A stretch of DNA of 61,353 bases from Allorhodopirellula solitaria (GTDB lineage: Bacteria > Planctomycetota > Planctomycetia > Pirellulales > Pirellulaceae), in the NCBI RefSeq assembly GCF_007859855.1, contig NZ_SJPK01000008.1, forward strand, positions 62,311-123,663, read 5' to 3'. The position numbers and the translations under genes are program-made. Positions 1 through 61,353 of this stretch are shown here, one piece after another (the stretch's first letter is position 1; each line of letters opens with the position of its first letter). The notes under the pieces are model-generated. The model was not told where the DNA came from and made no database searches. It saw nothing but the letters and a program-made list of their open reading frames with translations.

Positions 1-64
1 GGGATTGAATTTCAGAATCTGCGATTGCTTGAGTGAGGCTTCCGACGATACCTTTGACATCCAT
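1..64 (-). CDS. ISKra4-family transposase, 5' fragment at window edge
   Basis: These are the first 21 codons of the same transposase that is complete at 59192-60652. They start with ATG at 62-64 and run off the left edge of the window, so nothing can be said about whether this copy is intact. The identity with the complete copy covers all of the visible sequence. Confidence 0.8.
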   Translation of the reverse strand, partial: MDVKGIVGSLTQAIADSEIQS

Positions 65-176
65 GAGGCTTCCTTTCCTGCGGTGTTAGTTTGAGCACCA
101 ACATTTTGCAGGAGGAAGCCTCTTTTCATGAATACCAATCTCGCCGGATCACAGGCGCACTACGCGGATCGCACCC
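1..176 (-). mobile_element. Terminal 176 bp of an ISKra4-like insertion sequence (partial copy)
   Basis: Bases 1-176 are identical, read by eye, to bases 60589-60764, the transposase-5' end of the complete element near the other end of the window. The copy ends at the same base (terminal GCGGATCGCACCC) and then passes into unrelated sequence at 177. The rest of this copy lies outside the window. It carries the first codons of the transposase on the minus strand (start codon at 62-64) and the same hairpin ahead of it. Confidence 0.9.
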
Positions 177-791
177 GATGGACTTGATCGCATGACGCAC
201 CCTAACGCCATATCGTCGAATGTACTCACGATCAGATTTAACGGCCACTGAGGCGGCATGTCCCATGCGGTCCGGGGCGAATCGAATCGCCATTGAAAGT
301 TGATCGAAGAATTGCTCATAGAAATATCCACCGAGTAAACGATCGACAACTGTACTGACCAGTCGATCACAATCGCTGGGTGCCGGCGGGTGGTTCTTGA
401 AATGCCGACAAAGTTTTGCGCGAGCCCTGTTGTGCCAGTAGCCGAAGCTCTCCGCAACCACAAACGCGATTGAGCGACCAATCGCCTCGCTTTCACCGCG
501 TTTCACTTCATCGATCAAACGTTCCAGATCGGTTTTCCCGAGAGAACGAATCCAATTCGCAGCGTACGAAGGTCGCATCGTCGTCATCCAGGCAACCTCG
601 CTCTCTAAATCCCAACCGTAGTAATCCGCCCTGTAGCATCCCGTCCAGTAGTGGCGGTACGACTCACGTTGGCGATCAATAAACCAGGCTAGGCACCGCT
701 CATCCTCTTGCCAGAACAACGATCTCCACGACGGCGTGAAAACGTCCGCAGCCAGCAGCATTTGCTCAATGCCGCAAAGATCGCACAACAA
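177..791 (-). pseudogene. Hypothetical protein, C-terminus cut off by IS insertion
   Basis: An open frame of about 205 codons starts at 791 and reads straight into the IS end at 176, where it picks up 16 IS-encoded residues and stops at 126. The protein is rich in Trp, Tyr, Arg and acidic residues, has no signal peptide or membrane segment, and matches no family I recognise. Its composition (aromatic clusters such as YRHYWTGCYRADYYGW) looks like a real soluble protein and not an antisense shadow. The original C-terminus should lie beyond the IS, outside this window. Whether the shortened protein still works is unknown. Confidence 0.6.
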
Positions 792-874
792 GTCAGGCTG
801 GCCAGCGCGAAGTTCCTGGTGTGGTTCAGCGGCAGTGTGAACTCATACGAACATCGGTTCGAAGGGAGCACGGT

Positions 875-1282
875 CTACCAAATCAACAGAGATGCAATGA
901 GCGACAGAAGCATCAGCATAGCGAAAGCGACAGCGGCGTGTCTCAGTGGGTCGAACAGGAAAACTAATTTCGGGTGAACGCTCCAAAACCAGTGAAAATG
1001 CATCGCGAGTGCCAAGGACATCGTCATCAGGCCGAAAGACACGGCCTCCCAACCGAGCAATTCAATCCAAAGCGAATTGCCCAGCGGATCAAGATGTCGG
1101 AAGTACCGCAGGTTCGGAATCTTTGCGTGCGGGGTGAGCGATACTGTGAGACCGCACACGAACAACGCAACCGGAAACAGCATTCCGGCAACCCATGTCG
1201 TAAACCAGTGATCTACGGGTACAGAGGCGAGGTCGATTGCTCGCGGTGACACCCGGTCGGGCCCGCGCTTAGGCAGCGTCAT
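875..1282 (-). CDS. Small hypothetical membrane protein, 135 aa
   Basis: A 135-residue frame with three or four hydrophobic stretches, at roughly residues 27-48, 73-95 and 108-134, and a charged N-terminus (MTLPKRGPDRVSPRA). The protein ends inside the last hydrophobic segment. No family is recognised. It lies between two other minus-strand genes, with about 80 bases to the broken gene downstream and about 175 bases to the small membrane protein upstream. The hydrophobic pattern, which the overlapping frames lack, is the main reason to call it a gene. Confidence 0.6.
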   Translation of the reverse strand: MTLPKRGPDRVSPRAIDLASVPVDHWFTTWVAGMLFPVALFVCGLTVSLTPHAKIPNLRYFRHLDPLGNSLWIELLGWEAVSFGLMTMSLALAMHFHWFWSVHPKLVFLFDPLRHAAVAFAMLMLLSLIASLLIW

Positions 1283-1458
1283 TCGCCATGCCTTGGTATC
1301 CGAAACTTCGCTGTGCGTTCATCAAATTACGGCGGTAATCAGCGGGGAACAGGGAGACGATTGTCCATTGCGAAAAGACGGGCTGCCGGCTCTCCGTTCA
1401 ATCGCTTCGCTCTGGAGACTGCCTGGCATGCAAAGCCGATACCTACGCAAGGACGATG

Positions 1459-1830
1459 CTAGAAAAACAATTTCGCGAGGAAAACAATCAACGCCAATAC
1501 AAATGGTAAGTGCAACAACGCCGCCACCCAACGGAACCGCTCGTGCCGAAGAAACGCGGCTGCAGCCAGCGATATAGAGAAGAGAAGCAGGACCGGGCAA
1601 ACAAAGAGGACGAGGACAAAGGACTCGAGTGGTGGGAAATTCGGGTGGCCACGTGGCGATCCAGCTGGAACGATACTGACTGCGCGCCAGACACACAGCC
1701 CGGTGAAGCCTAAGGCGATGGAGGAGAGGATGGAAGTCAGCGCAGGGCGAACGACACGCTCAGGGTACGCATGCACTGGGCGATCACTGTCATCGGCTAA
1801 CGGTGTTTCGTAGGGAGATCGAGCTGTCAT
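1459..1830 (-). CDS. Small hypothetical membrane protein, 123 aa
   Basis: A 123-residue protein with a polar N-terminal 30 residues (begins MTARSPYETPLADD) and three predicted membrane helices at about residues 31-52, 70-92 and 100-122. The polar head with a SPYETP-like start followed by a few helices resembles small uncharacterised membrane proteins often seen in Pirellulaceae; that comparison is from memory, not a search. It stands alone on the minus strand. No function can be assigned. Confidence 0.65.
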   Translation of the reverse strand: MTARSPYETPLADDSDRPVHAYPERVVRPALTSILSSIALGFTGLCVWRAVSIVPAGSPRGHPNFPPLESFVLVLFVCPVLLLFSISLAAAAFLRHERFRWVAALLHLPFVLALIVFLAKLFF

Positions 1831-1867
1831 ATCAGGATAACGCTATCGTATTGGATTGGTTTTGATC

Positions 1868-1982
1868 GAGCGACTGACTGGCATGCAGTGTCGATTGAAA
1901 CGCAAGGACGCCAAGCCGCGAAGTCGCTATGCATCTCTTGGCTCTTCGCGTCTCTGCGTCTTAGCGTCTCTGCGTCTTTTTC
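1868..1982. repeat. Degenerate CGCAAGGACGC / GCGTCTCTGCGTC inverted repeat
   Basis: The non-coding stretch 1831-2162 holds an imperfect inverted repeat: CGCAAGGACGCCAAG near 1901 faces GCGTCTCTGCGTCTT repeats at about 1948-1980, which also form short tandem units (GCGTCT-CTGCGTC). A second, partial copy of its left flank occurs at 1417-1456, sharing CTGGCATGCA and CGCAAGGACG in the same order. The rest of the gap shows no gene. Confidence 0.55.
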
Positions 1983-2162
1983 CTCCACCCATTCCAGCGA
2001 GCAACCATCAACTCCGTGAGTTCAAGGGACGACGAAAATGTGCAGCGCCCCAAAAACCTTGTTCCGCTCGCAGTCCGCAACGGTGCCGCGGGCCGGGTGG
2101 ATTGCCTATTCATCGCCAAGGTGCTTGCATGGCCGTCTGCGTTGCAAGCCGTCGTTCCCTGT

Positions 2163-2708
2163 CTACCAGGCGGCTGTAATCTCCACTAAGCCATTGTCGT
2201 ATTCTGCCCACATCTTAAGATCTCCATCCTCAGCTCTGTATAGTGATTCAAGCATTTCGTCCTGGATGAATCCGGCAGACACAAGATCCATGCGTTTCGA
2301 GTCACTTGAAATGTCAACGCTATTGTAGCGAACGATTCCGTCAAATCCGTGTTTTGGACTGAAGTCCAACTCGTCTTCGTCATGAAAGCAGATATCCATC
2401 TCGACGATTGGATCACCGGGACTCTCTTCTAACACCACCAACCCGAAGCCGTCCCAGGTGGACACATGATTCGCTAGTCTTGAAACGCGATCTGGGGGGC
2501 CGATCACCTTCGCTATTTCAGACACCGTGAAGGGAAAATTAAGTGAGGTGCCCAGTAGGTCGATTCCATCGGCTGACAGGGTAATCGCATCTCCCGCAGT
2601 TGATTGCGTGCCAGTGACTGGCTCGCTCTGATGCGACGCGTTGCATCCCAAAATGACAAGGAGTACGGTCATCGAGAGAAAGCGGCGCATCGTGTTCATC
2701 CTATTCAC
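2163..2708 (-). CDS. Predicted lipoprotein, 181 aa
   Basis: The N-terminus has a short basic stretch (MRR), a hydrophobic core and a lipobox LVILGC with Cys at about residue 22, so the mature protein is probably lipid-anchored. The following 160 residues are acidic and soluble, with a conserved-looking block FPFTVSEIAKVIGPPDR near the middle. That block recalls small domains of unknown function in bacterial lipoproteins, but I cannot name the family. Three Met codons lie close together (2708, 2699, 2690); the last, giving MRRFLSM, leaves the most typical signal peptide. It has no obvious operon partner. Confidence 0.7.
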   Translation of the reverse strand: MNRMNTMRRFLSMTVLLVILGCNASHQSEPVTGTQSTAGDAITLSADGIDLLGTSLNFPFTVSEIAKVIGPPDRVSRLANHVSTWDGFGLVVLEESPGDPIVEMDICFHDEDELDFSPKHGFDGIVRYNSVDISSDSKRMDLVSAGFIQDEMLESLYRAEDGDLKMWAEYDNGLVEITAAW

Positions 2709-3052
2709 GGAACAGTATTTTCAATCCGAGTCAGTAGCGTCGTACTGGGAAGCTCCCAGAAGACGCCCCGGGTGGAATGGGCCCATTGGCCATCCTCACA
2801 CGGCTCAAAAGGGGTGTCAAGCAACATCTCTTTCGCTCAACTCGGGCATCGCTGCCATTGAGAGCGAGCATCTGGATCACTTTCAGCTACAATCCGCGAA
2901 AGAACCTCTTGAAAAGAATGCCTCATCAACTCTACCCCTATGCGTTTCTGGCAACCTCGATCGGATGATCCGAGGCACTTCGTTTCAACGAGGCATTTTA
3001 CATTGAATTCAATCGCTTCGATCAGCCGAGTCGGCACACCGGGAAGAAACGC
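2709..3052. other. Intergenic stretch, no gene seen
   Basis: These 344 bases lie between the divergent lipoprotein and RNase HII-like genes. Open frames crossing it on either strand are short or are extensions of neighbours without family character. It presumably carries the two divergent promoters, but no convincing -35/-10 pair stands out. Confidence 0.5.
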
Positions 3053-4099
3053 ATGTGGTTGATTGCTGTCGACGAGGCGGGATATGGACCGAAGCTGGGG
3101 CCGCTCGTTATCGGGGCAACGGCCTGGCAGCGTGCTGGCTCGGAGCCGATCGAGGGTCCTGGTGTCGAGCCAGTCGAGGACTGGTCGGTGGATCAGGTCG
3201 AGCCGAATCCGTTTGCTGCGATCGCGGCTCCGGTGCGTGTCGCCGATGGCCTGGTCCGCGTGGACGATTCCAAACAGATCTTCAAGGGCGGGTCGCTGAC
3301 AATGCTGCAGCGGATTGTTTCGGTCGCCCTGCATGCGTGCGGCAGACGGGAGCAAACGCTTCTCGAACGACTGGCCACACTCCTGCCGCGTGATTTCGAC
3401 GCGATCCAACGCGTTCGCTGGCTCGAATCCATCGGTGTCGACTCCACCGGACCGCTCGCGTTTTCCTCGCTCGAGCAGACTCGTAAAGCCGTCGAGCAAT
3501 GGGGGCGGTCCGACTGGAAACTGCGTGATTGCCAGGCGAGGATGATCGATGCCGCGTCTTTCAATCGCTACTGCGCGGGCGATCCCGCCGGCTCCCAAGA
3601 GACACCGAGTGTTGGCCCCCAGGGCAACAAAAGCGACTTGCTCGGTGAGACAAGCATCACGCTGGCCGCTGATCTACTCGATGCGGTGCAGGATCCATCG
3701 TCGCCCGAAAGCGTGCAAATTTTTTTCGACCGCCACGGCGGCCGGCGTTACTACGCGGGCGTGATCCAGCAGTTTTTCGGGGGCGAAAGCGTTCGGATCG
3801 TCAGCGAGGACGCTCGGCAGAGCGTCTATGAAACGGTGCGGCGTGGTGCGCCGGTGCGGCTGCACTTCACCGTCAAAGGCGATCGCTTCACGCCCGTCGC
3901 ACTGAGCTCGCTGCACGCAAAATACCTCCGGGAAGTTGCCATGGCCGCCCTGAACAACTATTTCCGAGCAGCGGCACCCGCAGCGAATTTTCGCCCTACG
4001 GCGGGGTATCCGGTCGACGCCGATCGGTTCATCGAACAGGTGCGATGCGTGATGACCGCGCGGGGGATCGCCGACGGGGAACTGATCCGCTGCCGTTAA
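3053..4099 (+). CDS. RNase HII-like protein, divergent, 348 aa
   Basis: The N-terminus VDEAGYGPKLGPLVIGA (residues 6-22) matches the DEAGRGPLAGP signature of ribonuclease HII, with D7 and E8 in the metal-ligand positions. DDSK at 71-74 matches the DSK motif. Later FFDRHGG and VKGDRFTPVALSSLHAKYLRE fit the remaining acidic motifs and the ILAKxxRD helix. RNase HII cuts the RNA strand of RNA-DNA hybrids at ribonucleotides. At 348 aa it is much longer than the usual 200 or so, with extra sequence after residue 25 and in the middle (about 85-220). It may be a lineage-specific nuclease or a non-canonical RNase H-fold protein. It stands alone, followed by the nqr operon. Confidence 0.75.
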   Translation: MWLIAVDEAGYGPKLGPLVIGATAWQRAGSEPIEGPGVEPVEDWSVDQVEPNPFAAIAAPVRVADGLVRVDDSKQIFKGGSLTMLQRIVSVALHACGRREQTLLERLATLLPRDFDAIQRVRWLESIGVDSTGPLAFSSLEQTRKAVEQWGRSDWKLRDCQARMIDAASFNRYCAGDPAGSQETPSVGPQGNKSDLLGETSITLAADLLDAVQDPSSPESVQIFFDRHGGRRYYAGVIQQFFGGESVRIVSEDARQSVYETVRRGAPVRLHFTVKGDRFTPVALSSLHAKYLREVAMAALNNYFRAAAPAANFRPTAGYPVDADRFIEQVRCVMTARGIADGELIRCR

Positions 4100-4256
4100 A
4101 GCGGGCCGGAAACGCGTCTGCGAGTGGTCCTGCATGGAGGCTAGACAGACCGCAAGCAGAAAAACAAATTTACCACCCTCGTGGGACCGTAGGGAGGCGC
4201 CGGACGCCCACAGGGATTGCGGTCCAAAATCAGTAAAATCAGATTTGATTCTGCCG

Positions 4257-4285
4257 TTGTCAAAGTCCGGTTCTCGTGCCATAGT
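4257..4285 (+). promoter_or_regulatory. Possible sigma-70 promoter of the nqr operon
   Basis: TTGTCA (4257-4262) and CATAGT (4280-4285) are separated by 17 bases, 78 bases ahead of the nqrA start. The -35 box is a 5/6 match and the -10 box a 4/6 match to consensus. Transcription from it would begin just at the hairpin at 4293. This is a pattern match only. Confidence 0.3.
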
Positions 4286-4292
4286 ATTCCGT

Positions 4293-4317
4293 AAAAGCTC
4301 ACTTGAGGTGAGCTTTT
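4293..4317 (+). terminator. Hairpin with T-run in the nqrA leader
   Basis: AAAAGCTCAC (4293-4302) pairs perfectly with GTGAGCTTTT (4308-4317) around a five-base loop, followed by CTCTCC. It has the form of a rho-independent terminator for the upstream RNase HII-like gene. It lies only 45 bases before nqrA and after the possible promoter, so it could instead be a leader hairpin acting on nqr expression. Confidence 0.5.
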
Positions 4318-4362
4318 CTCTCCATTCCACTTTGTTACATTTTTCACAAAGTCTCCGTCTTC

Positions 4363-5727
4363 ATGCCTGCTTCCCCACGCCGCACGGTCATCAAACAGGG
4401 TCTCGATCTGCCAATTCTCGGCTGCCCCGAGCAACGAGTGGAGGTCGGGCCAGCGGTCCGCAGCGTGGCGCTGTTGGGCGACGATTACGTGGGGATGAAG
4501 CCCACGATGTTGGTGGCTCCCGGCGACCGCGTGGCCTTGGGGCAACCTCTTTTCGAGGACAAGAAAACGCCGGGTGTGGTTTACACATCTCCGGGCGCGG
4601 GCACGGTTGGCGACGTCATCCGGGGTGCGAAGCGAAAATTTGAGGCCATCACGATCAACCTCGATGGCGACGAGGCGGTGACGTTCGAAGCGGCCAAGGA
4701 GAAGGACCCTGTTTCGCTCGGCGGCGAGGCGGTGGCCTCGGTATTGGTCGAGAGCGGATTGTGGCCCGCCTTGCGAACACGCCCTTTCGGCAAGATTCCT
4801 GAGATCGGATCCACACCGAGCTCGATTTTCGTCACCGCGATCGATACCAATCCATTGGCGGCCGACCCAGCGGTCGTGCTGAGCGAGCGAAAGAACCAGT
4901 TCGTGCTCGGCTTGCAAGCGTTGACTCAATTGGGCGGTAGCGCGGTTTACGTCTGCAAAGCTGCGGGCGCCTCGGTTGCTGGCGAAGAGGTTTCGGGCGT
5001 GACCATGGCCGAATTCGCTGGCCCTCATCCAGCCGGATTGGCTGGCACACATATTCACTATCTCGATCCGGTCGGCCCAGGCAAAACGGTTTGGTACATC
5101 GGCTACCAGGACGTGATCGCAATCGGCTCGTTATTTCAGACTGGCCAACTCGACGTGCGACGCGTCATTTCGCTGGCGGGCCCCAAGGTCAAGCAGCCTC
5201 GATTGATCGAAACACGAGTCGGTGCCTGCATCGACGACCTCGTCGCGGACGCCTTGGTCGACGACTGCACAGTTCGCTTGATCTCGGGGTCGGTTTTGTG
5301 CGGACACAACGCTGCGGCGCCGCATAATTATCTCGGCCGCTACCACCAGCAGGTGTCGGTGATCGAAGAGGGCGACGATCGCGAATTCTTGGGCTGGCAA
5401 AAACCAGGTTTTGACAAATACTCCGTGACACGCGTCTTTGCATCGGCGGCGAACCCGTCGCAGAAGTTTGCGTTCACGACGTCGACCGGCGGCAGCGAGC
5501 GAGCGATGGTGCCGCTGGGAACCTACGAAAAAGTCATGCCGATGGACATGTTGCCGACGCAATTGCTGCGTTCGCTAATCGTCCGGGACACCGATGCGGC
5601 CCAGTCGCTCGGAGCACTCGAACTCGAAGAAGAAGATGTGGCCCTGTGCACGTTTGTGTGCCCAGGAAAATACGAATACGGATCGCTGTTGCGACAGAAC
5701 TTGACCACGATTGAACGTGAAGGCTAA
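4363..5727 (+). CDS. nqrA: Na+-translocating NADH:quinone reductase subunit A
   Basis: NqrA is the cytoplasmic, quinone-associated subunit of the six-subunit Na+-NQR complex, which oxidises NADH, reduces ubiquinone and pumps Na+. The N-terminus ([15 protein letters not shown], then [15 protein letters not shown] near residue 40 and [10 protein letters not shown] near 75) is typical of the family. So are the [22 protein letters not shown] block near 230-250 and a C-terminal Cys-containing [12 protein letters not shown]. The length, 454 aa, is normal. It is the first gene of nqrABCDEF, with a 2-base gap to nqrB. The ATG at 4363 starts [13 protein letters not shown]; nothing further upstream is better. 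Confidence 0.95.
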
Positions 5728-5729
5728 AC

Positions 5730-6986
5730 ATGAAACCACTGCGTGACGCTTTTGATCGCGTTCACCCCTATTTTGCGAAGGGGGGGATTCTCGAGAAAGC
5801 CTACCCTGTTTACGAGTCGATCGACACGTTTTTGTTCACACCTGGTGAAACAACTCGTGGACGAACGCACGTGCGCGACGGCATCGATTTGAAGCGAATG
5901 ATGATCACGGTCGTCTTCGCCTTGATCCCGGTGACCCTATTCGGGATGTGGAACGCGGGCTACCAAGCCAACTCGGCGATCGTGAAGATGACCGAGGCGG
6001 ACGTGCCGATCGAGTACGACTGGCACCACAGCGTGCATACGTTCTTCGGACTGGGGCACGACCCCGGCAGCTTCGCTGACAACTTCATCTACGGGGCGAT
6101 CTTTTTCATTCCGATCTATGCTGTCACGATGTTCGTCGGCGGTCATATCGAGATGATTTTCTCGGTGTTACGCGGCCACGAGATCAACGAGGGTTTCTTG
6201 GTGACGGGGCTGTTGTTCCCGCTGACGCTACCACCTTCGATCCCGCTCTGGCAGGTTGCACTGGGGATCGCCTTCGGTGTGATTGTTGCCAAAGAGGTCT
6301 TTGGCGGCACCGGCCGGAACTTCCTCAATGTCGCCTTGGCATCTCGCGCATTCCTGTACTTTTCCTACGCCGCTAGCATCAGTGGTGACAAAGTCTGGAC
6401 GGCGGTCGATGGTTTCAGCGGAGCCACCGCACTGGGCCAGATGGCGATCGCCGAAGGCGGCGCGATCGAATCGCTCGATTCCGTTCAATACGTGTGGGGC
6501 GACACCGGCTCGATCACGTGGATGAGTTCGTTCCTCGGCACGATCCAAGGCAGTATCGGTGAAACTAGCGCACTGCTGTGTTTGGTCGGTGCGGGGATCT
6601 TGATTGCCGCGGGAATCGGGTCGTGGCGAATCATGCTGAGTGTGATTCTCGGCGTGATCGGGACGACTCTGCTGCTCAACGCAGTCGGCAGTGAAACCAA
6701 CCCGATGTTTGGAGTTCCGTTTTATTGGCACCTCGTCATTGGCGGTTTGGCCTTCGGTCTCGTCTTCATGGCGACCGACCCGGTCAGCGCGTCGATGACC
6801 AATACGGGCAAGTGGTTCTATGGCATCTTGATCGGCTTCATGACCGTCCTGATCCGGGTCATCAACCCCGCGTTCCCTGAGGGGATCATGTTGGCGATTT
6901 TGTTCGGCAACGTGTTTGCTCCCTTGATTGATTATTTCGTCGTCCAAGCCAACGTCCGCCGGAGGGTCGCTCGCTATGCCAGCTAA
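5730..6986 (+). CDS. nqrB: Na+-translocating NADH:quinone reductase subunit B
   Basis: NqrB is the large membrane subunit that carries a covalent FMN and riboflavin and forms part of the sodium path. This 418-aa protein has about ten hydrophobic segments. Its SGAT motif ([11 protein letters not shown]) places the FMN-accepting threonine at T233, the residue modified by ApbE. The N-terminal [23 protein letters not shown] and the [19 protein letters not shown] loop are family hallmarks. The gene follows nqrA by 2 bases and overlaps nqrC by 11 bases. Confidence 0.96.
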
Positions 6987-7839
6987 AGATTCTACTTCAG
7001 GAACCATCCTGATCGCGACGATCCTATGCGTCGTGTGCTCGCTCGCAGTGAGCGCCGCTGCGGTCGCGTTGAAACCGTACCAAGTCGAGAACGCGAAGCT
7101 CGACCAGAAAAAGAACATTCTCGATGCGGCGGGTATCCCCAAAGATGAATTGGGGAAACCGGCCTCGGAATTGACCAGCAAAAAGATTGACAGTCTTTAC
7201 ACCTGGATCGAGGAGAAGATGGTTGATTTGGACACGGGCCAATACAACACCGAATTCGATGCCACCACTTTCAGCCTCGAAGAGCAAGCGTCCAATCCCA
7301 AGACGAGCGAACCGATCGTGGGCGACCCCTACGACAATGGCGAAGATCGCCGTCCCAAAACGATGAAGGTGTTCATCGTTCGCCACGAGGGAGAAGGACC
7401 GATCAAGCAAGTCGTTCTGCCGATCTACGGCAAAGGCTTGTGGGGAACACTGTGGGGATACCTTGCTCTGAAAAGCGATTTAGAGACGGTGCAGGGCATC
7501 ACGTTTTATCAACACAAGGAAACCCCAGGTCTCGGTGGTGAAGTCGACAATCCCAATTGGAAGTCACAATGGGATGGACTGAAGCTTTACGATGACCAAG
7601 GCGATCCCACGGCCTACGTAGCCAAAGGCCCCGCCCCCGACGACGACCCCTCGGCCGTCGACGGTCTCTCCGGTGCCACGATCACCAGTCGCGGCGTGAC
7701 CGCCTTGGTGCAGTACTGGGCCAGCGAGCAAGGTTACGGCCCGTTCCTAGAGACGCTCAAGAAGCAAATTGAGGAGGAAGCCGCTGCTGCGGAAAGTCCT
7801 TCCTCTGCCGGCAACGCAACGACGAAGGCAGGAGCATAA
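6976..7839 (+). CDS. nqrC: Na+-translocating NADH:quinone reductase subunit C
   Basis: NqrC is anchored by one N-terminal helix (residues about 9-29) and carries the second covalent FMN on its periplasmic domain. The motif [12 protein letters not shown] near the C-terminus places the accepting threonine at T235. The ATG at 6976 (MPAKDSTSG) is chosen over an in-frame start at 6928 because it puts the membrane helix at the right distance and gives the usual length (287 aa). It overlaps the end of nqrB by 11 bases. A low-complexity tail ([14 protein letters not shown]) follows the FMN domain. Confidence 0.95.
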
Positions 7840-7841
7840 CC

Positions 7842-8465
7842 ATGGCTAAAAAAACACTCGACGTGTTGACCGATCCCGTGGTCAACAATAACCCGATCAC
7901 TTTGCAGGTCCTGGGGATTTGTTCGGCACTCGCGGTGACCACCAAGATGGAAACCTCGGTCGTGATGGCGATTGCCGTGATCGCGGTGACGGGGTTTAGC
8001 AACCTCGCCGTCAGTGCGATTCGCTCGTTCATCCCCAGCAGCATCCGGATCATCGTACAGATGTGCGTGATCGCCTCGCTGGTCATCGTGGTTGATCAAT
8101 TCCTCAAGGCATTCCTGTTCGATATCAGCAAACAGCTTTCCGTGTTCGTCGGTCTGATCATCACGAACTGCATTGTGATGGGCCGCGCCGAAGGCTTTGC
8201 AATGAAGAACTCAGCCGGGATCAGTTTCCTGGACGGGATCGGCAACGGTCTCGGGTACGGCTTCGTGCTGTTGGTCGTCGCCTTTTTCCGAGAGCTCTTT
8301 GGAAGTGGCTCGCTGTTTGGCTTCACCCTCCTCGAGCTCGACCGCAACGGAGGTTGGTACAACCCCAATGGAATGATGCTGTTGCCACCCAGCGCGTTCT
8401 TCATCATCGGCATGATGATCTGGGTCATCCGCCTGAACAAACCCGCACAAATCGAAGAATCCTGA
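7842..8465 (+). CDS. nqrD: Na+-translocating NADH:quinone reductase subunit D
   Basis: NqrD is a six-helix membrane subunit related to RnfE. With NqrE it forms an inverted pair that holds an iron centre within the membrane. The sequence is almost wholly hydrophobic with the family motifs [19 protein letters not shown] at the N-terminus and [16 protein letters not shown] in the middle, where the TNC cysteine is a conserved iron ligand. Length 207 aa is normal. It starts 2 bases after nqrC and is followed by nqrE after 7 bases. Confidence 0.96.
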
Positions 8466-8472
8466 GGCTATC

Positions 8473-9117
8473 ATGAATTTAGTAGAAGCTCACCTGAGCA
8501 TTTTTTTGAAGGCGGTCTTTGTCGAGAACCTCGCCCTGGCGTTCTTCCTCGGCATGTGCACGTTTCTCGCTGTGAGCAAGAGCGTTAAGACTGCGATCGG
8601 TTTGGGGATGGCTGTGATCGCCATTGAAACGATCACCGTTCCCGCTAACCAAGCGATCTATTCGCTGCTGTTGAAGAAGGGCGCGTTGGGCTGGGCGAAT
8701 CAATTCATCCCCACGTCCACAATCGACTTCTCCACGATCGACCTCAGCTTCCTGTCGTTTATCAGCTTCATTGGTGTGATCGCGGCATTGGTCCAAATTC
8801 TCGAGATGTTTTTGGACAAATTCATGCCAGCGCTCTACAACGAACTCGGCATCTTTTTGCCGCTGATCACAGTAAACTGCGCCATCCTCGGTGCCTCGCT
8901 GTTCATGCAGGAACGCAACTACTCGTTCGGTGAATCGATCACGTACGGCTTCGGCTGTGGCGTGGGCTGGGCATTGGCGATCATGGCGTTGGCCGGTATC
9001 CGCGAAAAGCTGAAATACAGCGATGTTCCGCCCCCGCTTCGCGGTCTCGGTATCACCTTCATTACCACTGGTTTGATGGCGCTCGCGTTCATGTCCTTCA
9101 GCGGCATCACGCTCTAG
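8473..9117 (+). CDS. nqrE: Na+-translocating NADH:quinone reductase subunit E
   Basis: NqrE is the partner of NqrD and homologous to RnfA, with six membrane helices. Family signatures are [21 protein letters not shown] near the N-terminus and [17 protein letters not shown] in the second half; the two cysteines (GMC and VNC) match the ligands of the intramembrane iron centre. At 214 aa it is of normal size. The gap to nqrF, 63 bases, is the largest inside the operon. Confidence 0.96.
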
Positions 9118-9180
9118 AGCCGAATTCAACCAGCAATCTCGATTTCAATCTCCTCGCATTTCACCGCACACGAGTCCATT

Positions 9181-10443
9181 GTGATGTTCCCAATTCTCCT
9201 CCTGGGTGACGCCCCACCGGCAGCCATCGTCGCCATCGGCGTCGCGATGTTTACGATCATCGTACTCGCCCTGGTGATGCTGATTTTGGCAGCCAAGAAA
9301 CAGCTCGTTTCCTCGGGCAAGATCAAAATCATGATCAACGACCAGAAAGAGATTTCCGTCCCTGCGGGCGGAAAACTTCTCGGCGCACTCGCCGATGCGG
9401 GGATCTTCGTATCGAGCGCCTGCGGCGGTGGTGGGACATGTGCCCAGTGCAAAGTCAAAGTCACCGAAGGTGGCGGCGATTTGCTGCCGACCGAAACCGG
9501 CCACATCACTAAGAAAGAGGCCGCCGAAGGTGAACGATTGAGCTGCCAAGTCGCGGTGAAACAGGACATGGACGTCGAAGTGCCTGCCGAAGCCTTCGAG
9601 ACGAAGAAGTGGGAATGCACGGTCCGCAGCAACAATAACGTGGCGACGTTCATCAAGGAGTTCGTCCTCGAGCTGCCCGAAGGCGAGGAAGTCAACTTCA
9701 AAGCCGGTGGGTACATCCAAATCGAAGCACCACCGCACACGGTCCACTACAAGGACTTTGACATCGAAGATCGATTCCATCCTGACTGGGATCAATACAA
9801 GATTTGGCGGTACACCTCGAAGGTTGAGGAACCCGTCGTCCGCGCCTATTCGATGGCCAACTACCCAGGCGAAAAGGGCATTATCATGCTCAACGTCCGC
9901 GTGGCCTCGCCGCCGCCGCGGGCTCCCGAAGACACACCACCGGGCAAGATGAGTAGCTATATCTTCTCACTCAAACCCGGTGACAAGGCCACGATCAGTG
10001 GTCCCTATGGAGAATTCTTCGTCAAGGACAGCAAAGCCGAAATGGTCTACATCGGTGGTGGTGCTGGGATGGCTCCGCTGCGTAGCCATATCTTTGAACT
10101 CTTCAAGCGACAGAAAACCGACCGCAAGGTCAGCTACTGGTACGGCGGCCGCAGCATGCGTGAGCTGTTCTACGTCGACCACTTTCGCGAGATCGAGAAG
10201 GAGTTCCCGAACTTCAAGTTCAACATCGCCTTGTCCGAACCCGCCCCCGAAGACAACTGGAACGGCTACACCGGGTTCATTCACCAGGTCCTGTTGGAAA
10301 ACTATCTCAAGAATCACCCTGCTCCCGAAGACATCGAGTACTACATCTGCGGTCCCCCGATGATGAACGCGGCTGTGTTCAAGATGCTTGATGACCTCGG
10401 TGTGGAGCCAGAAAACATCGCCTACGACGACTTTGGTGGCTGA
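9181..10443 (+). CDS. nqrF: Na+-translocating NADH:quinone reductase subunit F
   Basis: NqrF takes electrons from NADH through FAD to a [2Fe-2S] centre. After one N-terminal membrane helix (about residues 2-32), a ferredoxin domain shows C81-x5-C87-x2-C90 and C122 as cluster ligands. A ferredoxin-reductase module follows, with the FAD motif RAYSMANYP, the NADH-binding [13 protein letters not shown] and the C-terminal [10 protein letters not shown] and YDDFGG. Two starts are possible, GTG at 9181 or ATG at 9184, differing by one residue. The stop codon overlaps the apbE start by one base. Confidence 0.96.
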
Positions 10444-11903
10444 TGTTGATGATCCATTCCGATCGCATGACGCGACGAGGTTTTCGGCCCGTCGCGTTTT
10501 TTCTTGCCACCACAGCACTGATCCTGGCGCAGCCATGCTGGGCCGGACAATCTCAATCTCATTGGATGACGATTGCCAATGGGGCGTTCCCGTTAGGTGC
10601 TGCTGCCGTTGCCGCCCCCTCTCCGACGGGGGCTCTGATACAGTTTCGTGGCGGGACGATGGGGACGACGTATTCAGTCAAGGTTTCTCGACCGCCCGAG
10701 CGTGCGGATTGGCAATCAGAAGCGACCCTCGCCGTGGATGCAGAATTGCGCCGCGTCAACGACCAGATGTCGACTTATCTCCGCTCGAGCGAACTGAGTC
10801 GCTTCAACGATTCGGGGTCCACGGACTGGTTCGATGTCAGCGTCGAGACCGCATCGGTCGTGCAGTTCGCGTTGGATGTCGGCCAACGTTCGGGAGGCGC
10901 ATTCGATGTCACGGTCGGACCGCTGGTCGATCGATGGAGCTTCGGTCCCGGCGAGCGTAATCGGGACGTCCCGTCCGCAGAGGAGCTCGAGGCCATCGGC
11001 AGGCAGATCGGTCAATCTCATTTGTCCGTGCGGCTCGATCCGCCCGCGCTCAAGAAAGACATCCCGCAACTGCGGGTGGATCTGTCAGCGATCGCTAAGG
11101 GGCACGGCGTCGACCGCGTTGTCGACGTGCTCTCGCGTTTAGGAGCTCAGAACGTCTTCGTCGAGATCGGCGGTGAGGTACGTGTGACGGGCGAGAAACA
11201 GACACCGGACGGTCCTCAGCCTTGGCGGGTGGGGATTCAGAAACCGGACGCGATGAATAATGAGATCGTCGCCGCGTATCGGATCGAAGACGCGGCGATG
11301 GCGACCTCCGGCGACTATCGGAACTTCTTCGAATTCGAGGGAGAGCGGTACTCACATACAATCGATCCGGTGACGCTCCGTCCAGTCCGGCACAACCTCG
11401 CGTCGGTAACCGTAGTCGCATCATCGTGCATGGCGGCCGACGCCTGGGCGACTGCGTTGGACGTTGCCGGTCCTCAGCGAGCTGCCCAGCTCGCGTCCGA
11501 AAACGACTTGGACACTTTGCTGATCACGCGCCGTGACAACGGGCCCACGACCGACGGCACTCTCGACGAATCATTGGAGAATCAGATGAACTACATGGGA
11601 ACGGGAACTTTGGCGGCGATCGCCGATCGAATGCAAAACAGCGGCACGCTCGCTCAAAACGCGGCAGCCGACGGTGCCGGATTTTTTGAGCGAATGGGAC
11701 CGATCGCTCTGCTGACTGGAATCGGCTTCGCAGTTGTCTTGGCTGCGATGGCCGTGGGAGTGATCTTCGGCAGACGAGCCATCAGCGGTTCTTGCGGCGG
11801 ACTGAACGCGCGAACCGATGAGGATGGTGTGTCACGATGCTCGATGTGCAGCTCGCCATCGGAAGGTTGCGAAAAGCTACGCGAAAAGATCGAAAACCAA
11901 TGA
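10443..11903 (+). CDS. apbE: FAD:protein FMN transferase (ApbE) fused to an NqrM-like domain
   Basis: ApbE attaches FMN to threonines of NqrB and NqrC. After a signal-type N-terminus (residues about 10-36), the ApbE fold runs to about residue 375 with RGGTMGTTYSV, FDVTVGPLVDRWSFG, DLSAIAKGHGVDRV, ATSGDYRNFFEFEG and YSHTIDPVT. An unusual tail follows: a membrane helix at about 420-441, then GRRAISGSCGGLN and a Cys-rich end with C451, C466, C469 and C476. This closely resembles NqrM (DUF539), the small membrane protein needed for Na+-NQR iron-centre assembly (RKAIAGSCGGL followed by a CxC...C tail). The gene begins one base before the end of nqrF, so it is the last gene of the operon. At 486 aa it is longer than ordinary ApbE (about 330-350). 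Confidence 0.92.
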   Translation: MLMIHSDRMTRRGFRPVAFFLATTALILAQPCWAGQSQSHWMTIANGAFPLGAAAVAAPSPTGALIQFRGGTMGTTYSVKVSRPPERADWQSEATLAVDAELRRVNDQMSTYLRSSELSRFNDSGSTDWFDVSVETASVVQFALDVGQRSGGAFDVTVGPLVDRWSFGPGERNRDVPSAEELEAIGRQIGQSHLSVRLDPPALKKDIPQLRVDLSAIAKGHGVDRVVDVLSRLGAQNVFVEIGGEVRVTGEKQTPDGPQPWRVGIQKPDAMNNEIVAAYRIEDAAMATSGDYRNFFEFEGERYSHTIDPVTLRPVRHNLASVTVVASSCMAADAWATALDVAGPQRAAQLASENDLDTLLITRRDNGPTTDGTLDESLENQMNYMGTGTLAAIADRMQNSGTLAQNAAADGAGFFERMGPIALLTGIGFAVVLAAMAVGVIFGRRAISGSCGGLNARTDEDGVSRCSMCSSPSEGCEKLREKIENQ

Positions 11904-11910
11904 CACCCAC

Positions 11911-11967
11911 GTAGCATAGGCTTCTAGCCTGTGACGATGACTCAACACAGGCTAGAAGCCGATACTA
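11911..11967. terminator. Long palindrome between convergent genes
   Basis: GGCTTCTAGCCTGTG (11919-11933) and CACAGGCTAGAAGCC (11946-11960) form a perfect 15-bp stem, with GTAG/CTAC at the outer edges. It sits 7 bases after the nqr/apbE operon and 8 bases after the stop of the convergent DUF420 gene, so it may serve as a bidirectional terminator. It also looks like a member of a dispersed palindromic repeat family; compare 12497-12554. Confidence 0.6.
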
Positions 11968-11974
11968 CTATCGG

Positions 11975-12427
11975 TCAGGCGTACAACTGATACAGCATGA
12001 GGTACACGAGCACGCCGGTGACCGACACGTACATCCAGATCGGGAAGGCGTAGCGAACCCATTTCTTATGCGCCACGATGCGACCATTCTTGGCGAGATA
12101 GATGGCCCGAATGGCTAAGAACGGCACTGCCATGGCCAGCAGAATATGTGGGATCAGGATTGAGAAGTAGGTGATCCGGGCACCTTGCGGAGCGTCTTTG
12201 GGAAACGGTCGATTCCATTGGCCCGTGGCTTCGAAAAGCGCTAGCTTGTGAAACAAGTAAAAGACCAGAAAGATGACGCTGACTGAGAATGCGTTCAGCA
12301 TCAGCTTCTTGTGCTTCTTCGCACGCCCCTGCTTGATATTCCATAGCCCCAACGCCAATAACACCGTGGCGAGGACATTGAGAGCCGCATTGAGGTGCGG
12401 CAGGTGATTAGCGAGAGCGGTCCACAT
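11975..12427 (-). CDS. DUF420 membrane protein
   Basis: A 150-aa protein with four or five hydrophobic segments and the DUF420 pattern: NVLATVLLALGLWNIKQGRAKKHKKLMLNAF, an H-bearing helix (FYLFHKLALFE), and HKKWVRYAFPIWMYVSVTGVLVYLMLY at the end. DUF420 proteins are often found near cytochrome oxidase genes and the CtaM branch is tied to oxidase maturation; no oxidase gene is visible here. Conserved histidines in the helices (HILLA, AHKKW) suggest haem or metal contact, which is inference. The ATG at 12427 (MWTALANHLPHLN) is used because upstream in-frame codons lie in a palindromic repeat. Confidence 0.85.
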   Translation of the reverse strand: MWTALANHLPHLNAALNVLATVLLALGLWNIKQGRAKKHKKLMLNAFSVSVIFLVFYLFHKLALFEATGQWNRPFPKDAPQGARITYFSILIPHILLAMAVPFLAIRAIYLAKNGRIVAHKKWVRYAFPIWMYVSVTGVLVYLMLYQLYA

Positions 12428-12496
12428 AGTCAATTCTGGAATGTCGGGGCGGGCGAAACAGGCGTGCCGATGCCCATAGGGTACCGACTTCTTGCA

Positions 12497-12554
12497 GTAG
12501 CGTAAGCTTCCAGCTTGCGATTTTGGCCGACCGCGAGCTGGAAGCTTACGCCAC
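12497..12554. repeat. Palindromic intergenic repeat
   Basis: The arms GTAGCGTAAGCTTCCAGCT (from 12497) and AGCTGGAAGCTTACGCCAC (to 12554) are complementary apart from one or two bases, with a loop of about 12 bases. The arm layout (GTAG, then G-C-TTC-AGC-TG) resembles the hairpin at 11911-11967, so the two probably belong to one repeat class. It lies between two genes of the same direction. Confidence 0.6.
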
Positions 12555-12628
12555 TTTTTGTTCTCGTGTTCTCGAACGGATTCCCGAACCAATTACGGCC
12601 GGCATCCCCGTGCCGCCAGCCTTCGAAC

Positions 12629-13798
12629 TCAAGATTCGACGATTTCTGCCAAGGCATCGGCCAGGCGGTCGATCTCGTCGAGCGTCGTACTTGGCCCGCA
12701 ACTGATTCGCAGCGTTCCCGACTCTCGAGTGCCGAGGCAATCGTGGAGCTCGGCGGCGCAGTGATAGCCGGAGCGGACCTCGATACCGAATTCTGCATCG
12801 AGAATCGCAGCGGCTTCGGCGCACGAGAGCATCGCGCCGAACTCGATACTCGCGATCGGCAGGACGCCTTGCCCACCCACGATGTGGACGCCATCGATTT
12901 CGCTCAGCCGGTTGTGCAGCCTCGTGGTCAGGGCATGCCAGGTTTCGGGGGCGGTGGGTTGACGATCGAGAGCTGCATCCCAACCGGCCAGAGCCGCAAT
13001 ATTCATGCTGCCGGGCTCGAGTCGGCCTGGCATCGACGCGGGCATGCGGTCGGCGAGTCCATCGTGACCGCTGCCGCCTTGGATCGTCGGCTCGATCCGC
13101 TCGTGCAGGCTCGGGTGGAGATACAACATCGCGATACCGAGCGGTCCGCCACTGCCCTTGTGTGCCGGGGCCGCGAGCACATGCGCGCCCATCGAGGCAA
13201 CGTTGATCGGCAGCGAACCGAAGGTTTGCGCCGCGTCGCACAATAATAAAATCGAATCGGCGCTGGACCGCGACGCATTGATCAACGCGATCCGGCGTCC
13301 CACTTCGGCGACCGGGTACCGGATCCCGGTGACATTGGAGGCATCCGTTAGGGCAACCATCCGTGTTCGGGCGTTGATTGCTCCGACAATGGTATCGGCA
13401 TCGAGCGAACCATCTTTTTCGCAGCGGATGATTTCGAGTTCGGTACCACTGCGACGTGTGGCTTGCCTGAGCGGACGCAGGACAGAGTTATGCTCTGCCG
13501 ATGAAGCGATCACATGATGTTGCGAGCCGGCGGTGGCGGGCATCAAGCCATGGATTGCGGCGTTGAGCGCTGCGGTGCAACCGCTGTGAAAACTCACGCA
13601 CTGCCTCCCTTCCGCCCCGATCAGCTCCGCCAAGCGGCCTCGCACCCGTTCCCGGATCGTCGCAGCCTGGCGAGCCGAAGCGTAGTTGCCCCGTGACGAA
13701 TTGGCACCACAATCACGCATGAACTCCGTCATGGCGTCAATCACGCCAGCCGCTTTGGGCCAGCTCGTGGAGGCATGATCGAGATAGATTCGCGTCAC
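12629..13798 (-). CDS. Cysteine desulfurase-like class V aminotransferase
   Basis: A PLP-dependent enzyme of 389 aa that would take sulfur from cysteine for Fe-S cluster or thiolation use. Family features from the GTG start at 13798: YLDHASTSWPK (5-15), SSAEHNSVLRPL near 105 with the cofactor-stacking His, CDAAQTFG near 190, the PLP lysine K214 in APAHKGSGGP, and the catalytic-loop cysteine C347 in VRSGYHCAAELHD, followed by the terminal LRISCGPSTTLDEID. The GTG is preferred because YLDHAS begins almost every family member and because it makes a 4-base GTGA overlap with the giant gene upstream. No Suf or Isc partner is in the window, so its role is open. Confidence 0.85.
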   Translation of the reverse strand: MTRIYLDHASTSWPKAAGVIDAMTEFMRDCGANSSRGNYASARQAATIRERVRGRLAELIGAEGRQCVSFHSGCTAALNAAIHGLMPATAGSQHHVIASSAEHNSVLRPLRQATRRSGTELEIIRCEKDGSLDADTIVGAINARTRMVALTDASNVTGIRYPVAEVGRRIALINASRSSADSILLLCDAAQTFGSLPINVASMGAHVLAAPAHKGSGGPLGIAMLYLHPSLHERIEPTIQGGSGHDGLADRMPASMPGRLEPGSMNIAALAGWDAALDRQPTAPETWHALTTRLHNRLSEIDGVHIVGGQGVLPIASIEFGAMLSCAEAAAILDAEFGIEVRSGYHCAAELHDCLGTRESGTLRISCGPSTTLDEIDRLADALAEIVES

Positions 13799-16700
13799 GA
13801 TTGAGAGTTTTTCCGCGATGAGAGATTCCACTGCGAGGCAATCCAGTGTTTCGTATGACTCGCACTCAAAACCAGTGCGACGGCAAGCAGGCCGAGTGCC
13901 ATCGGCAGCGGAATGAGCACCAAGCCGATGATACTCAATACTACTAACCACAGCGATGGGTTGAGCGTGACGGAGCGCCATGTGGTTGGCGTCTTCGCGT
14001 TGCGGTCGGCCGTTTGGGCCGGTTTCCGACGCGGGAATAGGGCCACGATCATCAGCAGGCTCGCGACGATAAAAAACAGCCCGCTCCTCAGGACCAATTG
14101 ACGCGTCTGCTCGCTGACCGGCAGACGCTGCGCCGCCAAGGCTTGAATCGGCAACCTCGGTTTGCTCCACGTGAAGGTCCATCGATCGGTGTATCCCGGC
14201 GGCTTGGTGATCGCAAGATAGTCCGACCAGGTTGCCGAAGCATCGCCACTGATAAACGAATCATCAGGGAAATAACGGCTCTCTTGGGTGACAATAAAAT
14301 CGTCCATCTCCTCCCAACTGAGTAGATCGCCGGGAGGGATTCCCCCTGCAGTTTGGGATTCCGATGGACCTGTATCTTCGCGACTCGGCGGATCCGGGTC
14401 ACCAATCTGCCGGCCCGCCGACTGACAGAGCATCTGATAGCGTGCGATCCATGGTTTTAACCACACCGCTACCTCATCGTCGCGCCGATCGGCGAGTGAG
14501 TCCGACGTGGCACCGATCGCCTTGACGACATTGGACGCCAACCACGCGATGCGTTTATCGGGATCAAGTGGCGATGAAATTAACGCGGTTGCCTGTGGGT
14601 CGTTGTGGAATACGACGACCGAGGACGGATGGCCACGATCCCCACCGATGATCTGGTCGATTGAACGATCCGAGAGTGTACTGGTCGTTGGAAGTTGGCA
14701 CCAATTCACGCTGGCCCGAGCCGCATCGGAACTCAATCCGACGAGAGACGGCAACAACACGTCGCGGGAATCACGGCGGACCGAAACAAGCACCTCGACA
14801 GTCTGGCTGAGCCGGCTCAAAGGCAGTGACACCTCCCAGAGGGACACTTCCCTGTCGCCAGCACCCGATTCCGCGTCCTCCGAATCACTCGACACCCGCC
14901 GTAGATCCGCTTGCCGACTCGCTGCCCAAACGCCCTGCAACTCGACGGCCGAATCAACCGCCAACCGCAACGATGGCTGGTCACCGGGCAGCACATCGAA
15001 TCGGCTGACCAGCAAGAGGTTTTCGTCCGTGGGTCGAGCCAATACACAGTGATCGGCGTGCAGCAGGCGGGCGATTCGGTCGGTCCGCGGCAACGTCTCC
15101 AAATCGATCGACCACCGAGGGCTGGTGACCGCATACACAGACAACTCCGCATCGGAGGCTTGCTCGTTCGCCTTCTTCGAGGCTGCCGAATCCGTATCGG
15201 GCAAGGGCTGGATTCTCCATCGTGGTTTCTCAATGGGCCCAGCAAAGTTACTGCGCCACCGCACCTGTTCGTTGGTCAAACGCGTCGGGACCACGACATC
15301 AATTCGATGCCGATCCGCATCCATCACTCTCAATTCAGGAACACTCACACGCGTCACCTCACTGACGGCCAAACGGCTGACGAGCCGGAAGGCGCGGGTG
15401 TACTCGAACGAGGAACCTCCTGCCGGATCGCTCGCGGACTTCTCCGCCTGGGAGTCACCGCCGGCGGGTGGTGATTGGGAACCGCCGGTTGACCGACCGG
15501 CCGGGCCGCGGCGAAGTTGCAGTCGCAACACCTGCATCGCAGGATCCAGGGTGGGTTGCCGTGAGGACACGCAGTGCGGTTCGATCCGTAACGATTCGCA
15601 CCACCGCGTCGGCAGGGCGATATCGACATAATCGGGGCAATAATCGCTCGTGATCAAGCAATCCGTTTGAGCCGTCCAACGGCCCTCCTCCCATCGCAGT
15701 GTGATCCGCGAATCCATGTCGAAAGGTTGATCGTTCTTGCCCGTGCGGAACCGTGCCGCTGCGAAGGCATCGAGAACCGAGCCGTCGGCTTGAAATCGGT
15801 CGACCAGAATCTCGCCGTCGGCGAGCAAGGAAGCAGCATCGGAGACCCCTGAATCCATTCGTGGGCTGGGCACCGCATGCACCCAGTTGACCACCGTATC
15901 GACGTGTCGTGTGATTTGCAGCTCGTGGCTCTGCTGCCTGCTCGCGGCGGCTCGGATCTCGCTGGCCTGTCGGTCCGCCTGCGGGCCGGCGTTCTCACTT
16001 GCCGCCTGAAAAGTATCGCTGGCGATCTTGCTAATCGTCATCAGCCCCAGCTCGTTTGGATCGGAACCACCGCGATGGGGCACGATCGCATCGACCGAGA
16101 TCTGGAACGAACTCTGATCGCTGGTTAGGTACAGAGTGGTCACCCCATCGATTCTCGACACTGTCCAGGGAGGCAAAGCGACATCCGCGGGCGGCACGTC
16201 TGACTCCGGGTCACCATCGGTTGTTGTGGATAGACCGTCATCGTCACCGCCATCGGTCGCGCGGGACAATGCCTTTGACAAGAAAGTGCGAGGCGAGATC
16301 GGTGATTCGCCCTCTGCCTCGTAGCTCCAATCGAGCAACTCGGCACGTTGGGGAAGCCGCACCCGATAGCGACTCGAACCAACGGTAGACGACGGGGTCG
16401 ATGACATCACTTTGGCTGCCACCACGCGTCCGCGGGAGACGTTTTCCGGGTCATTCACCTGTACGGAGAATCGGACATGCTGAGTATCGTTTTGGACGGA
16501 AATGTCGTGACGGGTCGACACTTCCCATTGAGGAGCGTCACGTTGCCGGAGTATCCACTGACCGACGCGTCCGACCGCCGCACGGTCGACAGTGCTCAGG
16601 TACCCCGTCCAACTGGCATAGAATTGTTCCACCGGGAGTGGTTCGAGCTCACTCATTGTCGACCAATCCGGTTGCACATCATCGGCAAAAGTCCAGGCGA

Positions 16701-19700
16701 CCCACGGCGCAGGGAAGGACGTTGCGTTCCGTTCGTCCGGTTCCGCCGCAGACATCGATGAGACGGTGTCCTCCTCCGGGGACACGGCCTCCGAGCCCGC
16801 TGCTGGAGACTGCTCTGGGGCTCCGCCATCGAGCCGGTGGCCAGGCTCCATCGCGATTTTCGGCATGCCAATCTGCCAGGCTCCGTGTTGTGGCGTCGCG
16901 AGGGTCCAAGCCAATCGGATCGGTCGTGCAGGCGTCGTCAATGACATGAAACGCACTGTCTGAGATGAGGCTGTGGAGCTAGTGTCACGTGACAGACACG
17001 TCCACTGCGTCCCCACGACGTCGCATGAGTCGACCGGCCCCCGAGCCAACTGGGACTCGGTGGGCCGCCATTCAGCTCGGTTGCCCTTGGCATCAATCGC
17101 GAGCACTGCGGGCGCCGACGTCGTGATCGCAACAACGACTTCCGGTGGCAGCGTCTGGAGACATTCGAGCTCACACTCGATCACTGTCTTCCCGCTTTCC
17201 GAATGGATCCAGAACCGTTGCTGCCACTGCGAGGCATCCTGCCATGGCAAGCGAGGGACATCCCTCGACGCCAAATTGCGAGTCCCCTCATCGCCAGCGT
17301 TCTCTGCCGGCACGCGTAGTTCCTCCACTGACGCCCTAGCAGAACTCGGGATCTGAAAACGCAAGCTCAACTGACGTTGCGAGCCGAGCAACATCACCGT
17401 GCTCTGACGCTCGCCGCCTTCATCGATTGTCCTGACTGATCCTAAGGGATCTGTCGGCGGCGATGATTCGTCTTCTCGCTGAGACTCCCAATCAACAAAC
17501 CAACTCGTCGTCGGCGTCAACAACATCACATTCTCAACGGCGTCGTTCGCCCGCACGACAAGATCTGCTGCGGGAAGCGAAGGAAGGTCGCAAGCAACTC
17601 TCACCCAGGGATCCTGCCATTGCAACTCACAGTTCAGTGAAATCGTGAGCTCCATGATTTCAGGATCACGGCCGAGCATCGGGATCTCAACCCACGCCCA
17701 TCCATCTCGCTCACCGCCCCAGCGGATTGTCACGGGAACGCCAATCGTATTGACCTGCATCACGTTGTCGATTTGGTCGAAACGATAAGGCAATCGAATT
17801 CGACGGATATTCGGCGGGAGCGTCAGCTTCAATCTCGCCTGCAGCTTCGCGGCGCCACTCTGACTGAGTATTTCATCGCTCACGATGGCATCGTCAGTTG
17901 ACGAATCAGGTTGTTGACTTTGGTTCAACGAACGATTCTCAAAGCCATTGCTTTCAAAGAAATCACCCGCCCCCAAAATCGAACGACTGTTCTCCAAGGG
18001 TGACTTCAGATGCAACTCGTAGGACACACGGTCGATCATCGGGTTCTGCCAGGACAAGCGGTCGCTGCGGAAGAACAGATCGTTATAGAAGGATTCAGGA
18101 ATGTAGATCTTATTGCCGAGGATCTCCCCGTCGCCCTGCAGAGGCACCAAGACGTCAATAGTCGGCGCCGACTTATCATCTTCGCTGTCATTGACCACCC
18201 GCCCCGCAGACGACAATTCGCTCGTCGCCGTTGCTTCGACGCTCTGTCCAGCCAATCGATTCGTCGTGGCAGCGGACCCGGCAAACGTCAACGCAAATAC
18301 AATCCAACCCACGAGCGGTGAGACGCCCGAGAGTCTGGATTCAGACGGGTCTTTCAACGACTGCGCCGCTCGTGCCTCAGAGTCTTTTCGGCCACCCTCA
18401 TCGTCACGATGCCAAACCGCTGTGGTGAGCTGGATGGCAGCGAGCGTCAACGGCAGCGCCACGAAGGTCAGCAATGCCATCGCGGCGGCCGGCCAAAGCG
18501 CCACGGCGACTGCTGTCAGTAGAATTCCTGCGACGACAACACGGAGGCTGCGCCGCCCCACTAAACAGGCCAAAGCGAGCAACAGAAAGGCAGCCACCCA
18601 CCCGATCCCCGTCACCAATCCCGTCGGCAATAAGAGCGGCGAGGCGGCGGGGTACCAAGGGCGGGCAAAGCCAGGCAAGTGAAAAGCTCGCGTCCCCGTG
18701 GAAGCGAGGAGTTGATTGCGGCGATCAACCGCTAACTGATCCAACTCGATCAGGGGAAATTGATACCATCGATACCAACGGTTCAGCGGCGTTTCCGAAA
18801 CCCAGTTGGCTTCGATCCGAACCCAACGCGGTGCAGACGAAGTTTGCAGGGATTCGGATTCCTCGGCGTCCGAGCGCCGAGGTTCTGAACGGCTCGATCC
18901 GGGCGTTCTTGCCAGCGAATCGGCCGATGGCGATTTCGCCGCTGCAACGGTGGCAGGCGTAGGAATCACCACACCATACCCAGGAATGACTCGAGGTGTG
19001 ATCAATACACCATCACAGCGAAGATCGACCAAATGCAACGAGGGAGGAAACGTCAAAAGCATCTCAGTGCGAGATCGCGCCAAACAGGTTAAACGCAAAG
19101 TATCGGTACCCGATACCGACGCCTCAGCCGTCAGGTGCTCACCCACGATCAATCCCAACGGCGTCGGGTGGGCCCGTGGCCGGACCTCTACCCAGGGTTG
19201 GTCATTGGGGGAATACCGATAACGTGTCGTCGTTGTGAAAGAGGAATCACGCCCGCCATCACGTGACGCTGTTGCGTCCGTGCCCGTACGATCATGGAAG
19301 CTCGAGTCCACCATCGGCACCCCTTTGAGTGTCTCGGGGTGTCGATGGAGTTGCAGTGACGAATCGATCCAGATTTCTGCTGATTGTGACGCCGCGTCGG
19401 GCACGTTGGGCAACCCAATGGCAAACTTCCGTCCTGTCTCTGCCCTGAGTCGACGTCGCCCCAGTAAGAGGGACTGATTGGTAAATTGAGGCGGCAAAGC
19501 AATCTGCACCTCCCAGTCACCGGAATTTTCAACGAAGTGTCGAGTCACGGCATGTTGAGCCAGAGGTGTTTCGGCTTGCCCGGGTTGCAGTTGCACATAC
19601 CACTGCAGCGACTGCCAAGGAGGCGTAGCTGCTCCCGTCGGACTGGATTCCGCCGGTGCATCCTCCGGCGCCCCTGTCGTGCTTCGCTCGCTGGAGAGAG

Positions 19701-22326
19701 AGCCTCTTTCCGGTGACCGCGCTGCGAACCGCAGTCGCATGGAACGAATCTCTCCTGCGGTACCCTCAGTTTTCACCTCCACGGTTTGCCAGAGAGATGC
19801 AGGCTCCTGCGAGCCGGGCGAACTGAGTCTCCGCTGAGACGGTGACCGCCACGTTGGAGTCGCCTTGGGCCCCGCGTGCAAAAGAGTCCGCAGGGATGCC
19901 GAAAGATACACGTCTGGTTTCTCAAGGGTAACTTCTGGCGTTGCATCGATTGGACCACCGAATACGATCGCGTCACCTGGCAGCGGTGCGAAAAAGCGTC
20001 GTTGAGTTGCAGAGAGATCCGGGAATGCGATCCGCGAGGGCTCAATGGACGCCTTGGCTGACCATGTCATTCCAGCGGGCGGCACAATCGTCGCCAGTAG
20101 CTGACCTGGACAATCGACAGCCCGCATCAGCCACAGCGGCTCGGTCTGTTGAAGCCATTGATCGCTGAGCGCGGCTGCCCGGTTTCCACGCGGTGAATCC
20201 TGCGCGGTCGGATCCGGTTGTTCCGCCGTCGCTCGGACTGTCTCCTCCACCTCCTCATCGGTTTTGGGTGCCTCCGCCAGGGATTGCTCATCATTGGGAG
20301 TTCCTGTGGTCCCAGCAGCGGGCATCCGATTGGCAATGTTCGACCTCCTTGACCGGCCACTGACGTAGACGACCACCCGGTTATCAATCACCTCATCGTT
20401 TCCAGGCCAGATGGTCAATCGCCTTCCGGTACCGGTACCGGTGCCGGTCCCCACCGGCACACTTCGCCGTCCCTCCCCGACCCCGATCAATTCAAATTGG
20501 AAACCATCCTGCAACTCAAGTGTCACCGGGCTAATCGCTCCGCGAGGCATCTCCACACTGATCTTGCCACGGGCCTGAATCGAGCTTTCATCCATCTCGA
20601 ATCGCATTTGATGGTCAGCAAAGACGAGTGAATCGTTGGCAACAAGCGACACTGACCAGGGCGCATCGGCCTGGGGGGCCGGTCCCGTCGCCATCCAAGT
20701 TGTTATCGACACATCATTGGTTAGATCCTGCTCTTCGCTGCCGTCTGCCGCGAGACTCGACAGTCGCACGGGCCGCGAGGCTTCGGTCGGCAGCCGCCGC
20801 ACGCTCCACCCCCGCGGCAATCGCACTTCGCTGAGCATGCTCCAATGCGGAATGTCCAGTTGCATGTGCCACGCTTGAGGCGGAACCACGAAGTGATCTG
20901 GAGGCAGCAGAGGGCGGGGTAACGAAACGCGATCGCCCTGACGACGGGAAACACCTTCGACCACCCACGTGGTCGTGGTGGTGCCGACTGCGTCCGCAGC
21001 TGCGTCGTCGGTCGATCCATTTCCTGGATGAAAATCCCCCCACCGAGCAATGTTACCATGCCAAACGAACGGGACCGATAGACTGTCACACTGAACCGCC
21101 GTGACCTCGCCGTCCGCCCACGCCAGCTCGGTAAGGTCGTGGGAGCTGCTCGAGTCAAACGTAATCCGGTAGGTCCACCGCAATTGATCGCCCATCCACC
21201 GTGCTTGGAGGTGACATCCCCTGACCACGCTCATCCAGGGCGAAACGGAGCCGGAACCATCCGTCGCTCGCTGACGAATCACGAGAGGTTGCCCCGGCGT
21301 GGGTTCGATCGAATACCAAATGAGTGAATCGTGGTCAGCGGAATACCTCGCCTGCGATCGCTCCAGGGAATCGGGGTGGAGGCCGAGCTCCTCCCACGGG
21401 GGTGCCTCGGTCAGCCTCGTCGCCGCACCGCCCTCGACAATCAATGAGGTCCCCTTGGCGACACTGAGGTAAAACTGAGTGACGGTGGCATCGGGCAACT
21501 GCAGCGTCCATTGCCGTCCATCGATGGTGCGTTGACAACGAACCGACCATTCAAAGTCGATCGCTGCCTCCGGCGGTCCCCAAGCAAAACTATTCCCTTC
21601 GGGATCGCTCACAATCCTCGCCTGGGACAGTCGATCCGCTCTGGTCGTCGCGGCCGTGGAAGAAGGGGCGAGGTCGAGGTTCATCGCCCCCAACCGATAA
21701 CGCTGCCATGCGGGATGCGTTTCATCCTCCTCGCTCACGGCATTCCTCTGCGTCGCCTTAGGAAGCACCAATCGGCTGGCGTCGCTGACCAGATGATCGG
21801 AGTGGGTGTGGGCCACCACTGTCAACCGCGGAATCGGCACCTCGCTCGGCGGTTGCAAATGATGAGAGCTGTCTCGCAGAGCTTTGACGAGATCATCGAT
21901 CGAGATTGGACGGAAACTCTCCGGGATCAAATCAGCCAACTGTGATCCGTACAGACCGATCCAACGGGGCGTGTACCCTCGCCACTGAGGCACCGCGAGC
22001 GGACTCGGCGGACGTGAGAGCTTGGCCGAGCGGGATCCGGCCGCCTCGGTCGGCTTGGCGGGTGCGGAAGAATCCGCCTCATCGGTACTCGCCTCTTGCG
22101 ATTCCTCCCGTGATCCCTCGCCTGTCTTGGCAGCTTCCTCCTCCAGTTCATCGTCGGGTTCCACACTGGTCGCGCTTGCCTCACCGACATCACCCGCCCC
22201 GGTGTCGCCCGCCCCGGGCACCGCATTGGGAGCGGTGGCCTGGCCGTCAGCGGCGAGGGGTGACGCGAGGAACAGAAGGCAAGCCACGATCAACCATGGA
22301 CAGGCCCATGCGGAGTACCGGATCAC
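13795..22326 (-). CDS. Giant exported membrane protein, 2843 aa, unknown function
   Basis: The protein starts at GTG (22324-22326) with a clear signal peptide (hydrophobic core LIVACLLFLASPLAA, cleavage near ADG). Then comes an acidic Ser/Glu/Ala-rich linker and long beta-rich regions without recognised domains. Membrane helices cluster near residues 1225-1305 and 1340-1355, then a second large beta-rich region, and helices near 2742-2765 and 2785-2825 before the C-terminus. This looks like two similar halves, each a big exported part followed by membrane helices. The second half follows a helix ending FAGSAATTNRLAGQ that resembles an internal signal sequence. It is translationally linked to its neighbours by 4-base overlaps on both sides. 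It is probably in the envelope; no activity is suggested by the sequence. Confidence 0.85.
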   Translation of the reverse strand: MIRYSAWACPWLIVACLLFLASPLAADGQATAPNAVPGAGDTGAGDVGEASATSVEPDDELEEEAAKTGEGSREESQEASTDEADSSAPAKPTEAAGSRSAKLSRPPSPLAVPQWRGYTPRWIGLYGSQLADLIPESFRPISIDDLVKALRDSSHHLQPPSEVPIPRLTVVAHTHSDHLVSDASRLVLPKATQRNAVSEEDETHPAWQRYRLGAMNLDLAPSSTAATTRADRLSQARIVSDPEGNSFAWGPPEAAIDFEWSVRCQRTIDGRQWTLQLPDATVTQFYLSVAKGTSLIVEGGAATRLTEAPPWEELGLHPDSLERSQARYSADHDSLIWYSIEPTPGQPLVIRQRATDGSGSVSPWMSVVRGCHLQARWMGDQLRWTYRITFDSSSSHDLTELAWADGEVTAVQCDSLSVPFVWHGNIARWGDFHPGNGSTDDAAADAVGTTTTTWVVEGVSRRQGDRVSLPRPLLPPDHFVVPPQAWHMQLDIPHWSMLSEVRLPRGWSVRRLPTEASRPVRLSSLAADGSEEQDLTNDVSITTWMATGPAPQADAPWSVSLVANDSLVFADHQMRFEMDESSIQARGKISVEMPRGAISPVTLELQDGFQFELIGVGEGRRSVPVGTGTGTGTGRRLTIWPGNDEVIDNRVVVYVSGRSRRSNIANRMPAAGTTGTPNDEQSLAEAPKTDEEVEETVRATAEQPDPTAQDSPRGNRAAALSDQWLQQTEPLWLMRAVDCPGQLLATIVPPAGMTWSAKASIEPSRIAFPDLSATQRRFFAPLPGDAIVFGGPIDATPEVTLEKPDVYLSASLRTLLHAGPKATPTWRSPSQRRLSSPGSQEPASLWQTVEVKTEGTAGEIRSMRLRFAARSPERGSLSSERSTTGAPEDAPAESSPTGAATPPWQSLQWYVQLQPGQAETPLAQHAVTRHFVENSGDWEVQIALPPQFTNQSLLLGRRRLRAETGRKFAIGLPNVPDAASQSAEIWIDSSLQLHRHPETLKGVPMVDSSFHDRTGTDATASRDGGRDSSFTTTTRYRYSPNDQPWVEVRPRAHPTPLGLIVGEHLTAEASVSGTDTLRLTCLARSRTEMLLTFPPSLHLVDLRCDGVLITPRVIPGYGVVIPTPATVAAAKSPSADSLARTPGSSRSEPRRSDAEESESLQTSSAPRWVRIEANWVSETPLNRWYRWYQFPLIELDQLAVDRRNQLLASTGTRAFHLPGFARPWYPAASPLLLPTGLVTGIGWVAAFLLLALACLVGRRSLRVVVAGILLTAVAVALWPAAAMALLTFVALPLTLAAIQLTTAVWHRDDEGGRKDSEARAAQSLKDPSESRLSGVSPLVGWIVFALTFAGSAATTNRLAGQSVEATATSELSSAGRVVNDSEDDKSAPTIDVLVPLQGDGEILGNKIYIPESFYNDLFFRSDRLSWQNPMIDRVSYELHLKSPLENSRSILGAGDFFESNGFENRSLNQSQQPDSSTDDAIVSDEILSQSGAAKLQARLKLTLPPNIRRIRLPYRFDQIDNVMQVNTIGVPVTIRWGGERDGWAWVEIPMLGRDPEIMELTISLNCELQWQDPWVRVACDLPSLPAADLVVRANDAVENVMLLTPTTSWFVDWESQREDESSPPTDPLGSVRTIDEGGERQSTVMLLGSQRQLSLRFQIPSSARASVEELRVPAENAGDEGTRNLASRDVPRLPWQDASQWQQRFWIHSESGKTVIECELECLQTLPPEVVVAITTSAPAVLAIDAKGNRAEWRPTESQLARGPVDSCDVVGTQWTCLSRDTSSTASSQTVRFMSLTTPARPIRLAWTLATPQHGAWQIGMPKIAMEPGHRLDGGAPEQSPAAGSEAVSPEEDTVSSMSAAEPDERNATSFPAPWVAWTFADDVQPDWSTMSELEPLPVEQFYASWTGYLSTVDRAAVGRVGQWILRQRDAPQWEVSTRHDISVQNDTQHVRFSVQVNDPENVSRGRVVAAKVMSSTPSSTVGSSRYRVRLPQRAELLDWSYEAEGESPISPRTFLSKALSRATDGGDDDGLSTTTDGDPESDVPPADVALPPWTVSRIDGVTTLYLTSDQSSFQISVDAIVPHRGGSDPNELGLMTISKIASDTFQAASENAGPQADRQASEIRAAASRQQSHELQITRHVDTVVNWVHAVPSPRMDSGVSDAASLLADGEILVDRFQADGSVLDAFAAARFRTGKNDQPFDMDSRITLRWEEGRWTAQTDCLITSDYCPDYVDIALPTRWCESLRIEPHCVSSRQPTLDPAMQVLRLQLRRGPAGRSTGGSQSPPAGGDSQAEKSASDPAGGSSFEYTRAFRLVSRLAVSEVTRVSVPELRVMDADRHRIDVVVPTRLTNEQVRWRSNFAGPIEKPRWRIQPLPDTDSAASKKANEQASDAELSVYAVTSPRWSIDLETLPRTDRIARLLHADHCVLARPTDENLLLVSRFDVLPGDQPSLRLAVDSAVELQGVWAASRQADLRRVSSDSEDAESGAGDREVSLWEVSLPLSRLSQTVEVLVSVRRDSRDVLLPSLVGLSSDAARASVNWCQLPTTSTLSDRSIDQIIGGDRGHPSSVVVFHNDPQATALISSPLDPDKRIAWLASNVVKAIGATSDSLADRRDDEVAVWLKPWIARYQMLCQSAGRQIGDPDPPSREDTGPSESQTAGGIPPGDLLSWEEMDDFIVTQESRYFPDDSFISGDASATWSDYLAITKPPGYTDRWTFTWSKPRLPIQALAAQRLPVSEQTRQLVLRSGLFFIVASLLMIVALFPRRKPAQTADRNAKTPTTWRSVTLNPSLWLVVLSIIGLVLIPLPMALGLLAVALVLSASHTKHWIASQWNLSSRKNSQS

Positions 22327-25300
22327 CTGAACGCCTCCGACGAGTCCGAATCGGTAGGGGTATCTGCCTTGCGATACACTTCCCCGGATGTCGTCTGCTG
22401 GCTTCCATGGGATTCCTCCTCGTCTGTCTCCCCCTGATCCCTTTCAGGCTCATTTTCCAATACTCCTGCTGCAGGATTGGTACTCGGCATCAACGAAACG
22501 GATTGATCGGCATCCTTGATGGGAAGACTGGCATCGATCTCTCGCGTTTCCTGCTGGTCTTCCAGCGATTCCTGAAGCTGAGTCTTGGCGGGCTGCGCAC
22601 GGCCTGCAGGTTGGGTGGATACCACACGATTGCTACCACGGCGCGAGCTGCCTTCACGGCTGACACCACTCTCGCGCGAACTCGATCGAGGCGGCAGACC
22701 GCGTTGCCCACCGCGCGGTACCGCGAGTGCTGAAATCGCATAGAACACCGCCACGAGTGTCAATGAAATGATCACGAGCTGAGCCGTCAGGACGATCCCA
22801 TCGGGTGCAATCACCAACAATCCAGCCAACCCTATTGCCACCAGGAACGCGACCAGCGAATGATGCAGCCCAGGAAACCACTGTACCGCAGCAGCGAGCA
22901 ATAACACCAAACCGCCCACCGCGAGCCAGAGAACGGTACGCGAAACCGTGATCGCCGCGAAGGACAGCACGTTGCCTGCATAGAACAGATATCGATTGCC
23001 GGGTACCGCGAAAGTGGCATTGGAGAGCGACTCACGCAGCGCGGCCTGCAACAACTGCTCGGAGATCCGGTCCGGCGTACCAACGTCCCTGCGGCTGCTT
23101 TGCAACTCGCCGTCAGCAGACGGGCGGTCTGTCGAACTTGCCGTCGCCACCTCCGAGGAGACGCTGGCGGCTTCGGATCGAGACTCGAGCGATGTGTCTT
23201 CGCCGAATTGCCAATCCAAATCCAGTGCCCAGCGGATCAGGGCTGTATCGTTCGCGGTCGGCACCCGCGACAAATTCAGACCGTCACGCTGCCACCGCAT
23301 CGCGCGTCCCGATTGAGCCGATGCCCAAAACAAGTGCGAATCCGTGGGCACGACCAATTGCCAGTACTGCAACCCCGATCCAACCGGCAAGCGAATCATC
23401 GGCTCGGTACGCGACCACCACGGGTTGTTAGGTTCTTCCACCCACATCCGCACATCGAGTAGATGGGTTGAGTGCGGGGTATCGGGCAGGTCAATTCTCA
23501 AACCGGTGGCGTCACGGGTGCTCGCCGTAGGGCGCCCGTCCAGCATCACCTCGACCCGGATCGTCCGCAGGCTCGCGGGCAGGCCCAAGCGAACCCGGCG
23601 GCCCCCGCGGACCGATGCCAGCAAATGCTCATGCCGGAACTGTTTGCCAACCAAACTACGCAGATATGCACGGGGAATTTCTGTCAGCTTCTCCTCGCCG
23701 AGCCGGCTGCGGAGCACAATCGGAATCGGAAAATCCGGGACGACCTGGAATGTCCATTCATTCAAGCCGGAGCTCTCGTCCAGCGAATCTCCGCCCAGTG
23801 AGGGGATGGGTGAGAGTTGGAAACTGCCAGCTTCACCGTATTCTCCCATCGAACCATCCAGGTCGGGGAGAACTCGCCAAAACAATCCCGCCGAATCCAC
23901 CACGCCCAACGGCATTTTCAATCGTAGCGGCGACGGCATCGCCAACCGATCGGCGACCGGAGAGGGCAGGGCGAGCACGCCGCTGATCTCACCTCGGTCG
24001 ACGCTGAGCGAGCCGCTCGCGGCAGATCGATGAGGTGAACCGGGAGGCAAAATCGCTTGCTCAAAAACGAGCTCTACCTGCTGCGTCCCGGCGTCCAAGT
24101 AGGGTGAAACAATCTCGTAAACATTCCGATTCGCAAACTCCGACCCCGTCGATGACTCGGCCAAGGGCCCCCGGACGATCGCAGGGCTCCCGTCAACTAA
24201 CGCCGTCCATTGCTGCGGCGGAGCCAGCCGGCTCGCTGCGGAATCTGTTGCCGCGTTCTCGTCTGCACCGGAGGATCGTGTGAGCTGAGCAGAATCACCG
24301 GAGGGCGCAGAATCACCGGACGACACCGGTTCTGCAGGTGATTGCGACGGCGCCGCAGCATCCAACCTCCCGTTGATGCCTGCATCACGTGCTCCTAAGC
24401 CCGGGATGACAAATTTCAATCGGCCTTCGAGGTCCAGTGGACTGGTAATCGTCCACTGCGATCGAATCACCCAGTGGTCGCTCGACTGAGTTGCTGATAC
24501 CTCACCACCCCACTCCAGCTCCAGTGGCCGGGTGGCGAAGTCGCCATTGAGAACCCAAGGTGACTCGGGGATAAGAAATCGGAACCGGGAACTATTCTGT
24601 CCCGCGATCCGCTGCAGCGCCGGGCTCCGCCCGAGATCGACTAACCACGCTTCCTGGCGGTCGTCAGCGAGTGTCAATCGCACGTCGCGCACGACGCTCG
24701 CAGAATCGGTTGAAACCAGCTGCGGCAATGTCAATGATTCCAACGGCTCCGTCGCCGTGGTCGCCATCGTTTCAGCCGTGATCAGATAGCTCGAAGGCCA
24801 TTTGCCATCGGATGTGTCGACCTGCCATTCCGCATTGCCATCGGTTGTTGTGATATCGAGTTCTGTACCGGCAACGTCTGTTTCGATTCCGAGCAGTCTC
24901 CAATCTCCCAGCTCCAGACGCAGGCCCTTGGGATCAATTCCGATACCGCCAGCACGCACGTCGATCTCGACGCGGGCCGCACGACGCGTGACCGAGAGCT
25001 CCGCGTCGGCAGACAAACGGATCTGCTGTTGTTTGCGTGAGAGCCAAATTGGCAACTCAAAGCGAGTTTGGGTGAAGCGAAACGGGTACACCAAGTCGCC
25101 GTTGCTAGAATTGGTTTGCTCCGCAGCGACCGCATCGATGCCCATCCGCGGACGCCAGCGAAGACGATGATCGCTCGCCGTGCGAATCGTCACTTGCCCA
25201 CGGTGCCCAATCGCATCGGCCACCTGTGGGATTCGCAGTACCCACGGCTCTGCTGCGGTTGCATCCGGAGGAAACTGTCGCACCTGCAGTCTCAAGCGAA

Positions 25301-26795
25301 CCGATGAGGGGGCCTGCATCTGTTCCGGCCCCACCCACCGCACCACAATCCGCGTGGCTTCATCGCCATCCTGCTGTGTCGGTCCAGCCGCCGGCTCGGT
25401 AGCTTCGCTACGGGGCTCGTCTGGATGATCGGCGCGGGCGATGACGACCTCCCACCATGCCGCCTCGGTCGAGTTGCTCGAATCACGCGACTCACTGCCC
25501 GCCGATACAATTTCCGGTGGAGAAACGAGTACCGCCGATGCGGGCAATCGGATCTCGCATCCGTTCAATGACCCACGCAAATTCTTAGTGACCAACCGCA
25601 CGTCCATCGTGGGCGGTTCGGTCGGTGACTCCCACTGCAACTGGGTTTCCGACTCGACTTCGATCAAGGATCCGGTATCTCCCGCGTTCTCAGTGGCACC
25701 CGTGACGCGCAGTGCGATCATTCCACCGTCACACTCCACCGCATAGCGGTCCGATCCCTCGAGTCGCCGGGCGACTTCGCGTCCCGAACCCACAACATCG
25801 AGCAAGGCCGCATCGCCGTCATCGTCCGCGCCGTCGAGCTGCATCTGAATCAGCGTTGAAACGGACGGCAAACTCAATGGCAACCACGAGTGTCCAGGCG
25901 GCGTCGACCACACCCGAGCCGATAGTTCAAAACGGACCGTGACCACCATCGAACTGCGTGGCGAAAGAAACTTCTGCAATAAAGACTCCACCGGTAACAC
26001 CAATTGGTAACCGGCATCGCGACGCATCAACGCCTCGCTATGTGTCCCCATCGCTTGGCGGAGCACGTTGGGAAACGTCGACGGCAGCGATGCAAAGTCG
26101 GCCGAATCGCTCCCCATCTCACCTGACTCGCTCGCCAGCGTTGAAGCGCCTGCTGCAGAAATCGCACTGATTCGACCCGATGGCTGCGGCGGGACCAAAC
26201 GCAGATAGGCCCCTGGCACGGACTCCCCCAGGATCGCTGCGTCGCCGTCGGCTGAGCCGGTCTCTCCGGAAATCGTATTTCCCGCGCCACCATCGGTCCG
26301 ATCGACCGCAGCGGTCTCAGGGAATGCATCCTCGCGATCAACGTTCAGGCCGGGCGAGAAACGAACGTCAGCGGCCCTCAACAGATGGGCGCCGGCCATA
26401 CCAACATCGATCACCACCGATCGCCCCACCGTCTCCCGGACGGCCGCGCCATCGAGTCGCACCGCCAGTTCCGCGTTCCACTGGGCCCGTTCCCGCCCCA
26501 TCGTGCCCGCGATCGACAACCTCTCGAGCGTTGCTACCTGGTCGCCAGAACGCCCTCCGCGATCGAGCCGCCTCAGCCGATCGATCTCTTCAAACGACAT
26601 CCGTGGCATTACCACCGGAGTGTCGGATTCGTCCTGGAACAGGAACGCGTCAGGGCGAATCCCCTCCAGCTGCTCGGGCCAGGGCTCGTTATCCTGCAAT
26701 AACCCCCGAGGTGGCAATGTCCCCGGCCCCTGACCATAACCAGCCTCTACTCCCCCGACCGTGCTCCACCACGCCAACAATAACACCCCAGCCAT
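22323..26795 (-). CDS. Large exported membrane protein, about 1490 aa, unknown function
   Basis: The probable start is ATG at 26795 (MAGVLLLAWWSTVGGVEAG), which gives a signal peptide. The frame stays open upstream to 27182, and a longer start with more basic residues, for example GTG near 26864, cannot be excluded. The mature part is beta-rich and polar. Helices cluster at about residues 1275-1353, followed by a 135-residue disordered, charged C-terminal tail, probably cytoplasmic. The layout (exported region, helix cluster near the C-terminus) is like each half of the 2843-aa protein encoded next, whose GTG overlaps this stop (GTGA). The two probably act together. No known domain is recognised. 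Confidence 0.8.
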   Translation of the reverse strand: MAGVLLLAWWSTVGGVEAGYGQGPGTLPPRGLLQDNEPWPEQLEGIRPDAFLFQDESDTPVVMPRMSFEEIDRLRRLDRGGRSGDQVATLERLSIAGTMGRERAQWNAELAVRLDGAAVRETVGRSVVIDVGMAGAHLLRAADVRFSPGLNVDREDAFPETAAVDRTDGGAGNTISGETGSADGDAAILGESVPGAYLRLVPPQPSGRISAISAAGASTLASESGEMGSDSADFASLPSTFPNVLRQAMGTHSEALMRRDAGYQLVLPVESLLQKFLSPRSSMVVTVRFELSARVWSTPPGHSWLPLSLPSVSTLIQMQLDGADDDGDAALLDVVGSGREVARRLEGSDRYAVECDGGMIALRVTGATENAGDTGSLIEVESETQLQWESPTEPPTMDVRLVTKNLRGSLNGCEIRLPASAVLVSPPEIVSAGSESRDSSNSTEAAWWEVVIARADHPDEPRSEATEPAAGPTQQDGDEATRIVVRWVGPEQMQAPSSVRLRLQVRQFPPDATAAEPWVLRIPQVADAIGHRGQVTIRTASDHRLRWRPRMGIDAVAAEQTNSSNGDLVYPFRFTQTRFELPIWLSRKQQQIRLSADAELSVTRRAARVEIDVRAGGIGIDPKGLRLELGDWRLLGIETDVAGTELDITTTDGNAEWQVDTSDGKWPSSYLITAETMATTATEPLESLTLPQLVSTDSASVVRDVRLTLADDRQEAWLVDLGRSPALQRIAGQNSSRFRFLIPESPWVLNGDFATRPLELEWGGEVSATQSSDHWVIRSQWTITSPLDLEGRLKFVIPGLGARDAGINGRLDAAAPSQSPAEPVSSGDSAPSGDSAQLTRSSGADENAATDSAASRLAPPQQWTALVDGSPAIVRGPLAESSTGSEFANRNVYEIVSPYLDAGTQQVELVFEQAILPPGSPHRSAASGSLSVDRGEISGVLALPSPVADRLAMPSPLRLKMPLGVVDSAGLFWRVLPDLDGSMGEYGEAGSFQLSPIPSLGGDSLDESSGLNEWTFQVVPDFPIPIVLRSRLGEEKLTEIPRAYLRSLVGKQFRHEHLLASVRGGRRVRLGLPASLRTIRVEVMLDGRPTASTRDATGLRIDLPDTPHSTHLLDVRMWVEEPNNPWWSRTEPMIRLPVGSGLQYWQLVVPTDSHLFWASAQSGRAMRWQRDGLNLSRVPTANDTALIRWALDLDWQFGEDTSLESRSEAASVSSEVATASSTDRPSADGELQSSRRDVGTPDRISEQLLQAALRESLSNATFAVPGNRYLFYAGNVLSFAAITVSRTVLWLAVGGLVLLLAAAVQWFPGLHHSLVAFLVAIGLAGLLVIAPDGIVLTAQLVIISLTLVAVFYAISALAVPRGGQRGLPPRSSSRESGVSREGSSRRGSNRVVSTQPAGRAQPAKTQLQESLEDQQETREIDASLPIKDADQSVSLMPSTNPAAGVLENEPERDQGETDEEESHGSQQTTSGEVYRKADTPTDSDSSEAFR

Positions 26796-27395
26796 CAGCC
26801 TAGCTGCTCGGCATGCCCTCTCAGCGCACGTCGATCCACTCGATAAATCGATACAGCGATTGACCGTGTGCGCCGAGAGCAACAGTCGTCGGAAAAGAGT
26901 GAGTACAGGAGACAAGCGAATCACTGCGAAGCCAGTGAGGGCAATGAAATGCACACCCACCCGTGGGGCATTCCGTGTGCAATGGAAAAGGACATGAGGG
27001 GAGGGGTGAGTTCGGAGAAGACGCCTCTGCACAGCAGCCCCATCGGGCGACCAGAGGAGATATCGAAAGGCCCCTCCCAGTCTACGCAAATTAGTTGACC
27101 GGCAAAGCCAATTCTGTCGAATTGTTGTTTCAAGGTTTGTTCGCCCCCTCGAAATGATCGGGATAATCAGATCGAGCAGCACATTCGAACACCCTTGGGA
27201 CGTTCGCCCAAGCAGACGGGTTCTGGGTCGATCCGATGTTTTTCGTCCTGGATTCCCGCTTTATGGTAGGATATTGGCAAAGTCCTCCACTAATTACGGT
27301 GTTGGGTGAATTCACTTCTGTCTATAATCCAATGCAATAGGAAAGCCGTCGGCCGTTCGCCGGATTTCTCAAGCCCTCCCCTGTTTGAAAGCATC
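26796..27395. other. Divergent intergenic region, 600 bp
   Basis: The region lies between the minus-strand giant-protein operon and the plus-strand oxidoreductase. The minus frame of the giant gene continues through most of it, but the residues there do not resemble a protein family. Both promoters should be here. I see no site strong enough to name. Confidence 0.45.
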
Positions 27396-28769
27396 ATGCA
27401 AAACTCAACGCAGCCCACCCCTCCATCCTCGGCTACCACCCCCTCGACAGGGAGCGACTCATCAGCGACGCGCCGAGGGTTCCTACAGAACTCATCACTT
27501 TTGGCGGGAACCACCCTCGGCGCCGGTGCTGGCCTGAGCGCTATGGCGATCCCCACCGCTCACGCCGCGGGTGATGATGTCATCCGCGTTGTGCTCATCG
27601 GCTGCGGTGGACGCGGTACCGGAGCTGCCGACCAGATCATGAATACCAAGGGCAACGTTAAACTCGTCGCCGTTCACGATGCTTTCGAGAGCAAAGCCCG
27701 CAACACCATCAAGCGACTCTCGTCACGGCATGGTGACAAAGTCGATGTCCCCGAAGACCAGATCTTCAGCGATCTCGATGGCTACAAGCAAGCCATCGAT
27801 GTGGACTGCGACCTCGTTGTGATCGCGACGCCACCCGGGTTCAAACCCCAACAATTCGAATATGCGGTCAACAAAGGCCGACACGTTTTCATGGAAAAAC
27901 CCGTCGCCGTCGACGCACCCGGCGTTCGCCGCGTGCTCAAGAGCGTCGAAGAGTCCAAGAAGAAGAACCTGATGGTGGGCATCGGTTTGCAACGTCGGCA
28001 CGAACCCGTCTACAAAGAGACGATCAGCCGCATCCACGACGGCGCCATCGGAGACGTGATCTCACAACAGGTCTACTGGAACGGCAACGGCATCTGGTAC
28101 CGAAACAAAAAAGACGACCAGAACGAAATGGAGTTCCAGACCAATAACTGGTACCACTTCAACTGGGTTTCTGGCGATCAGATCTGCGAACAACACATCC
28201 ACAACCTCGACGTGGGCTGTTGGGTCAAGGGCGCCTACCCAGTCAAGTGCAACGGAATGGGCGGTCACCAACAACGTGAAAACGGCGACGGCTCGAAGTC
28301 CCAAATCTTTGACCACACCTTCTGCGAGTATACCTTCGCAGACGGAACCAAGATGTTCTCGCAGGGCCGGCACCTCGCCGGTGGATGGAGCCACGTTGGC
28401 GAATTCGCTCAAGGTACCAAGGGAACTGCTGTCCCCGGCGGTGAGATTCTTGGCCCGAACGCCTGGAAGTTCTCGGGCAAACGCGTCAATGGTCACCAAC
28501 AGGAACAGCACGATATCATCGAAGCACTGATGCGTGGTGAAATCTACAACGAAGGCGAATACGGAGCCCATTCGACTTTCACAGCGATCCTCGGACGCGA
28601 AGCCTGCTACTCGGGCAAGGTCATCAAGTGGGACGAACTGCTTGAGAAAGGTCGCGACCTGGCACCCGGTATCGACGAGTACACCCTGCAGTCGACACCC
28701 CCCGTGGTCAAGGACGCCGACGGCAAGTACCCACTGCCCGTTCCCGGCAAGTACAAACCGTTCGCCTAA
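27396..28769 (+). CDS. Tat-exported Gfo/Idh/MocA-family oxidoreductase
   Basis: A 457-aa NAD(P)-dependent dehydrogenase family protein. A Tat signal is present (SSATRRGFLQNSSLLAGTTLGAGAGLSAM, twin Arg near residues 26-27), then a Rossmann motif VLIGCGGRGTG and the family signature EKPVAVDAPG near residue 167, and VGIGLQRRHEP. Members act on sugars or inositols; the substrate cannot be told from sequence. Export as a folded cofactor-loaded protein is common for this family in planctomycetes. The ATG at 27396 puts the twin Arg at a normal distance; an in-frame start at 27306 would bury the signal. A strong hairpin follows the stop. Confidence 0.9.
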   Translation: MQNSTQPTPPSSATTPSTGSDSSATRRGFLQNSSLLAGTTLGAGAGLSAMAIPTAHAAGDDVIRVVLIGCGGRGTGAADQIMNTKGNVKLVAVHDAFESKARNTIKRLSSRHGDKVDVPEDQIFSDLDGYKQAIDVDCDLVVIATPPGFKPQQFEYAVNKGRHVFMEKPVAVDAPGVRRVLKSVEESKKKNLMVGIGLQRRHEPVYKETISRIHDGAIGDVISQQVYWNGNGIWYRNKKDDQNEMEFQTNNWYHFNWVSGDQICEQHIHNLDVGCWVKGAYPVKCNGMGGHQQRENGDGSKSQIFDHTFCEYTFADGTKMFSQGRHLAGGWSHVGEFAQGTKGTAVPGGEILGPNAWKFSGKRVNGHQQEQHDIIEALMRGEIYNEGEYGAHSTFTAILGREACYSGKVIKWDELLEKGRDLAPGIDEYTLQSTPPVVKDADGKYPLPVPGKYKPFA

Positions 28770-28786
28770 CGAGTTGTCGATTGAGT

Positions 28787-28848
28787 GAGCCGAGACGCGT
28801 CAGCGGCCGGGTGGGTAATACCACCCGGGGCCTCACGGCCCTCGGCTC
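28787..28848 (+). terminator. Long compound hairpin after the oxidoreductase gene
   Basis: The outer arms GAGCCGAG (28787-28794) and CTCGGCTC (28841-28848) enclose an inner stem CCGGGTGG (28807-28814) / CCACCCGG (28821-28828). There is no T-run, so it may be a dispersed palindromic repeat that also ends transcription. Confidence 0.55.
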
Positions 28849-28891
28849 AGAATTGCCGCGACAGCGCCGATAAAATCGACTGCCCGTTCGC

Positions 28892-28929
28892 CTGACAGGT
28901 GACCAAATGTCTGACAGGCGACCAAGTCG
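28892..28929. repeat. Two tandem 19-bp direct repeats
   Basis: CTGACAGGTGACCAAATGT (28892-28910) is followed directly by CTGACAGGCGACCAAGTCG (28911-28929), 14 to 15 of 19 bases matching. The repeats lie about 85 bases ahead of the best start of the sugar-isomerase gene and could be protein-binding sites or a chance duplication. Confidence 0.5.
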
Positions 28930-29012
28930 ACAGGACAGCTTCCACAGAACACAATAGGTACTGTCCCTACGCTTCTCTACTCAATTTCCCCACACTTAAA
29001 AAAGCCTCACTG

Positions 29013-29798
29013 TTGACCTCCGCGCCCAAGTTATCGGTTTGTATTGACGCAGTCTTCGAAGGGGTGGAGGAAACCGAAGCAATCGCTCGCGTTGCGGAGG
29101 CGGGAATCGACGCCTTCGAGTTCTGGTGCTGGTGGGAGAAAGATCTCGATGCCATCATCGCCGCTCGCGACAAACACAACCTGTCGATCGCAGCCTGCTG
29201 CACTCGATTCGTGTCGCTCGTTGACTCCGATTTGCGTGACCAGTATCTGCAGGGACTTGAGGAATCGATCGCGGCGGCCCAGCGTCTCGGGTGCCCCACG
29301 CTGATCTCCCAAGTCGGTGATTTTCTTCCGGGTGTGCCTCGCGACCAGCAACATCAATCGCTTGTCGACGGGCTCGCCGCCGCCGCCCCTATGCTCGAGC
29401 AAGCCGGCATCACGCTCGTCATCGAACCGCTCAATGAACTCGTTGACCATGCGGGCTACTACCTCGTCCAAAGTGACGAAGCCTTCGAAATTGTCGACGC
29501 TGTCGACAGCGATCGAGTCAAGGTCGTCTTCGATATCTATCATCAGCAAATCAGTGAAGGACACGTCATTGATCGATTGACCAAACGCATCGATGCGATC
29601 GGTCACTTTCACGCCGCCGGCAACCCCGGACGCCACGAACTCACTCGTGGCGAACTCAACTACGCGGAAATTCTCGCGGCCATCGGGACGACAGACTACG
29701 ACGGCTTTGTCGGGCTGGAGTACTGGCCCACGTCCGACCCAGACGCCGGTCTCCGCCACGCAGTCGCGATGGCGAACTCGCAATCGATGCAATCCTAA
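29013..29798 (+). CDS. Hydroxypyruvate isomerase-like TIM-barrel protein
   Basis: This is a sugar phosphate isomerase/epimerase-type barrel (AP endonuclease 2 superfamily). Landmarks are KLSVCIDAVFEG at the start, the metal ligand Glu in LVIEPLNELVDH, VVFDIYHQQISEG, HFHAAGNPGRHELTRGELNY and the closing FVGLEYWPTSDP. These match hydroxypyruvate isomerase/OtnI-like enzymes closely. The frame is open back to a GTG at 28899, but the extra 38 residues include the 19-bp direct repeat and have no family character, so TTG at 29013 is favoured. It is likely a sugar-acid catabolic enzyme; no pathway partners are adjacent apart from the oxidoreductase upstream. Confidence 0.85.
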   Translation: MTSAPKLSVCIDAVFEGVEETEAIARVAEAGIDAFEFWCWWEKDLDAIIAARDKHNLSIAACCTRFVSLVDSDLRDQYLQGLEESIAAAQRLGCPTLISQVGDFLPGVPRDQQHQSLVDGLAAAAPMLEQAGITLVIEPLNELVDHAGYYLVQSDEAFEIVDAVDSDRVKVVFDIYHQQISEGHVIDRLTKRIDAIGHFHAAGNPGRHELTRGELNYAEILAAIGTTDYDGFVGLEYWPTSDPDAGLRHAVAMANSQSMQS

Positions 29799-30061
29799 GC
29801 AGTCGACTCTGCCAACTGCAGTGCGGCGATCGCAGGCTTGGATTACGACGGACGGTTTACTGCTGGCGTGAAAATATCGTGATGACGTGCAGCCACTGCG
29901 GGGCTGTCTTACGGTCGGACATCAGTTGCGGTGCGCGCCTACTCAAACCGGATCAGCAAGGATAACTGCCGATTTTCGTGAACACTGTTTGGTGGTACAC
30001 GAGGAGACTCATTGTTCCCGCGTTCCTAGTTCGCAGGCCACAGTCTTTCACAGCGAGGTCT

Positions 30062-33049
30062 TCACGGGGAAGCCTGCCGGACGGGCTCGGCCATTTCCCG
30101 GAGGAACCAGCGAGCGTGACCCAGACGCGACAGCGCCGGCACACCACTCTGCTCAAAGGCGTCGCGTTCCTTCTTGAAATACCAAGCTGTGGCGGGACCT
30201 TCGTAGGCGTGACGTCTCAACACACGATACGCTTTGATGGGTTCATCACGGCGATGGTGATACCGACGCAGCGTCAGGACAAAGCGTGGGTCTTTGATCT
30301 CCACCAACCCGCAGAGCTGGAATAGCGCCGCTTCGTAGGCCTCATCCTGTGCGGCTTGGTCGACGATCGGCTGTTCGGCGACCAACTCCGGCAATTCGCG
30401 ATACCCAATGGCTCGCGTCAGGCGATAGGCAGCGTCGACTGCCCCCGCGTAGGTTTGCAGCCACTGCGGGTCCGATTGAAACTGGAAGGCGTCAGCTTTG
30501 CCAACAAAGTTCTGCTCCGGAGATTCAATCGTGGCCAACATGTCTTCATAGTAAGGTCGTTCCGGAGGCGGCAACCCATCAAGCCGTTCACGGCATAGTT
30601 CCAACACACGCCGCGACGTCTCCACCACCGCATCGAGATTGGATTTTCGCACCTCCACTTGATCGATCGCCACGAGGTTTTCGCGCCAGGCGGTCAAGTC
30701 CTTCGAGTCGTCGCTCGGGCGAGGTGACGCCGAAACGATCTCCGCGGCTGTTTTCCCCCGTGCTTTCAGCTCAGCGATCGCCGCCTGAATAATATCGTGA
30801 TCATAGTACTGCAGCCAAGGCATTGGGTCGCTTGACTGCTGAGGATCCGTCGCCCAGACCCAGCCCTCACTCGGGTGAGAATCCTCCGCTCGCAGCTCCG
30901 CCAACAAGAAAGACTTTTCCGTCGATAGCGAACTGAGATCCGCTGCCGGCTGGCGATCGCCAGTTTCGATCGGGACTCGTTGCCAATCGAGTTCACTCGG
31001 TGCTCGACCTCGCAGCGACGCGGTTTGCAACAATCGGGGCGGCTTAGCGAGATTCCTGTCATCGGTCACAGCCGCTTGCACCAAGATCCACGCGTCAGCG
31101 GGATTGGATCCGCCCAGATCACCAACACTGCGATATCCTGGTAGCAGCCGGCCATTTTCATACACAACCCAAAACTGCAATCGGTGGTGGGGCCACTGGG
31201 TCGATCCAGGAAATTCGTCTTCAAAGACATGATGGTACGCAATCGATCCATGACGAGGTGGCTCCCGGTACCACCATGAAGCCACGGTTGGGCCCCGTGA
31301 CGTCAGTCCCGCCGCGATTTGCTGGACCGAATCTGGAACGTCGTCCGTCGCCATCGGCGGCAATCGGTCGACGCGGTACCTCGGCGCGACCTTCACACCC
31401 GGTGGCAGCTGTTCTTGGGCGATTTTCGATTCGGAATCGACGGGAGATTTGGCGTCGGCGGGCACAGCGGCTGCGTGGGTCCAGGTTATCCGGACGTCGT
31501 CACCCGCGGCCATCACCGTGCGGCCCCGATAGAACAAGGAGGGAGCGGCTACGACATATCCACCTCGTGCCCGCATCGCTTGAGCAAGAGGCATCGAGTC
31601 AAACCGCACGCCATTGCTGTGCTCGACCCCCGTCACTCGCATCCCAAGTTCGTCGTAAAGCCTCACGTCCAATTCCTCGAACCTCGCCGCTCGGTTTCCG
31701 ATTTCAATCCGACCGTCGACCGCATCTCGGGGAATCCGCGCGATACATGACTGCGTGCCGGCGATCGTCACAAAACGGTCGTTCGTGGCGTTCTCCTCGA
31801 TCGATGAGAGCGAGACACTCGGCAGCACGCCTGCTGCCGTCATCTCATCCAATTGGATCGCCTGGCGGAACCGAGGTAAGTCCGTGATCAGTTCTCCGAC
31901 AGCGCGGGCAAACGTCTTTTGAGAATCGGATTGGCTGCTGAGAATCTCCGCCAGATCGGCAACGGAACTTCGATCAGGTTCGACATGGAAGTTGGGTGAG
32001 ATCGGTGTTTGGCGTGTTGTCACGACCGGCAGTCCGGAGTGACGCGACAGCGAAGCCAAGAGCCGCGCCGCATCGGTGGGCCAGTGCAGTAGCCCGTCCA
32101 AATTGACGAGCACCGCGTCGCAATCAGCACGCTCGGCCGCCGCCATGGCAGCCGCTACATCGGCAGCTCCGCCGCCCGTCGGTAACAACACCCACTGCAC
32201 GCTCGCGCCGTCATCACTCTTACCCATCCTCACCACGGTTTGGGCAATCATCCCCTGCCCACTTTCCGATGAATGCTCTTTCGCAGGCAGAGCATCGACA
32301 CATAGAACCTCAAGCCCCAGGGTGGTTGGCTCGACGGCAGCATCCGTTCTTCCTTCGGCGGCGCGTAATACCACCGTCGTGCCCGCGATCGATGCAACCA
32401 CAGGAGCATCCATTTGGTCGGCGGGCAAAACAAAACGCTCCGCTGGCTCGAAGCTCAAGTTGGCGTTGAAATCGCAACCAATCTGCCAGGTCCCCGCTTC
32501 GTCGATACCAACCACGACGTCGCTCGGCAACGATTCGGGACGCAGGACGGGCATCGCCACGACCGGCGATCCATCGGTTTGCTTCCAACGACGCGATCGC
32601 TGCATCCAGGCCTGACGAGATTCGCGTTCCGGGCGGAGTGGATCCATGATCACGCCCCGATACACATGCCCGGTTAAATTGACATCAAAGTCCTCGGGAA
32701 TCTGCACGATCGAGCCACAGGCGCCGCGTAGCTCACGCTGATCGGCAAAAATCTCTTCGTCGGGTACCCGCTGCAATACGATGCGTTGCTCCGGACACGC
32801 CAACGCATCGTAGCCGACCAAGCGGGTCTTCAACGCAGCAATCTGAGCCTGGGAAAACGAGCCACTGTGGAACCGATCGATCCAGCCCAAACGAATATCG
32901 TGCTCGGCGGCCGGCAAGAGCCCAGTGCAGAATACCACCCCAGCGATCCATAGCGCCCATCGCCCGCTCGAGCGGGCGACCAATCGGGCGATACCCGCGG
33001 AACGCGGTCGCAAACGTTCTTGCTGAATCATCGTCCAACCACTTCTCAT
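30062..33049 (-). CDS. Large secreted protein, 995 aa, unknown function
   Basis: An N-terminal basic stretch and hydrophobic segment (WALWIAGVVFCTGLLPAAEHD, residues about 31-50) form a signal peptide. The start may be at 33049 or at the second Met, 33031. The mature protein is soluble and polar. Its first part, up to about residue 370, has a segment VLLPTGGGAADVAAAMAAAERADCDAVLVNLDG that resembles a small Rossmann-like or ClpP-like beta-alpha unit. The C-terminal 250 residues are helix-rich (QVEVRKSNLDAVVETSRRVLELCRE). I recognise no family for the whole. It is probably periplasmic, encoded alone on the minus strand. Confidence 0.75.
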   Translation of the reverse strand: MRSGWTMIQQERLRPRSAGIARLVARSSGRWALWIAGVVFCTGLLPAAEHDIRLGWIDRFHSGSFSQAQIAALKTRLVGYDALACPEQRIVLQRVPDEEIFADQRELRGACGSIVQIPEDFDVNLTGHVYRGVIMDPLRPERESRQAWMQRSRRWKQTDGSPVVAMPVLRPESLPSDVVVGIDEAGTWQIGCDFNANLSFEPAERFVLPADQMDAPVVASIAGTTVVLRAAEGRTDAAVEPTTLGLEVLCVDALPAKEHSSESGQGMIAQTVVRMGKSDDGASVQWVLLPTGGGAADVAAAMAAAERADCDAVLVNLDGLLHWPTDAARLLASLSRHSGLPVVTTRQTPISPNFHVEPDRSSVADLAEILSSQSDSQKTFARAVGELITDLPRFRQAIQLDEMTAAGVLPSVSLSSIEENATNDRFVTIAGTQSCIARIPRDAVDGRIEIGNRAARFEELDVRLYDELGMRVTGVEHSNGVRFDSMPLAQAMRARGGYVVAAPSLFYRGRTVMAAGDDVRITWTHAAAVPADAKSPVDSESKIAQEQLPPGVKVAPRYRVDRLPPMATDDVPDSVQQIAAGLTSRGPTVASWWYREPPRHGSIAYHHVFEDEFPGSTQWPHHRLQFWVVYENGRLLPGYRSVGDLGGSNPADAWILVQAAVTDDRNLAKPPRLLQTASLRGRAPSELDWQRVPIETGDRQPAADLSSLSTEKSFLLAELRAEDSHPSEGWVWATDPQQSSDPMPWLQYYDHDIIQAAIAELKARGKTAAEIVSASPRPSDDSKDLTAWRENLVAIDQVEVRKSNLDAVVETSRRVLELCRERLDGLPPPERPYYEDMLATIESPEQNFVGKADAFQFQSDPQWLQTYAGAVDAAYRLTRAIGYRELPELVAEQPIVDQAAQDEAYEAALFQLCGLVEIKDPRFVLTLRRYHHRRDEPIKAYRVLRRHAYEGPATAWYFKKERDAFEQSGVPALSRLGHARWFLREMAEPVRQASP

Positions 33050-33108
33050 TTCGGAATCTTAGCGTGCAATGCAGCATGCATCCTAACACGCCTCCCAACC
33101 CCAAGTAG

Positions 33109-33126
33109 GGCCGGTTCCTACCGGCC
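33109..33126. repeat. Short GGCCGGT/ACCGGCC hairpin
   Basis: GGCCGGT-TCCT-ACCGGCC forms a 7-bp perfect stem in the 284-base gap between the 995-aa protein gene and the end of the PEP-CTERM gene. It may be a fragment of a dispersed palindromic repeat. Nothing else is seen in the gap. Confidence 0.4.
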
Positions 33127-33333
33127 GCAGGCGTCGGTTTCCGAGAGCGACCAGCGAGAGATGATGAAGCAGGCGGCTATCCTGAGCAGTTTCTGTTCGG
33201 CTCCATACCGCTCAGCGCCGCTCACCGAGTTCATTGCATGTTGAGACGACGCTAGCTCCGCGACTGGATCTCAATCGGATGTCGCCAACCGATTCATTTC
33301 TGAAATTCGATCGGAGTAAGAGTCTAGAGCTCA

Positions 33334-34110
33334 TCAGCCCGCTCGGACTGCGTGCGCCTTCGCTTTGCGAGCTCGGCGGCAGCGAGATGCGATGCCTGCT
33401 AGCCCCAGCACGCCAAAGATGGCCAATGAGGCTGGCTCGGGAGCATGCTCCTCCGGTGGCACATACTGCAGCTTGTCACTTCCCGCTCCAGCATTGACGC
33501 TTTGGAAACGCATCAATGCGCCCAGCACAGGATCGCTTTGGAATGCGACGGAAAACCCCTCGAGCATCCCAGCAGCATCCAGTGTCGAGCTCACAAGCTG
33601 AAAGGAAACGCTGTCATCCTCGCCCGCCTTGATCCCGCCTTTGGGATCTCCGTTGGCATTCCCGCCTCCATTCCCCTTCCCGTTCCCTTTCTTATCGATA
33701 CTTGTAAACCCGATCTCCATCGAACGCTGGCCGTCGAGCGTAAAGGGGGTCAAGAGATTGTCGAGGTTCGCTCCAGCGGTAAAACTGCCAGTACCAAACT
33801 CGGTGTTATCGATCAGGTCAAAACCAAAACCGGTCAGGTACGACTCGGTTGCTCCGGCGCCGAAAAGGGGACTACTAGTCGTGTTGAACACCTTCGCCGT
33901 GACTTTCACGAGGCCAGTTGAAAGATCAGCGAACCTTAGCTCCACGCGACCTGAGGCGCCCGTGTGCTCAGCATTGGACGACTTGCTGGCGGCTCCCAGC
34001 TCCAACACCAATGCACCATTCTGAATGATCCCTGCCGAGCCTGTGACGGGAGCCACCGAGGCACACGCCAGCAGCGTGCTGAGGAGTAAAATGAATTTCA
34101 AGTGGGACAT
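33334..34110 (-). CDS. PEP-CTERM-sorted surface protein
   Basis: A 258-aa protein with an N-terminal signal peptide (KFILLLSTLLACASVAPVTGSA). The C-terminal sorting tag is PEP followed by the hydrophobic ASLAIFGVLGLAGIA and the basic SRCRRARKAKA. This is the PEP-CTERM signal read by an exosortase (EpsH/XrtA type), linked in other bacteria to exopolysaccharide. The body is beta-rich, with a Gly/Asn/Lys-rich linker around residues 142-163 (KGNGKGNGGGNANGDPKGG). No exosortase is in the window. It is divergent from the CsbD gene, with which it shares a 460-base upstream region. Confidence 0.88.
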   Translation of the reverse strand: MSHLKFILLLSTLLACASVAPVTGSAGIIQNGALVLELGAASKSSNAEHTGASGRVELRFADLSTGLVKVTAKVFNTTSSPLFGAGATESYLTGFGFDLIDNTEFGTGSFTAGANLDNLLTPFTLDGQRSMEIGFTSIDKKGNGKGNGGGNANGDPKGGIKAGEDDSVSFQLVSSTLDAAGMLEGFSVAFQSDPVLGALMRFQSVNAGAGSDKLQYVPPEEHAPEPASLAIFGVLGLAGIASRCRRARKAKAHAVRAG

Positions 34111-34207
34111 CGACGTCGGTGCTCAAGAAAGAAAAAGGCGAGGAGATGCAGATCGAACCGAACTGGGAAATCACGTGCATACGCTAATAAACGTCGCGCG
34201 AGGGGAT

Positions 34208-34222
34208 AAGTTCTCAGAACTT
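34208..34222. promoter_or_regulatory. Perfect 15-base palindrome AAGTTCTCAGAACTT
   Basis: Seven-base arms about a central C, between the divergent PEP-CTERM and CsbD genes and 247 bases before the sigma-54 site. The form suits a dimeric regulator. Most of the rest of 34111-34573 shows no gene. A further inverted repeat, TTCCGC/GCGGAA, follows at about 34224-34246. Confidence 0.4.
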
Positions 34223-34468
34223 TCCGCCCCCCCTAAAAAAAGCGGAAGAAAGTGCATCCGCCACACGCCCCTCACAACGCGAGCCCCCCCATCTTCCGAT
34301 GGGGCACCTGTGCGGGTCAGGATATTTCGACAGGAATCCCTCTTGCATGCTCGCCGTTGAAAGCTCGAGCGAGCAGGAAAATGAGCATGGCAGGAACTCG
34401 GGGCGAGCGGCAGAAAAATGTTTACCGGCGTGGTGAGTAACGCTGTGAGGCTTCATTGGCGTTCGCCT

Positions 34469-34484
34469 TGGTACACAGTTTGCA
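34469..34484 (+). promoter_or_regulatory. Sigma-54 (-24/-12) promoter for the first CsbD gene
   Basis: TGGTACACAGTTTGCA matches the RpoN consensus TGGCACR-N4-TTGCW at all but one position. GG (34470-34471) and GC (34482-34483) are exactly 12 bases apart. It lies 90 bases ahead of the CsbD-like gene at 34574. Confidence 0.65.
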
Positions 34485-34573
34485 TCAGCTTTCAGCCCGT
34501 GAGGCTCGCCCGCATTCCACTGGGAAGTCTGGATTCCCCCGGGCGAAGCTGTTTTTTATGAAAGGAAAAGAAC

Positions 34574-34969
34574 ATGGTTACGAAACAAGAGGCATCGGGA
34601 CAGTGGAAATCCATCCACGGCTCGGTAAAAGAAAAATACGGGCAAATCACCGACGACGAACTCCTCCAGGTCGAAGGCGACCAGGAGCAGTTGATCGGCC
34701 TGATCCAGAAAAAGGTGGGCGCAGCCCGGTCAGAGGTCGAGGACTTTCTCAGCAAGGTGTACGCGGACTGCGGCGCCAGCTTCTCTTGGACAGGGGACAA
34801 ACTGCAGCAAAGTTACCAAGGATCGACCGAGATGGTCGCAAAACACCCAGCCGAATCGGTCGTGACGGCGTTGGGCATCGGATTGCTCGTCGGCGCCGCG
34901 ATCGGGTACTCACTGGCAGCGGACCGGTACCGACAGCCGACCTGGCGAGACCGCTGGAACGTCAGGTAG
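34574..34969 (+). CDS. CsbD-family protein with C-terminal membrane segment, 131 aa
   Basis: Residues 1-65 match the CsbD fold: ASGQWKSIHGSVKEKYGQITDDELLQVEGDQEQLIGLIQKKVGAARSEVEDFL. CsbD proteins are small stress-induced proteins of unclear role. A linker and a glycine-rich hydrophobic segment follow (ESVVTALGIGLLVGAAIGYSLAA, residues about 96-118) that would anchor it to a membrane. It is a paralogue of the gene at 37441, sharing W-x-x-x-x-G-x-x-K-E and T-D-D-x-L. A good ribosome site (AAAGGAAAAG) precedes the ATG and a sigma-54 promoter lies 90 bases upstream. Confidence 0.85.
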   Translation: MVTKQEASGQWKSIHGSVKEKYGQITDDELLQVEGDQEQLIGLIQKKVGAARSEVEDFLSKVYADCGASFSWTGDKLQQSYQGSTEMVAKHPAESVVTALGIGLLVGAAIGYSLAADRYRQPTWRDRWNVR

Positions 34970-35025
34970 TTGCCACTTGTCTTGATTCCATTTTTCATCA
35001 CCCCCGATTGCTAGGAACTTCAGTT

Positions 35026-35265
35026 ATGCCCTCCAATACACAAAGTACGAAATCCCGCTCGACCGTCGCTCAAATGCGCAGCCGCTTGGACGATGCAACG
35101 CACTCCACATCGGAGAACCTGCAAGCCTACGGCAGCCATTATGTCGCCGAACCCGCTCAAGACGTCGCGGGACTCGTCCGCGATTATGCTAAAGACCGTC
35201 CCGATGTCGCCGCCGTGTGGCTGTTCGGATTGGGCGTGCTCGTCGGCTGGAAATTGCGGGGTTAA
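35026..35265 (+). CDS. Small membrane-anchored protein, 79 aa (DUF883-like tail)
   Basis: The N-terminal 45 residues are polar and helical (STVAQMRSRLDDATHSTSENLQAY). The C-terminus YAKDRPDVAAVWLFGLGVLVGWKLRG is one membrane segment ending in a basic residue. The protein at 39007 has an almost identical tail (YAKDKPDVAACWAFGLGVFVGWKLKP), so the two are paralogues. The architecture is like DUF883/ElaB ribosome- or membrane-associated proteins, though I would not insist on the family. It follows the first CsbD gene by 56 bases and probably shares its sigma-54 promoter. Confidence 0.8.
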   Translation: MPSNTQSTKSRSTVAQMRSRLDDATHSTSENLQAYGSHYVAEPAQDVAGLVRDYAKDRPDVAAVWLFGLGVLVGWKLRG

Positions 35266-35382
35266 GCGTTCGAGCAGGCGGGGCGAAGGAGACTCGCGGT
35301 CGACCCAGCGATTGTAATCCGGCGGAATCTCGCTACAAACACGCGTCCCCGAACGCACACGCCCCGCCGTCTAGAGCTCCCG

Positions 35383-36345
35383 ATGAAAGTTACTGATTTT
35401 CTCGAAACGCACTTTCGCCACTTCAACGCACGCGAACTTCGAGACGCCGCTCGCGGCTACGGCGAGTTCATCGACAACGGCGGTAAAATGATGGTTACGC
35501 TCGCCGGGGCGATGAGCACTGGCGAGCTCGGTCTCTCGCTCGCCGAAATGATCCGGCAGGGGAAGGTCCATGCGGTGACCTGCACCGCCGCGAATTTGGA
35601 GGAAGACCTCTTCAATCTCGTCGCGCACGACGAATACCGTACGATCCCCAATTGGCGGGCATTATCGGTCGAGGACGAGGTGCGGCTGCGGGATGCCGGT
35701 TTTAACCGTGTTACCGATACCTGCATCCCCGAGACGGTGATGCGTCATCTCGAGCATCGCCTGACGAAGCTGTGGATCGAACAGGCGGCCAGAGACGAGA
35801 CAGCGATGCCTTGCGACTTCATGTTCGCTCTGCTCGACGACCCAGGCTTCACTGAGCACTTCCAGGTGCCCCGAGAGAACAGCTGGATGGCGGCGGCAAA
35901 GGACGCCGGGATTCCTGTCTACACGCCCGGCATCGAAGATTCCACGCTCGGCAATATCTACGCCGCCCGCGTTCACGACGGGACGGTCCCCAACCACACC
36001 GCGTTTGCCCCCGGCACCGAGCAGATGCAGCGGCTGATCGAGTGGTACGAATCCAACAGCGCCGACACGCCGATCGGAATCTTTCAAATCGGTGGGGGGA
36101 TCGCTGGTGATTTCCCGATCTGTGTCGTGCCACTGCTCAAACAGGACCTGGAGAAAGACGTTCGATTGTGGGGCTACTTCTGCCAGATCAGCGATGCCGT
36201 GACGAGCTACGGAGGTTACAGCGGAGCGGTCCCCAACGAAAAAATCACCTGGTACAAGCTCGACCCGGAGTCACCCAAATTCATGATCCAAAGCGACGCA
36301 ACGATCTGCGCACCGCTCATCTTTGCCCACGTACTGGATTGGTGA
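35383..36345 (+). CDS. Deoxyhypusine synthase-family protein, 320 aa
   Basis: Deoxyhypusine synthases move an aminobutyl group from spermidine. Bacterial relatives act instead in homospermidine or other polyamine chemistry. Matching blocks are MMVTLAGAMSTGELGLSLAEMIRQGKVHAVTCTAANLEEDLFN (residues 36-78), IGIFQIGGGIAGDFPICVVP near 230, SGAVPNEKITWYKLD, where K292 aligns with the catalytic lysine region, and the terminal DATICAPLIFAHVLDW. As bacteria lack eIF5A, hypusination is unlikely. It lies between the two CsbD sets, 117 bases after the first, and could be co-transcribed; a functional link is not shown. Confidence 0.87.
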   Translation: MKVTDFLETHFRHFNARELRDAARGYGEFIDNGGKMMVTLAGAMSTGELGLSLAEMIRQGKVHAVTCTAANLEEDLFNLVAHDEYRTIPNWRALSVEDEVRLRDAGFNRVTDTCIPETVMRHLEHRLTKLWIEQAARDETAMPCDFMFALLDDPGFTEHFQVPRENSWMAAAKDAGIPVYTPGIEDSTLGNIYAARVHDGTVPNHTAFAPGTEQMQRLIEWYESNSADTPIGIFQIGGGIAGDFPICVVPLLKQDLEKDVRLWGYFCQISDAVTSYGGYSGAVPNEKITWYKLDPESPKFMIQSDATICAPLIFAHVLDW

Positions 36346-36391
36346 CCGACGCCCGACAATCAGCCTGGCTGAGTCGGCGCTAGCTGCCTGC

Positions 36392-37009
36392 TCAACGCTC
36401 CTGCCGGAGCAGCCGCATGCCTTCACGGCCGTGATAACTCAATAGCAGCGCGCCGTCGGCGGCGCAAGCAGCGAAAATGTGCTCAAAGAAAGACTCTTCC
36501 CCTGGCCAAGGGAACATGAAGACCAGGTCGAACTCATCGATCTCCCAGCCAATCTCATCGTATACGTCGCCCTCTTCGGTCTCGACATTCTTGACTTCGC
36601 CAGCAATCTCGGCGAGACCCTCGACATCCCGCGGCACGAAACTGCCTTGGAAAAATCTAGCCGAACTACCAACGCGTTGAGCAACCTCTTCGGCTTGATG
36701 CACCAGTCGCGGTTCGATCTCAATCCCCACGGCCTGCATACCTCGCAGGGCCGCCAGCATGGTGGCGACGCCAAAGCCAGCCCCCCATTCGCAGAACCGG
36801 TTTCCCGTCAACAAATGGTTGCCGTGGATCCAGCTCATGGTTTGATCGAGCAAGTGGAAATCACAGGTGACAAAGTTCTCGATCACTTCGAGGTCCGCCA
36901 GCATGAAAGTCTCAATCGCCTCGTTGGCGGTATCGATCAGATCTTCGGCTTGGTCAGCGTACGCCAGCGTCTTGATCGAACCGTCAAGAGGAATAGATTG
37001 CAACGGCAT
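36392..37009 (-). CDS. Class I SAM-dependent methyltransferase, 205 aa
   Basis: Motif I, FCEWGAGFGVATMLAALRG (residues about 72-90), followed by VGIEIEPRLVHQAEE, with the acidic ribose-binding Glu, and FDLVFMFPWPGEESFFEHIF as motif IV/V, define a Rossmann-type methyltransferase. The substrate is unknown. It is convergent with the deoxyhypusine synthase-like gene, with 46 bases between the stops, and so is not part of the sigma-54 block. Confidence 0.82.
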   Translation of the reverse strand: MPLQSIPLDGSIKTLAYADQAEDLIDTANEAIETFMLADLEVIENFVTCDFHLLDQTMSWIHGNHLLTGNRFCEWGAGFGVATMLAALRGMQAVGIEIEPRLVHQAEEVAQRVGSSARFFQGSFVPRDVEGLAEIAGEVKNVETEEGDVYDEIGWEIDEFDLVFMFPWPGEESFFEHIFAACAADGALLLSYHGREGMRLLRQER

Positions 37010-37341
37010 CGTTTACTTTGTCAGGTGAGAGAGGAAACTGCAGAAAGGTGCCCGGGGCAGCGATGACCTATCCTCCCTGCGGGCGGTCTCGCTGACAAGC
37101 GAGTGCCTGCGTACTGGCAACCAGGGAGAGTCGAAATACGTGCCTCCAACGAGTCTTTCAGGGAAGGCTGGCCATACCGCCGCAAACATTTGCACCGCGC
37201 CAGATCTGGAAAGCCCCTTTGGCTTTCCTAGCCGTTCTCTGACGGCGATCGCCAAGTTTTTGCGGCATGATTTGCCAAGATGGTCGATTTCACGCCAATC
37301 AGCCTCCAGATTCTCTTGCTGAAATACTTCAATTCTTCGTT

Positions 37342-37357
37342 TGGCACAGCGAATGCA
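37342..37357 (+). promoter_or_regulatory. Sigma-54 (-24/-12) promoter for the CsbD-HPt operon
   Basis: TGGCACAGCGAATGCA fits TGGCACR-N4-TTGCW with a single mismatch (A for T before TGC). The GG and GC elements are 12 bases apart. It stands 84 bases ahead of the CsbD gene at 37441, almost the same distance as the site at 34469. No other gene lies in the 431-base gap 37010-37440. Confidence 0.7.
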
Positions 37358-37440
37358 ACGTAGACTTTCTTACACTCCGCGGCCAACCGTTTGCGTTTTA
37401 GCTGCGGAGCCTCAACCGCACAAACCAACAGGATCTCAAC

Positions 37441-37872
37441 ATGGCAAACCGCGAACAACTCCAAGGCCACTGGAACGAAGTGAAAGGTCGGCTAAAGGAA
37501 CATTGGGGGCAACTCACCGACGACGACCTCCGTCAGTTCGATGGAAGCGCCGATCAACTCGTCGGCATGGTCCAGCGAAAAACGGGCGCCGCTCGCAATG
37601 AAGTGGAGAGCTTCCTCGATGGGATGTTCCAGGGCTCGGTAAGCGACCAAGCCGCTGAAAAAATCCAACACTACGCCGACGCAGCGCAGAACTTCGCCGA
37701 TGACGCCGGCCGTTATGCTCGTGATCAAGGCCGCCGACTGGCTGCCCAATCGAGCGATTATTCAGCGCAGCTCGCCCATACCGTCCGCAGTCGTCCGGCC
37801 GAATCGCTAGCGATCGCCTTCGGGCTCGGTATCGCTGCGGGAGCCGTATTCTTCCTCGGGCGGAAACGGTAG
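37441..37872 (+). CDS. CsbD-family protein with C-terminal membrane segment, 143 aa
   Basis: Residues 1-62 are a full CsbD domain ([43 protein letters not shown]). A helical Ala/Asp/Arg-rich linker follows ([21 protein letters not shown]), then a C-terminal hydrophobic segment ending in Lys/Arg ([22 protein letters not shown]), the layout of DUF883-type anchors. It is the first gene of a seven-gene run to the HPt gene, with gaps of 2 bases or less, or overlaps, through the first five genes. It is paralogous to the CsbD gene at 34574. CsbD proteins are stress-induced elsewhere; the activity is unknown. Confidence 0.87.
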
Positions 37873-37874
37873 TC

Positions 37875-38300
37875 ATGCCTTCGTCGGTAACCACAGCGAC
37901 ACGAAAACAGTCCGAGGCGATTCGAAGCCGAATGCGTGAGATTCGGAGTGACTTGCCCTACGACGTCGATGACGCTCGAGCACGGGTTAAGCAGCTATCC
38001 GATTGGAAGTATCACGTGTCACAACGACCGTTCGCAGTCGCGGCGGCCGCAGCCGTCGTGGGCTATCTCATCGTCCCTGCCAAGCAGTCGTCAGCGTCAA
38101 CCGTAGTGGTCCAACAAGACCGCGCCGGAGCCATCGACACGCCCTCTGAGAAGGGCATGTTTGCCGGCATCGCCGGTACGCTTGTGACCCTCTTGGCGAG
38201 ACAGGCCCTCCGCGTCGCCACCAACCAAGTAGTCGGTGCGATGTCTGCCCGTAGCGGTGCCTCTCCGTCTCCCTCTCAACCGGAAGTTCACTCGTCATGA
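37875..38300 (+). CDS. Small membrane protein, 141 aa
   Basis: A basic N-terminal half predicted to be helical (RKQSEAIRSRMREIRSDLPYDVDDARARVKQLSDWKYHVSQRP) leads into a short hydrophobic segment (FAVAAAAAVVGYLIVPAK, about 53-70). A second amphipathic/hydrophobic stretch follows (MFAGIAGTLVTLLARQALRVATNQVVGAM, about 95-123). The pattern rkPf.vaa.a...GYl is common in DUF3618- or DUF883-type proteins. It starts 2 bases after the CsbD gene and overlaps the next by 4 bases (ATGA). Confidence 0.75.
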   Translation: MPSSVTTATRKQSEAIRSRMREIRSDLPYDVDDARARVKQLSDWKYHVSQRPFAVAAAAAVVGYLIVPAKQSSASTVVVQQDRAGAIDTPSEKGMFAGIAGTLVTLLARQALRVATNQVVGAMSARSGASPSPSQPEVHSS

Positions 38301-38494
38301 TTGCTCCTTTGGTCGAACACGTACCCGAATCGTCACCGCGGCGTCATGCCGCAGCGATTCGCCGCGCCGAAAACCAGCCCTCTCAACGGATCTCTCGTTT
38401 CGTCGAGAAGCAACCCGCCGCCGTGATCGCCGTTGCGGTCGCCTTTGGAATCGGCGTGGGCTGGTTGGTCAAACGAAAGAAATGGTCCAGCTAA
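38297..38494 (+). CDS. Tiny single-pass membrane protein, 65 aa
   Basis: A polar N-terminal 38 residues, then VEKQPAAVIAVAVAFGIGVGWLVKRKKWSS, one membrane segment with a strongly basic end. The pattern P(A)-hydrophobic-GIGVGWLVKRK matches the tails of the DUF883-like proteins in this cluster. It overlaps the preceding gene by ATGA and its stop overlaps the next start by one base, so translation is probably coupled. Confidence 0.72.
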   Translation: MIAPLVEHVPESSPRRHAAAIRRAENQPSQRISRFVEKQPAAVIAVAVAFGIGVGWLVKRKKWSS

Positions 38495-39006
38495 TGTCCA
38501 CCGCCGCAGATCCCCAACAGCCGCTCTCGAGCTTTCAGCGTGTCGTCCGCGATGTGCTCGATCTGCTTGAACTGCAGATGCAGTTGATCGCCGTTGATAG
38601 CGAGGCAGCCAAACGCAGCCTGATTCGAGCGGTCGCGTGCGGGGCAGTTGCCCTCGCTCTAGCGGGCTCGGCACTGACCGTTGCGATGGTCGGGGCTGGC
38701 TTTGTCCTGGGCGAATTCACGCAACTGACCACGGGTGGATCGCTCCTGATCGTCAGCGTAGCGTTTTTCCTAATCGTCGCCTCACTCGGTTGGGTGGCCT
38801 TCCGGGCGATCCTCGCTGCCTCGGCCGCGATGAGCGAAACGAAATCCGAATTCACCGAAAACTTGCGTTGGCTCAAAGCCACATTGATCTCCCCGCAGAC
38901 CTCGGCCCGTAATCAGCTTCGCCGCGAATCGTTCTACGATCGCACCTCTGTCTCCTACAGTGACGGCGCCGATGCCGCCGCTGCTTCCTCCCACTATCGA
39001 AGGTAG
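38494..39006 (+). CDS. Phage holin/Holin-X-like membrane protein, 170 aa
   Basis: The ATG at 38494 shares its A with the TAA stop of the gene before it. The N-terminal 35 residues are amphipathic (VVRDVLDLLELQMQLIAVDSEAAKRSLIRA). Two hydrophobic hairpin helices follow (ACGAVALALAGSALTVAMVGAGFVLG, about 49-74, and GGSLLIVSVAFFLIVASLGWVAFRAI, about 83-108), and then a polar tail with a LKAT motif. This is the layout of the Actinobacterial Holin-X / DUF1469 family (PF07332), found in many bacteria without phage genes, often beside DUF883-like genes. It is probably an inner-membrane structural or stress protein. Confidence 0.75.
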   Translation: MSTAADPQQPLSSFQRVVRDVLDLLELQMQLIAVDSEAAKRSLIRAVACGAVALALAGSALTVAMVGAGFVLGEFTQLTTGGSLLIVSVAFFLIVASLGWVAFRAILAASAAMSETKSEFTENLRWLKATLISPQTSARNQLRRESFYDRTSVSYSDGADAAAASSHYRR

Positions 39007-39255
39007 ATGCAAATGTCGGAAACTCCTCCATCCTCCACTCCCGGTAAGTCCATGTCTGACCACGCCCGCCAGACCGCCGAACGAGCCGCCTCTGGCGCAG
39101 GCGACGCGGCCCAGGACGCCGCTCGCCATTTCGTCAGCGAGCCAGCCGGAGATTTGTTGAGCCTTGCCAAGCAGTACGCAAAAGACAAACCCGATGTCGC
39201 AGCCTGCTGGGCATTTGGCCTCGGCGTCTTCGTCGGTTGGAAGCTCAAGCCTTAA
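39007..39255 (+). CDS. Small membrane-anchored protein, 82 aa, paralogue of 35026-35265
   Basis: It begins directly after the preceding stop (TAGATG); Met 1 or Met 3 may be used. The N-terminal half is Ala/Asp-rich and helical (HARQTAERAASGAGDAAQDAARHFV), and the C-terminus is LAKQYAKDKPDVAACWAFGLGVFVGWKLKP. The tail is nearly the same as that of the 79-aa protein at 35026, so one came from the other by duplication. Function is unknown, probably the same for both. The response regulator follows after 74 bases. Confidence 0.77.
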   Translation: MQMSETPPSSTPGKSMSDHARQTAERAASGAGDAAQDAARHFVSEPAGDLLSLAKQYAKDKPDVAACWAFGLGVFVGWKLKP

Positions 39256-39329
39256 TCGGGCAGTCTTTTAGGGATGTCCAATCGACAGCCATTGATCGTG
39301 TCGTCTAAAATCGGAAGGAAATATTTTTC

Positions 39330-40877
39330 ATGTCCACTGGAATTGCGAAGCCGCCCCACGAAGAAGACGGATTGGCGGTGCAGTCCCGGCCACAGCCACA
39401 GCCCTCTGAGTTTAAAACGATGCCCAGTTTGCTAGTCATCGACGACGATCGTCTGGTCCTCACCCTGACTCAGAAATCACTTGCTTCGATCGCAGACGTC
39501 GAGACGGCCGCAACCGCTGCCGAAGGGCTCGAGAAGGTTCGCCGCGGAGACTACGACGCTGTCCTGCTGGATATTCAGCTCCCCGATCAGAACGGACTCG
39601 CTGTCTATTGCGAAATCCGCGAACACGATCGCCGCATCCCCGTGATCTTCATGACGATCGAAGCGGCCAGCAACACGGCGATCGAAGCCATGCAGCTCGG
39701 AGCGTTTGACTACATCGCCAAGCCGCTCGCAGTCGACCCATTGCGAGATTTGGTCGAAAAGGCGATTGAACAACGTCAGATCAGCAGCGTCCCGGTGGCG
39801 ATCTCAGCGGACGACCAGGACTCAGACACCAACGCTGAGCTCTTCATCGGTCGCTCCCCGGCCATGCTCGACGTGTTCAAGGCGATCGGCAAAGTGGCGA
39901 AGCAAGATGTGCCAATTCTCGTCCGTGGCGAAAGCGGAACAGGGAAGGAACTCGTCGCTCGGGCACTCTACCAATACAGCCAACGTAGTGACGAAATTTT
40001 CCTTGCCGTTAACTGCGCCGCCCTGCCCGATAACTTGCTCGAGAGCGAACTGTTTGGGCACGAAAAAGGAGCATTCACCGGCGCCGAATCCCGCCGGATT
40101 GGTAAGTTCGAACAGTGCAACGGCGGAACACTCTTCCTCGACGAGATCGGCGACATGGCCCCGTCGGTGCAAGCCAAAGTGCTGCGGGTGCTGCAGGACC
40201 AACGATTCGAGCGAGTTGGAGGCAACAAAGAACTGAAGACCAACGTGCGCATCATCGCCGCTACCAACCGCCCGCTCGAACAGATGGTCTTGGACGGCGA
40301 CTACCGCGAAGACCTGTTGTACCGACTCAATGGCGTCACGATCGAATTGCCGCCACTGCGTGACCGGCTTACCGACGTGCCAGCCCTGATTCAGTTCTTC
40401 CTCAGTGGCGCCAAGAAGGAGTTCAACAAACCTGACCTCGAGGGCCTATCGCCTGACGCTGTCGAACTTTTGAACGCCTACCAGTGGCCGGGCAACGTGC
40501 GGCAACTGCGGGCGGTGATTCGCCGCTGCGTGCTTGACACTGTAATGCCCGTGATTACGCCCGACGGATTGCCACGCGAAGTCTCAGGAGACTCCGCACC
40601 GAATCCCAAGGCGTCCGCGAGCAAATCGACGGAGTCGGGTTCCGGATTGCCCGCTTTGGTACGAGAGTTGTTAGAGAAAGGATCCACCAACGTCTACGCT
40701 GAGGCGACGCAGTACATGGAACGCTACGTGATCGCGGAAGTCCTGCGTGAAACAAATGGCAACCAAAGTCAAGCGGCGGAGATATTGGGAATCACTCGTG
40801 GCAAGCTGCGTGACCGCATCACCTCGTTCCGAATTGTCTTGAAGAACGATGTCGAAGTGGAGGCTGGCGTAAAATGA
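39330..40877 (+). CDS. NtrC-family sigma-54-dependent response regulator
   Basis: A receiver domain holds the phosphorylation site D81 (AVLLDIQLPDQNG), with acidic D38-D40, T109 and K131 (FDYIAKPL). The AAA+ domain has Walker A GESGTGKE (200-207), the sigma-54 contact loop GAFTGA (247-252), Walker B GGTLFLDE (265-272) and the R-finger region EDLLYRLNGVTIELPPLRDR. A Fis-type helix-turn-helix ends the protein (NQSQAAEILGITRGKLRDRI). It would switch on RpoN promoters once phosphorylated. A second Met at residue 31 (MPSLLVIDDD) is the more usual start for such proteins; the first 30 residues are Pro/Gln-rich. It is adjacent to two good sigma-54 promoters and so is their likely activator. No sensor kinase is in the window. 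Confidence 0.93.
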   Translation: MSTGIAKPPHEEDGLAVQSRPQPQPSEFKTMPSLLVIDDDRLVLTLTQKSLASIADVETAATAAEGLEKVRRGDYDAVLLDIQLPDQNGLAVYCEIREHDRRIPVIFMTIEAASNTAIEAMQLGAFDYIAKPLAVDPLRDLVEKAIEQRQISSVPVAISADDQDSDTNAELFIGRSPAMLDVFKAIGKVAKQDVPILVRGESGTGKELVARALYQYSQRSDEIFLAVNCAALPDNLLESELFGHEKGAFTGAESRRIGKFEQCNGGTLFLDEIGDMAPSVQAKVLRVLQDQRFERVGGNKELKTNVRIIAATNRPLEQMVLDGDYREDLLYRLNGVTIELPPLRDRLTDVPALIQFFLSGAKKEFNKPDLEGLSPDAVELLNAYQWPGNVRQLRAVIRRCVLDTVMPVITPDGLPREVSGDSAPNPKASASKSTESGSGLPALVRELLEKGSTNVYAEATQYMERYVIAEVLRETNGNQSQAAEILGITRGKLRDRITSFRIVLKNDVEVEAGVK

Positions 40878-41242
40878 AATCGGACACAAATATGGCAACT
40901 CTGACAGACCAACAGCTAGAACGCTTTGCCGCTGCTCTGGAACGTGTGGGAGGAGATACCGACATGTTGGTTGTGCTGGCAGCAATGGCGGCTGAAGATG
41001 CACCACCGCTCTTAACGAAGCTGGAGAGCGAAGTGCGCGACAGTGACCTCCGGGCGGCAGCGCACACTGCCCACGCGCTCAAAGGATTGCTCAGCGCCTT
41101 CGAGACCGGTCAACCAATTGAGGGATTGCAGCCCCTCATCGATGCCGCTCGTGAAGGCAACCAGAGCGAGGCGCTGAGGCTGCTCGATTCACTTCAGCCC
41201 AAACTGGAGAGCTTTATTCATCAGGTGAAAGAACTCCAGTAA
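40874..41242 (+). CDS. HPt (histidine phosphotransfer) domain protein, 122 aa
   Basis: A free-standing HPt four-helix bundle. AAAHTAHALKGLLSAF contains the phospho-accepting His at residue 67 (H-A-L-K-G). It would carry phosphate between a hybrid sensor kinase and a receiver. It overlaps the regulator gene by ATGA, so the two are probably made together and D81 of that regulator is its likely partner. The hybrid kinase must be encoded elsewhere. The missing glycine (SAFE where SxxxG is usual) is a minor departure from the family. Confidence 0.82.
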   Translation: MKSDTNMATLTDQQLERFAAALERVGGDTDMLVVLAAMAAEDAPPLLTKLESEVRDSDLRAAAHTAHALKGLLSAFETGQPIEGLQPLIDAAREGNQSEALRLLDSLQPKLESFIHQVKELQ

Positions 41243-41288
41243 CCGACTCGCATGGAAGCTCGAACATTGTTCTTCCTCACGGGGCTTT

Positions 41289-41702
41289 TCATTTGACAGG
41301 TATTGGAGCGGCCAGGTCGGAACCGCGTTCGAGAACGGCGAGTACGGCGGAAGCAGCCGAGGCGACCGCCGCGTCGCTCGAATCTGAGAGCCGAAGCAAG
41401 TCGTCACGATATTCGTCGCGAACCCAATCTCGACCGGCCACGTCGTCGGTGACCATCGGGAGAAACTGTTCGGTGAGTACCTGCGCCTGAGTCGCGGTGT
41501 CGCCATCGCGAAAAACCGCGCGGTAAGACTCCGTGACAATGGAACCGATCGCCACTGACAACGCGTCCTCGTCGATCACGATGCGATTGGGCAAGTCTCG
41601 CACCCACGCTAGCGTGATGGATACGCCCCACAGTGACGCAGCCAAAAACGTCAGCACGAGCACGAATGCAAGCGTGTAAAACTGCCTGATCCTGCTGTCC
41701 AT
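41289..41702 (-). CDS. Single-pass membrane protein, 137 aa
   Basis: Starting at ATG 41702 (MDSRIRQFYTLAFVLVLTFLAASLWGVSITLAWV), the protein has one N-terminal membrane helix and a 105-residue acidic domain outside it (VIDEDALSVAIGSIVTESYRAVFRDGDTATQAQVLTEQF). The upstream in-frame stretch to 41870 has no family character. No known family is recognised. It is convergent with the HPt gene, with 46 bases between stops. Confidence 0.65.
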   Translation of the reverse strand: MDSRIRQFYTLAFVLVLTFLAASLWGVSITLAWVRDLPNRIVIDEDALSVAIGSIVTESYRAVFRDGDTATQAQVLTEQFLPMVTDDVAGRDWVRDEYRDDLLRLSDSSDAAVASAASAVLAVLERGSDLAAPIPVK

Positions 41703-41914
41703 GGGCGAGCACCGAGTGTGTGGCGGCGAAGAATGAAGGATTGATGGCGGGGCCAAACCCTGTATTCTAGCGAATCGTCGAAGGCTATGCGTAAAGATTC
41801 CCAATCGACGCGGCCTCAATTCGTGGGCCGCCCCGCACCGATGGTGCAGTGGCTGACGCCCTAAGGACAATACGATTCAATACCGACTGCGCCAGCGATC
41901 TAGAGCGGGTCGCC

Positions 41915-42682
41915 TCATTCAGATCGATATCGGACGAGACTCCAGCCCTGCCCCAGGCGGGCGGATGACTCCAGTTCGTGCGGGTCACTCAAGCCGCCGA
42001 CAAACGATTCAGGCTGGCTCCCGGCCGGATGCCACTCGGCCCAATCATCATGATCGGTGCCGTTGAGCTGTAACTTGATCGCCCCCTGATGATTGCGTTC
42101 GATCGCTGCGATGCTGAGATGATCATTCGCCAATGTTGGCGAGGCGAGCAAAACGAGCACGCTGGGCCGGCCGAACGGGTAGGCCATGAACGGCCCAATT
42201 TGAGCGACCTCGCCATCGCGCTGAGGCCAATCCTGACGAAGCGGTTCGGTGATCGCTTCGAGCTCATCGAGCTGCGTTGCCATACGGATTCGATTCCCCT
42301 GCCATGCCAATGCAGAATAGTTTACCGAGAGACTACACCATATCGCGACGACCGAGACTATCGCCATCAGCGAGCGAAGCGAGCGGGAATGCGAAGCCCG
42401 AGTGGATCGAAACCGTTCAGCAATCAACAACCCAAGCGTCAGGAGCGCGACGAACAGAAACCCCGAAAAGACAGCTGTCCGGGCCAGCCCCACGGTGGCA
42501 ACCGTAGCCTGCAAGGAAGTCAACGGAGAGGTCAGGGCAGTCCCTAACGATTGAACCATCGACTCAAACCGCAGATCGAACGACGCCCAGGCAAACATGC
42601 TCGCCATCGCGATCAGGTGCAAGCTCCAGAGGACGCGTCCGCGCCTTCTGGAAACTTCCCTCGACTGGTGCTCCCGCTCCAC
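41915..42682 (-). CDS. Hypothetical membrane protein, 255 aa
   Basis: It has three predicted helices, at about residues 18-38, 68-88 and 104-123, a basic N-terminus (EREHQSREVSRRRGR), and a C-terminal soluble domain of about 130 residues (TQLDELEAITEPLRQDWPQRDGEV). No family is recognised. The start is 16 bases from the stop of the upstream squalene-cyclase-repeat gene, so the pair is probably one transcript. Confidence 0.7.
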   Translation of the reverse strand: MEREHQSREVSRRRGRVLWSLHLIAMASMFAWASFDLRFESMVQSLGTALTSPLTSLQATVATVGLARTAVFSGFLFVALLTLGLLIAERFRSTRASHSRSLRSLMAIVSVVAIWCSLSVNYSALAWQGNRIRMATQLDELEAITEPLRQDWPQRDGEVAQIGPFMAYPFGRPSVLVLLASPTLANDHLSIAAIERNHQGAIKLQLNGTDHDDWAEWHPAGSQPESFVGGLSDPHELESSARLGQGWSLVRYRSE

Positions 42683-42698
42683 TAGCTTGTCCCCTTCC

Positions 42699-43853
42699 TC
42701 ACTTGCAATAGGACAACGACATCAGTGCGAAGGCCGTCGCCAAGTTCTTGTCGTTCTCGAACCAACGGGCATTGTCGTTGGACCAAGATCCATCTTCGTT
42801 CTGCCGCTCGGCCAATTCGGCGATGAGATCGGCCTTCCAATCATGATCCACACCGTCGGCGTCGGTCAGCGTTTGCACGCCCGCCGCACTGAGCCCGGCG
42901 GCGAACGTGTGGTAGTAATAAAACAAGCCCGCCGATCCCATGCCCGGATTGTTCTCGACATCATAGTGGTCGGTGATCCACTGCAGCGCCGCTTGGACTC
43001 GCGGATCCTCTTTCGTCAGCCCCGCGAAAATCATGCTCTTCAGACCCGTGTAACCCATCGACCCGTAACTGCGCAGTCCGCCGTCGGGCGTATATCGCTC
43101 GTCCGATGTGCTGGGGTCGATCTTCGTTGTTGGGATCTCGTAGTAGAATCCGCCATCATCCACCTTGCCAGCGAATGCGGTGTCATTGTGCTTGGAATCG
43201 AGGTTCTGGCAGCGGGAAACGAACAGGAGAGCCCGCTGGATCGCAGCGTTCTCGGGCCCCTCATCGACGGCCCGTAACGCTTCGATCATGTAGCCGGTGT
43301 TGGAGAGGTCAGGGCGGCCAGCACCTCCGTAGCCCACACCTCCATACCACGGATCCGACGGATCTCGTTGCCCCTCACCAAACTGGATGCCAGTCACAAA
43401 GTTCTTGGCGTTCTTAAGGATTTGATTGTATTTCCCGGTCTTGTTGGCCTCCGCAAAACAGACCATCGCCACGCAAGTTTCATAATTCTTCAATCGTCCG
43501 TTGCCGTAGATACCGCCATCAGGTTTGACGTACCCCTCCAATGCAGTTAACCCCTCGGCAACCATCGAATCGTCAATAGAGCGACCGTTCTTCAACGCCG
43601 CAGTCAGGGCCAAGGCTGTCACGCCGGGCCCCACCTTGTCCGAAAAGGTCCCCGCCTCGGACTGCCCCTCGCGCGCGAGAAAGGCGAAGCCCTTGTCCAC
43701 AATCTGCTGGCGGAGGGCATCGCTGGCACGGACCTCTTGCTTCTCTTGAGCAAAGGCCAACGGGGCCACAGCAAGGTTCGGCGTGATCGCCATGACCGCC
43801 GTCGTGAGCAGCCAGACAAAGGACGAACGGCCGATACTCGATTGTTGATTCAT
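42699..43853 (-). CDS. Exported squalene-cyclase/prenyltransferase-repeat protein, 384 aa
   Basis: A signal peptide (MNQQSSIGRSSFVWLLTTAVMAITPNLAVAPLAFAQ) is followed by an alpha/alpha-toroid of repeated motifs: GTFSDKVGPGVTALALTAALKNG, KPDGGIYGNGRLKNYETCVAMVCF, GGAGRPDLSNTGYMIEAL, GSMGYTGLKSMIFAGL and NEDGSWSNDNARWFENDKNLATAFALM. Such terpene-cyclase-like repeats occur in many planctomycete secreted proteins and need not make terpenes; the catalytic DxDD of squalene-hopene cyclase is not evident. The ATG at 43853 is used because the upstream extension is poor in family character. Confidence 0.85.
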   Translation of the reverse strand: MNQQSSIGRSSFVWLLTTAVMAITPNLAVAPLAFAQEKQEVRASDALRQQIVDKGFAFLAREGQSEAGTFSDKVGPGVTALALTAALKNGRSIDDSMVAEGLTALEGYVKPDGGIYGNGRLKNYETCVAMVCFAEANKTGKYNQILKNAKNFVTGIQFGEGQRDPSDPWYGGVGYGGAGRPDLSNTGYMIEALRAVDEGPENAAIQRALLFVSRCQNLDSKHNDTAFAGKVDDGGFYYEIPTTKIDPSTSDERYTPDGGLRSYGSMGYTGLKSMIFAGLTKEDPRVQAALQWITDHYDVENNPGMGSAGLFYYYHTFAAGLSAAGVQTLTDADGVDHDWKADLIAELAERQNEDGSWSNDNARWFENDKNLATAFALMSLSYCK

Positions 43854-44511
43854 GAAGGCTTTTCCCAAAAAGAATGATGAAGGTGAATAGGCAGGTGTAG
43901 GCGAATCTCTCGGCGCAGCCCCATGAACCGGCGGGCGATAGCCGAATGGCACTTACTTTGGTTTGCGAAGCAGTCTTGGCAACCCGACGCGTGAGCGAGG
44001 GTGATCTACCGACCACGCAAAACGCTGCATTGTCCTCGCTGACCCATCGGGTTACCTACTGAGGAGATGCGACCGTTCCCGAATGCACCCCGCGTGCCAT
44101 CGCCCCGGCAAATACATCAAGTCCGCCACAATTCGCCCAGCGGCTGAATTTACCGTAGCAAACACGCCATTTGTCACTCTCAAACCACCCCTAAAAACGC
44201 CAACTCGCCCGTCCGGTTCGCCCCAGCGGCCTAGAATGGCGAAAAAGCCGCCCCCCAAGCCGGTTTTCCCACCGCCGCCAGGGGCTCATGGGCCATCCGG
44301 TCGAACCGCATCAATCGCCCCAACCCGCATCGTCGTGATCTTCAAGATCTCGATGGGAGAGCGTGGTCAAGAAAGGACTTGAGTCAGCCTATCGTGCCAG
44401 TCACACTACGCCGCATGACTGTACCGCAGTCGTGCCGACTGCCGGAGCGATCTCCCGAGTACTCGGTACAACTATCAACCAATTCCCCACCATTCCCATT
44501 GGCACAAGTCT
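43854..44511. other. Divergent intergenic region, 658 bp, no gene seen
   Basis: No frame here looks like a protein; a Pro-rich frame at 44083-44382 is unconvincing. A perfect 12-base palindrome CCGAGTACTCGG lies at 44455-44466, 45 bases before the wecB start, and may be an operator. Confidence 0.45.
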
Positions 44512-45657
44512 GTGAGTCGACCCAAAATTGCCGTCTTTTTTGGCACGCGTCCTGAAGCGATCAAGATGGCCCCGTTAGTGACGGCCCTCCAGTCCGATGA
44601 TCGCTTTGAATTGATGTCCGTCTCAACCGGCCAACACCGCGAGATGCTCGATCAAGTCGTCGACATTTTTGACCTGCCGGTTCACCACGACCTGGACGTC
44701 ATGACCCCAGGGCAAACGCTAGCATCCCTATCCTCGAAATTGATCGGCAAGATCGATCAACTGCTGGAGTCGGAACAACCCGACTTCGCACTCGTTCAAG
44801 GCGACACCACCACTGTCCTGATGGCGTCGTTGGCATGCTTCTATCGCCGGATCCCCACCGGGCATGTCGAGGCCGGACTACGAACAGGTGACATGACCAG
44901 TCCATTTCCTGAGGAAGCCAATCGGGTTTTGGCCACACCTTTGTCCACGCTGCATTTCGCACCTACCAGCGTAAGCGAGAAGCACCTGCTCGATGAACGT
45001 GTGCCACGGGAACGCGTTTTCGTGACGGGCAACACTGTGATCGATGCTTTGCACTTGGAAGTCGAACGCCAGAACGATCCCAAGATCGCCGCCGAGATCG
45101 ATGCCCAACTCACCGAGGTTCTACCCGCCGATTGGCGAGAAAAGAGATTCGTGTTGATCACGGGGCACCGCCGCGAAAACTTTGGCGGTGGATTTGAATC
45201 GATTTGCGCCGCAATCGCAGAACTTGCCGCAAAATTCCCCGACGTCCGCTTCGTCTACCCCGTCCATCTCAACCCCAACGTGCAGGGTCCTGTCGAGCAG
45301 TCACTCGGCAACCTCGACAATGTTCTCCTCCTGCCGCCACAGTCCTACCGACCGTTCGTAGCATTGATGCGCGCCTGCACACTCGTGCTGACAGATTCCG
45401 GCGGCGTTCAAGAAGAAGCACCGGGGTTGGGCAAGCCCGTCTTGGTGATGCGGGACACGACCGAACGGCCCGAGGGGGTCGATGCTGGAACAGTCCGCCT
45501 CGTTGGACCCGTCCGCGAAAATATCGTCGATGGCGTGAGCGAACTACTGACCGACTCGGCCGCCTACGACGCCATGGCAACATCCGACAACCCCTATGGA
45601 GACGGCCACGCCTGTGACCGGATCTTGCAAGCAATCGCGGATCATTTCGCGAAGTAA
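44512..45657 (+). CDS. wecB: UDP-N-acetylglucosamine 2-epimerase (non-hydrolysing)
   Basis: WecB turns UDP-GlcNAc into UDP-ManNAc for surface polysaccharides. A GTG start is followed at once by the family opening SRPKIAVFFGTRPEAIKMAPLV. QGDTTTVLMA, GHVEAGLRTGDMTSPFPEEANR, TGHRRENFGGG near residue 222 and TDSGGVQEEAPGLGKPVLVMRDTTERPEG near 300 are all present; length 381 aa is normal. It is the only plus-strand gene of the locus before the TauD gene and is separated from the amino-sugar genes by the repeat array. Confidence 0.95.
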   Translation: MSRPKIAVFFGTRPEAIKMAPLVTALQSDDRFELMSVSTGQHREMLDQVVDIFDLPVHHDLDVMTPGQTLASLSSKLIGKIDQLLESEQPDFALVQGDTTTVLMASLACFYRRIPTGHVEAGLRTGDMTSPFPEEANRVLATPLSTLHFAPTSVSEKHLLDERVPRERVFVTGNTVIDALHLEVERQNDPKIAAEIDAQLTEVLPADWREKRFVLITGHRRENFGGGFESICAAIAELAAKFPDVRFVYPVHLNPNVQGPVEQSLGNLDNVLLLPPQSYRPFVALMRACTLVLTDSGGVQEEAPGLGKPVLVMRDTTERPEGVDAGTVRLVGPVRENIVDGVSELLTDSAAYDAMATSDNPYGDGHACDRILQAIADHFAK

Positions 45658-45670
45658 GAGAATCCCCAGC

Positions 45671-46020
45671 AGTCCCATCAAGACTGCCCCTCAAGTCCCG
45701 GTAGGGACGACAACCCAATGCCGGTGGTGAAAACCACCGGACCCACCCAGCAAAAAACCCCCACCCACCAAGTCCCATCAAGACTGCCCACTCAAGTCCC
45801 GGTAGGGACGACAGCCAAATGCCGGTGGTGAAAACCACCGGACCCACCCAGCAAAACCCCCCACCCACCAAGTCCCATCAAGACTGCCCACTCAAGTCCC
45901 GATAGGGACGACAGCCCAATGCCGGTGGTGAAAACCACCGGACCCACCCAGTAAAAACCCTCCCGCCGAGCAGTCCCATCAGGAACTGCCCCTCAAGTCC
46001 CGGCACGGACGACAGCCCGA
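45671..46020. repeat. Tandem array of about 100-bp units with two hairpins each
   Basis: AGTCCCATCA starts units at 45671, 45771, 45871 and 45972; the first three are full and the fourth is cut short. Each full unit holds GTCCC-GGTA-GGGAC and CCGGTGGT-GAAA-ACCACCGG, the second a perfect 8-bp stem closed by a GNRA-type tetraloop if transcribed. The units differ by a few bases. The array lies between wecB and the transposase-like gene; further copies follow that gene at 46507-46690. Confidence 0.88.
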
Positions 46021-46044
46021 TCAATCCCACAAGTAGCGGAGGTC

Positions 46045-46473
46045 TTAGGGGATCTCACAGAGCTCCAACAATCGAACATATTCTTGTTCGAATGTTTCCT
46101 TGGAATGATGTTGCTCTTGCTTTTCAATGAAGCGAGTCACATGGCCTAGTTGAGAGCGACCGACGGTGAATGCCCCATAGCCATCCTGCCACCCAAACTT
46201 CTGCAGCATTCCGGATTCTTCATTGAATTTCTTGGAGGTACATGCCTTCAGGTTTCTCATGAAATCGCTCAAGCAGTGCGTGGTCTTTAGCTTCACAAGC
46301 AAGTGGACCTGATCGACCCAGCCACCGACGATCAAGGGAATACCATCCAGCCCTTTGATCGTACCGCCCAAGTACTCGAACATCTCTTTCCGAGTCTGGG
46401 GTTGCAAATAGGGTTTGCGATTCTTGGTACTGAAGACAAGGTGGTAGAGAAGCTGGTGATGCGTACCGGACAT
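46045..46473 (-). CDS. IS200/Y1 transposase-like protein lacking both catalytic motifs
   Basis: A 142-aa protein with the IS200/IS605 TnpA fold: YHLVFSTKNRKPYL, GGWVDQVHLLVKL, FMRNLKACTSKKFNEE, WQDGYGAFTVGRSQL and FIEKQEQHHSKETFEQEY. In active relatives the metal site is H-hydrophobic-H (DHVHLL) and the nucleophile is the Tyr of YIxxQ. Here the first His is Q55 (Q-V-H) and the Tyr is F115 (RFIEKQ), so DNA cutting is not expected. The reading frame is otherwise whole. It sits between arrays of palindromic repeats, the setting of REP-associated tyrosine transposases. It may be domesticated as a DNA-binding protein or be an early decay product. Confidence 0.82.
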   Translation of the reverse strand: MSGTHHQLLYHLVFSTKNRKPYLQPQTRKEMFEYLGGTIKGLDGIPLIVGGWVDQVHLLVKLKTTHCLSDFMRNLKACTSKKFNEESGMLQKFGWQDGYGAFTVGRSQLGHVTRFIEKQEQHHSKETFEQEYVRLLELCEIP

Positions 46474-46506
46474 GGAATCGGTCCCCTGTGAGTCCTGGAA
46501 TCTACC

Positions 46507-46690
46507 GTCCCTATCGGGACTTCAAGCTTTCAGCCTAGCAAACCCACCGGTGGCTCGCGCCACCGGCAAAGGGCTATTGTCCCTCCGGGACTCTCTCATG
46601 TCCGCCAAGTCCCATCAGCAACTACCCCCCAAGTCCCGACAGGGACGACAGCCCAATGCCGGTGGTGAAAACCACCGGACCCACCGGGAC
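46507..46690. repeat. Palindromic repeat copies, one inverted and one direct
   Basis: GTCCCTATCGGGAC (46507-46520), CCGGTGGC-TCGC-GCCACCGG (46547-46566) and GTCCC-TCC-GGGAC (46579-46591) are variant hairpins of the same kind. A unit of about 80 bases, AGTCCCATCA to ACCCACC (46608-46687), is in the same orientation as the array at 45671 and has the identical GAAA-loop hairpin. Confidence 0.8.
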
Positions 46691-46710
46691 TCACTCATGC
46701 CCACCTTGGC

Positions 46711-47871
46711 TCACGCCGATATAGTCGGAGTGACCGCCGAGCATTGCGAACGCACGATCTTGATCACCCGATCCTGATCGGCTTGGCTCATCGATGAGCC
46801 GCTGGGCAAGCACAGACCGTCGCGGAACAGTCGCTCGCAAACCTTGCCGCCAATCATTTCGCAATCGGCAAAGGCGGGCTGCATGTGCATCGGCTTCCAC
46901 ACCGGGCGCGACTCAATATTGGCCTCTTCCAGCGCCAAGCGGACCTGTTCCCTGTCGGCGCCGAACCGACCGGCGTCGATCGTCAACGCCGTCAGCCAAC
47001 GCGTGGAATGAAAACCGTCCGGCTCGGGCATGAACTGCACCCCAGGTAACTCCCCGAGGGTTTCGCGATAGAGAGCAAAGATCTCGCGCCGCCGGTCCAC
47101 GCGATCGGCGAGTACCTGCAGCTGCCCACGACCGATCGCCGCCAACAGATTGCTCATCCGGTAGTTGTATCCGGTGACGGAGTGCTCGTAGTGTGGCGCC
47201 GGATCACGTGCTTGGGTGGCCAGGTACCGGGCCTGCTTCGCCCATGCCTCATTGTCCGTGACCAACATCCCGCCACCCGACGTGGTGATGATCTTGTTCC
47301 CATTGAAGGAGAAACAGCTCAGCTCGCCAAAACTGCCAGCCGGTTTCCCGTTCAAACTCGCCCCCAGCGATTCGGCGGCATCTTCGATAATCGGGACGTT
47401 GTGAGTTTCGCAGATCTCACTGATCCGGGTGTAGTTGGCGCACTGGCCGTTGACATCGACCACCATCACCGCCGCGGGCAAGCGATTCTGCCGAGATCGG
47501 CGATCGAGCTCCTCCGCGAGCAGCGCGGGATCCATGTTCCAGGTCTCCTCATCGCTATCGAGGAAAACTGGCTTGGCGTTTGCGTAGCGAATCGAGTTCG
47601 CCGTCGCCACAAACGTCAGCGAAGAGGTCACGATATCGTCGCCCGGCTGGACATCGAGCAACCGCAGACAGAGGTGCAGTGCCGCAGTGCCGCTGGAGAC
47701 AGCTACGGCATGTTGCCGTCCGGAAATCGCAGCAAATTCACGTTCAAAAGCATCGACATGAGGGCCCAGCGGAGCGATCCAGTTCGAATCGAACGCATCG
47801 AGCAATAGCTCCCGCTCACGCGAGCCCATATGAGGTGCCGAAAGATACAAACGTGGTGAAGAAGCGGTCAT
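46711..47871 (-). CDS. DegT/DnrJ/EryC1-type sugar aminotransferase (PglE-like)
   Basis: A PLP enzyme that would place an amino group at C4 of a UDP-4-keto-6-deoxy sugar, as PglE does in bacillosamine synthesis. It has SSGTAALHLCLRLL (59-72), FVATANSIRYANAKPVFLD, EDAAESLGA (163-171) and the PLP lysine K193 in CFSFNGNKIITTSGGGM, plus the terminal LCLPSGSSMSQADQDRV. The ATG at 47871 begins MTASSPRLYLSAPHMG, a typical family start; the frame runs open further upstream without family character. It lies 139 bases after the acetyltransferase gene. Confidence 0.9.
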   Translation of the reverse strand: MTASSPRLYLSAPHMGSRERELLLDAFDSNWIAPLGPHVDAFEREFAAISGRQHAVAVSSGTAALHLCLRLLDVQPGDDIVTSSLTFVATANSIRYANAKPVFLDSDEETWNMDPALLAEELDRRSRQNRLPAAVMVVDVNGQCANYTRISEICETHNVPIIEDAAESLGASLNGKPAGSFGELSCFSFNGNKIITTSGGGMLVTDNEAWAKQARYLATQARDPAPHYEHSVTGYNYRMSNLLAAIGRGQLQVLADRVDRRREIFALYRETLGELPGVQFMPEPDGFHSTRWLTALTIDAGRFGADREQVRLALEEANIESRPVWKPMHMQPAFADCEMIGGKVCERLFRDGLCLPSGSSMSQADQDRVIKIVRSQCSAVTPTISA

Positions 47872-48010
47872 GGGAAGGAAAACGAAAGATAAGAATGGGA
47901 GGAGAACAAGGCGATGCCAGTGTAACCAGAATCGGCAAAAACTCACTACTGGCTGGGTGGTCTTCGTAAAAAGGATAGGTACGGGGACGACCCAACTCGA
48001 ATCGGTGAAC

Positions 48011-48625
48011 TCAGCGAGGGCGCGCGGGAATACCCGTGGCAACCACGCCGGAGGGGAGGTCATGCACGACTGCCGCTCCGGCGCCAACGGTTGCCCATGC
48101 ACCGATTCGCACGGACGGTATAGCGCAGGCTCCGATGCCGACAAATACTCCCTGCTCGAGTTCGCAGTGACCAGCAAGGTTGACACCGGGGGCGACATGA
48201 CAGAAGTCGTCCACCCTACAATCATGATCCACGGTGGCTCCTGTATTGATCACACAGTGTTCGCCGATTCGCGTCCCCGCCTGAATAATAGCTCCCGCCA
48301 TCACCACACTTCCGCGCCCGATCGTGACCGACGGGTCGAGAATTGCACTGGGATGCACAGCGATGCCCCATTCCACATCGAAGCGGCCTGCTGTTATTTG
48401 GCGTAGTTGGTTGCTCCCAATCCCAATAATGGTAGGCCTCGGCTTCATGTTTCGCAATTCATCACATGGAGCTACGATTCGCACGCCCGCCAATTCGCCA
48501 CCATTCTTCGCAAGATCATCATCGAGTGCAGCCGCAACCTGATGACCAAGAGAGGTGATCACTGAACTAGTCACCTTTGCGTGCCCACCCGCTCCAACCA
48601 CATAAAATTGCCTCGGTTGATTCAT
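48011..48625 (-). CDS. PglD/NeuD-type sugar N-acetyltransferase
   Basis: A short N-terminal nucleotide-sugar-binding domain (FYVVGAGGHAKVTSSVI) precedes a left-handed beta-helix of hexapeptide repeats (VHPSAILDPSVTIGRGSVVMAGAIIQAGTRIGEHCVINTGATVDHDC...). The His of VDHDC matches the catalytic base of PglD, which acetylates the 4-amino group added by PglE. The C-terminus VVHDLPSGVVATGIPARP is also typical. Length 204 aa is normal. Its start overlaps the stop of the sugar-phosphate transferase gene by ATGA. Confidence 0.9.
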   Translation of the reverse strand: MNQPRQFYVVGAGGHAKVTSSVITSLGHQVAAALDDDLAKNGGELAGVRIVAPCDELRNMKPRPTIIGIGSNQLRQITAGRFDVEWGIAVHPSAILDPSVTIGRGSVVMAGAIIQAGTRIGEHCVINTGATVDHDCRVDDFCHVAPGVNLAGHCELEQGVFVGIGACAIPSVRIGAWATVGAGAAVVHDLPSGVVATGIPARPR

Positions 48626-49260
48626 GCTCGGTCATCCTGTGCCGAGGAATTGCCTTTGAAAACCGGCATCGTGACGTGCCCCTCAGAACTGATGTTGTCT
48701 CGTCGAATCATTTGCCATAGTGTCCCCCAAAGAATTTTCAAATCTAGCCACAAACTTTGGTTCTCCACATACCAGATATCCAGCTCGAATTTCTCCTCCC
48801 AGCTGATTGCGTTCCGACCATTGATCTGGGCCCACCCCGTAATGCCGGGACGCACTTCGTGGCGACGGCTCTGGTATTCCGAATAGAGCGGGCCATATTG
48901 ACTGATAAACGGACGTGGGCCGACGAGGCTCATTTCTCCAACAAGAACGTTCCAAAGCTCCGGCAGTTCGTCTAAACTTGTCTTTCGCAGCCACGTGCCA
49001 AGTGGAGTTAGTCTTTGGTCATCTGACAGCACATTACCACCGGCATCGACTGCAGAAATCATTGTCTTGAACTTGATGATTTTGAACGGCACTCCCATTA
49101 ATCCCAAACGCTCCTGGCAGAACAAAGCGGGACGTTCCAGGCGAAGCGATACAAGCGCCCAGATTAACAAAAGGCATGGCGAAAGCACACAAAGCGCGAA
49201 GGCTGCAACACTAATGTCGAAGGATCGCTTAATAAATTTGGATAGCAAAGATTGGTTCAT
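48622..49260 (-). CDS. Polyprenyl-phosphate sugar-phosphate transferase (PglC-like)
   Basis: The enzyme starts glycan assembly by moving a sugar-1-phosphate from UDP to a membrane polyprenyl phosphate. It has one re-entrant N-terminal membrane helix (SFDISVAAFALCVLSPCLLLIW), FKTM, the catalytic pair D97-E98 in RKTSLDELPELWNVL, MSLVGPRP and RPGITGWAQINGRNAISWEEKFELDIWYV. The short single-domain form (212 aa) is the PglC type, not the long WbaP type. With the genes for an acetyltransferase and aminotransferase beside it, di-N-acetylbacillosamine phosphate or a close relative is the likely substrate. Confidence 0.92.
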   Translation of the reverse strand: MNQSLLSKFIKRSFDISVAAFALCVLSPCLLLIWALVSLRLERPALFCQERLGLMGVPFKIIKFKTMISAVDAGGNVLSDDQRLTPLGTWLRKTSLDELPELWNVLVGEMSLVGPRPFISQYGPLYSEYQSRRHEVRPGITGWAQINGRNAISWEEKFELDIWYVENQSLWLDLKILWGTLWQMIRRDNISSEGHVTMPVFKGNSSAQDDRA

Positions 49261-49268
49261 GGCGGATT

Positions 49269-50477
49269 TTAGATGAATTTTATTAGCAGGTCGCTGAACT
49301 GCTGGGCATGTTCGGATCGATCGAAATGTTCAGTCACATAGTCTCGTGCACGCCCCCCCATCTCAGTGGCTTCGGCACGGTTATTGGCGAGACGCTCGAC
49401 GGCATCAGCCAGGCCTTGTGGATTCCCCGGTTTGACAAACCATCCACCTTCGCTGTCTTCGATGACGTCGCGGATCACGCCATCGATCATGAGAATTGTA
49501 GGTCGCCCAGCCGCCATGTAGTCGAAAACTTTATTTGGATAGACCGTTTTAAACATCGGCAGATCCTGCAGCACGGCGACGCACGCATCGGCAGCCGCTA
49601 GCACATCGGCCATCTCGGATTTGCCTACGACGCCCTGCCACTGAATATTTGTCAGACCTAATTTCTCGATAAGACCGGTTACCCTGACACGATCTTTGCC
49701 ATCACCCACTAGAATGAAATGAACCTGGGAATTGTCCTTAAGCAGTTCCGCAGCCCGCACGTAGGTGGGCAGGTCGTTGGCGGGACCGATCGCCCCGGCA
49801 TACAACACGACGAACTTATCCGACACACCCCAGCTTTGGCGAATATCTTGGCCACGCGCCTCTGGATGAAACATTGCGGGATCAACACCATTTGGAATCA
49901 AGCGAATTTTATCGCGTGAGATGCCTCTCTGTTCGACGAGATAGTCGATGAAGGCAGGCGAATTGACCAGGATCAGCGTTGCCCGTGCATACAGAAAACA
50001 CTCCAAACGCCGGGCCAGGAAGATCAGGACTGGATTGCGGAGCACTCCCATCTCAATGGCGAAATCGGGCCACAGGTCACGGATCTCTAGTAAAAATGGC
50101 TTCCACCGCAAGAGAGCCACCCCCCAAGCAGACAATGCTTGAAAAAGCGGCGGACTCGTGCCCATTACGACGTCCGCATCCTTGGCCGATTTCCACCCCG
50201 CCAGAAACGCGGATACCATGAAGCTAATAAAGCCGAGCAACCGGTGGAAGAAGGACTTGTGGATGTTTCGAAATTGCTTGACCCGACGGATCTCAATCCC
50301 ATCGCAGGTCGCCACCGATCCTCCTTCGGAACGGGCACCGTCCAGATAACTGACGTCCGATGCAATCACAGTCGCCTGGTTCCCCTCGGCGACCAACTTG
50401 CGCAACAGCTCATAGTGCCGGGTCCCTCCGCCTTCGGCCGGAGTGCGAAACGCTTGGTGAATTAACAGTATTTTCAT
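49269..50477 (-). CDS. Family 4 glycosyltransferase (WbuB-like)
   Basis: A GT-B-fold transferase of 402 aa. The N-terminal domain begins MKILLIHQAFRTPAEGGGTRHYELLRKLV. The linker has IRLIPNGVDPAMF, and the C-terminal donor domain has VVLYAGAIGPANDLPTYVRAAELL, FILVGDGKDR and the E-x7-E-like region SEMADVLAAADACVAVL, followed by PNKVFDYMAAGRPTILM. It probably adds the second sugar of the repeat; WbuB-type enzymes transfer N-acetyl-fucosamine-type residues. It ends 8 bases before the sugar-phosphate transferase start and begins 15 bases after the heparinase-like stop. Confidence 0.9.
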   Translation of the reverse strand: MKILLIHQAFRTPAEGGGTRHYELLRKLVAEGNQATVIASDVSYLDGARSEGGSVATCDGIEIRRVKQFRNIHKSFFHRLLGFISFMVSAFLAGWKSAKDADVVMGTSPPLFQALSAWGVALLRWKPFLLEIRDLWPDFAIEMGVLRNPVLIFLARRLECFLYARATLILVNSPAFIDYLVEQRGISRDKIRLIPNGVDPAMFHPEARGQDIRQSWGVSDKFVVLYAGAIGPANDLPTYVRAAELLKDNSQVHFILVGDGKDRVRVTGLIEKLGLTNIQWQGVVGKSEMADVLAAADACVAVLQDLPMFKTVYPNKVFDYMAAGRPTILMIDGVIRDVIEDSEGGWFVKPGNPQGLADAVERLANNRAEATEMGGRARDYVTEHFDRSEHAQQFSDLLIKFI

Positions 50478-50492
50478 GAACTTTCAACTGAA

Positions 50493-52472
50493 TCAAATAG
50501 ATAGCTCGTTAGAATCGAGCAGTCGAAACCGGCTGATGACTATCATCTCCGCCGCCGGCCCGCTCTGAATTTCTGCGACGACCCGGTGCGATGGCGCTAG
50601 TTCACCGTAGCGTGGTGCATACCACCCGGCCGCTCCCTTACCCGCTCGCTCATGCTTGAGCACCAAGCTCGCTTCAGGCGTATCAGTCTCGACATCGAGT
50701 TCGACCACGCCAATAGGAAGCCGCCATCGAAAGAAATGGCTCGGCTCCAAGACTGGATCGGGCGCATCGATGACCACCCCGTCGGCGAGTTGCCACCGCA
50801 GATCGATAAGACAATTGGGACAACAGCGCACTCGATCACGAATCACAATTCCGTCGGTCGTCACGTCGAGGGTCCGTCTCCACTTCTCAATCCCTCCAAT
50901 TGGGCGACCCCACAGGCCGGTAATCGATCGCTCCGAATCTCCAGCAGACGACTCCTCCTCGACGGTCGCCTTCGGCCAAGGAATGTAGAGGAAGCGGCCC
51001 ACGCGACGGGCTAAGTCCTGGCCATCGCTGCCGATCACATTGTGATATTTTCCTAATGCAAGTGGAATCGTAGACCAGTCGCCGTCGGCATTGTATCGGT
51101 AGGTCCCTGGATCGATTGCGATATTGAATCCGTCAATCCAGACATCGACGTGCATTGCATCGACTTGGCCGGGACGAAAGATTGCTGGTGGGACTCGCAT
51201 CGAAGCATACTGCCGAACACCACGGCGATCTTTTCCACGGAGCACCGCCAAACCTGCCTGTGAGAAAACAGTTCTGTTGAAGCATGGACGATCATCACGC
51301 TGCACCGTTTCTGGCGACGAACAACCCAACCAAGGTAACCCAGCATCCCATGGCCCAGGCTCCACAGGCAGGGCTCTCCCGCTGATAAACGAAGCTTCCT
51401 GCAGTGCAGGACGAAAGTCATCATACGCGCACGCTGTCCAATCCAGCACGCACGCTCCATCATCATGTCCATAACGCGGTTGTCGACCATCTCGCACGAT
51501 CATACTGTGCAAGAATTCAGCACTCCGATCGAGTGCTGCGCGACACTGAGGAAGTTCGATTCCATGGTGCTGCGAAATCGCGACCGCAGCGACTAAGTCA
51601 TGAATCATGACACGGTGGTAGTTCGCCGACTGCTGTGAGAATCCCCCATCCTCATCTACCAATGCGGTGGCCTCACGCTCGAGCGTCATACGCCCCTTTT
51701 CAATCCATGCGGATGAGCTCGTGTGTTCGGGTAGCGCCAATCCGATAACGAGCAATCCCATCGCCTCAGACAACCCATGATTGTTTTTTTGGGAAAGCGC
51801 GTAGTCCAGATGGACGGCGATTCGCTGAGCCGTTGCGACAAACAATCGCGTCACATTACGGACATCATCATCACTCGCAGAGGCACCGAATACCGACCAC
51901 CCACCAGCAATCGTCACCGCGCGCAGCGCCGCCTCCTGGCCGCACATCCATTGAGGGCCGCGAAAGGGAGGGTTCTTTTCGGCGAAATCTCGGACCGCGC
52001 CAAAGAACAACTCTGCGGCGTCATCGGTGTGACCAGCAAAATGCGCGCGACACAGCAGCCACACCAACCCAAATCGCCCCGGTTCCCAAAAGTTCTTGAT
52101 GTCACCGTGACCGAACGTCGCGATCCGTGAAAAATGCTCGCTAGCAGGAAGGCGATGACCGTCATCAGCATTGAAGTGCCAATCGGGCGGCCAACCGACC
52201 GCACGCTGCTTCCCACCAAAAAGCGCTAGCCTGCCATGGAGCAAGTCGTGCAGGCTTACCTGCAGCGCGGGATCTGGAAATTGTCGCGTCTGTTGCCTCG
52301 CTGCATGGACATCAATTGGCCAGATCCGTCGTTGGCGGAAGGCGTCCGCGTTCACATTGACATCAAAATCGCACCAATCGGCATTCGGCAACCGGCGCTC
52401 AAGCGTGCCCAGCTTGTGCTCGAACAGGCCCCGCACGCGTTGGTAAGTCCACGCGGGACCCATCGCGCGCAT
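50493..52472 (-). CDS. Heparinase II/III-family protein, 659 aa
   Basis: The polysaccharide lyase layout is seen: an alpha/alpha toroid (residues about 90-350, with KNNHGLSEAMGLLVIGLAL, QQSANYHRVMIHDL and YGHDDGA) followed by the heparinase II/III beta-sandwich domain (MRVPPAIFRPGQVDAMHVDVWIDGFNIAIDPGTYRYN). The conserved Asn-His and Tyr-His residues of the family active site seem present. There is no signal peptide, as in relatives found inside capsule or O-antigen loci, where a cytoplasmic or inner-membrane role is possible. It shares direction with GT4, PglC, PglD and PglE and is the first of that close run. Confidence 0.85.
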   Translation of the reverse strand: MRAMGPAWTYQRVRGLFEHKLGTLERRLPNADWCDFDVNVNADAFRQRRIWPIDVHAARQQTRQFPDPALQVSLHDLLHGRLALFGGKQRAVGWPPDWHFNADDGHRLPASEHFSRIATFGHGDIKNFWEPGRFGLVWLLCRAHFAGHTDDAAELFFGAVRDFAEKNPPFRGPQWMCGQEAALRAVTIAGGWSVFGASASDDDVRNVTRLFVATAQRIAVHLDYALSQKNNHGLSEAMGLLVIGLALPEHTSSSAWIEKGRMTLEREATALVDEDGGFSQQSANYHRVMIHDLVAAVAISQHHGIELPQCRAALDRSAEFLHSMIVRDGRQPRYGHDDGACVLDWTACAYDDFRPALQEASFISGRALPVEPGPWDAGLPWLGCSSPETVQRDDRPCFNRTVFSQAGLAVLRGKDRRGVRQYASMRVPPAIFRPGQVDAMHVDVWIDGFNIAIDPGTYRYNADGDWSTIPLALGKYHNVIGSDGQDLARRVGRFLYIPWPKATVEEESSAGDSERSITGLWGRPIGGIEKWRRTLDVTTDGIVIRDRVRCCPNCLIDLRWQLADGVVIDAPDPVLEPSHFFRWRLPIGVVELDVETDTPEASLVLKHERAGKGAAGWYAPRYGELAPSHRVVAEIQSGPAAEMIVISRFRLLDSNELSI

Positions 52473-52645
52473 GACTGCGACGGGAACGCGTACTCGGCTA
52501 ACGATGCTTGAGAATTTAATGAGACTCAGTTCCGGTCAGTTTACGACGATAAAACGCTTTGATATCAATCCTATGAATCCGTTTCCAGACTCTAGCTTAC
52601 AAATCGTGCCCCGCTAAGCACGTCGAGGCAGTTGCTCCGGTTTAT

Positions 52646-52724
52646 TAGCCGGTGGGCGCTAGCCCCGGTTCCTTCAACGCTTCGCGTTTGGCGACAGCAA
52701 ACCGGGGCTAATGCCCACCGGCTC
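52646..52724. repeat. Long palindromic repeat TAGCCGGTGGGC...
   Basis: The arms TAGCCGGTGGGCGCTAGCCC (from 52646) and GGGCTAATGCCCACCGGCT (to 52724) are complementary but for two bases, and extend inward by CGGTT/AACCG. This is the only structure in the 510-base gap between the oxidoreductase stop and the heparinase-like start; no gene is seen in the gap. Repeats of this wording recur in planctomycete genomes as I recall. Confidence 0.65.
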
Positions 52725-52982
52725 ATTGGGTTACACCAAAGGACTTCCCTGCACCTGCTCATCGGCTCTGGAGCCCGTTGCCTCTCATTTTGCTCGTCGA
52801 TGCATGATCGAGCAAGCGTTTAGGGACACCAAAAATAGAGACATCCCTTGACCGCAAAACACACAAGCAACACGAAAGTCAATATCCATTGTCCTTTCGT
52901 CTGCTTCGTGGTTGAAACCCGTTCATTGGCTTTCCAGTCTAAATACCCAAACTGCGACAGCCTTCCGAAGCACGTCCTACCA

Positions 52983-55145
52983 TCAATCGACAGCAGTGTT
53001 CTCGTTCGGCTGACGGGCGAAATGCAGTGGAATCGGTATCCCTTCTCGCAGACTCTGAACCGCTGCAATGGACGCCCAGGAGGTCGACAACAACTCCGAC
53101 CATTCGATCGGCCAACGGCCTTTCCGCATCCCCTGCGCGAATGCCTGAACCTCTTCCAAATGCCCCTTGCCCGATGTTGTCTTGATCGTGTTGACTTTGC
53201 CGCCCGATGCCAACTCCACCCGGCGGAAGTCATCGATCACTGCCATCTTGCCACCGCCAAGAACCTCCACGCGCTCCTTGGACATCGCCCGATCACCGCC
53301 TGCCAGGTAACCGATCGAACTGATCGAGCCGTTCTCATGTCGAATCGTGATGAAGGCCTGGTCGTCAACGATCTCGGGAGCGTTGGGGCCACCGATGCAG
53401 GTTGCGTATACCTCGACGGGCAGGCTACCAGTCAGGTACGTCACCAAATCGATCGCATGGCAGGCCTCGCCAATGATCCGGCCACCGCCTTCTTCGGGGT
53501 GCTGGATCCAAACATCGGCAGGAATCGAGCCTGCATTGAAACGGTACTGCACGGTCAGGGGTTGCATCACCTTGGCAAAGTGCTGTTTGACTTGCTGCGC
53601 CGCTTCGGAGAACCGTCGATTGAATCCAACCATGACGATTTGATTCGGGTTGCGATTGACCGCGTCTTCCACGGCCAACAACTGGGGGCCATCAACGGCG
53701 AGAGGTTTCTCAACGAACACATGTTTGCCTGCGTCCAGGGCAGCACAAACTTGGCCCGAGTGGAGGTGATGCCGTGTCAAAATCATCACCGCGTCGGTGT
53801 TCTCATCGCGAATCACCTCCTGCTCATCGGCGGTGCACTCGGAAAAACCAAACTTGTCACCCGCGCTATGAGCCGACATCCCACTGGCCGAGCAAATCGT
53901 CGTCAACTGAAAATCGCCCGCCTTCTGCAGTTGCGGAAACATGGTCATTCTTGCGAAATTCCCTGCCCCCAAAACCCCGAGCTTCAACGCACCTGCGACC
54001 GGAGTGCTTTTCCCAAGTGGGATCCGCGGCGTTGCTTGCGATGACTCAGCGTAATTCAGAACGACTCCCAGATAGGGCTCGCTGCCCTCGGAGATCATCT
54101 GGTAAGCCTGCTCGGCTTGCTCAATATCGAAGCGATGCGAAATCAGGTGATCGACTGACAGTTTGCCCGAGGCCATCAAGTCCAGCACTGCTTGAATGTT
54201 GCGTTGTTCGGTCCAGCGAACATGTCCGATGGGATAATCGATCCCCCGCTCTTCATAATTGGGATCGTAGCGACCGGGGCCATAGGAGCACGAAACGACA
54301 AATTCGACTTCTTTGAAATACATCGGCCGCCGAGGTACTTCGAGTCCCACAACACCGACCAAGACGATTCGCCCCTTGGTTCGCGCCGCTTCACAGGCCA
54401 ACTCGATCGGTCCATTGCTTGACGTGGAGGCAGTAATCAGCACCGCATCGGCCCCTGCCCCGCGACTGAGCGCCTGGACATTGGATGCCGACAGGTTCGG
54501 TTGCGCAATCGCGGCGCCGCTCTGCAGTGCCAATTCGCATTTCGCTGGATCGGGATCCGTGCCGATCACGCGGCAGCCCGCTGCGGCGAGCAACCCCACC
54601 GCAACTTGCCCTACCAATCCCAAACCGATCACCAACACGGTCTCGCCGAGGGACACCTTGGCCAGGCGCACGCCTTGCATGGAGATCGAGCCCAGTACGG
54701 CAAAGGAAGCCTGATCAAAGGACACATTTTCGGCGATCGAGGCACACAGATTAACGGGCACCGAGACGACACCGGCATGCGGCCCATTGCAGGCCACGCG
54801 GTCGCCCACTTTGTACTGATCAACCCCTTGTCCGGCGGAAACCACCACTCCCGCAGAGCAGTACCCCAGTCCCATGGGCTGGTCGAGTTTCTCACGAACT
54901 TGCCGAATCGTATCGAGAACCCCCTCGGACTTCATTTTCTCGATCACCCGCCGCACTTGATCAGGCCGTTCGCGGGCCTTGCCGATCAAGCTCTTCTTGG
55001 CGATGTCCATCACCATCTTCTCAGTACCGGCCGAAATCAGGCTAGCACGATTAGCGACGAGCAATTCGCCGGGACGTGCTACAGGCTCTGGTACACTTAC
55101 AACAGAGGTCGTTCCTCTGCGAATATCCTGCTGTACTTGCGGCAT
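52983..55145 (-). CDS. Two-domain oxidoreductase: zinc-type dehydrogenase fused to Gfo/Idh/MocA
   Basis: Residues 1-370 are a medium-chain alcohol dehydrogenase-like unit (MGLGYCSAGVVVSAGQGVDQYKVGDRVACNG, SISMQGVRLAKVSLGETVLVIGLGLVGQ). Residues about 385-720 are a Gfo/Idh/MocA dehydrogenase (GVLGAGNFARMTMFPQL, HVFVEKPLAVDG, VGFNRRFSEAA). This fusion is known from surface-polysaccharide loci, often next to heparinase-like genes, and is taken to modify a nucleotide sugar; its substrate has not been fixed by the sequence. No Zn-binding Cys cluster is evident in the first domain. An antisense frame over the gene is spurious. Confidence 0.9.
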   Translation of the reverse strand: MPQVQQDIRRGTTSVVSVPEPVARPGELLVANRASLISAGTEKMVMDIAKKSLIGKARERPDQVRRVIEKMKSEGVLDTIRQVREKLDQPMGLGYCSAGVVVSAGQGVDQYKVGDRVACNGPHAGVVSVPVNLCASIAENVSFDQASFAVLGSISMQGVRLAKVSLGETVLVIGLGLVGQVAVGLLAAAGCRVIGTDPDPAKCELALQSGAAIAQPNLSASNVQALSRGAGADAVLITASTSSNGPIELACEAARTKGRIVLVGVVGLEVPRRPMYFKEVEFVVSCSYGPGRYDPNYEERGIDYPIGHVRWTEQRNIQAVLDLMASGKLSVDHLISHRFDIEQAEQAYQMISEGSEPYLGVVLNYAESSQATPRIPLGKSTPVAGALKLGVLGAGNFARMTMFPQLQKAGDFQLTTICSASGMSAHSAGDKFGFSECTADEQEVIRDENTDAVMILTRHHLHSGQVCAALDAGKHVFVEKPLAVDGPQLLAVEDAVNRNPNQIVMVGFNRRFSEAAQQVKQHFAKVMQPLTVQYRFNAGSIPADVWIQHPEEGGGRIIGEACHAIDLVTYLTGSLPVEVYATCIGGPNAPEIVDDQAFITIRHENGSISSIGYLAGGDRAMSKERVEVLGGGKMAVIDDFRRVELASGGKVNTIKTTSGKGHLEEVQAFAQGMRKGRWPIEWSELLSTSWASIAAVQSLREGIPIPLHFARQPNENTAVD

Positions 55146-55368
55146 CTTAAACTTGCGTTAATTGTTATATGGAAACATAAAAGACACTGCTTGAAAACAG
55201 TGTCCGAACGACGACGAGAGAGCCAAACCCTCAAACGCCAGTCAAAACACACAAAACTCGACAACATAACAGAGTCCTTTTGCAGGCGAATACAGTTGCC
55301 TCGAACACCCAGGCTACAGATCAGCACCCTAGCAACGGCAGACGCACACCACCGATAAGATAAACCGA

Positions 55369-56085
55369 TTACAATTTCCTGAGCGTTGCAAAATAGACTA
55401 TCTTAATCCGGTCGATCCGAAGGCAGTTAACCATCCGCTCATAAACAATACCCATTGCATAGAGAGGCGCCGCGATTCGCAGATACTCCGGGCGTCCTTC
55501 GACTAGCTTAAACTCCTCTACACAGAACCCAGCCTGCGACGCCAGTCGATAGAGATCATGTCTTGTATTGATTCTATACTGCGTTGGGAAAGTGTCAGCA
55601 GTTGGCCGACCTCTCCACCTATTGTATTTTGTGTGAAACCACGTTGGCGTCACCGTTGCCATTAATGCCATGTAGTGCCAGAAATTAGGGGTTTTAACGA
55701 CCAGCAAACCGCCAGGCTTCAAGACTCGATGCACTTCAGCTAGAAAATCACGCGGCGTTTCAACGTGCTCCAGCACATTATTGCTGACAGCAATGTCGAC
55801 TGACTCGCTGTCTAAAAAAGGCATGTCGTCACACATGCCAATGTAGGATTCATGGAGGAATGGATTGCCCTTCACTTCAGGTGACGGGTCAACACCGATA
55901 GCTCGCCTGACTTGGTCCCTGAAGTTCATATGCTCAAGGTATCCGCGTCCCGCACCCGCGTCGAGCAAGACAGTGGACGACCGATCCAGGTGAGGCAAGA
56001 CGATCTCTCGAAAGATCTGGTTATCCCATTTGTCTTGAAAGCTGGGGTAAAAGGCACGGTCCATCCATCTCGTCAGTTTTGACAT
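55369..56085 (-). CDS. Class I SAM-dependent methyltransferase, 238 aa
   Basis: The SAM-binding motif VLLDAGAGRGYLEHM (residues about 39-53), the acidic GVDPSPEVKGNP, then VDIAVSNNVLEHVETPRDFLAEVHRVLKPGGLLVVKTPN identify a Methyltransf_11/UbiE-like fold. Enzymes of this sort in glycan loci methylate sugars or lipid carriers. The gene lies 223 bases upstream of the two-domain oxidoreductase in the same direction. It seems richer in A and T than the genes to its left, as do the next 3 kb, a possible sign of transfer. Confidence 0.85.
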   Translation of the reverse strand: MSKLTRWMDRAFYPSFQDKWDNQIFREIVLPHLDRSSTVLLDAGAGRGYLEHMNFRDQVRRAIGVDPSPEVKGNPFLHESYIGMCDDMPFLDSESVDIAVSNNVLEHVETPRDFLAEVHRVLKPGGLLVVKTPNFWHYMALMATVTPTWFHTKYNRWRGRPTADTFPTQYRINTRHDLYRLASQAGFCVEEFKLVEGRPEYLRIAAPLYAMGIVYERMVNCLRIDRIKIVYFATLRKL

Positions 56086-57078
56086 CAGTTGATTCCACTT
56101 TTTTTCTGTTGCATCGCAATCTGCGACTCGCCTGCAAACGTCGGTATTCTTTGAGCAACTCCGGCAAAATCATTCTGCAGGTCTCTATTGAGACGAAGAC
56201 GCTACTTGTGGGGGATCCACCGTTCTCGCCGCTGGGTCATGACGCCAAGGAATTTGCCAGACGTACTTAGGACAGCTTGTTTCAAACACGCCCTCGACCC
56301 AAAGAGGGCATGCAGCAGATCAACACCCAAAGCATAGTTGCACCACCTGCGTTCAGCAATTCCAACTTCTCGGAATTCCATGGACGAAAGACTCTAGAAG
56401 AACCACCTCTCCACCCAATAGCTATATTCCGCAGAACCAAAACTAGCGTGTGTCCTGGCGAGCGTGGCCCGCGAACCGTGAAGCCTTTTCAGCTTATCTG
56501 CGAAACCCGACGTGAAGGAGGTGCGTTGCCTTGCCCTGGGAGCCTTCCGTTTTTAATGCCAATGGTGGAGGCAAGCGGGGAATTGTGGTGGAGCGCTGGA
56601 GGTGTTGAACCACAACAAGCAACTGCTTCGCCCTGAGGTGCTGAGCCAGCAGATTGCGAGAATGCACCACTGGCGATTGGACACCGAATCCATGCGATTG
56701 AATGCCACGACCAGGAAACGCAGCGTCACACCTGTGCTCTCGCGCAATGACGAAGTGACGGCGTTCGTTGAAACGGCAGTTGCCCCTTGCGACCGAACCC
56801 CGCCTGAGTCTCCTCCTCTGCTCTCGGTTGACATGGCTCAGCAGCGAATACCTCTGCTGGCACGCGATCAGATCGTACGAGCGATAACGCCACCATTCCA
56901 AGACAGCATTCGATCTGCGACACAGAATGCCTTCTGTAACGTTGACTTCAAGCAGACTGTCACTAAACTCTATTCCTATTGCCACGTCGCGAGATGCATC
57001 TGGGGATGATGATCCCGCCTCACACTGCTAGAATGCCTGATCTCCAGGCTCGCCCCCCTCCCACCGACAGCAAGTAAC
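56086..57078. other. Gene-poor 993-bp stretch
   Basis: Overlapping frames exist on both strands (for example 56602-57009 plus and 56494-56985 minus), but none has family character, a ribosome site or a signal peptide. The region may hold a decayed gene or transposase. Its neighbours are the methyltransferase (leftward) and TauD-like (rightward) genes, so divergent promoters are expected. Confidence 0.4.
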
Positions 57079-57855
57079 ATGGAATTTTTGACGGAAATCA
57101 AGCTTCGCACTGCTGACCCAATGGAAGCGTCGGAGATTGCGAGAAAAGCCCTCGAAGGCTCGAAAGTCGTCAAAGTTGTCCCAGAGTGGTACCTTGGCGA
57201 CCTCCGTGCGTTCTACGACGTCTTTACTGATAATATCGGTGTAGCACAGAATATCGGGGAGGATTTTACAAAGGGGGGGGCTCAGACCGGAGAGAAGTGG
57301 CTGGAGATCCGCTACGACGCCGACATCCCAGACGTTTCAGCCTACCGGCACAGCAAGAACGCCCAACCGCTGCACACAGACGAGTCCTATATTCCAGATC
57401 CTGCCGATATCATGGTCTTCTACAGCGTGAACAAAGCGCTCAAAGGTGGTGCTACCACATTCGTCGACGGACCGGTTCTTGTCAAATATCTGCAGGAAAA
57501 CGCGTCGGAACTACTAGAGCGATTGACCACCGCCCCAGTAACCTATCGCAAGTCTGAGCAGGCACGGACCGAGAAGATTATCGACATCAAGCCCGATGGT
57601 AGCATCCATTTCAACTTCAACTACTACTGCATAGACAAGAACGAAACCGAGCCAAACAAAACGCTCAACCAGAATTTCTTCGATTTCCTCCAGAGCTATG
57701 TTGCGCACTCTCACATGATTGAAAAGGTCACTCTGAACCCAGGAGAAGCAGTCCTCTGGTGGGACGAACTTGTCCTGCACGGCCGAACCTCCTATGAAGT
57801 TGAGAAGACCGATGATCGGTTCATCTGGAAAACGGGTTTCAAATGGAAAGCATAG
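57079..57855 (+). CDS. TauD/TfdA-family Fe(II)/2-oxoglutarate dioxygenase
   Basis: A 258-aa oxygenase. The metal triad is visible as H99-x-D101 (PLHTDESYIP) and H234 (ELVLHGRTSYEV), with R247 (DDRFIW) to bind 2-oxoglutarate. Such enzymes hydroxylate small molecules or carrier-bound residues. In a glycan locus it could act on a sugar substituent or an amino-acid-derived group. The stop overlaps the next start by 13 bases, so the aldo/keto reductase-like gene is coupled to it. Confidence 0.87.
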   Translation: MEFLTEIKLRTADPMEASEIARKALEGSKVVKVVPEWYLGDLRAFYDVFTDNIGVAQNIGEDFTKGGAQTGEKWLEIRYDADIPDVSAYRHSKNAQPLHTDESYIPDPADIMVFYSVNKALKGGATTFVDGPVLVKYLQENASELLERLTTAPVTYRKSEQARTEKIIDIKPDGSIHFNFNYYCIDKNETEPNKTLNQNFFDFLQSYVAHSHMIEKVTLNPGEAVLWWDELVLHGRTSYEVEKTDDRFIWKTGFKWKA

Positions 57856-58580
57856 GGAATTGGCTTGGGTTGAGCAGAATCAGCCTTGGAACCATGCGAT
57901 TTCAGGACAAGTGCCTGAGCAAAGCGGCAGTGCAAGAGATAATCGAGTCGTGCTTTGAAAAAGGGATTTCGACGCACCATTCTTCGCATGAGTACAATTC
58001 CTACAGCCTGTATGCAGAATCCCTCCGCGGTTCATCGTGTCGCGCCCACGTCAAACATATCGTCAAGCTGTCTTCGCCTCATTTTGAGGACAATGAGTTC
58101 TCGGGAGGCCAACTGACCAAGCACGTCGACAGGGAGTTGAAATCCCTGGGAGTCGATTGCATCGACGTCCTGCAGTGGCTAGTGAGATCCAAGCCCATCA
58201 ACGACATAGATCGGCTTGCAACACTAGCTGACCAGCGTGAAGAAATGGAAGAATGCTTTAGCAAGCTCAAGCAATCTGGCAAGATCAAGTCCGTCTTCAG
58301 CTTCCCCTATTCGGTTTCCTTCGCAAGGCAAGTGATTGGTCTTCACGGCGTCGATGGAGTCATTGCATACTTAAATAGAAACGAGACCCAATACGCTCCG
58401 CTGGCAAATGAACATCCGTTTATCGCCATCCGTCCATTGAACGCCGGCAGGCTCGTTGGCTCTCAGAACCCCGAGCAGGATATTTTTGATTGCGTTCGAT
58501 TCGTTGAGAGACACCGGCATTGCTTGACACAGATAGCAAGCATCAATTCGCCTCAGCAGACTACGGCATGGGCTGGCTAA
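57843..58580 (+). CDS. Aldo/keto reductase-like protein with altered active site
   Basis: A TIM-barrel of the aldo/keto reductase type, 245 aa (family usually 280-320): LGLSRISLGTMRF, GISTHHSSHEYNSY, KHIVKLS, LGVDCIDVLQWLV, LKQSGKIKSVFSFPYS. Of the catalytic tetrad Asp-Tyr-Lys-His, Y51 and K75 remain, but the Asp position is H46 and the His position is L113. The C-terminal NADP-binding end is short. It may have a new reaction or a non-enzymatic role with the dioxygenase whose gene it overlaps by 13 bases. Confidence 0.75.
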   Translation: MESIGNWLGLSRISLGTMRFQDKCLSKAAVQEIIESCFEKGISTHHSSHEYNSYSLYAESLRGSSCRAHVKHIVKLSSPHFEDNEFSGGQLTKHVDRELKSLGVDCIDVLQWLVRSKPINDIDRLATLADQREEMEECFSKLKQSGKIKSVFSFPYSVSFARQVIGLHGVDGVIAYLNRNETQYAPLANEHPFIAIRPLNAGRLVGSQNPEQDIFDCVRFVERHRHCLTQIASINSPQQTTAWAG

Positions 58581-58686
58581 CGCTTGAAGTGGCCTCCAAT
58601 ATTCGGACCATGAGCTAAGGCGTCCTTCGGAAATAACTTACCCGATTGGTGTTGAGTTGCGAAGTTGAAATCCGCATACTCTTTGC

Positions 58687-59154
58687 ATGCCGGATGCAAC
58701 ACTGGTCGATGGACTCCGATCTAAGTATAACTCGCTCGTCGATGATCTCGATGAACGTGGTAGGCGTCGTTGGGCTGCCACCGAAGCGATCGCGATTGGT
58801 CGTGGTGGTATTACAGCAGTTGCGACCGCTACTGGCTTATCGGATCGCACCGTCAAGAATGGTATCGCCGAACTTCAAAGCAAGACGCCACTGACATCAG
58901 GGCGACAACGTCGCCCTGGTGGCGGTCGAAAACCGCTTGAGCCCCACCAAACCCAGCTGGTTTCTGCCATCGAGGCATTGGTCGAGCCAAGCGAGCGAAG
59001 TGATCCGCAGTCGCCGCTACGATGGACCTGCAAGAGCCTGACGAATCTACAAACGGAGTTGAATTCGCAGGGCTTCCAAGTTGGGCGTACCAAGATTTCA
59101 GAAGTCCTTCGTGCTTTGGGCTACTCACTACAAGGCAATCGTAAAACCAGAGAG
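58687..59154 (+). pseudogene. ISAzo13-family transposase, N-terminal part, interrupted
   Basis: 156 codons match the N-terminus of ISAzo13-type transposases: LRSKYNSLVDDLDERGRRRWAATEAIAIGRGGITAVATATGLS, RRPGGGRKPL, SDPQSPLRWTCKSLTNL, LRALGYSLQGNRKTREG. The frame is broken at that point by the ISKra4-like element; the protein continues in frame at 60765. A probable left end of the element lies near 58620-58650 (GGAAATAACTTACCCG). Confidence 0.85.
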
Positions 59155-59191
59155 GGGTGCGATCCGCTTGATGCGCTCGACGAGTCCTGCA

Positions 59192-60652
59192 TCACGCTGT
59201 TTCCAAATTGATAAGGTCGCCGACGGTCAGTTTTGACTGGAGCCAGTTCTCATAGACAGCATCCCACACTCCACTGAGCAGCAGACAACGAAGTGTCATC
59301 GTTTGTTGACCGCCTTCCTTCTTCCAACGCATCCCCGACAGCTTCATCCGTTCGCTGACGATCTGTTTGCATGCGGACTCCACCACGCCGCTTCCGATCG
59401 GATACCCTCGAGACTTCATCCCCGCGTAATCCATGAAACGATGATGGCGACGAAGGTACCGCTCCGCTTTTTCAGCATCCTCGCTGCCCGACTTCTTGTA
59501 ACCGTACAGCTTTCGCATCGCAGCAATGCTGCGGAACATCCGCCCGTGGCCGCCGGGCTGAAGAAGCAACCACCTGGCATGTTCGAGCCACTCCTTTCGC
59601 TTCGTCCTGTCTTTGCCAAACTTCAAGGCGTCGGCAATGATTGTCAATCGCTCGGCGGCGTGATAGTAATCCACGACGCGGGTGATCTTGATCCGCCGAC
59701 CGTCAACGAAAAACTTGCTCAGCGTGTTCCGCCAATAAGCCGTTTCGACTTTGCCGGCGTCGCTGACGTACACGATCTCCGGGACACGATCATCGCAGCG
59801 ACGAATCGTGGCCTTCAGAAGACTGGTCAGTTGATTCGAAAGCGTCACTTGGTTGGTTTCGGGAACGCGTCCAAGGTAGACTGTTCCCACTTTCTTGCCG
59901 CCGGCGATCACGCTGACGCAGGCGACGCTGGCCATCTCGAAGAAACTCCACGGTGCCAAGCCCAGCGACACCCCATCGCGGCTGACCGACAACACGGGCT
60001 TTTGTCCGTCTTTGCGGGCCTGATTGATCAGTTCGATTAGCCGGTCCACTCGAGCGTCTTGGCCAAGCGGTTCCATGCCACCGGCCAGTGTCGCGATGAG
60101 TCGTCGGAGTTTTTCGGTTCCGATTCGGGTTCCCATCTGGTCGGCGATCATTTCGCGGGTGCGTCCCTGAGAACTTCCGCAAGCGGCGAACTGCTGACCA
60201 ATCCGGCTTGCCGCTGCCGGAGTGAATCCATCTTCGATGCCCAGGAGAATTTCCAGGGGAAAGATCGTCCGACCACCGCGTCCGCGTCGGTAGCGGGCTC
60301 GCATCAGCGAGACCTTGCCGAATCGCGTGACGATGTCCGAGCGAAGCGACGTGCCCTGAAGTCGGCGGTGGGATTTTCCGCGATACGATACGGTGCCCGG
60401 CATGTCCTCGGGCTGTGGTTGCAGACGCGAAAAGATCGCCTGGATCAATTGCTTTCCAAGTTCGCGAAGTTGTTCATGCAAATCATTCTCCAGGTCGTTG
60501 GTTCTTGGAGCTGTTGGCGGTTCGCCGGCGAACCGCCCGATCAGCTCGCCCGCTTGCCGTCGAAACTCCGTGGTCAGTTCGTCAACCAGGGATTGAATTT
60601 CAGAATCTGCGATTGCTTGAGTGAGGCTTCCGACGATACCTTTGACATCCAT
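59192..60652 (-). CDS. ISKra4-family transposase, intact, 486 aa
   Basis: A DDE transposase of the ISKra4 type. Landmarks are the N-terminal acidic helices, RFGKVSLMRARYRRGRGGRTIFPLE near residue 110, LSVSRDGVSLGLAPW with the first catalytic Asp, VYVSDAGKVETAYW with the second, and the conserved YPIGSGVVESACKQIVSERMKLSGMRWKKEGGQ with the Glu. The frame is full length and ends 37 bases from the IS end, so the element may still be active. The ribosome site (GGAAAGGAAG) is buried in a hairpin just upstream. Confidence 0.93.
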   Translation of the reverse strand: MDVKGIVGSLTQAIADSEIQSLVDELTTEFRRQAGELIGRFAGEPPTAPRTNDLENDLHEQLRELGKQLIQAIFSRLQPQPEDMPGTVSYRGKSHRRLQGTSLRSDIVTRFGKVSLMRARYRRGRGGRTIFPLEILLGIEDGFTPAAASRIGQQFAACGSSQGRTREMIADQMGTRIGTEKLRRLIATLAGGMEPLGQDARVDRLIELINQARKDGQKPVLSVSRDGVSLGLAPWSFFEMASVACVSVIAGGKKVGTVYLGRVPETNQVTLSNQLTSLLKATIRRCDDRVPEIVYVSDAGKVETAYWRNTLSKFFVDGRRIKITRVVDYYHAAERLTIIADALKFGKDRTKRKEWLEHARWLLLQPGGHGRMFRSIAAMRKLYGYKKSGSEDAEKAERYLRRHHRFMDYAGMKSRGYPIGSGVVESACKQIVSERMKLSGMRWKKEGGQQTMTLRCLLLSGVWDAVYENWLQSKLTVGDLINLETA

Positions 60653-60710
60653 GAGGCTTCCTTTCCTGCGGTGTTAGTTTGAGCACCAACATTTTGCAGG
60701 AGGAAGCCTC
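60653..60710 (-). promoter_or_regulatory. Hairpin covering the transposase ribosome-binding site
   Basis: GAGGCTTCCT (60653-60662) pairs with AGGAAGCCTC (60701-60710); TTCCTGC/GCAGG extends the stem with a bulge. On the transposase strand the arm next to the ATG holds the purine-rich ribosome site. The same hairpin is present in the partial copy at 65-122. Confidence 0.65.
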
Positions 60711-60764
60711 TTTTCATGAATACCAATCTCGCCGGATCACAGGCGCACTACGCGGATCGCACCC

Positions 60765-60913
60765 CCAGAGAGGGCAGGGATCATCCCGATCGCGATCTAC
60801 AATTCCAACACACTGCGGCGCGAGTCAAAGCGTATTGGCGTGGCGGAAGACCAGCGGTTTCCGTGGACACGAAAAAGAAAGAAGTACTTGGAAAGGTTCT
60901 TCTCGGAATTTAG
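60765..60913 (+). pseudogene. ISAzo13-family transposase, middle fragment
   Basis: After the ISKra4 insertion the protein continues as REGRDHPDRDLQFQH, then AYWRGGRPAVSVDTKKKEVLG, the family block with VSVDTKKKE. The frame then runs into GGTTCTTCTCGG at 60895 and a stop, and the rest of the transposase (roughly 200 residues) is missing. The break coincides with the end of an ISL3-type element. The fragment is not functional. Confidence 0.85.
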
Positions 60914-61353
60914 TGGCACGTATTTTCCGGCATCAGATCGAGTTTGCCGCAGTAAAACAGAATCCTGAGTCGGTAGTTGGCGAAGGAACGAAAGCCTCTT
61001 GCGGCTGACTTGATGGATTGAATCTTGCTATTGAATCCCTCGGCCAACCCATTAGTGACATGATGCCGAAAGTAGCTCAGCAGTCCAGGCAGATGCCTCT
61101 TGAGCATCCGCGCGACCTTCTTGATTGGCTCCAAGCGACTGCGAATCGCCCAGCCGTACCAAGAACGGAAGAACTCTCCCGCCGTGCCTGAATTCTCACT
61201 CAGCCAGAAATGACGAAAGTTCTCTTTGATAGCCCAAGCACGGCCCGTTTGAAGATCACTTTTCTGAAGGATCTGCATCTCGACCTGACCGTCCTCATCG
61301 AGATTCTCCTCGTTGTACAACAGCAACTGACGCAAGCCCGTCAAGCAATCATC
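60895..61353 (-). mobile_element. ISL3-family insertion sequence, partial at window edge
   Basis: The left end is placed at GGTTCTTCTCGG (60895), which resembles ISL3-type terminal repeats (GGCTCTT...) and is where the ISAzo13 transposase frame is lost. The other end is beyond the window. Confidence 0.6.
60910..61353 (-). CDS. ISL3-family transposase, C-terminal part
   Basis: At least 144 residues are visible and the frame is open to the window edge. GRAWAIKENFRHFW, then LKRHLPGLLSYFRHHVTNGLAEGFNSKIQSIKSAARGFRSFANYRLRILFYCGKL, matches the C-terminal third of ISL3 transposases (the TNG-EGFNSKIQ-IK-RGFRSF block). The N-terminal zinc-ribbon and catalytic Asp residues would lie outside the window. 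Whether the gene is whole cannot be judged. Confidence 0.85.
   Translation of the reverse strand, partial: DDCLTGLRQLLLYNEENLDEDGQVEMQILQKSDLQTGRAWAIKENFRHFWLSENSGTAGEFFRSWYGWAIRSRLEPIKKVARMLKRHLPGLLSYFRHHVTNGLAEGFNSKIQSIKSAARGFRSFANYRLRILFYCGKLDLMPENTCH

Follow-up and report, generated by a model that had tools for sequence, protein, structure and literature searches.

The window analysed here, a 61,353-nucleotide stretch of Allorhodopirellula solitaria DNA, contains two sets of genes for CsbD and small membrane proteins, each lying behind a predicted sigma-54 promoter. The second set runs in the order CsbD2, Tm141, Tm65, HolX (YqjE-family), PDV2, EBP and HPt. The features are as follows:

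34469..34484, + strand: predicted sigma-54 (-24/-12) promoter 1, TGGTACACAGTTTGCA; perfect consensus match, with a counterpart in the relative G007
34574..34969, + strand: CsbD1, CsbD domain and C-terminal hydrophobic anchor (PF05532, E 3.8e-16)
35026..35265, + strand: PDV1, 79 aa, with a PDVAAxWxFGLGVxVGWKL end (alignment)
35383..36345, + strand: deoxyhypusine-synthase-family gene (PF01916, 2.7e-38), in the same order in G007
37342..37357, + strand: predicted sigma-54 (-24/-12) promoter 2, TGGCACAGCGAATGCA; perfect consensus match, kept in loci L035, L037 and L038
37441..37872, + strand: CsbD2, CsbD domain and YqjD-like glycine-rich C-terminal anchor (PF05532, 1.5e-17)
37875..38300, + strand: Tm141, one hydrophobic segment, conserved, of no known family
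38297..38494, + strand: Tm65, small, with a YqjD-like C-terminal anchor (82% profile match)
38494..39006, + strand: HolX, YqjE-family membrane protein (PF07332, 8.4e-11)
39007..39255, + strand: PDV2, PDVAAxWxFGLGVxVGWKL protein (alignment)
39330..40877, + strand: EBP, receiver, sigma-54 AAA+ and Fis helix-turn-helix domains (domain matches)
40874..41242, + strand: HPt, free-standing histidine phosphotransfer protein, its start overlapping the EBP stop

This inventory agrees with the first-pass annotation, which had described a CsbD paralogue at the head of each set, a protein with the same PDVAAxWxFGLGVxVGWKL ending in both, and a Holin-X-like protein, an NtrC-type regulator and an HPt protein in the larger one. 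Both CsbD proteins scored above the PF05532 gathering cut-off (59.2 and 63.6 bits, against 40), as did HolX above that of the YqjE family, PF07332 (42.4, against 28.4). The shared ending is real: PDV1, which had no Pfam match, ends in RPDVAAVWLFGLGVLVGWKLRG and PDV2 in KPDVAACWAFGLGVFVGWKLKP, the latter with a hydrophobicity (1.14) below the cut of 1.4 that is usual for membrane segments. The hydrophobic segment of CsbD1 begins at residue 96, and the predicted AlphaFold model of CsbD2 (mean pLDDT 58.9) is fair in the CsbD part only. Between the two sets lie the deoxyhypusine-synthase-family gene, which may or may not be on the same transcript as the CsbD1 set, and a methyltransferase-like gene on the opposite strand.

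Both putative promoters display the GG-N10-GC spacing, near-consensus -24 and -12 elements and a sensible distance to the following gene. The start codons of CsbD1 (34574) and CsbD2 (37441) lie 90 and 84 bases past the last base of promoters 1 and 2, respectively, which confirms from the coordinates the near-equality of distance that had been pointed out earlier. The window has no perfect match to TGGYACRN4WTGCW other than these two sites, already recognized in that annotation as near-consensus promoters; 100 dinucleotide shuffles gave an expected mean of 0.10, and a single one of them reached two. Sites with up to two mismatches were at chance level in the window (24 seen, 24.6 expected), and what speaks for the promoters is therefore how nearly perfect the match is, where the sites lie and that they are conserved. 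The sigma-54 DNA-binding family has one match in the genome, which is little enriched in the strict motif (18 occurrences, against 12 for the reversed pattern). Both promoter sites are kept between species, as are the sites of most groups compared, and an equivalent of promoter 1 (TGGTACACGCTTTGCT) is found in G007 within DNA that has otherwise diverged. Conservation of this kind supports, at the level of sequence, the proposal that sigma-54 controls both CsbD sets.

A search for the same gene order in other Pirellulaceae, which the first-pass annotation had suggested, found it present and kept in several species. A site with at most one mismatch precedes 45 of 84 related CsbD genes (two of them from another family), compared with 19 of 497 non-CsbD genes having an upstream gap of at least 150 nt (Fisher 8e-29, computed over relatives that are not independent). 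Such sites lie before 34/58 long and 11/26 MNW-type CsbD genes, and at least one occurs in 16 of 28 genera; 39 of the 84 genes have none at this threshold, and 24 have none at two mismatches. One of the 19 comparison genes with a site is an EBP, and across all 696 comparison genes 26 have a site, eight of them being EBPs. Outside the family, where 47 of 48 CsbD matches gave a start codon, a site was found before 8 of 14 long CsbD genes (10 of 14 at two mismatches) and 6 of 33 short ones (8 of 33 at two mismatches).

EBP carries the hallmarks of a receiver-type sigma-54 activator, namely PF00158, a GAFTGA loop, the receiver aspartate and a Fis helix-turn-helix, and residues D81, T109 and K131 together with FTGA are invariant in an alignment of 11 proteins. 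It is not NtrC proper, scoring 461.9 bits against a cut-off of 558.6 for the NCBIfam equivalog TIGR01818. HPt matched PF01627 (1.4e-5; 25.7 bits, against a cut-off of 24.6), its His67 is invariant in 11/11, and among six PF01627 matches in the genome it alone lies in a short frame (142 aa). Neither the locus nor the other large ORFs scanned in the window yielded a histidine kinase. Elsewhere in the genome there are 13 matches to one hybrid kinase, and 5 of 48 long CsbD genes have hybrid-kinase-type neighbours (domains were scanned in two).

The position of the EBP gene follows two layouts. Where it lies inside the CsbD operon it has no site of its own (5/5 loci); where it lies apart from CsbD, 10 of 15 loci show a site of its own some 80 nt upstream (eight sites with at most one mismatch and two with two; six of the ten EBPs are from near-identical species), the other five having no well-placed site. 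This arrangement, in the operon or behind its own site in 10/15, suggests selected self-activation, and the two layouts support the earlier claim that the activator belongs to its own regulon. Among 119 family genomes, an EBP match at 1e-100 or better was present in 46 of 49 CsbD-positive genomes (and absent from three), compared with 24 of 70 CsbD-negative ones, and CsbD was present in 20 of 20 genomes with a close EBP. Seven close-EBP loci had no CsbD set in the stretch examined, three of which are second copies. The promoters, gene order, conservation, co-occurrence and feedback layout are properties of the sequence itself.

For the transcription units, phosphotransfer, pairing of EBP with these promoters, signal and protein function we infer the following scheme. 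The two sigma-54 promoters would drive two sets of stress genes. A histidine kinase, probably hybrid, would sense stress and pass phosphate via HPt to the EBP receiver; phosphorylated EBP, bound upstream, would use ATP hydrolysis to bring RpoN polymerase into the open state at the CsbD promoters, and the EBP and HPt genes, being on the second transcript, would provide positive feedback. The products would comprise CsbD proteins fused to membrane anchors of the YqjD type, a member of the YqjE family and small proteins rich in glycine. By analogy with YqjD/ElaB these might line the membrane on its inner side, hold ribosomes or silence them, and shield the membrane in growth arrest or under osmotic, cold or heat stress. 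On this reading the locus would lie at the core of a larger, general-stress-like regulon under sigma-54. Taken as a whole, this model of sigma-54 CsbD sets with a phosphorelay-fed, self-amplifying EBP at the core of such a regulon is, in our judgement, probably correct.

The sigma-54 promoters might be real and yet be driven by another activator, with EBP and HPt cotranscribed and directed at other targets. The genome holds at least 13 EBP-like matches at 1e-60 (EBP itself included, with 25 of 74 candidates scored), and many CsbD genes of relatives have no adjoining EBP. Dyad counts over 75 upstream regions (those of CsbD genes with a usable site and of EBP promoters) also gave no EBP enhancer motif shared among them, which would fit such an arrangement. 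The joint presence of a close EBP and CsbD in 20/20 genomes, the frequent retention of adjacency or of an own sigma-54 site, and the gene order retained in several species argue the other way, and we consider control by another activator unlikely. A palindrome-constrained motif search of 36 of the 75 regions returned a CGATCG-cored palindrome that beat mononucleotide shuffles; we do not claim it as the EBP enhancer, since it may be merely a common word of these genomes. Three Rhodopirellula-type loci contain a GTGCT-N6-AGCAC dyad, for which the upstream regions of the window gave no match.

Activation of the CsbD sets by EBP, the reading that we prefer, would be part of a wider regulon. A sigma-54 site also precedes a third CsbD gene. 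Such sites lie before 15 of 17 DUF892 genes (20 matches, of which the weak L220 was left out and L226 and L227 gave no frame), including one with a single mismatch at L214, or before 14 of 16 independent ones, the own-genome gene (L224) having been found via its site. The same own-genome reservation applies to DUF1206 (4/5, or 3/4 without L339; searched over 420 nt with at most two mismatches, in place of the 50-165 nt used elsewhere) and to a lipoprotein gene (7/7, or 6/6 without L166, these being six close species). A control gene, triosephosphate isomerase, had a sigma-54 site in none of 27 loci (frames obtained in 27 of 30 loci, out of 43 matches). Because the sites recur elsewhere and the locus and scanned ORFs yielded no histidine kinase, the description of the regulon as 'self-contained' is unsupported; of that first interpretation, sigma-54 control of the CsbD sets, an activator in its own regulon, and the gene order are supported, and the phosphorelay and the envelope stress signal are conjectural.

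The sequence contains nothing that would show envelope stress to be the signal. A narrow envelope or osmotic response, along the lines of the first-pass reading and as distinct from a general-stress core, would account for the predominance of membrane-anchored proteins and for the MscS-type and AI-2E-type transporter genes that recur as neighbours, and MscS is enriched among predicted sigma-54 targets of Planctomycetia in the text of a 2025 survey (PMC12316311). It accommodates less readily the same promoter type before DUF892, DUF1206 and small CsbD genes, or the likeness to YqjDE, which by analogy points to growth arrest, and we think it about as unlikely as control by another activator.

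That the promoter sites arose by chance, the genes being read from sigma-70 or ECF promoters, is very improbable: two-mismatch sites at chance level, weak genome-wide enrichment of strict sites and two ECF sigma factors in the shared set of stress-induced R. baltica genes (Table 1 of PMC2754498) are outweighed by the perfect sites (2, against 0.10 expected), their position and conservation across species, their recurrence at CsbD genes (45/84, against 19/497 other genes), and the sigma-70-like matches in the region, of which there are two, equal to shuffles, with neither before a CsbD gene. One such match (10/12, at 39282-39311) lies directly before EBP, similar matches being no commoner than in shuffles, and neither terminators nor sigma-70 promoters exceeded shuffles as an explanation of the gene sets.

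Among known systems, the locus is best read as akin to E. coli yqjDE with CsbD added and with control by RpoN. E. coli YqjD, ElaB and YgaM are tail-anchored ribosome-binding proteins, and CsbD/YjbJ proteins are usually small, soluble and controlled by SigB or RpoS; the proteins described here share PF05532 with the latter and differ in their hydrophobic tail and sigma-54 promoter. As in E. coli yqjCDEK, a small protein with a glycine-rich C-terminal anchor is followed by a PF07332 protein (E. coli YqjE scores 75.8 with the model that HolX matches), and profile comparison with YqjD gave a probability of 87% for the CsbD2-family tail and 82% for the Tm65-family tail. Unlike in yqjCDEK, the N-terminal domain is CsbD rather than DUF883 (no window protein matched PF05957 or PF19029), the PDV and Tm141 proteins are extra, and the sigma-54 promoter comes with a linked activator and HPt. 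For E. coli, regulation of ElaB by OxyR and RpoS (described in PMC6389858) and repression of yqjD by CsrA (described in PMC10746276) have been reported. Activators of the NtrC/ZraR/AtoC group share the receiver, the AAA+ domain with GAFTGA and the Fis domain with EBP, which differs in falling under the NtrC cut-off, in having a free HPt and no adjoining kinase as partner, and in its CsbD targets.

The same 2025 survey lists UspA, MscS, chaperones and csrA as predicted sigma-54 targets of Planctomycetia, and EBP-type genes behind predicted sigma-54 promoters in Planctomycetota among other phyla (PMC12316311); the present genes fit the trend that it describes, and CsbD, YqjD and DUF892 are absent from its main text. 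According to the array data presented in PMC2754498, R. baltica rpoN is unregulated in heat shock and down at high salinity. With promoters of sigma-54 type, the locus does not belong to the sigma-S, sigma-B or EcfG responses and may be likened to them in working only.

Sigma-54 stays silent unless an activator driven by ATP is present, so that a sigma-54 general-stress programme would be tightly off. We put forward tentatively, as a possibility somewhat short of even, that Pirellulaceae, and probably other Planctomycetia, handle general stress and growth arrest via sigma-54 and a phosphorelay-fed, self-amplifying activator that replaces sigma-S, sigma-B or EcfG, the core output of the response being membrane-anchored, CsbD/YqjDE-like proteins. 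If true, the logic would be unlike the sigma-competition models drawn from sigma-S and sigma-B, planctomycetes, whose genomes are large and whose regulation is little mapped, would have a testable stress regulator, and many 'hypothetical' stress genes could be assigned a promoter. A switch whose activator is encoded within its own stress gene set may contribute to the planctomycete general stress response.

Treatment of the PDV proteins as YqjD homologues was unsupported (18.5%). Relatives of the PDV proteins are named DUF883 or ElaB/YqjD/DUF883 family in some sources, and a PF19029 entry is recorded for one CsbD homologue (P0089).

The window covers C8:62311-123663 of a 6.8-Mb genome. It holds two perfect matches to the −24/−12 consensus, TGGYACRN4WTGCW, at 34469 and 37342 (0.10 expected), and each stands before a gene set that begins with a CsbD gene:

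13795-27182, − strand: two very long ORFs side by side, of 2843 and 1619 aa, neither of them matching a Pfam model at 1e-5
33334-34110, − strand: PEP-CTERM-ended protein (PF07589), divergent from CsbD1
34469, + strand: sigma-54 promoter 1, followed by set 1, CsbD1 (CsbD domain plus C-terminal hydrophobic anchor) and PDV1 (ending PDVAAxWxFGLGVxVGWKL)
35383-36345, + strand: deoxyhypusine-synthase-family gene, downstream of PDV1; likewise in the relative G007 (locus L035)
37342, + strand: sigma-54 promoter 2, followed by set 2, CsbD2, Tm141 and Tm65 (small proteins with a hydrophobic segment or anchor), HolX (YqjE family, PF07332) and PDV2, then EBP and HPt
39330..40877, + strand: EBP, receiver-type sigma-54 activator, 74 bases after PDV2
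40874..41242, + strand: HPt, free-standing phosphotransfer protein, overlapping the EBP stop

The module is real and conserved. In alignments with relatives the −24/−12 element forms a conserved block amid diverged DNA in most groups (two groups aligned poorly). We examined 98 distinct CsbD genes, 96 from the Pirellulaceae and two from another family of the order, for a site 50-165 nt upstream that keeps GG-N10-GC and departs from the consensus at no more than one position. Such sites precede 34 of 58 long CsbD genes, 11 of 26 short MNW-type genes and one of the 14 remaining CsbD genes, mostly of another short type, which serve as a natural control; among other genes the frequency is 26/696, or 19/497 where the upstream gap is at least 150 nt. 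With up to two mismatches the counts become 43/58, 17/26, 1/14 and 55/497. The Fisher value for CsbD versus other genes (8e-29) is too strong because relatives are not independent; counted by genus, 16 of 28 have a site with no more than one mismatch before one or more of their long or MNW-type genes. A further 48 CsbD matches came from the rest of the phylum sample, and a start was obtained for 47. There, sites precede 8 of 14 long genes (10 with up to two mismatches) versus 6 of 33 short genes (8 with up to two). Most of the 14 long genes come from a second planctomycete family of the same class, whose long CsbD genes (loci L360-L374) likewise have sigma-54-like sites upstream. The sigma-54 wiring therefore follows the long, anchored type of CsbD and extends past the Pirellulaceae.

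Named homologues belong to Rhodopirellula-type Pirellulaceae such as Allorhodopirellula, Aporhodopirellula and Novipirellula, and a close EBP relative is present in all 13 genomes of the genus searched, our own included. The complete order from CsbD2 to HPt is shared by five loci (L035-L038 and L140). Six genomes (L041-L046) have two genes between PDV2 and EBP, one for an M20 peptidase and one of the glutamate-cysteine-ligase family, and in L047 and L103 the CsbD and EBP parts are convergent. In L146, HPt still adjoins PDV, HolX and CsbD genes, and the EBP of that genome lies on a different contig. Within 6 kb of 48 long CsbD genes we observed Tm141-type (27), HolX-type (25), PDV-type (22), AI-2E-transporter-type (17; e.g. 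L102, L107 and L155) and HPt-type (10) genes.

Of 119 Pirellulaceae genomes, 49 contain CsbD, 70 have an EBP match at 1e-100 and 46 have both (Fisher 1.7e-11, inflated by shared ancestry); EBP presence was judged on 12 candidates scored per genome, so that some absences may be false. CsbD is present in 20/20 genomes with a close EBP (at least 63% identity). Where EBP lies inside the CsbD operon it has no sigma-54 site of its own (0/5 loci); where it lies apart, a site is found ∼80 nt upstream in 10 of 15 loci (eight with at most one mismatch, two with two), six of these ten being close species. This retention of predicted sigma-54 control through two layouts argues that EBP self-activation matters. 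Basal expression of EBP could come from a sigma-70-like match at 39282-39311.

EBP conserves receiver residues D81, T109 and K131 as well as FTGA, and HPt keeps His67. HPt is the only short frame among six PF01627 matches in the genome, the other five lying in frames of 846-1206 codons. A putative phosphorelay would run through HPt to EBP. No hybrid-kinase-type gene was found among the window ORFs scanned. In relatives, 5 of 48 long CsbD genes have a gene of this type nearby, and the best match in our genome to the L047 kinase has 54% identity across the kinase and receiver part.

The first-pass annotation had called this regulon self-contained, which is too narrow, since sites also precede other genes. 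The third CsbD gene of the genome, a short one (L053:5415-5695; G000:C1:834761), has a near-consensus site, TGGCCCGCCAATTGCA, upstream. Strict sites occur 18 times in the genome versus 12 for a reversed control pattern; two occurrences lie upstream of DUF892 and DUF1206 genes and one upstream of a small lipoprotein gene, all stress-associated families, and other strict sites are intragenic. In tests on relatives, with one discovery case included in each count, sites precede 15 of 17 DUF892 genes with up to two mismatches (seven with at most one), 4 of 5 DUF1206 genes and, at 98-123 nt, the GCDVE-motif lipoprotein gene in 7/7 loci (L166, L041-L046), against 0/27 for triosephosphate isomerase and the 55/497 background.

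The module consists of known parts in a new variant, and it raises the question of how these bacteria run their general stress response. Work by Studholme and Dixon in 2004 on Pirellula activators may hold related predictions. The module was undescribed in titles and abstract openings, in a mostly title-level search on CsbD or YqjD with RpoN/sigma-54 and planctomycetes. For Planctomycetia or Planctomycetota, a 2025 survey predicts that UspA, MscS, chaperone and csrA genes, as well as EBP-type genes, are under sigma-54 control, and its main text does not mention CsbD or YqjD (PMC12316311). In R. baltica, a stress-array study notes that a sigma-54 promoter has been proposed for thioredoxin, one of the shared stress genes, and reports rpoN as unregulated in heat and lowered by salt, with ECF sigma factors induced (PMC2754498).

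HolX matches the same Pfam model as E. coli YqjE, and the tails of the CsbD2 and Tm65 families resemble the anchor of YqjD. No window protein matches the Pfam models of DUF883, the YqjD/ElaB family. YqjD and ElaB bind ribosomes and, in stationary phase, bring them to the inner membrane (PMC10746276). By analogy, the CsbD-anchor proteins may have a similar role. PDV2 is only weakly hydrophobic.
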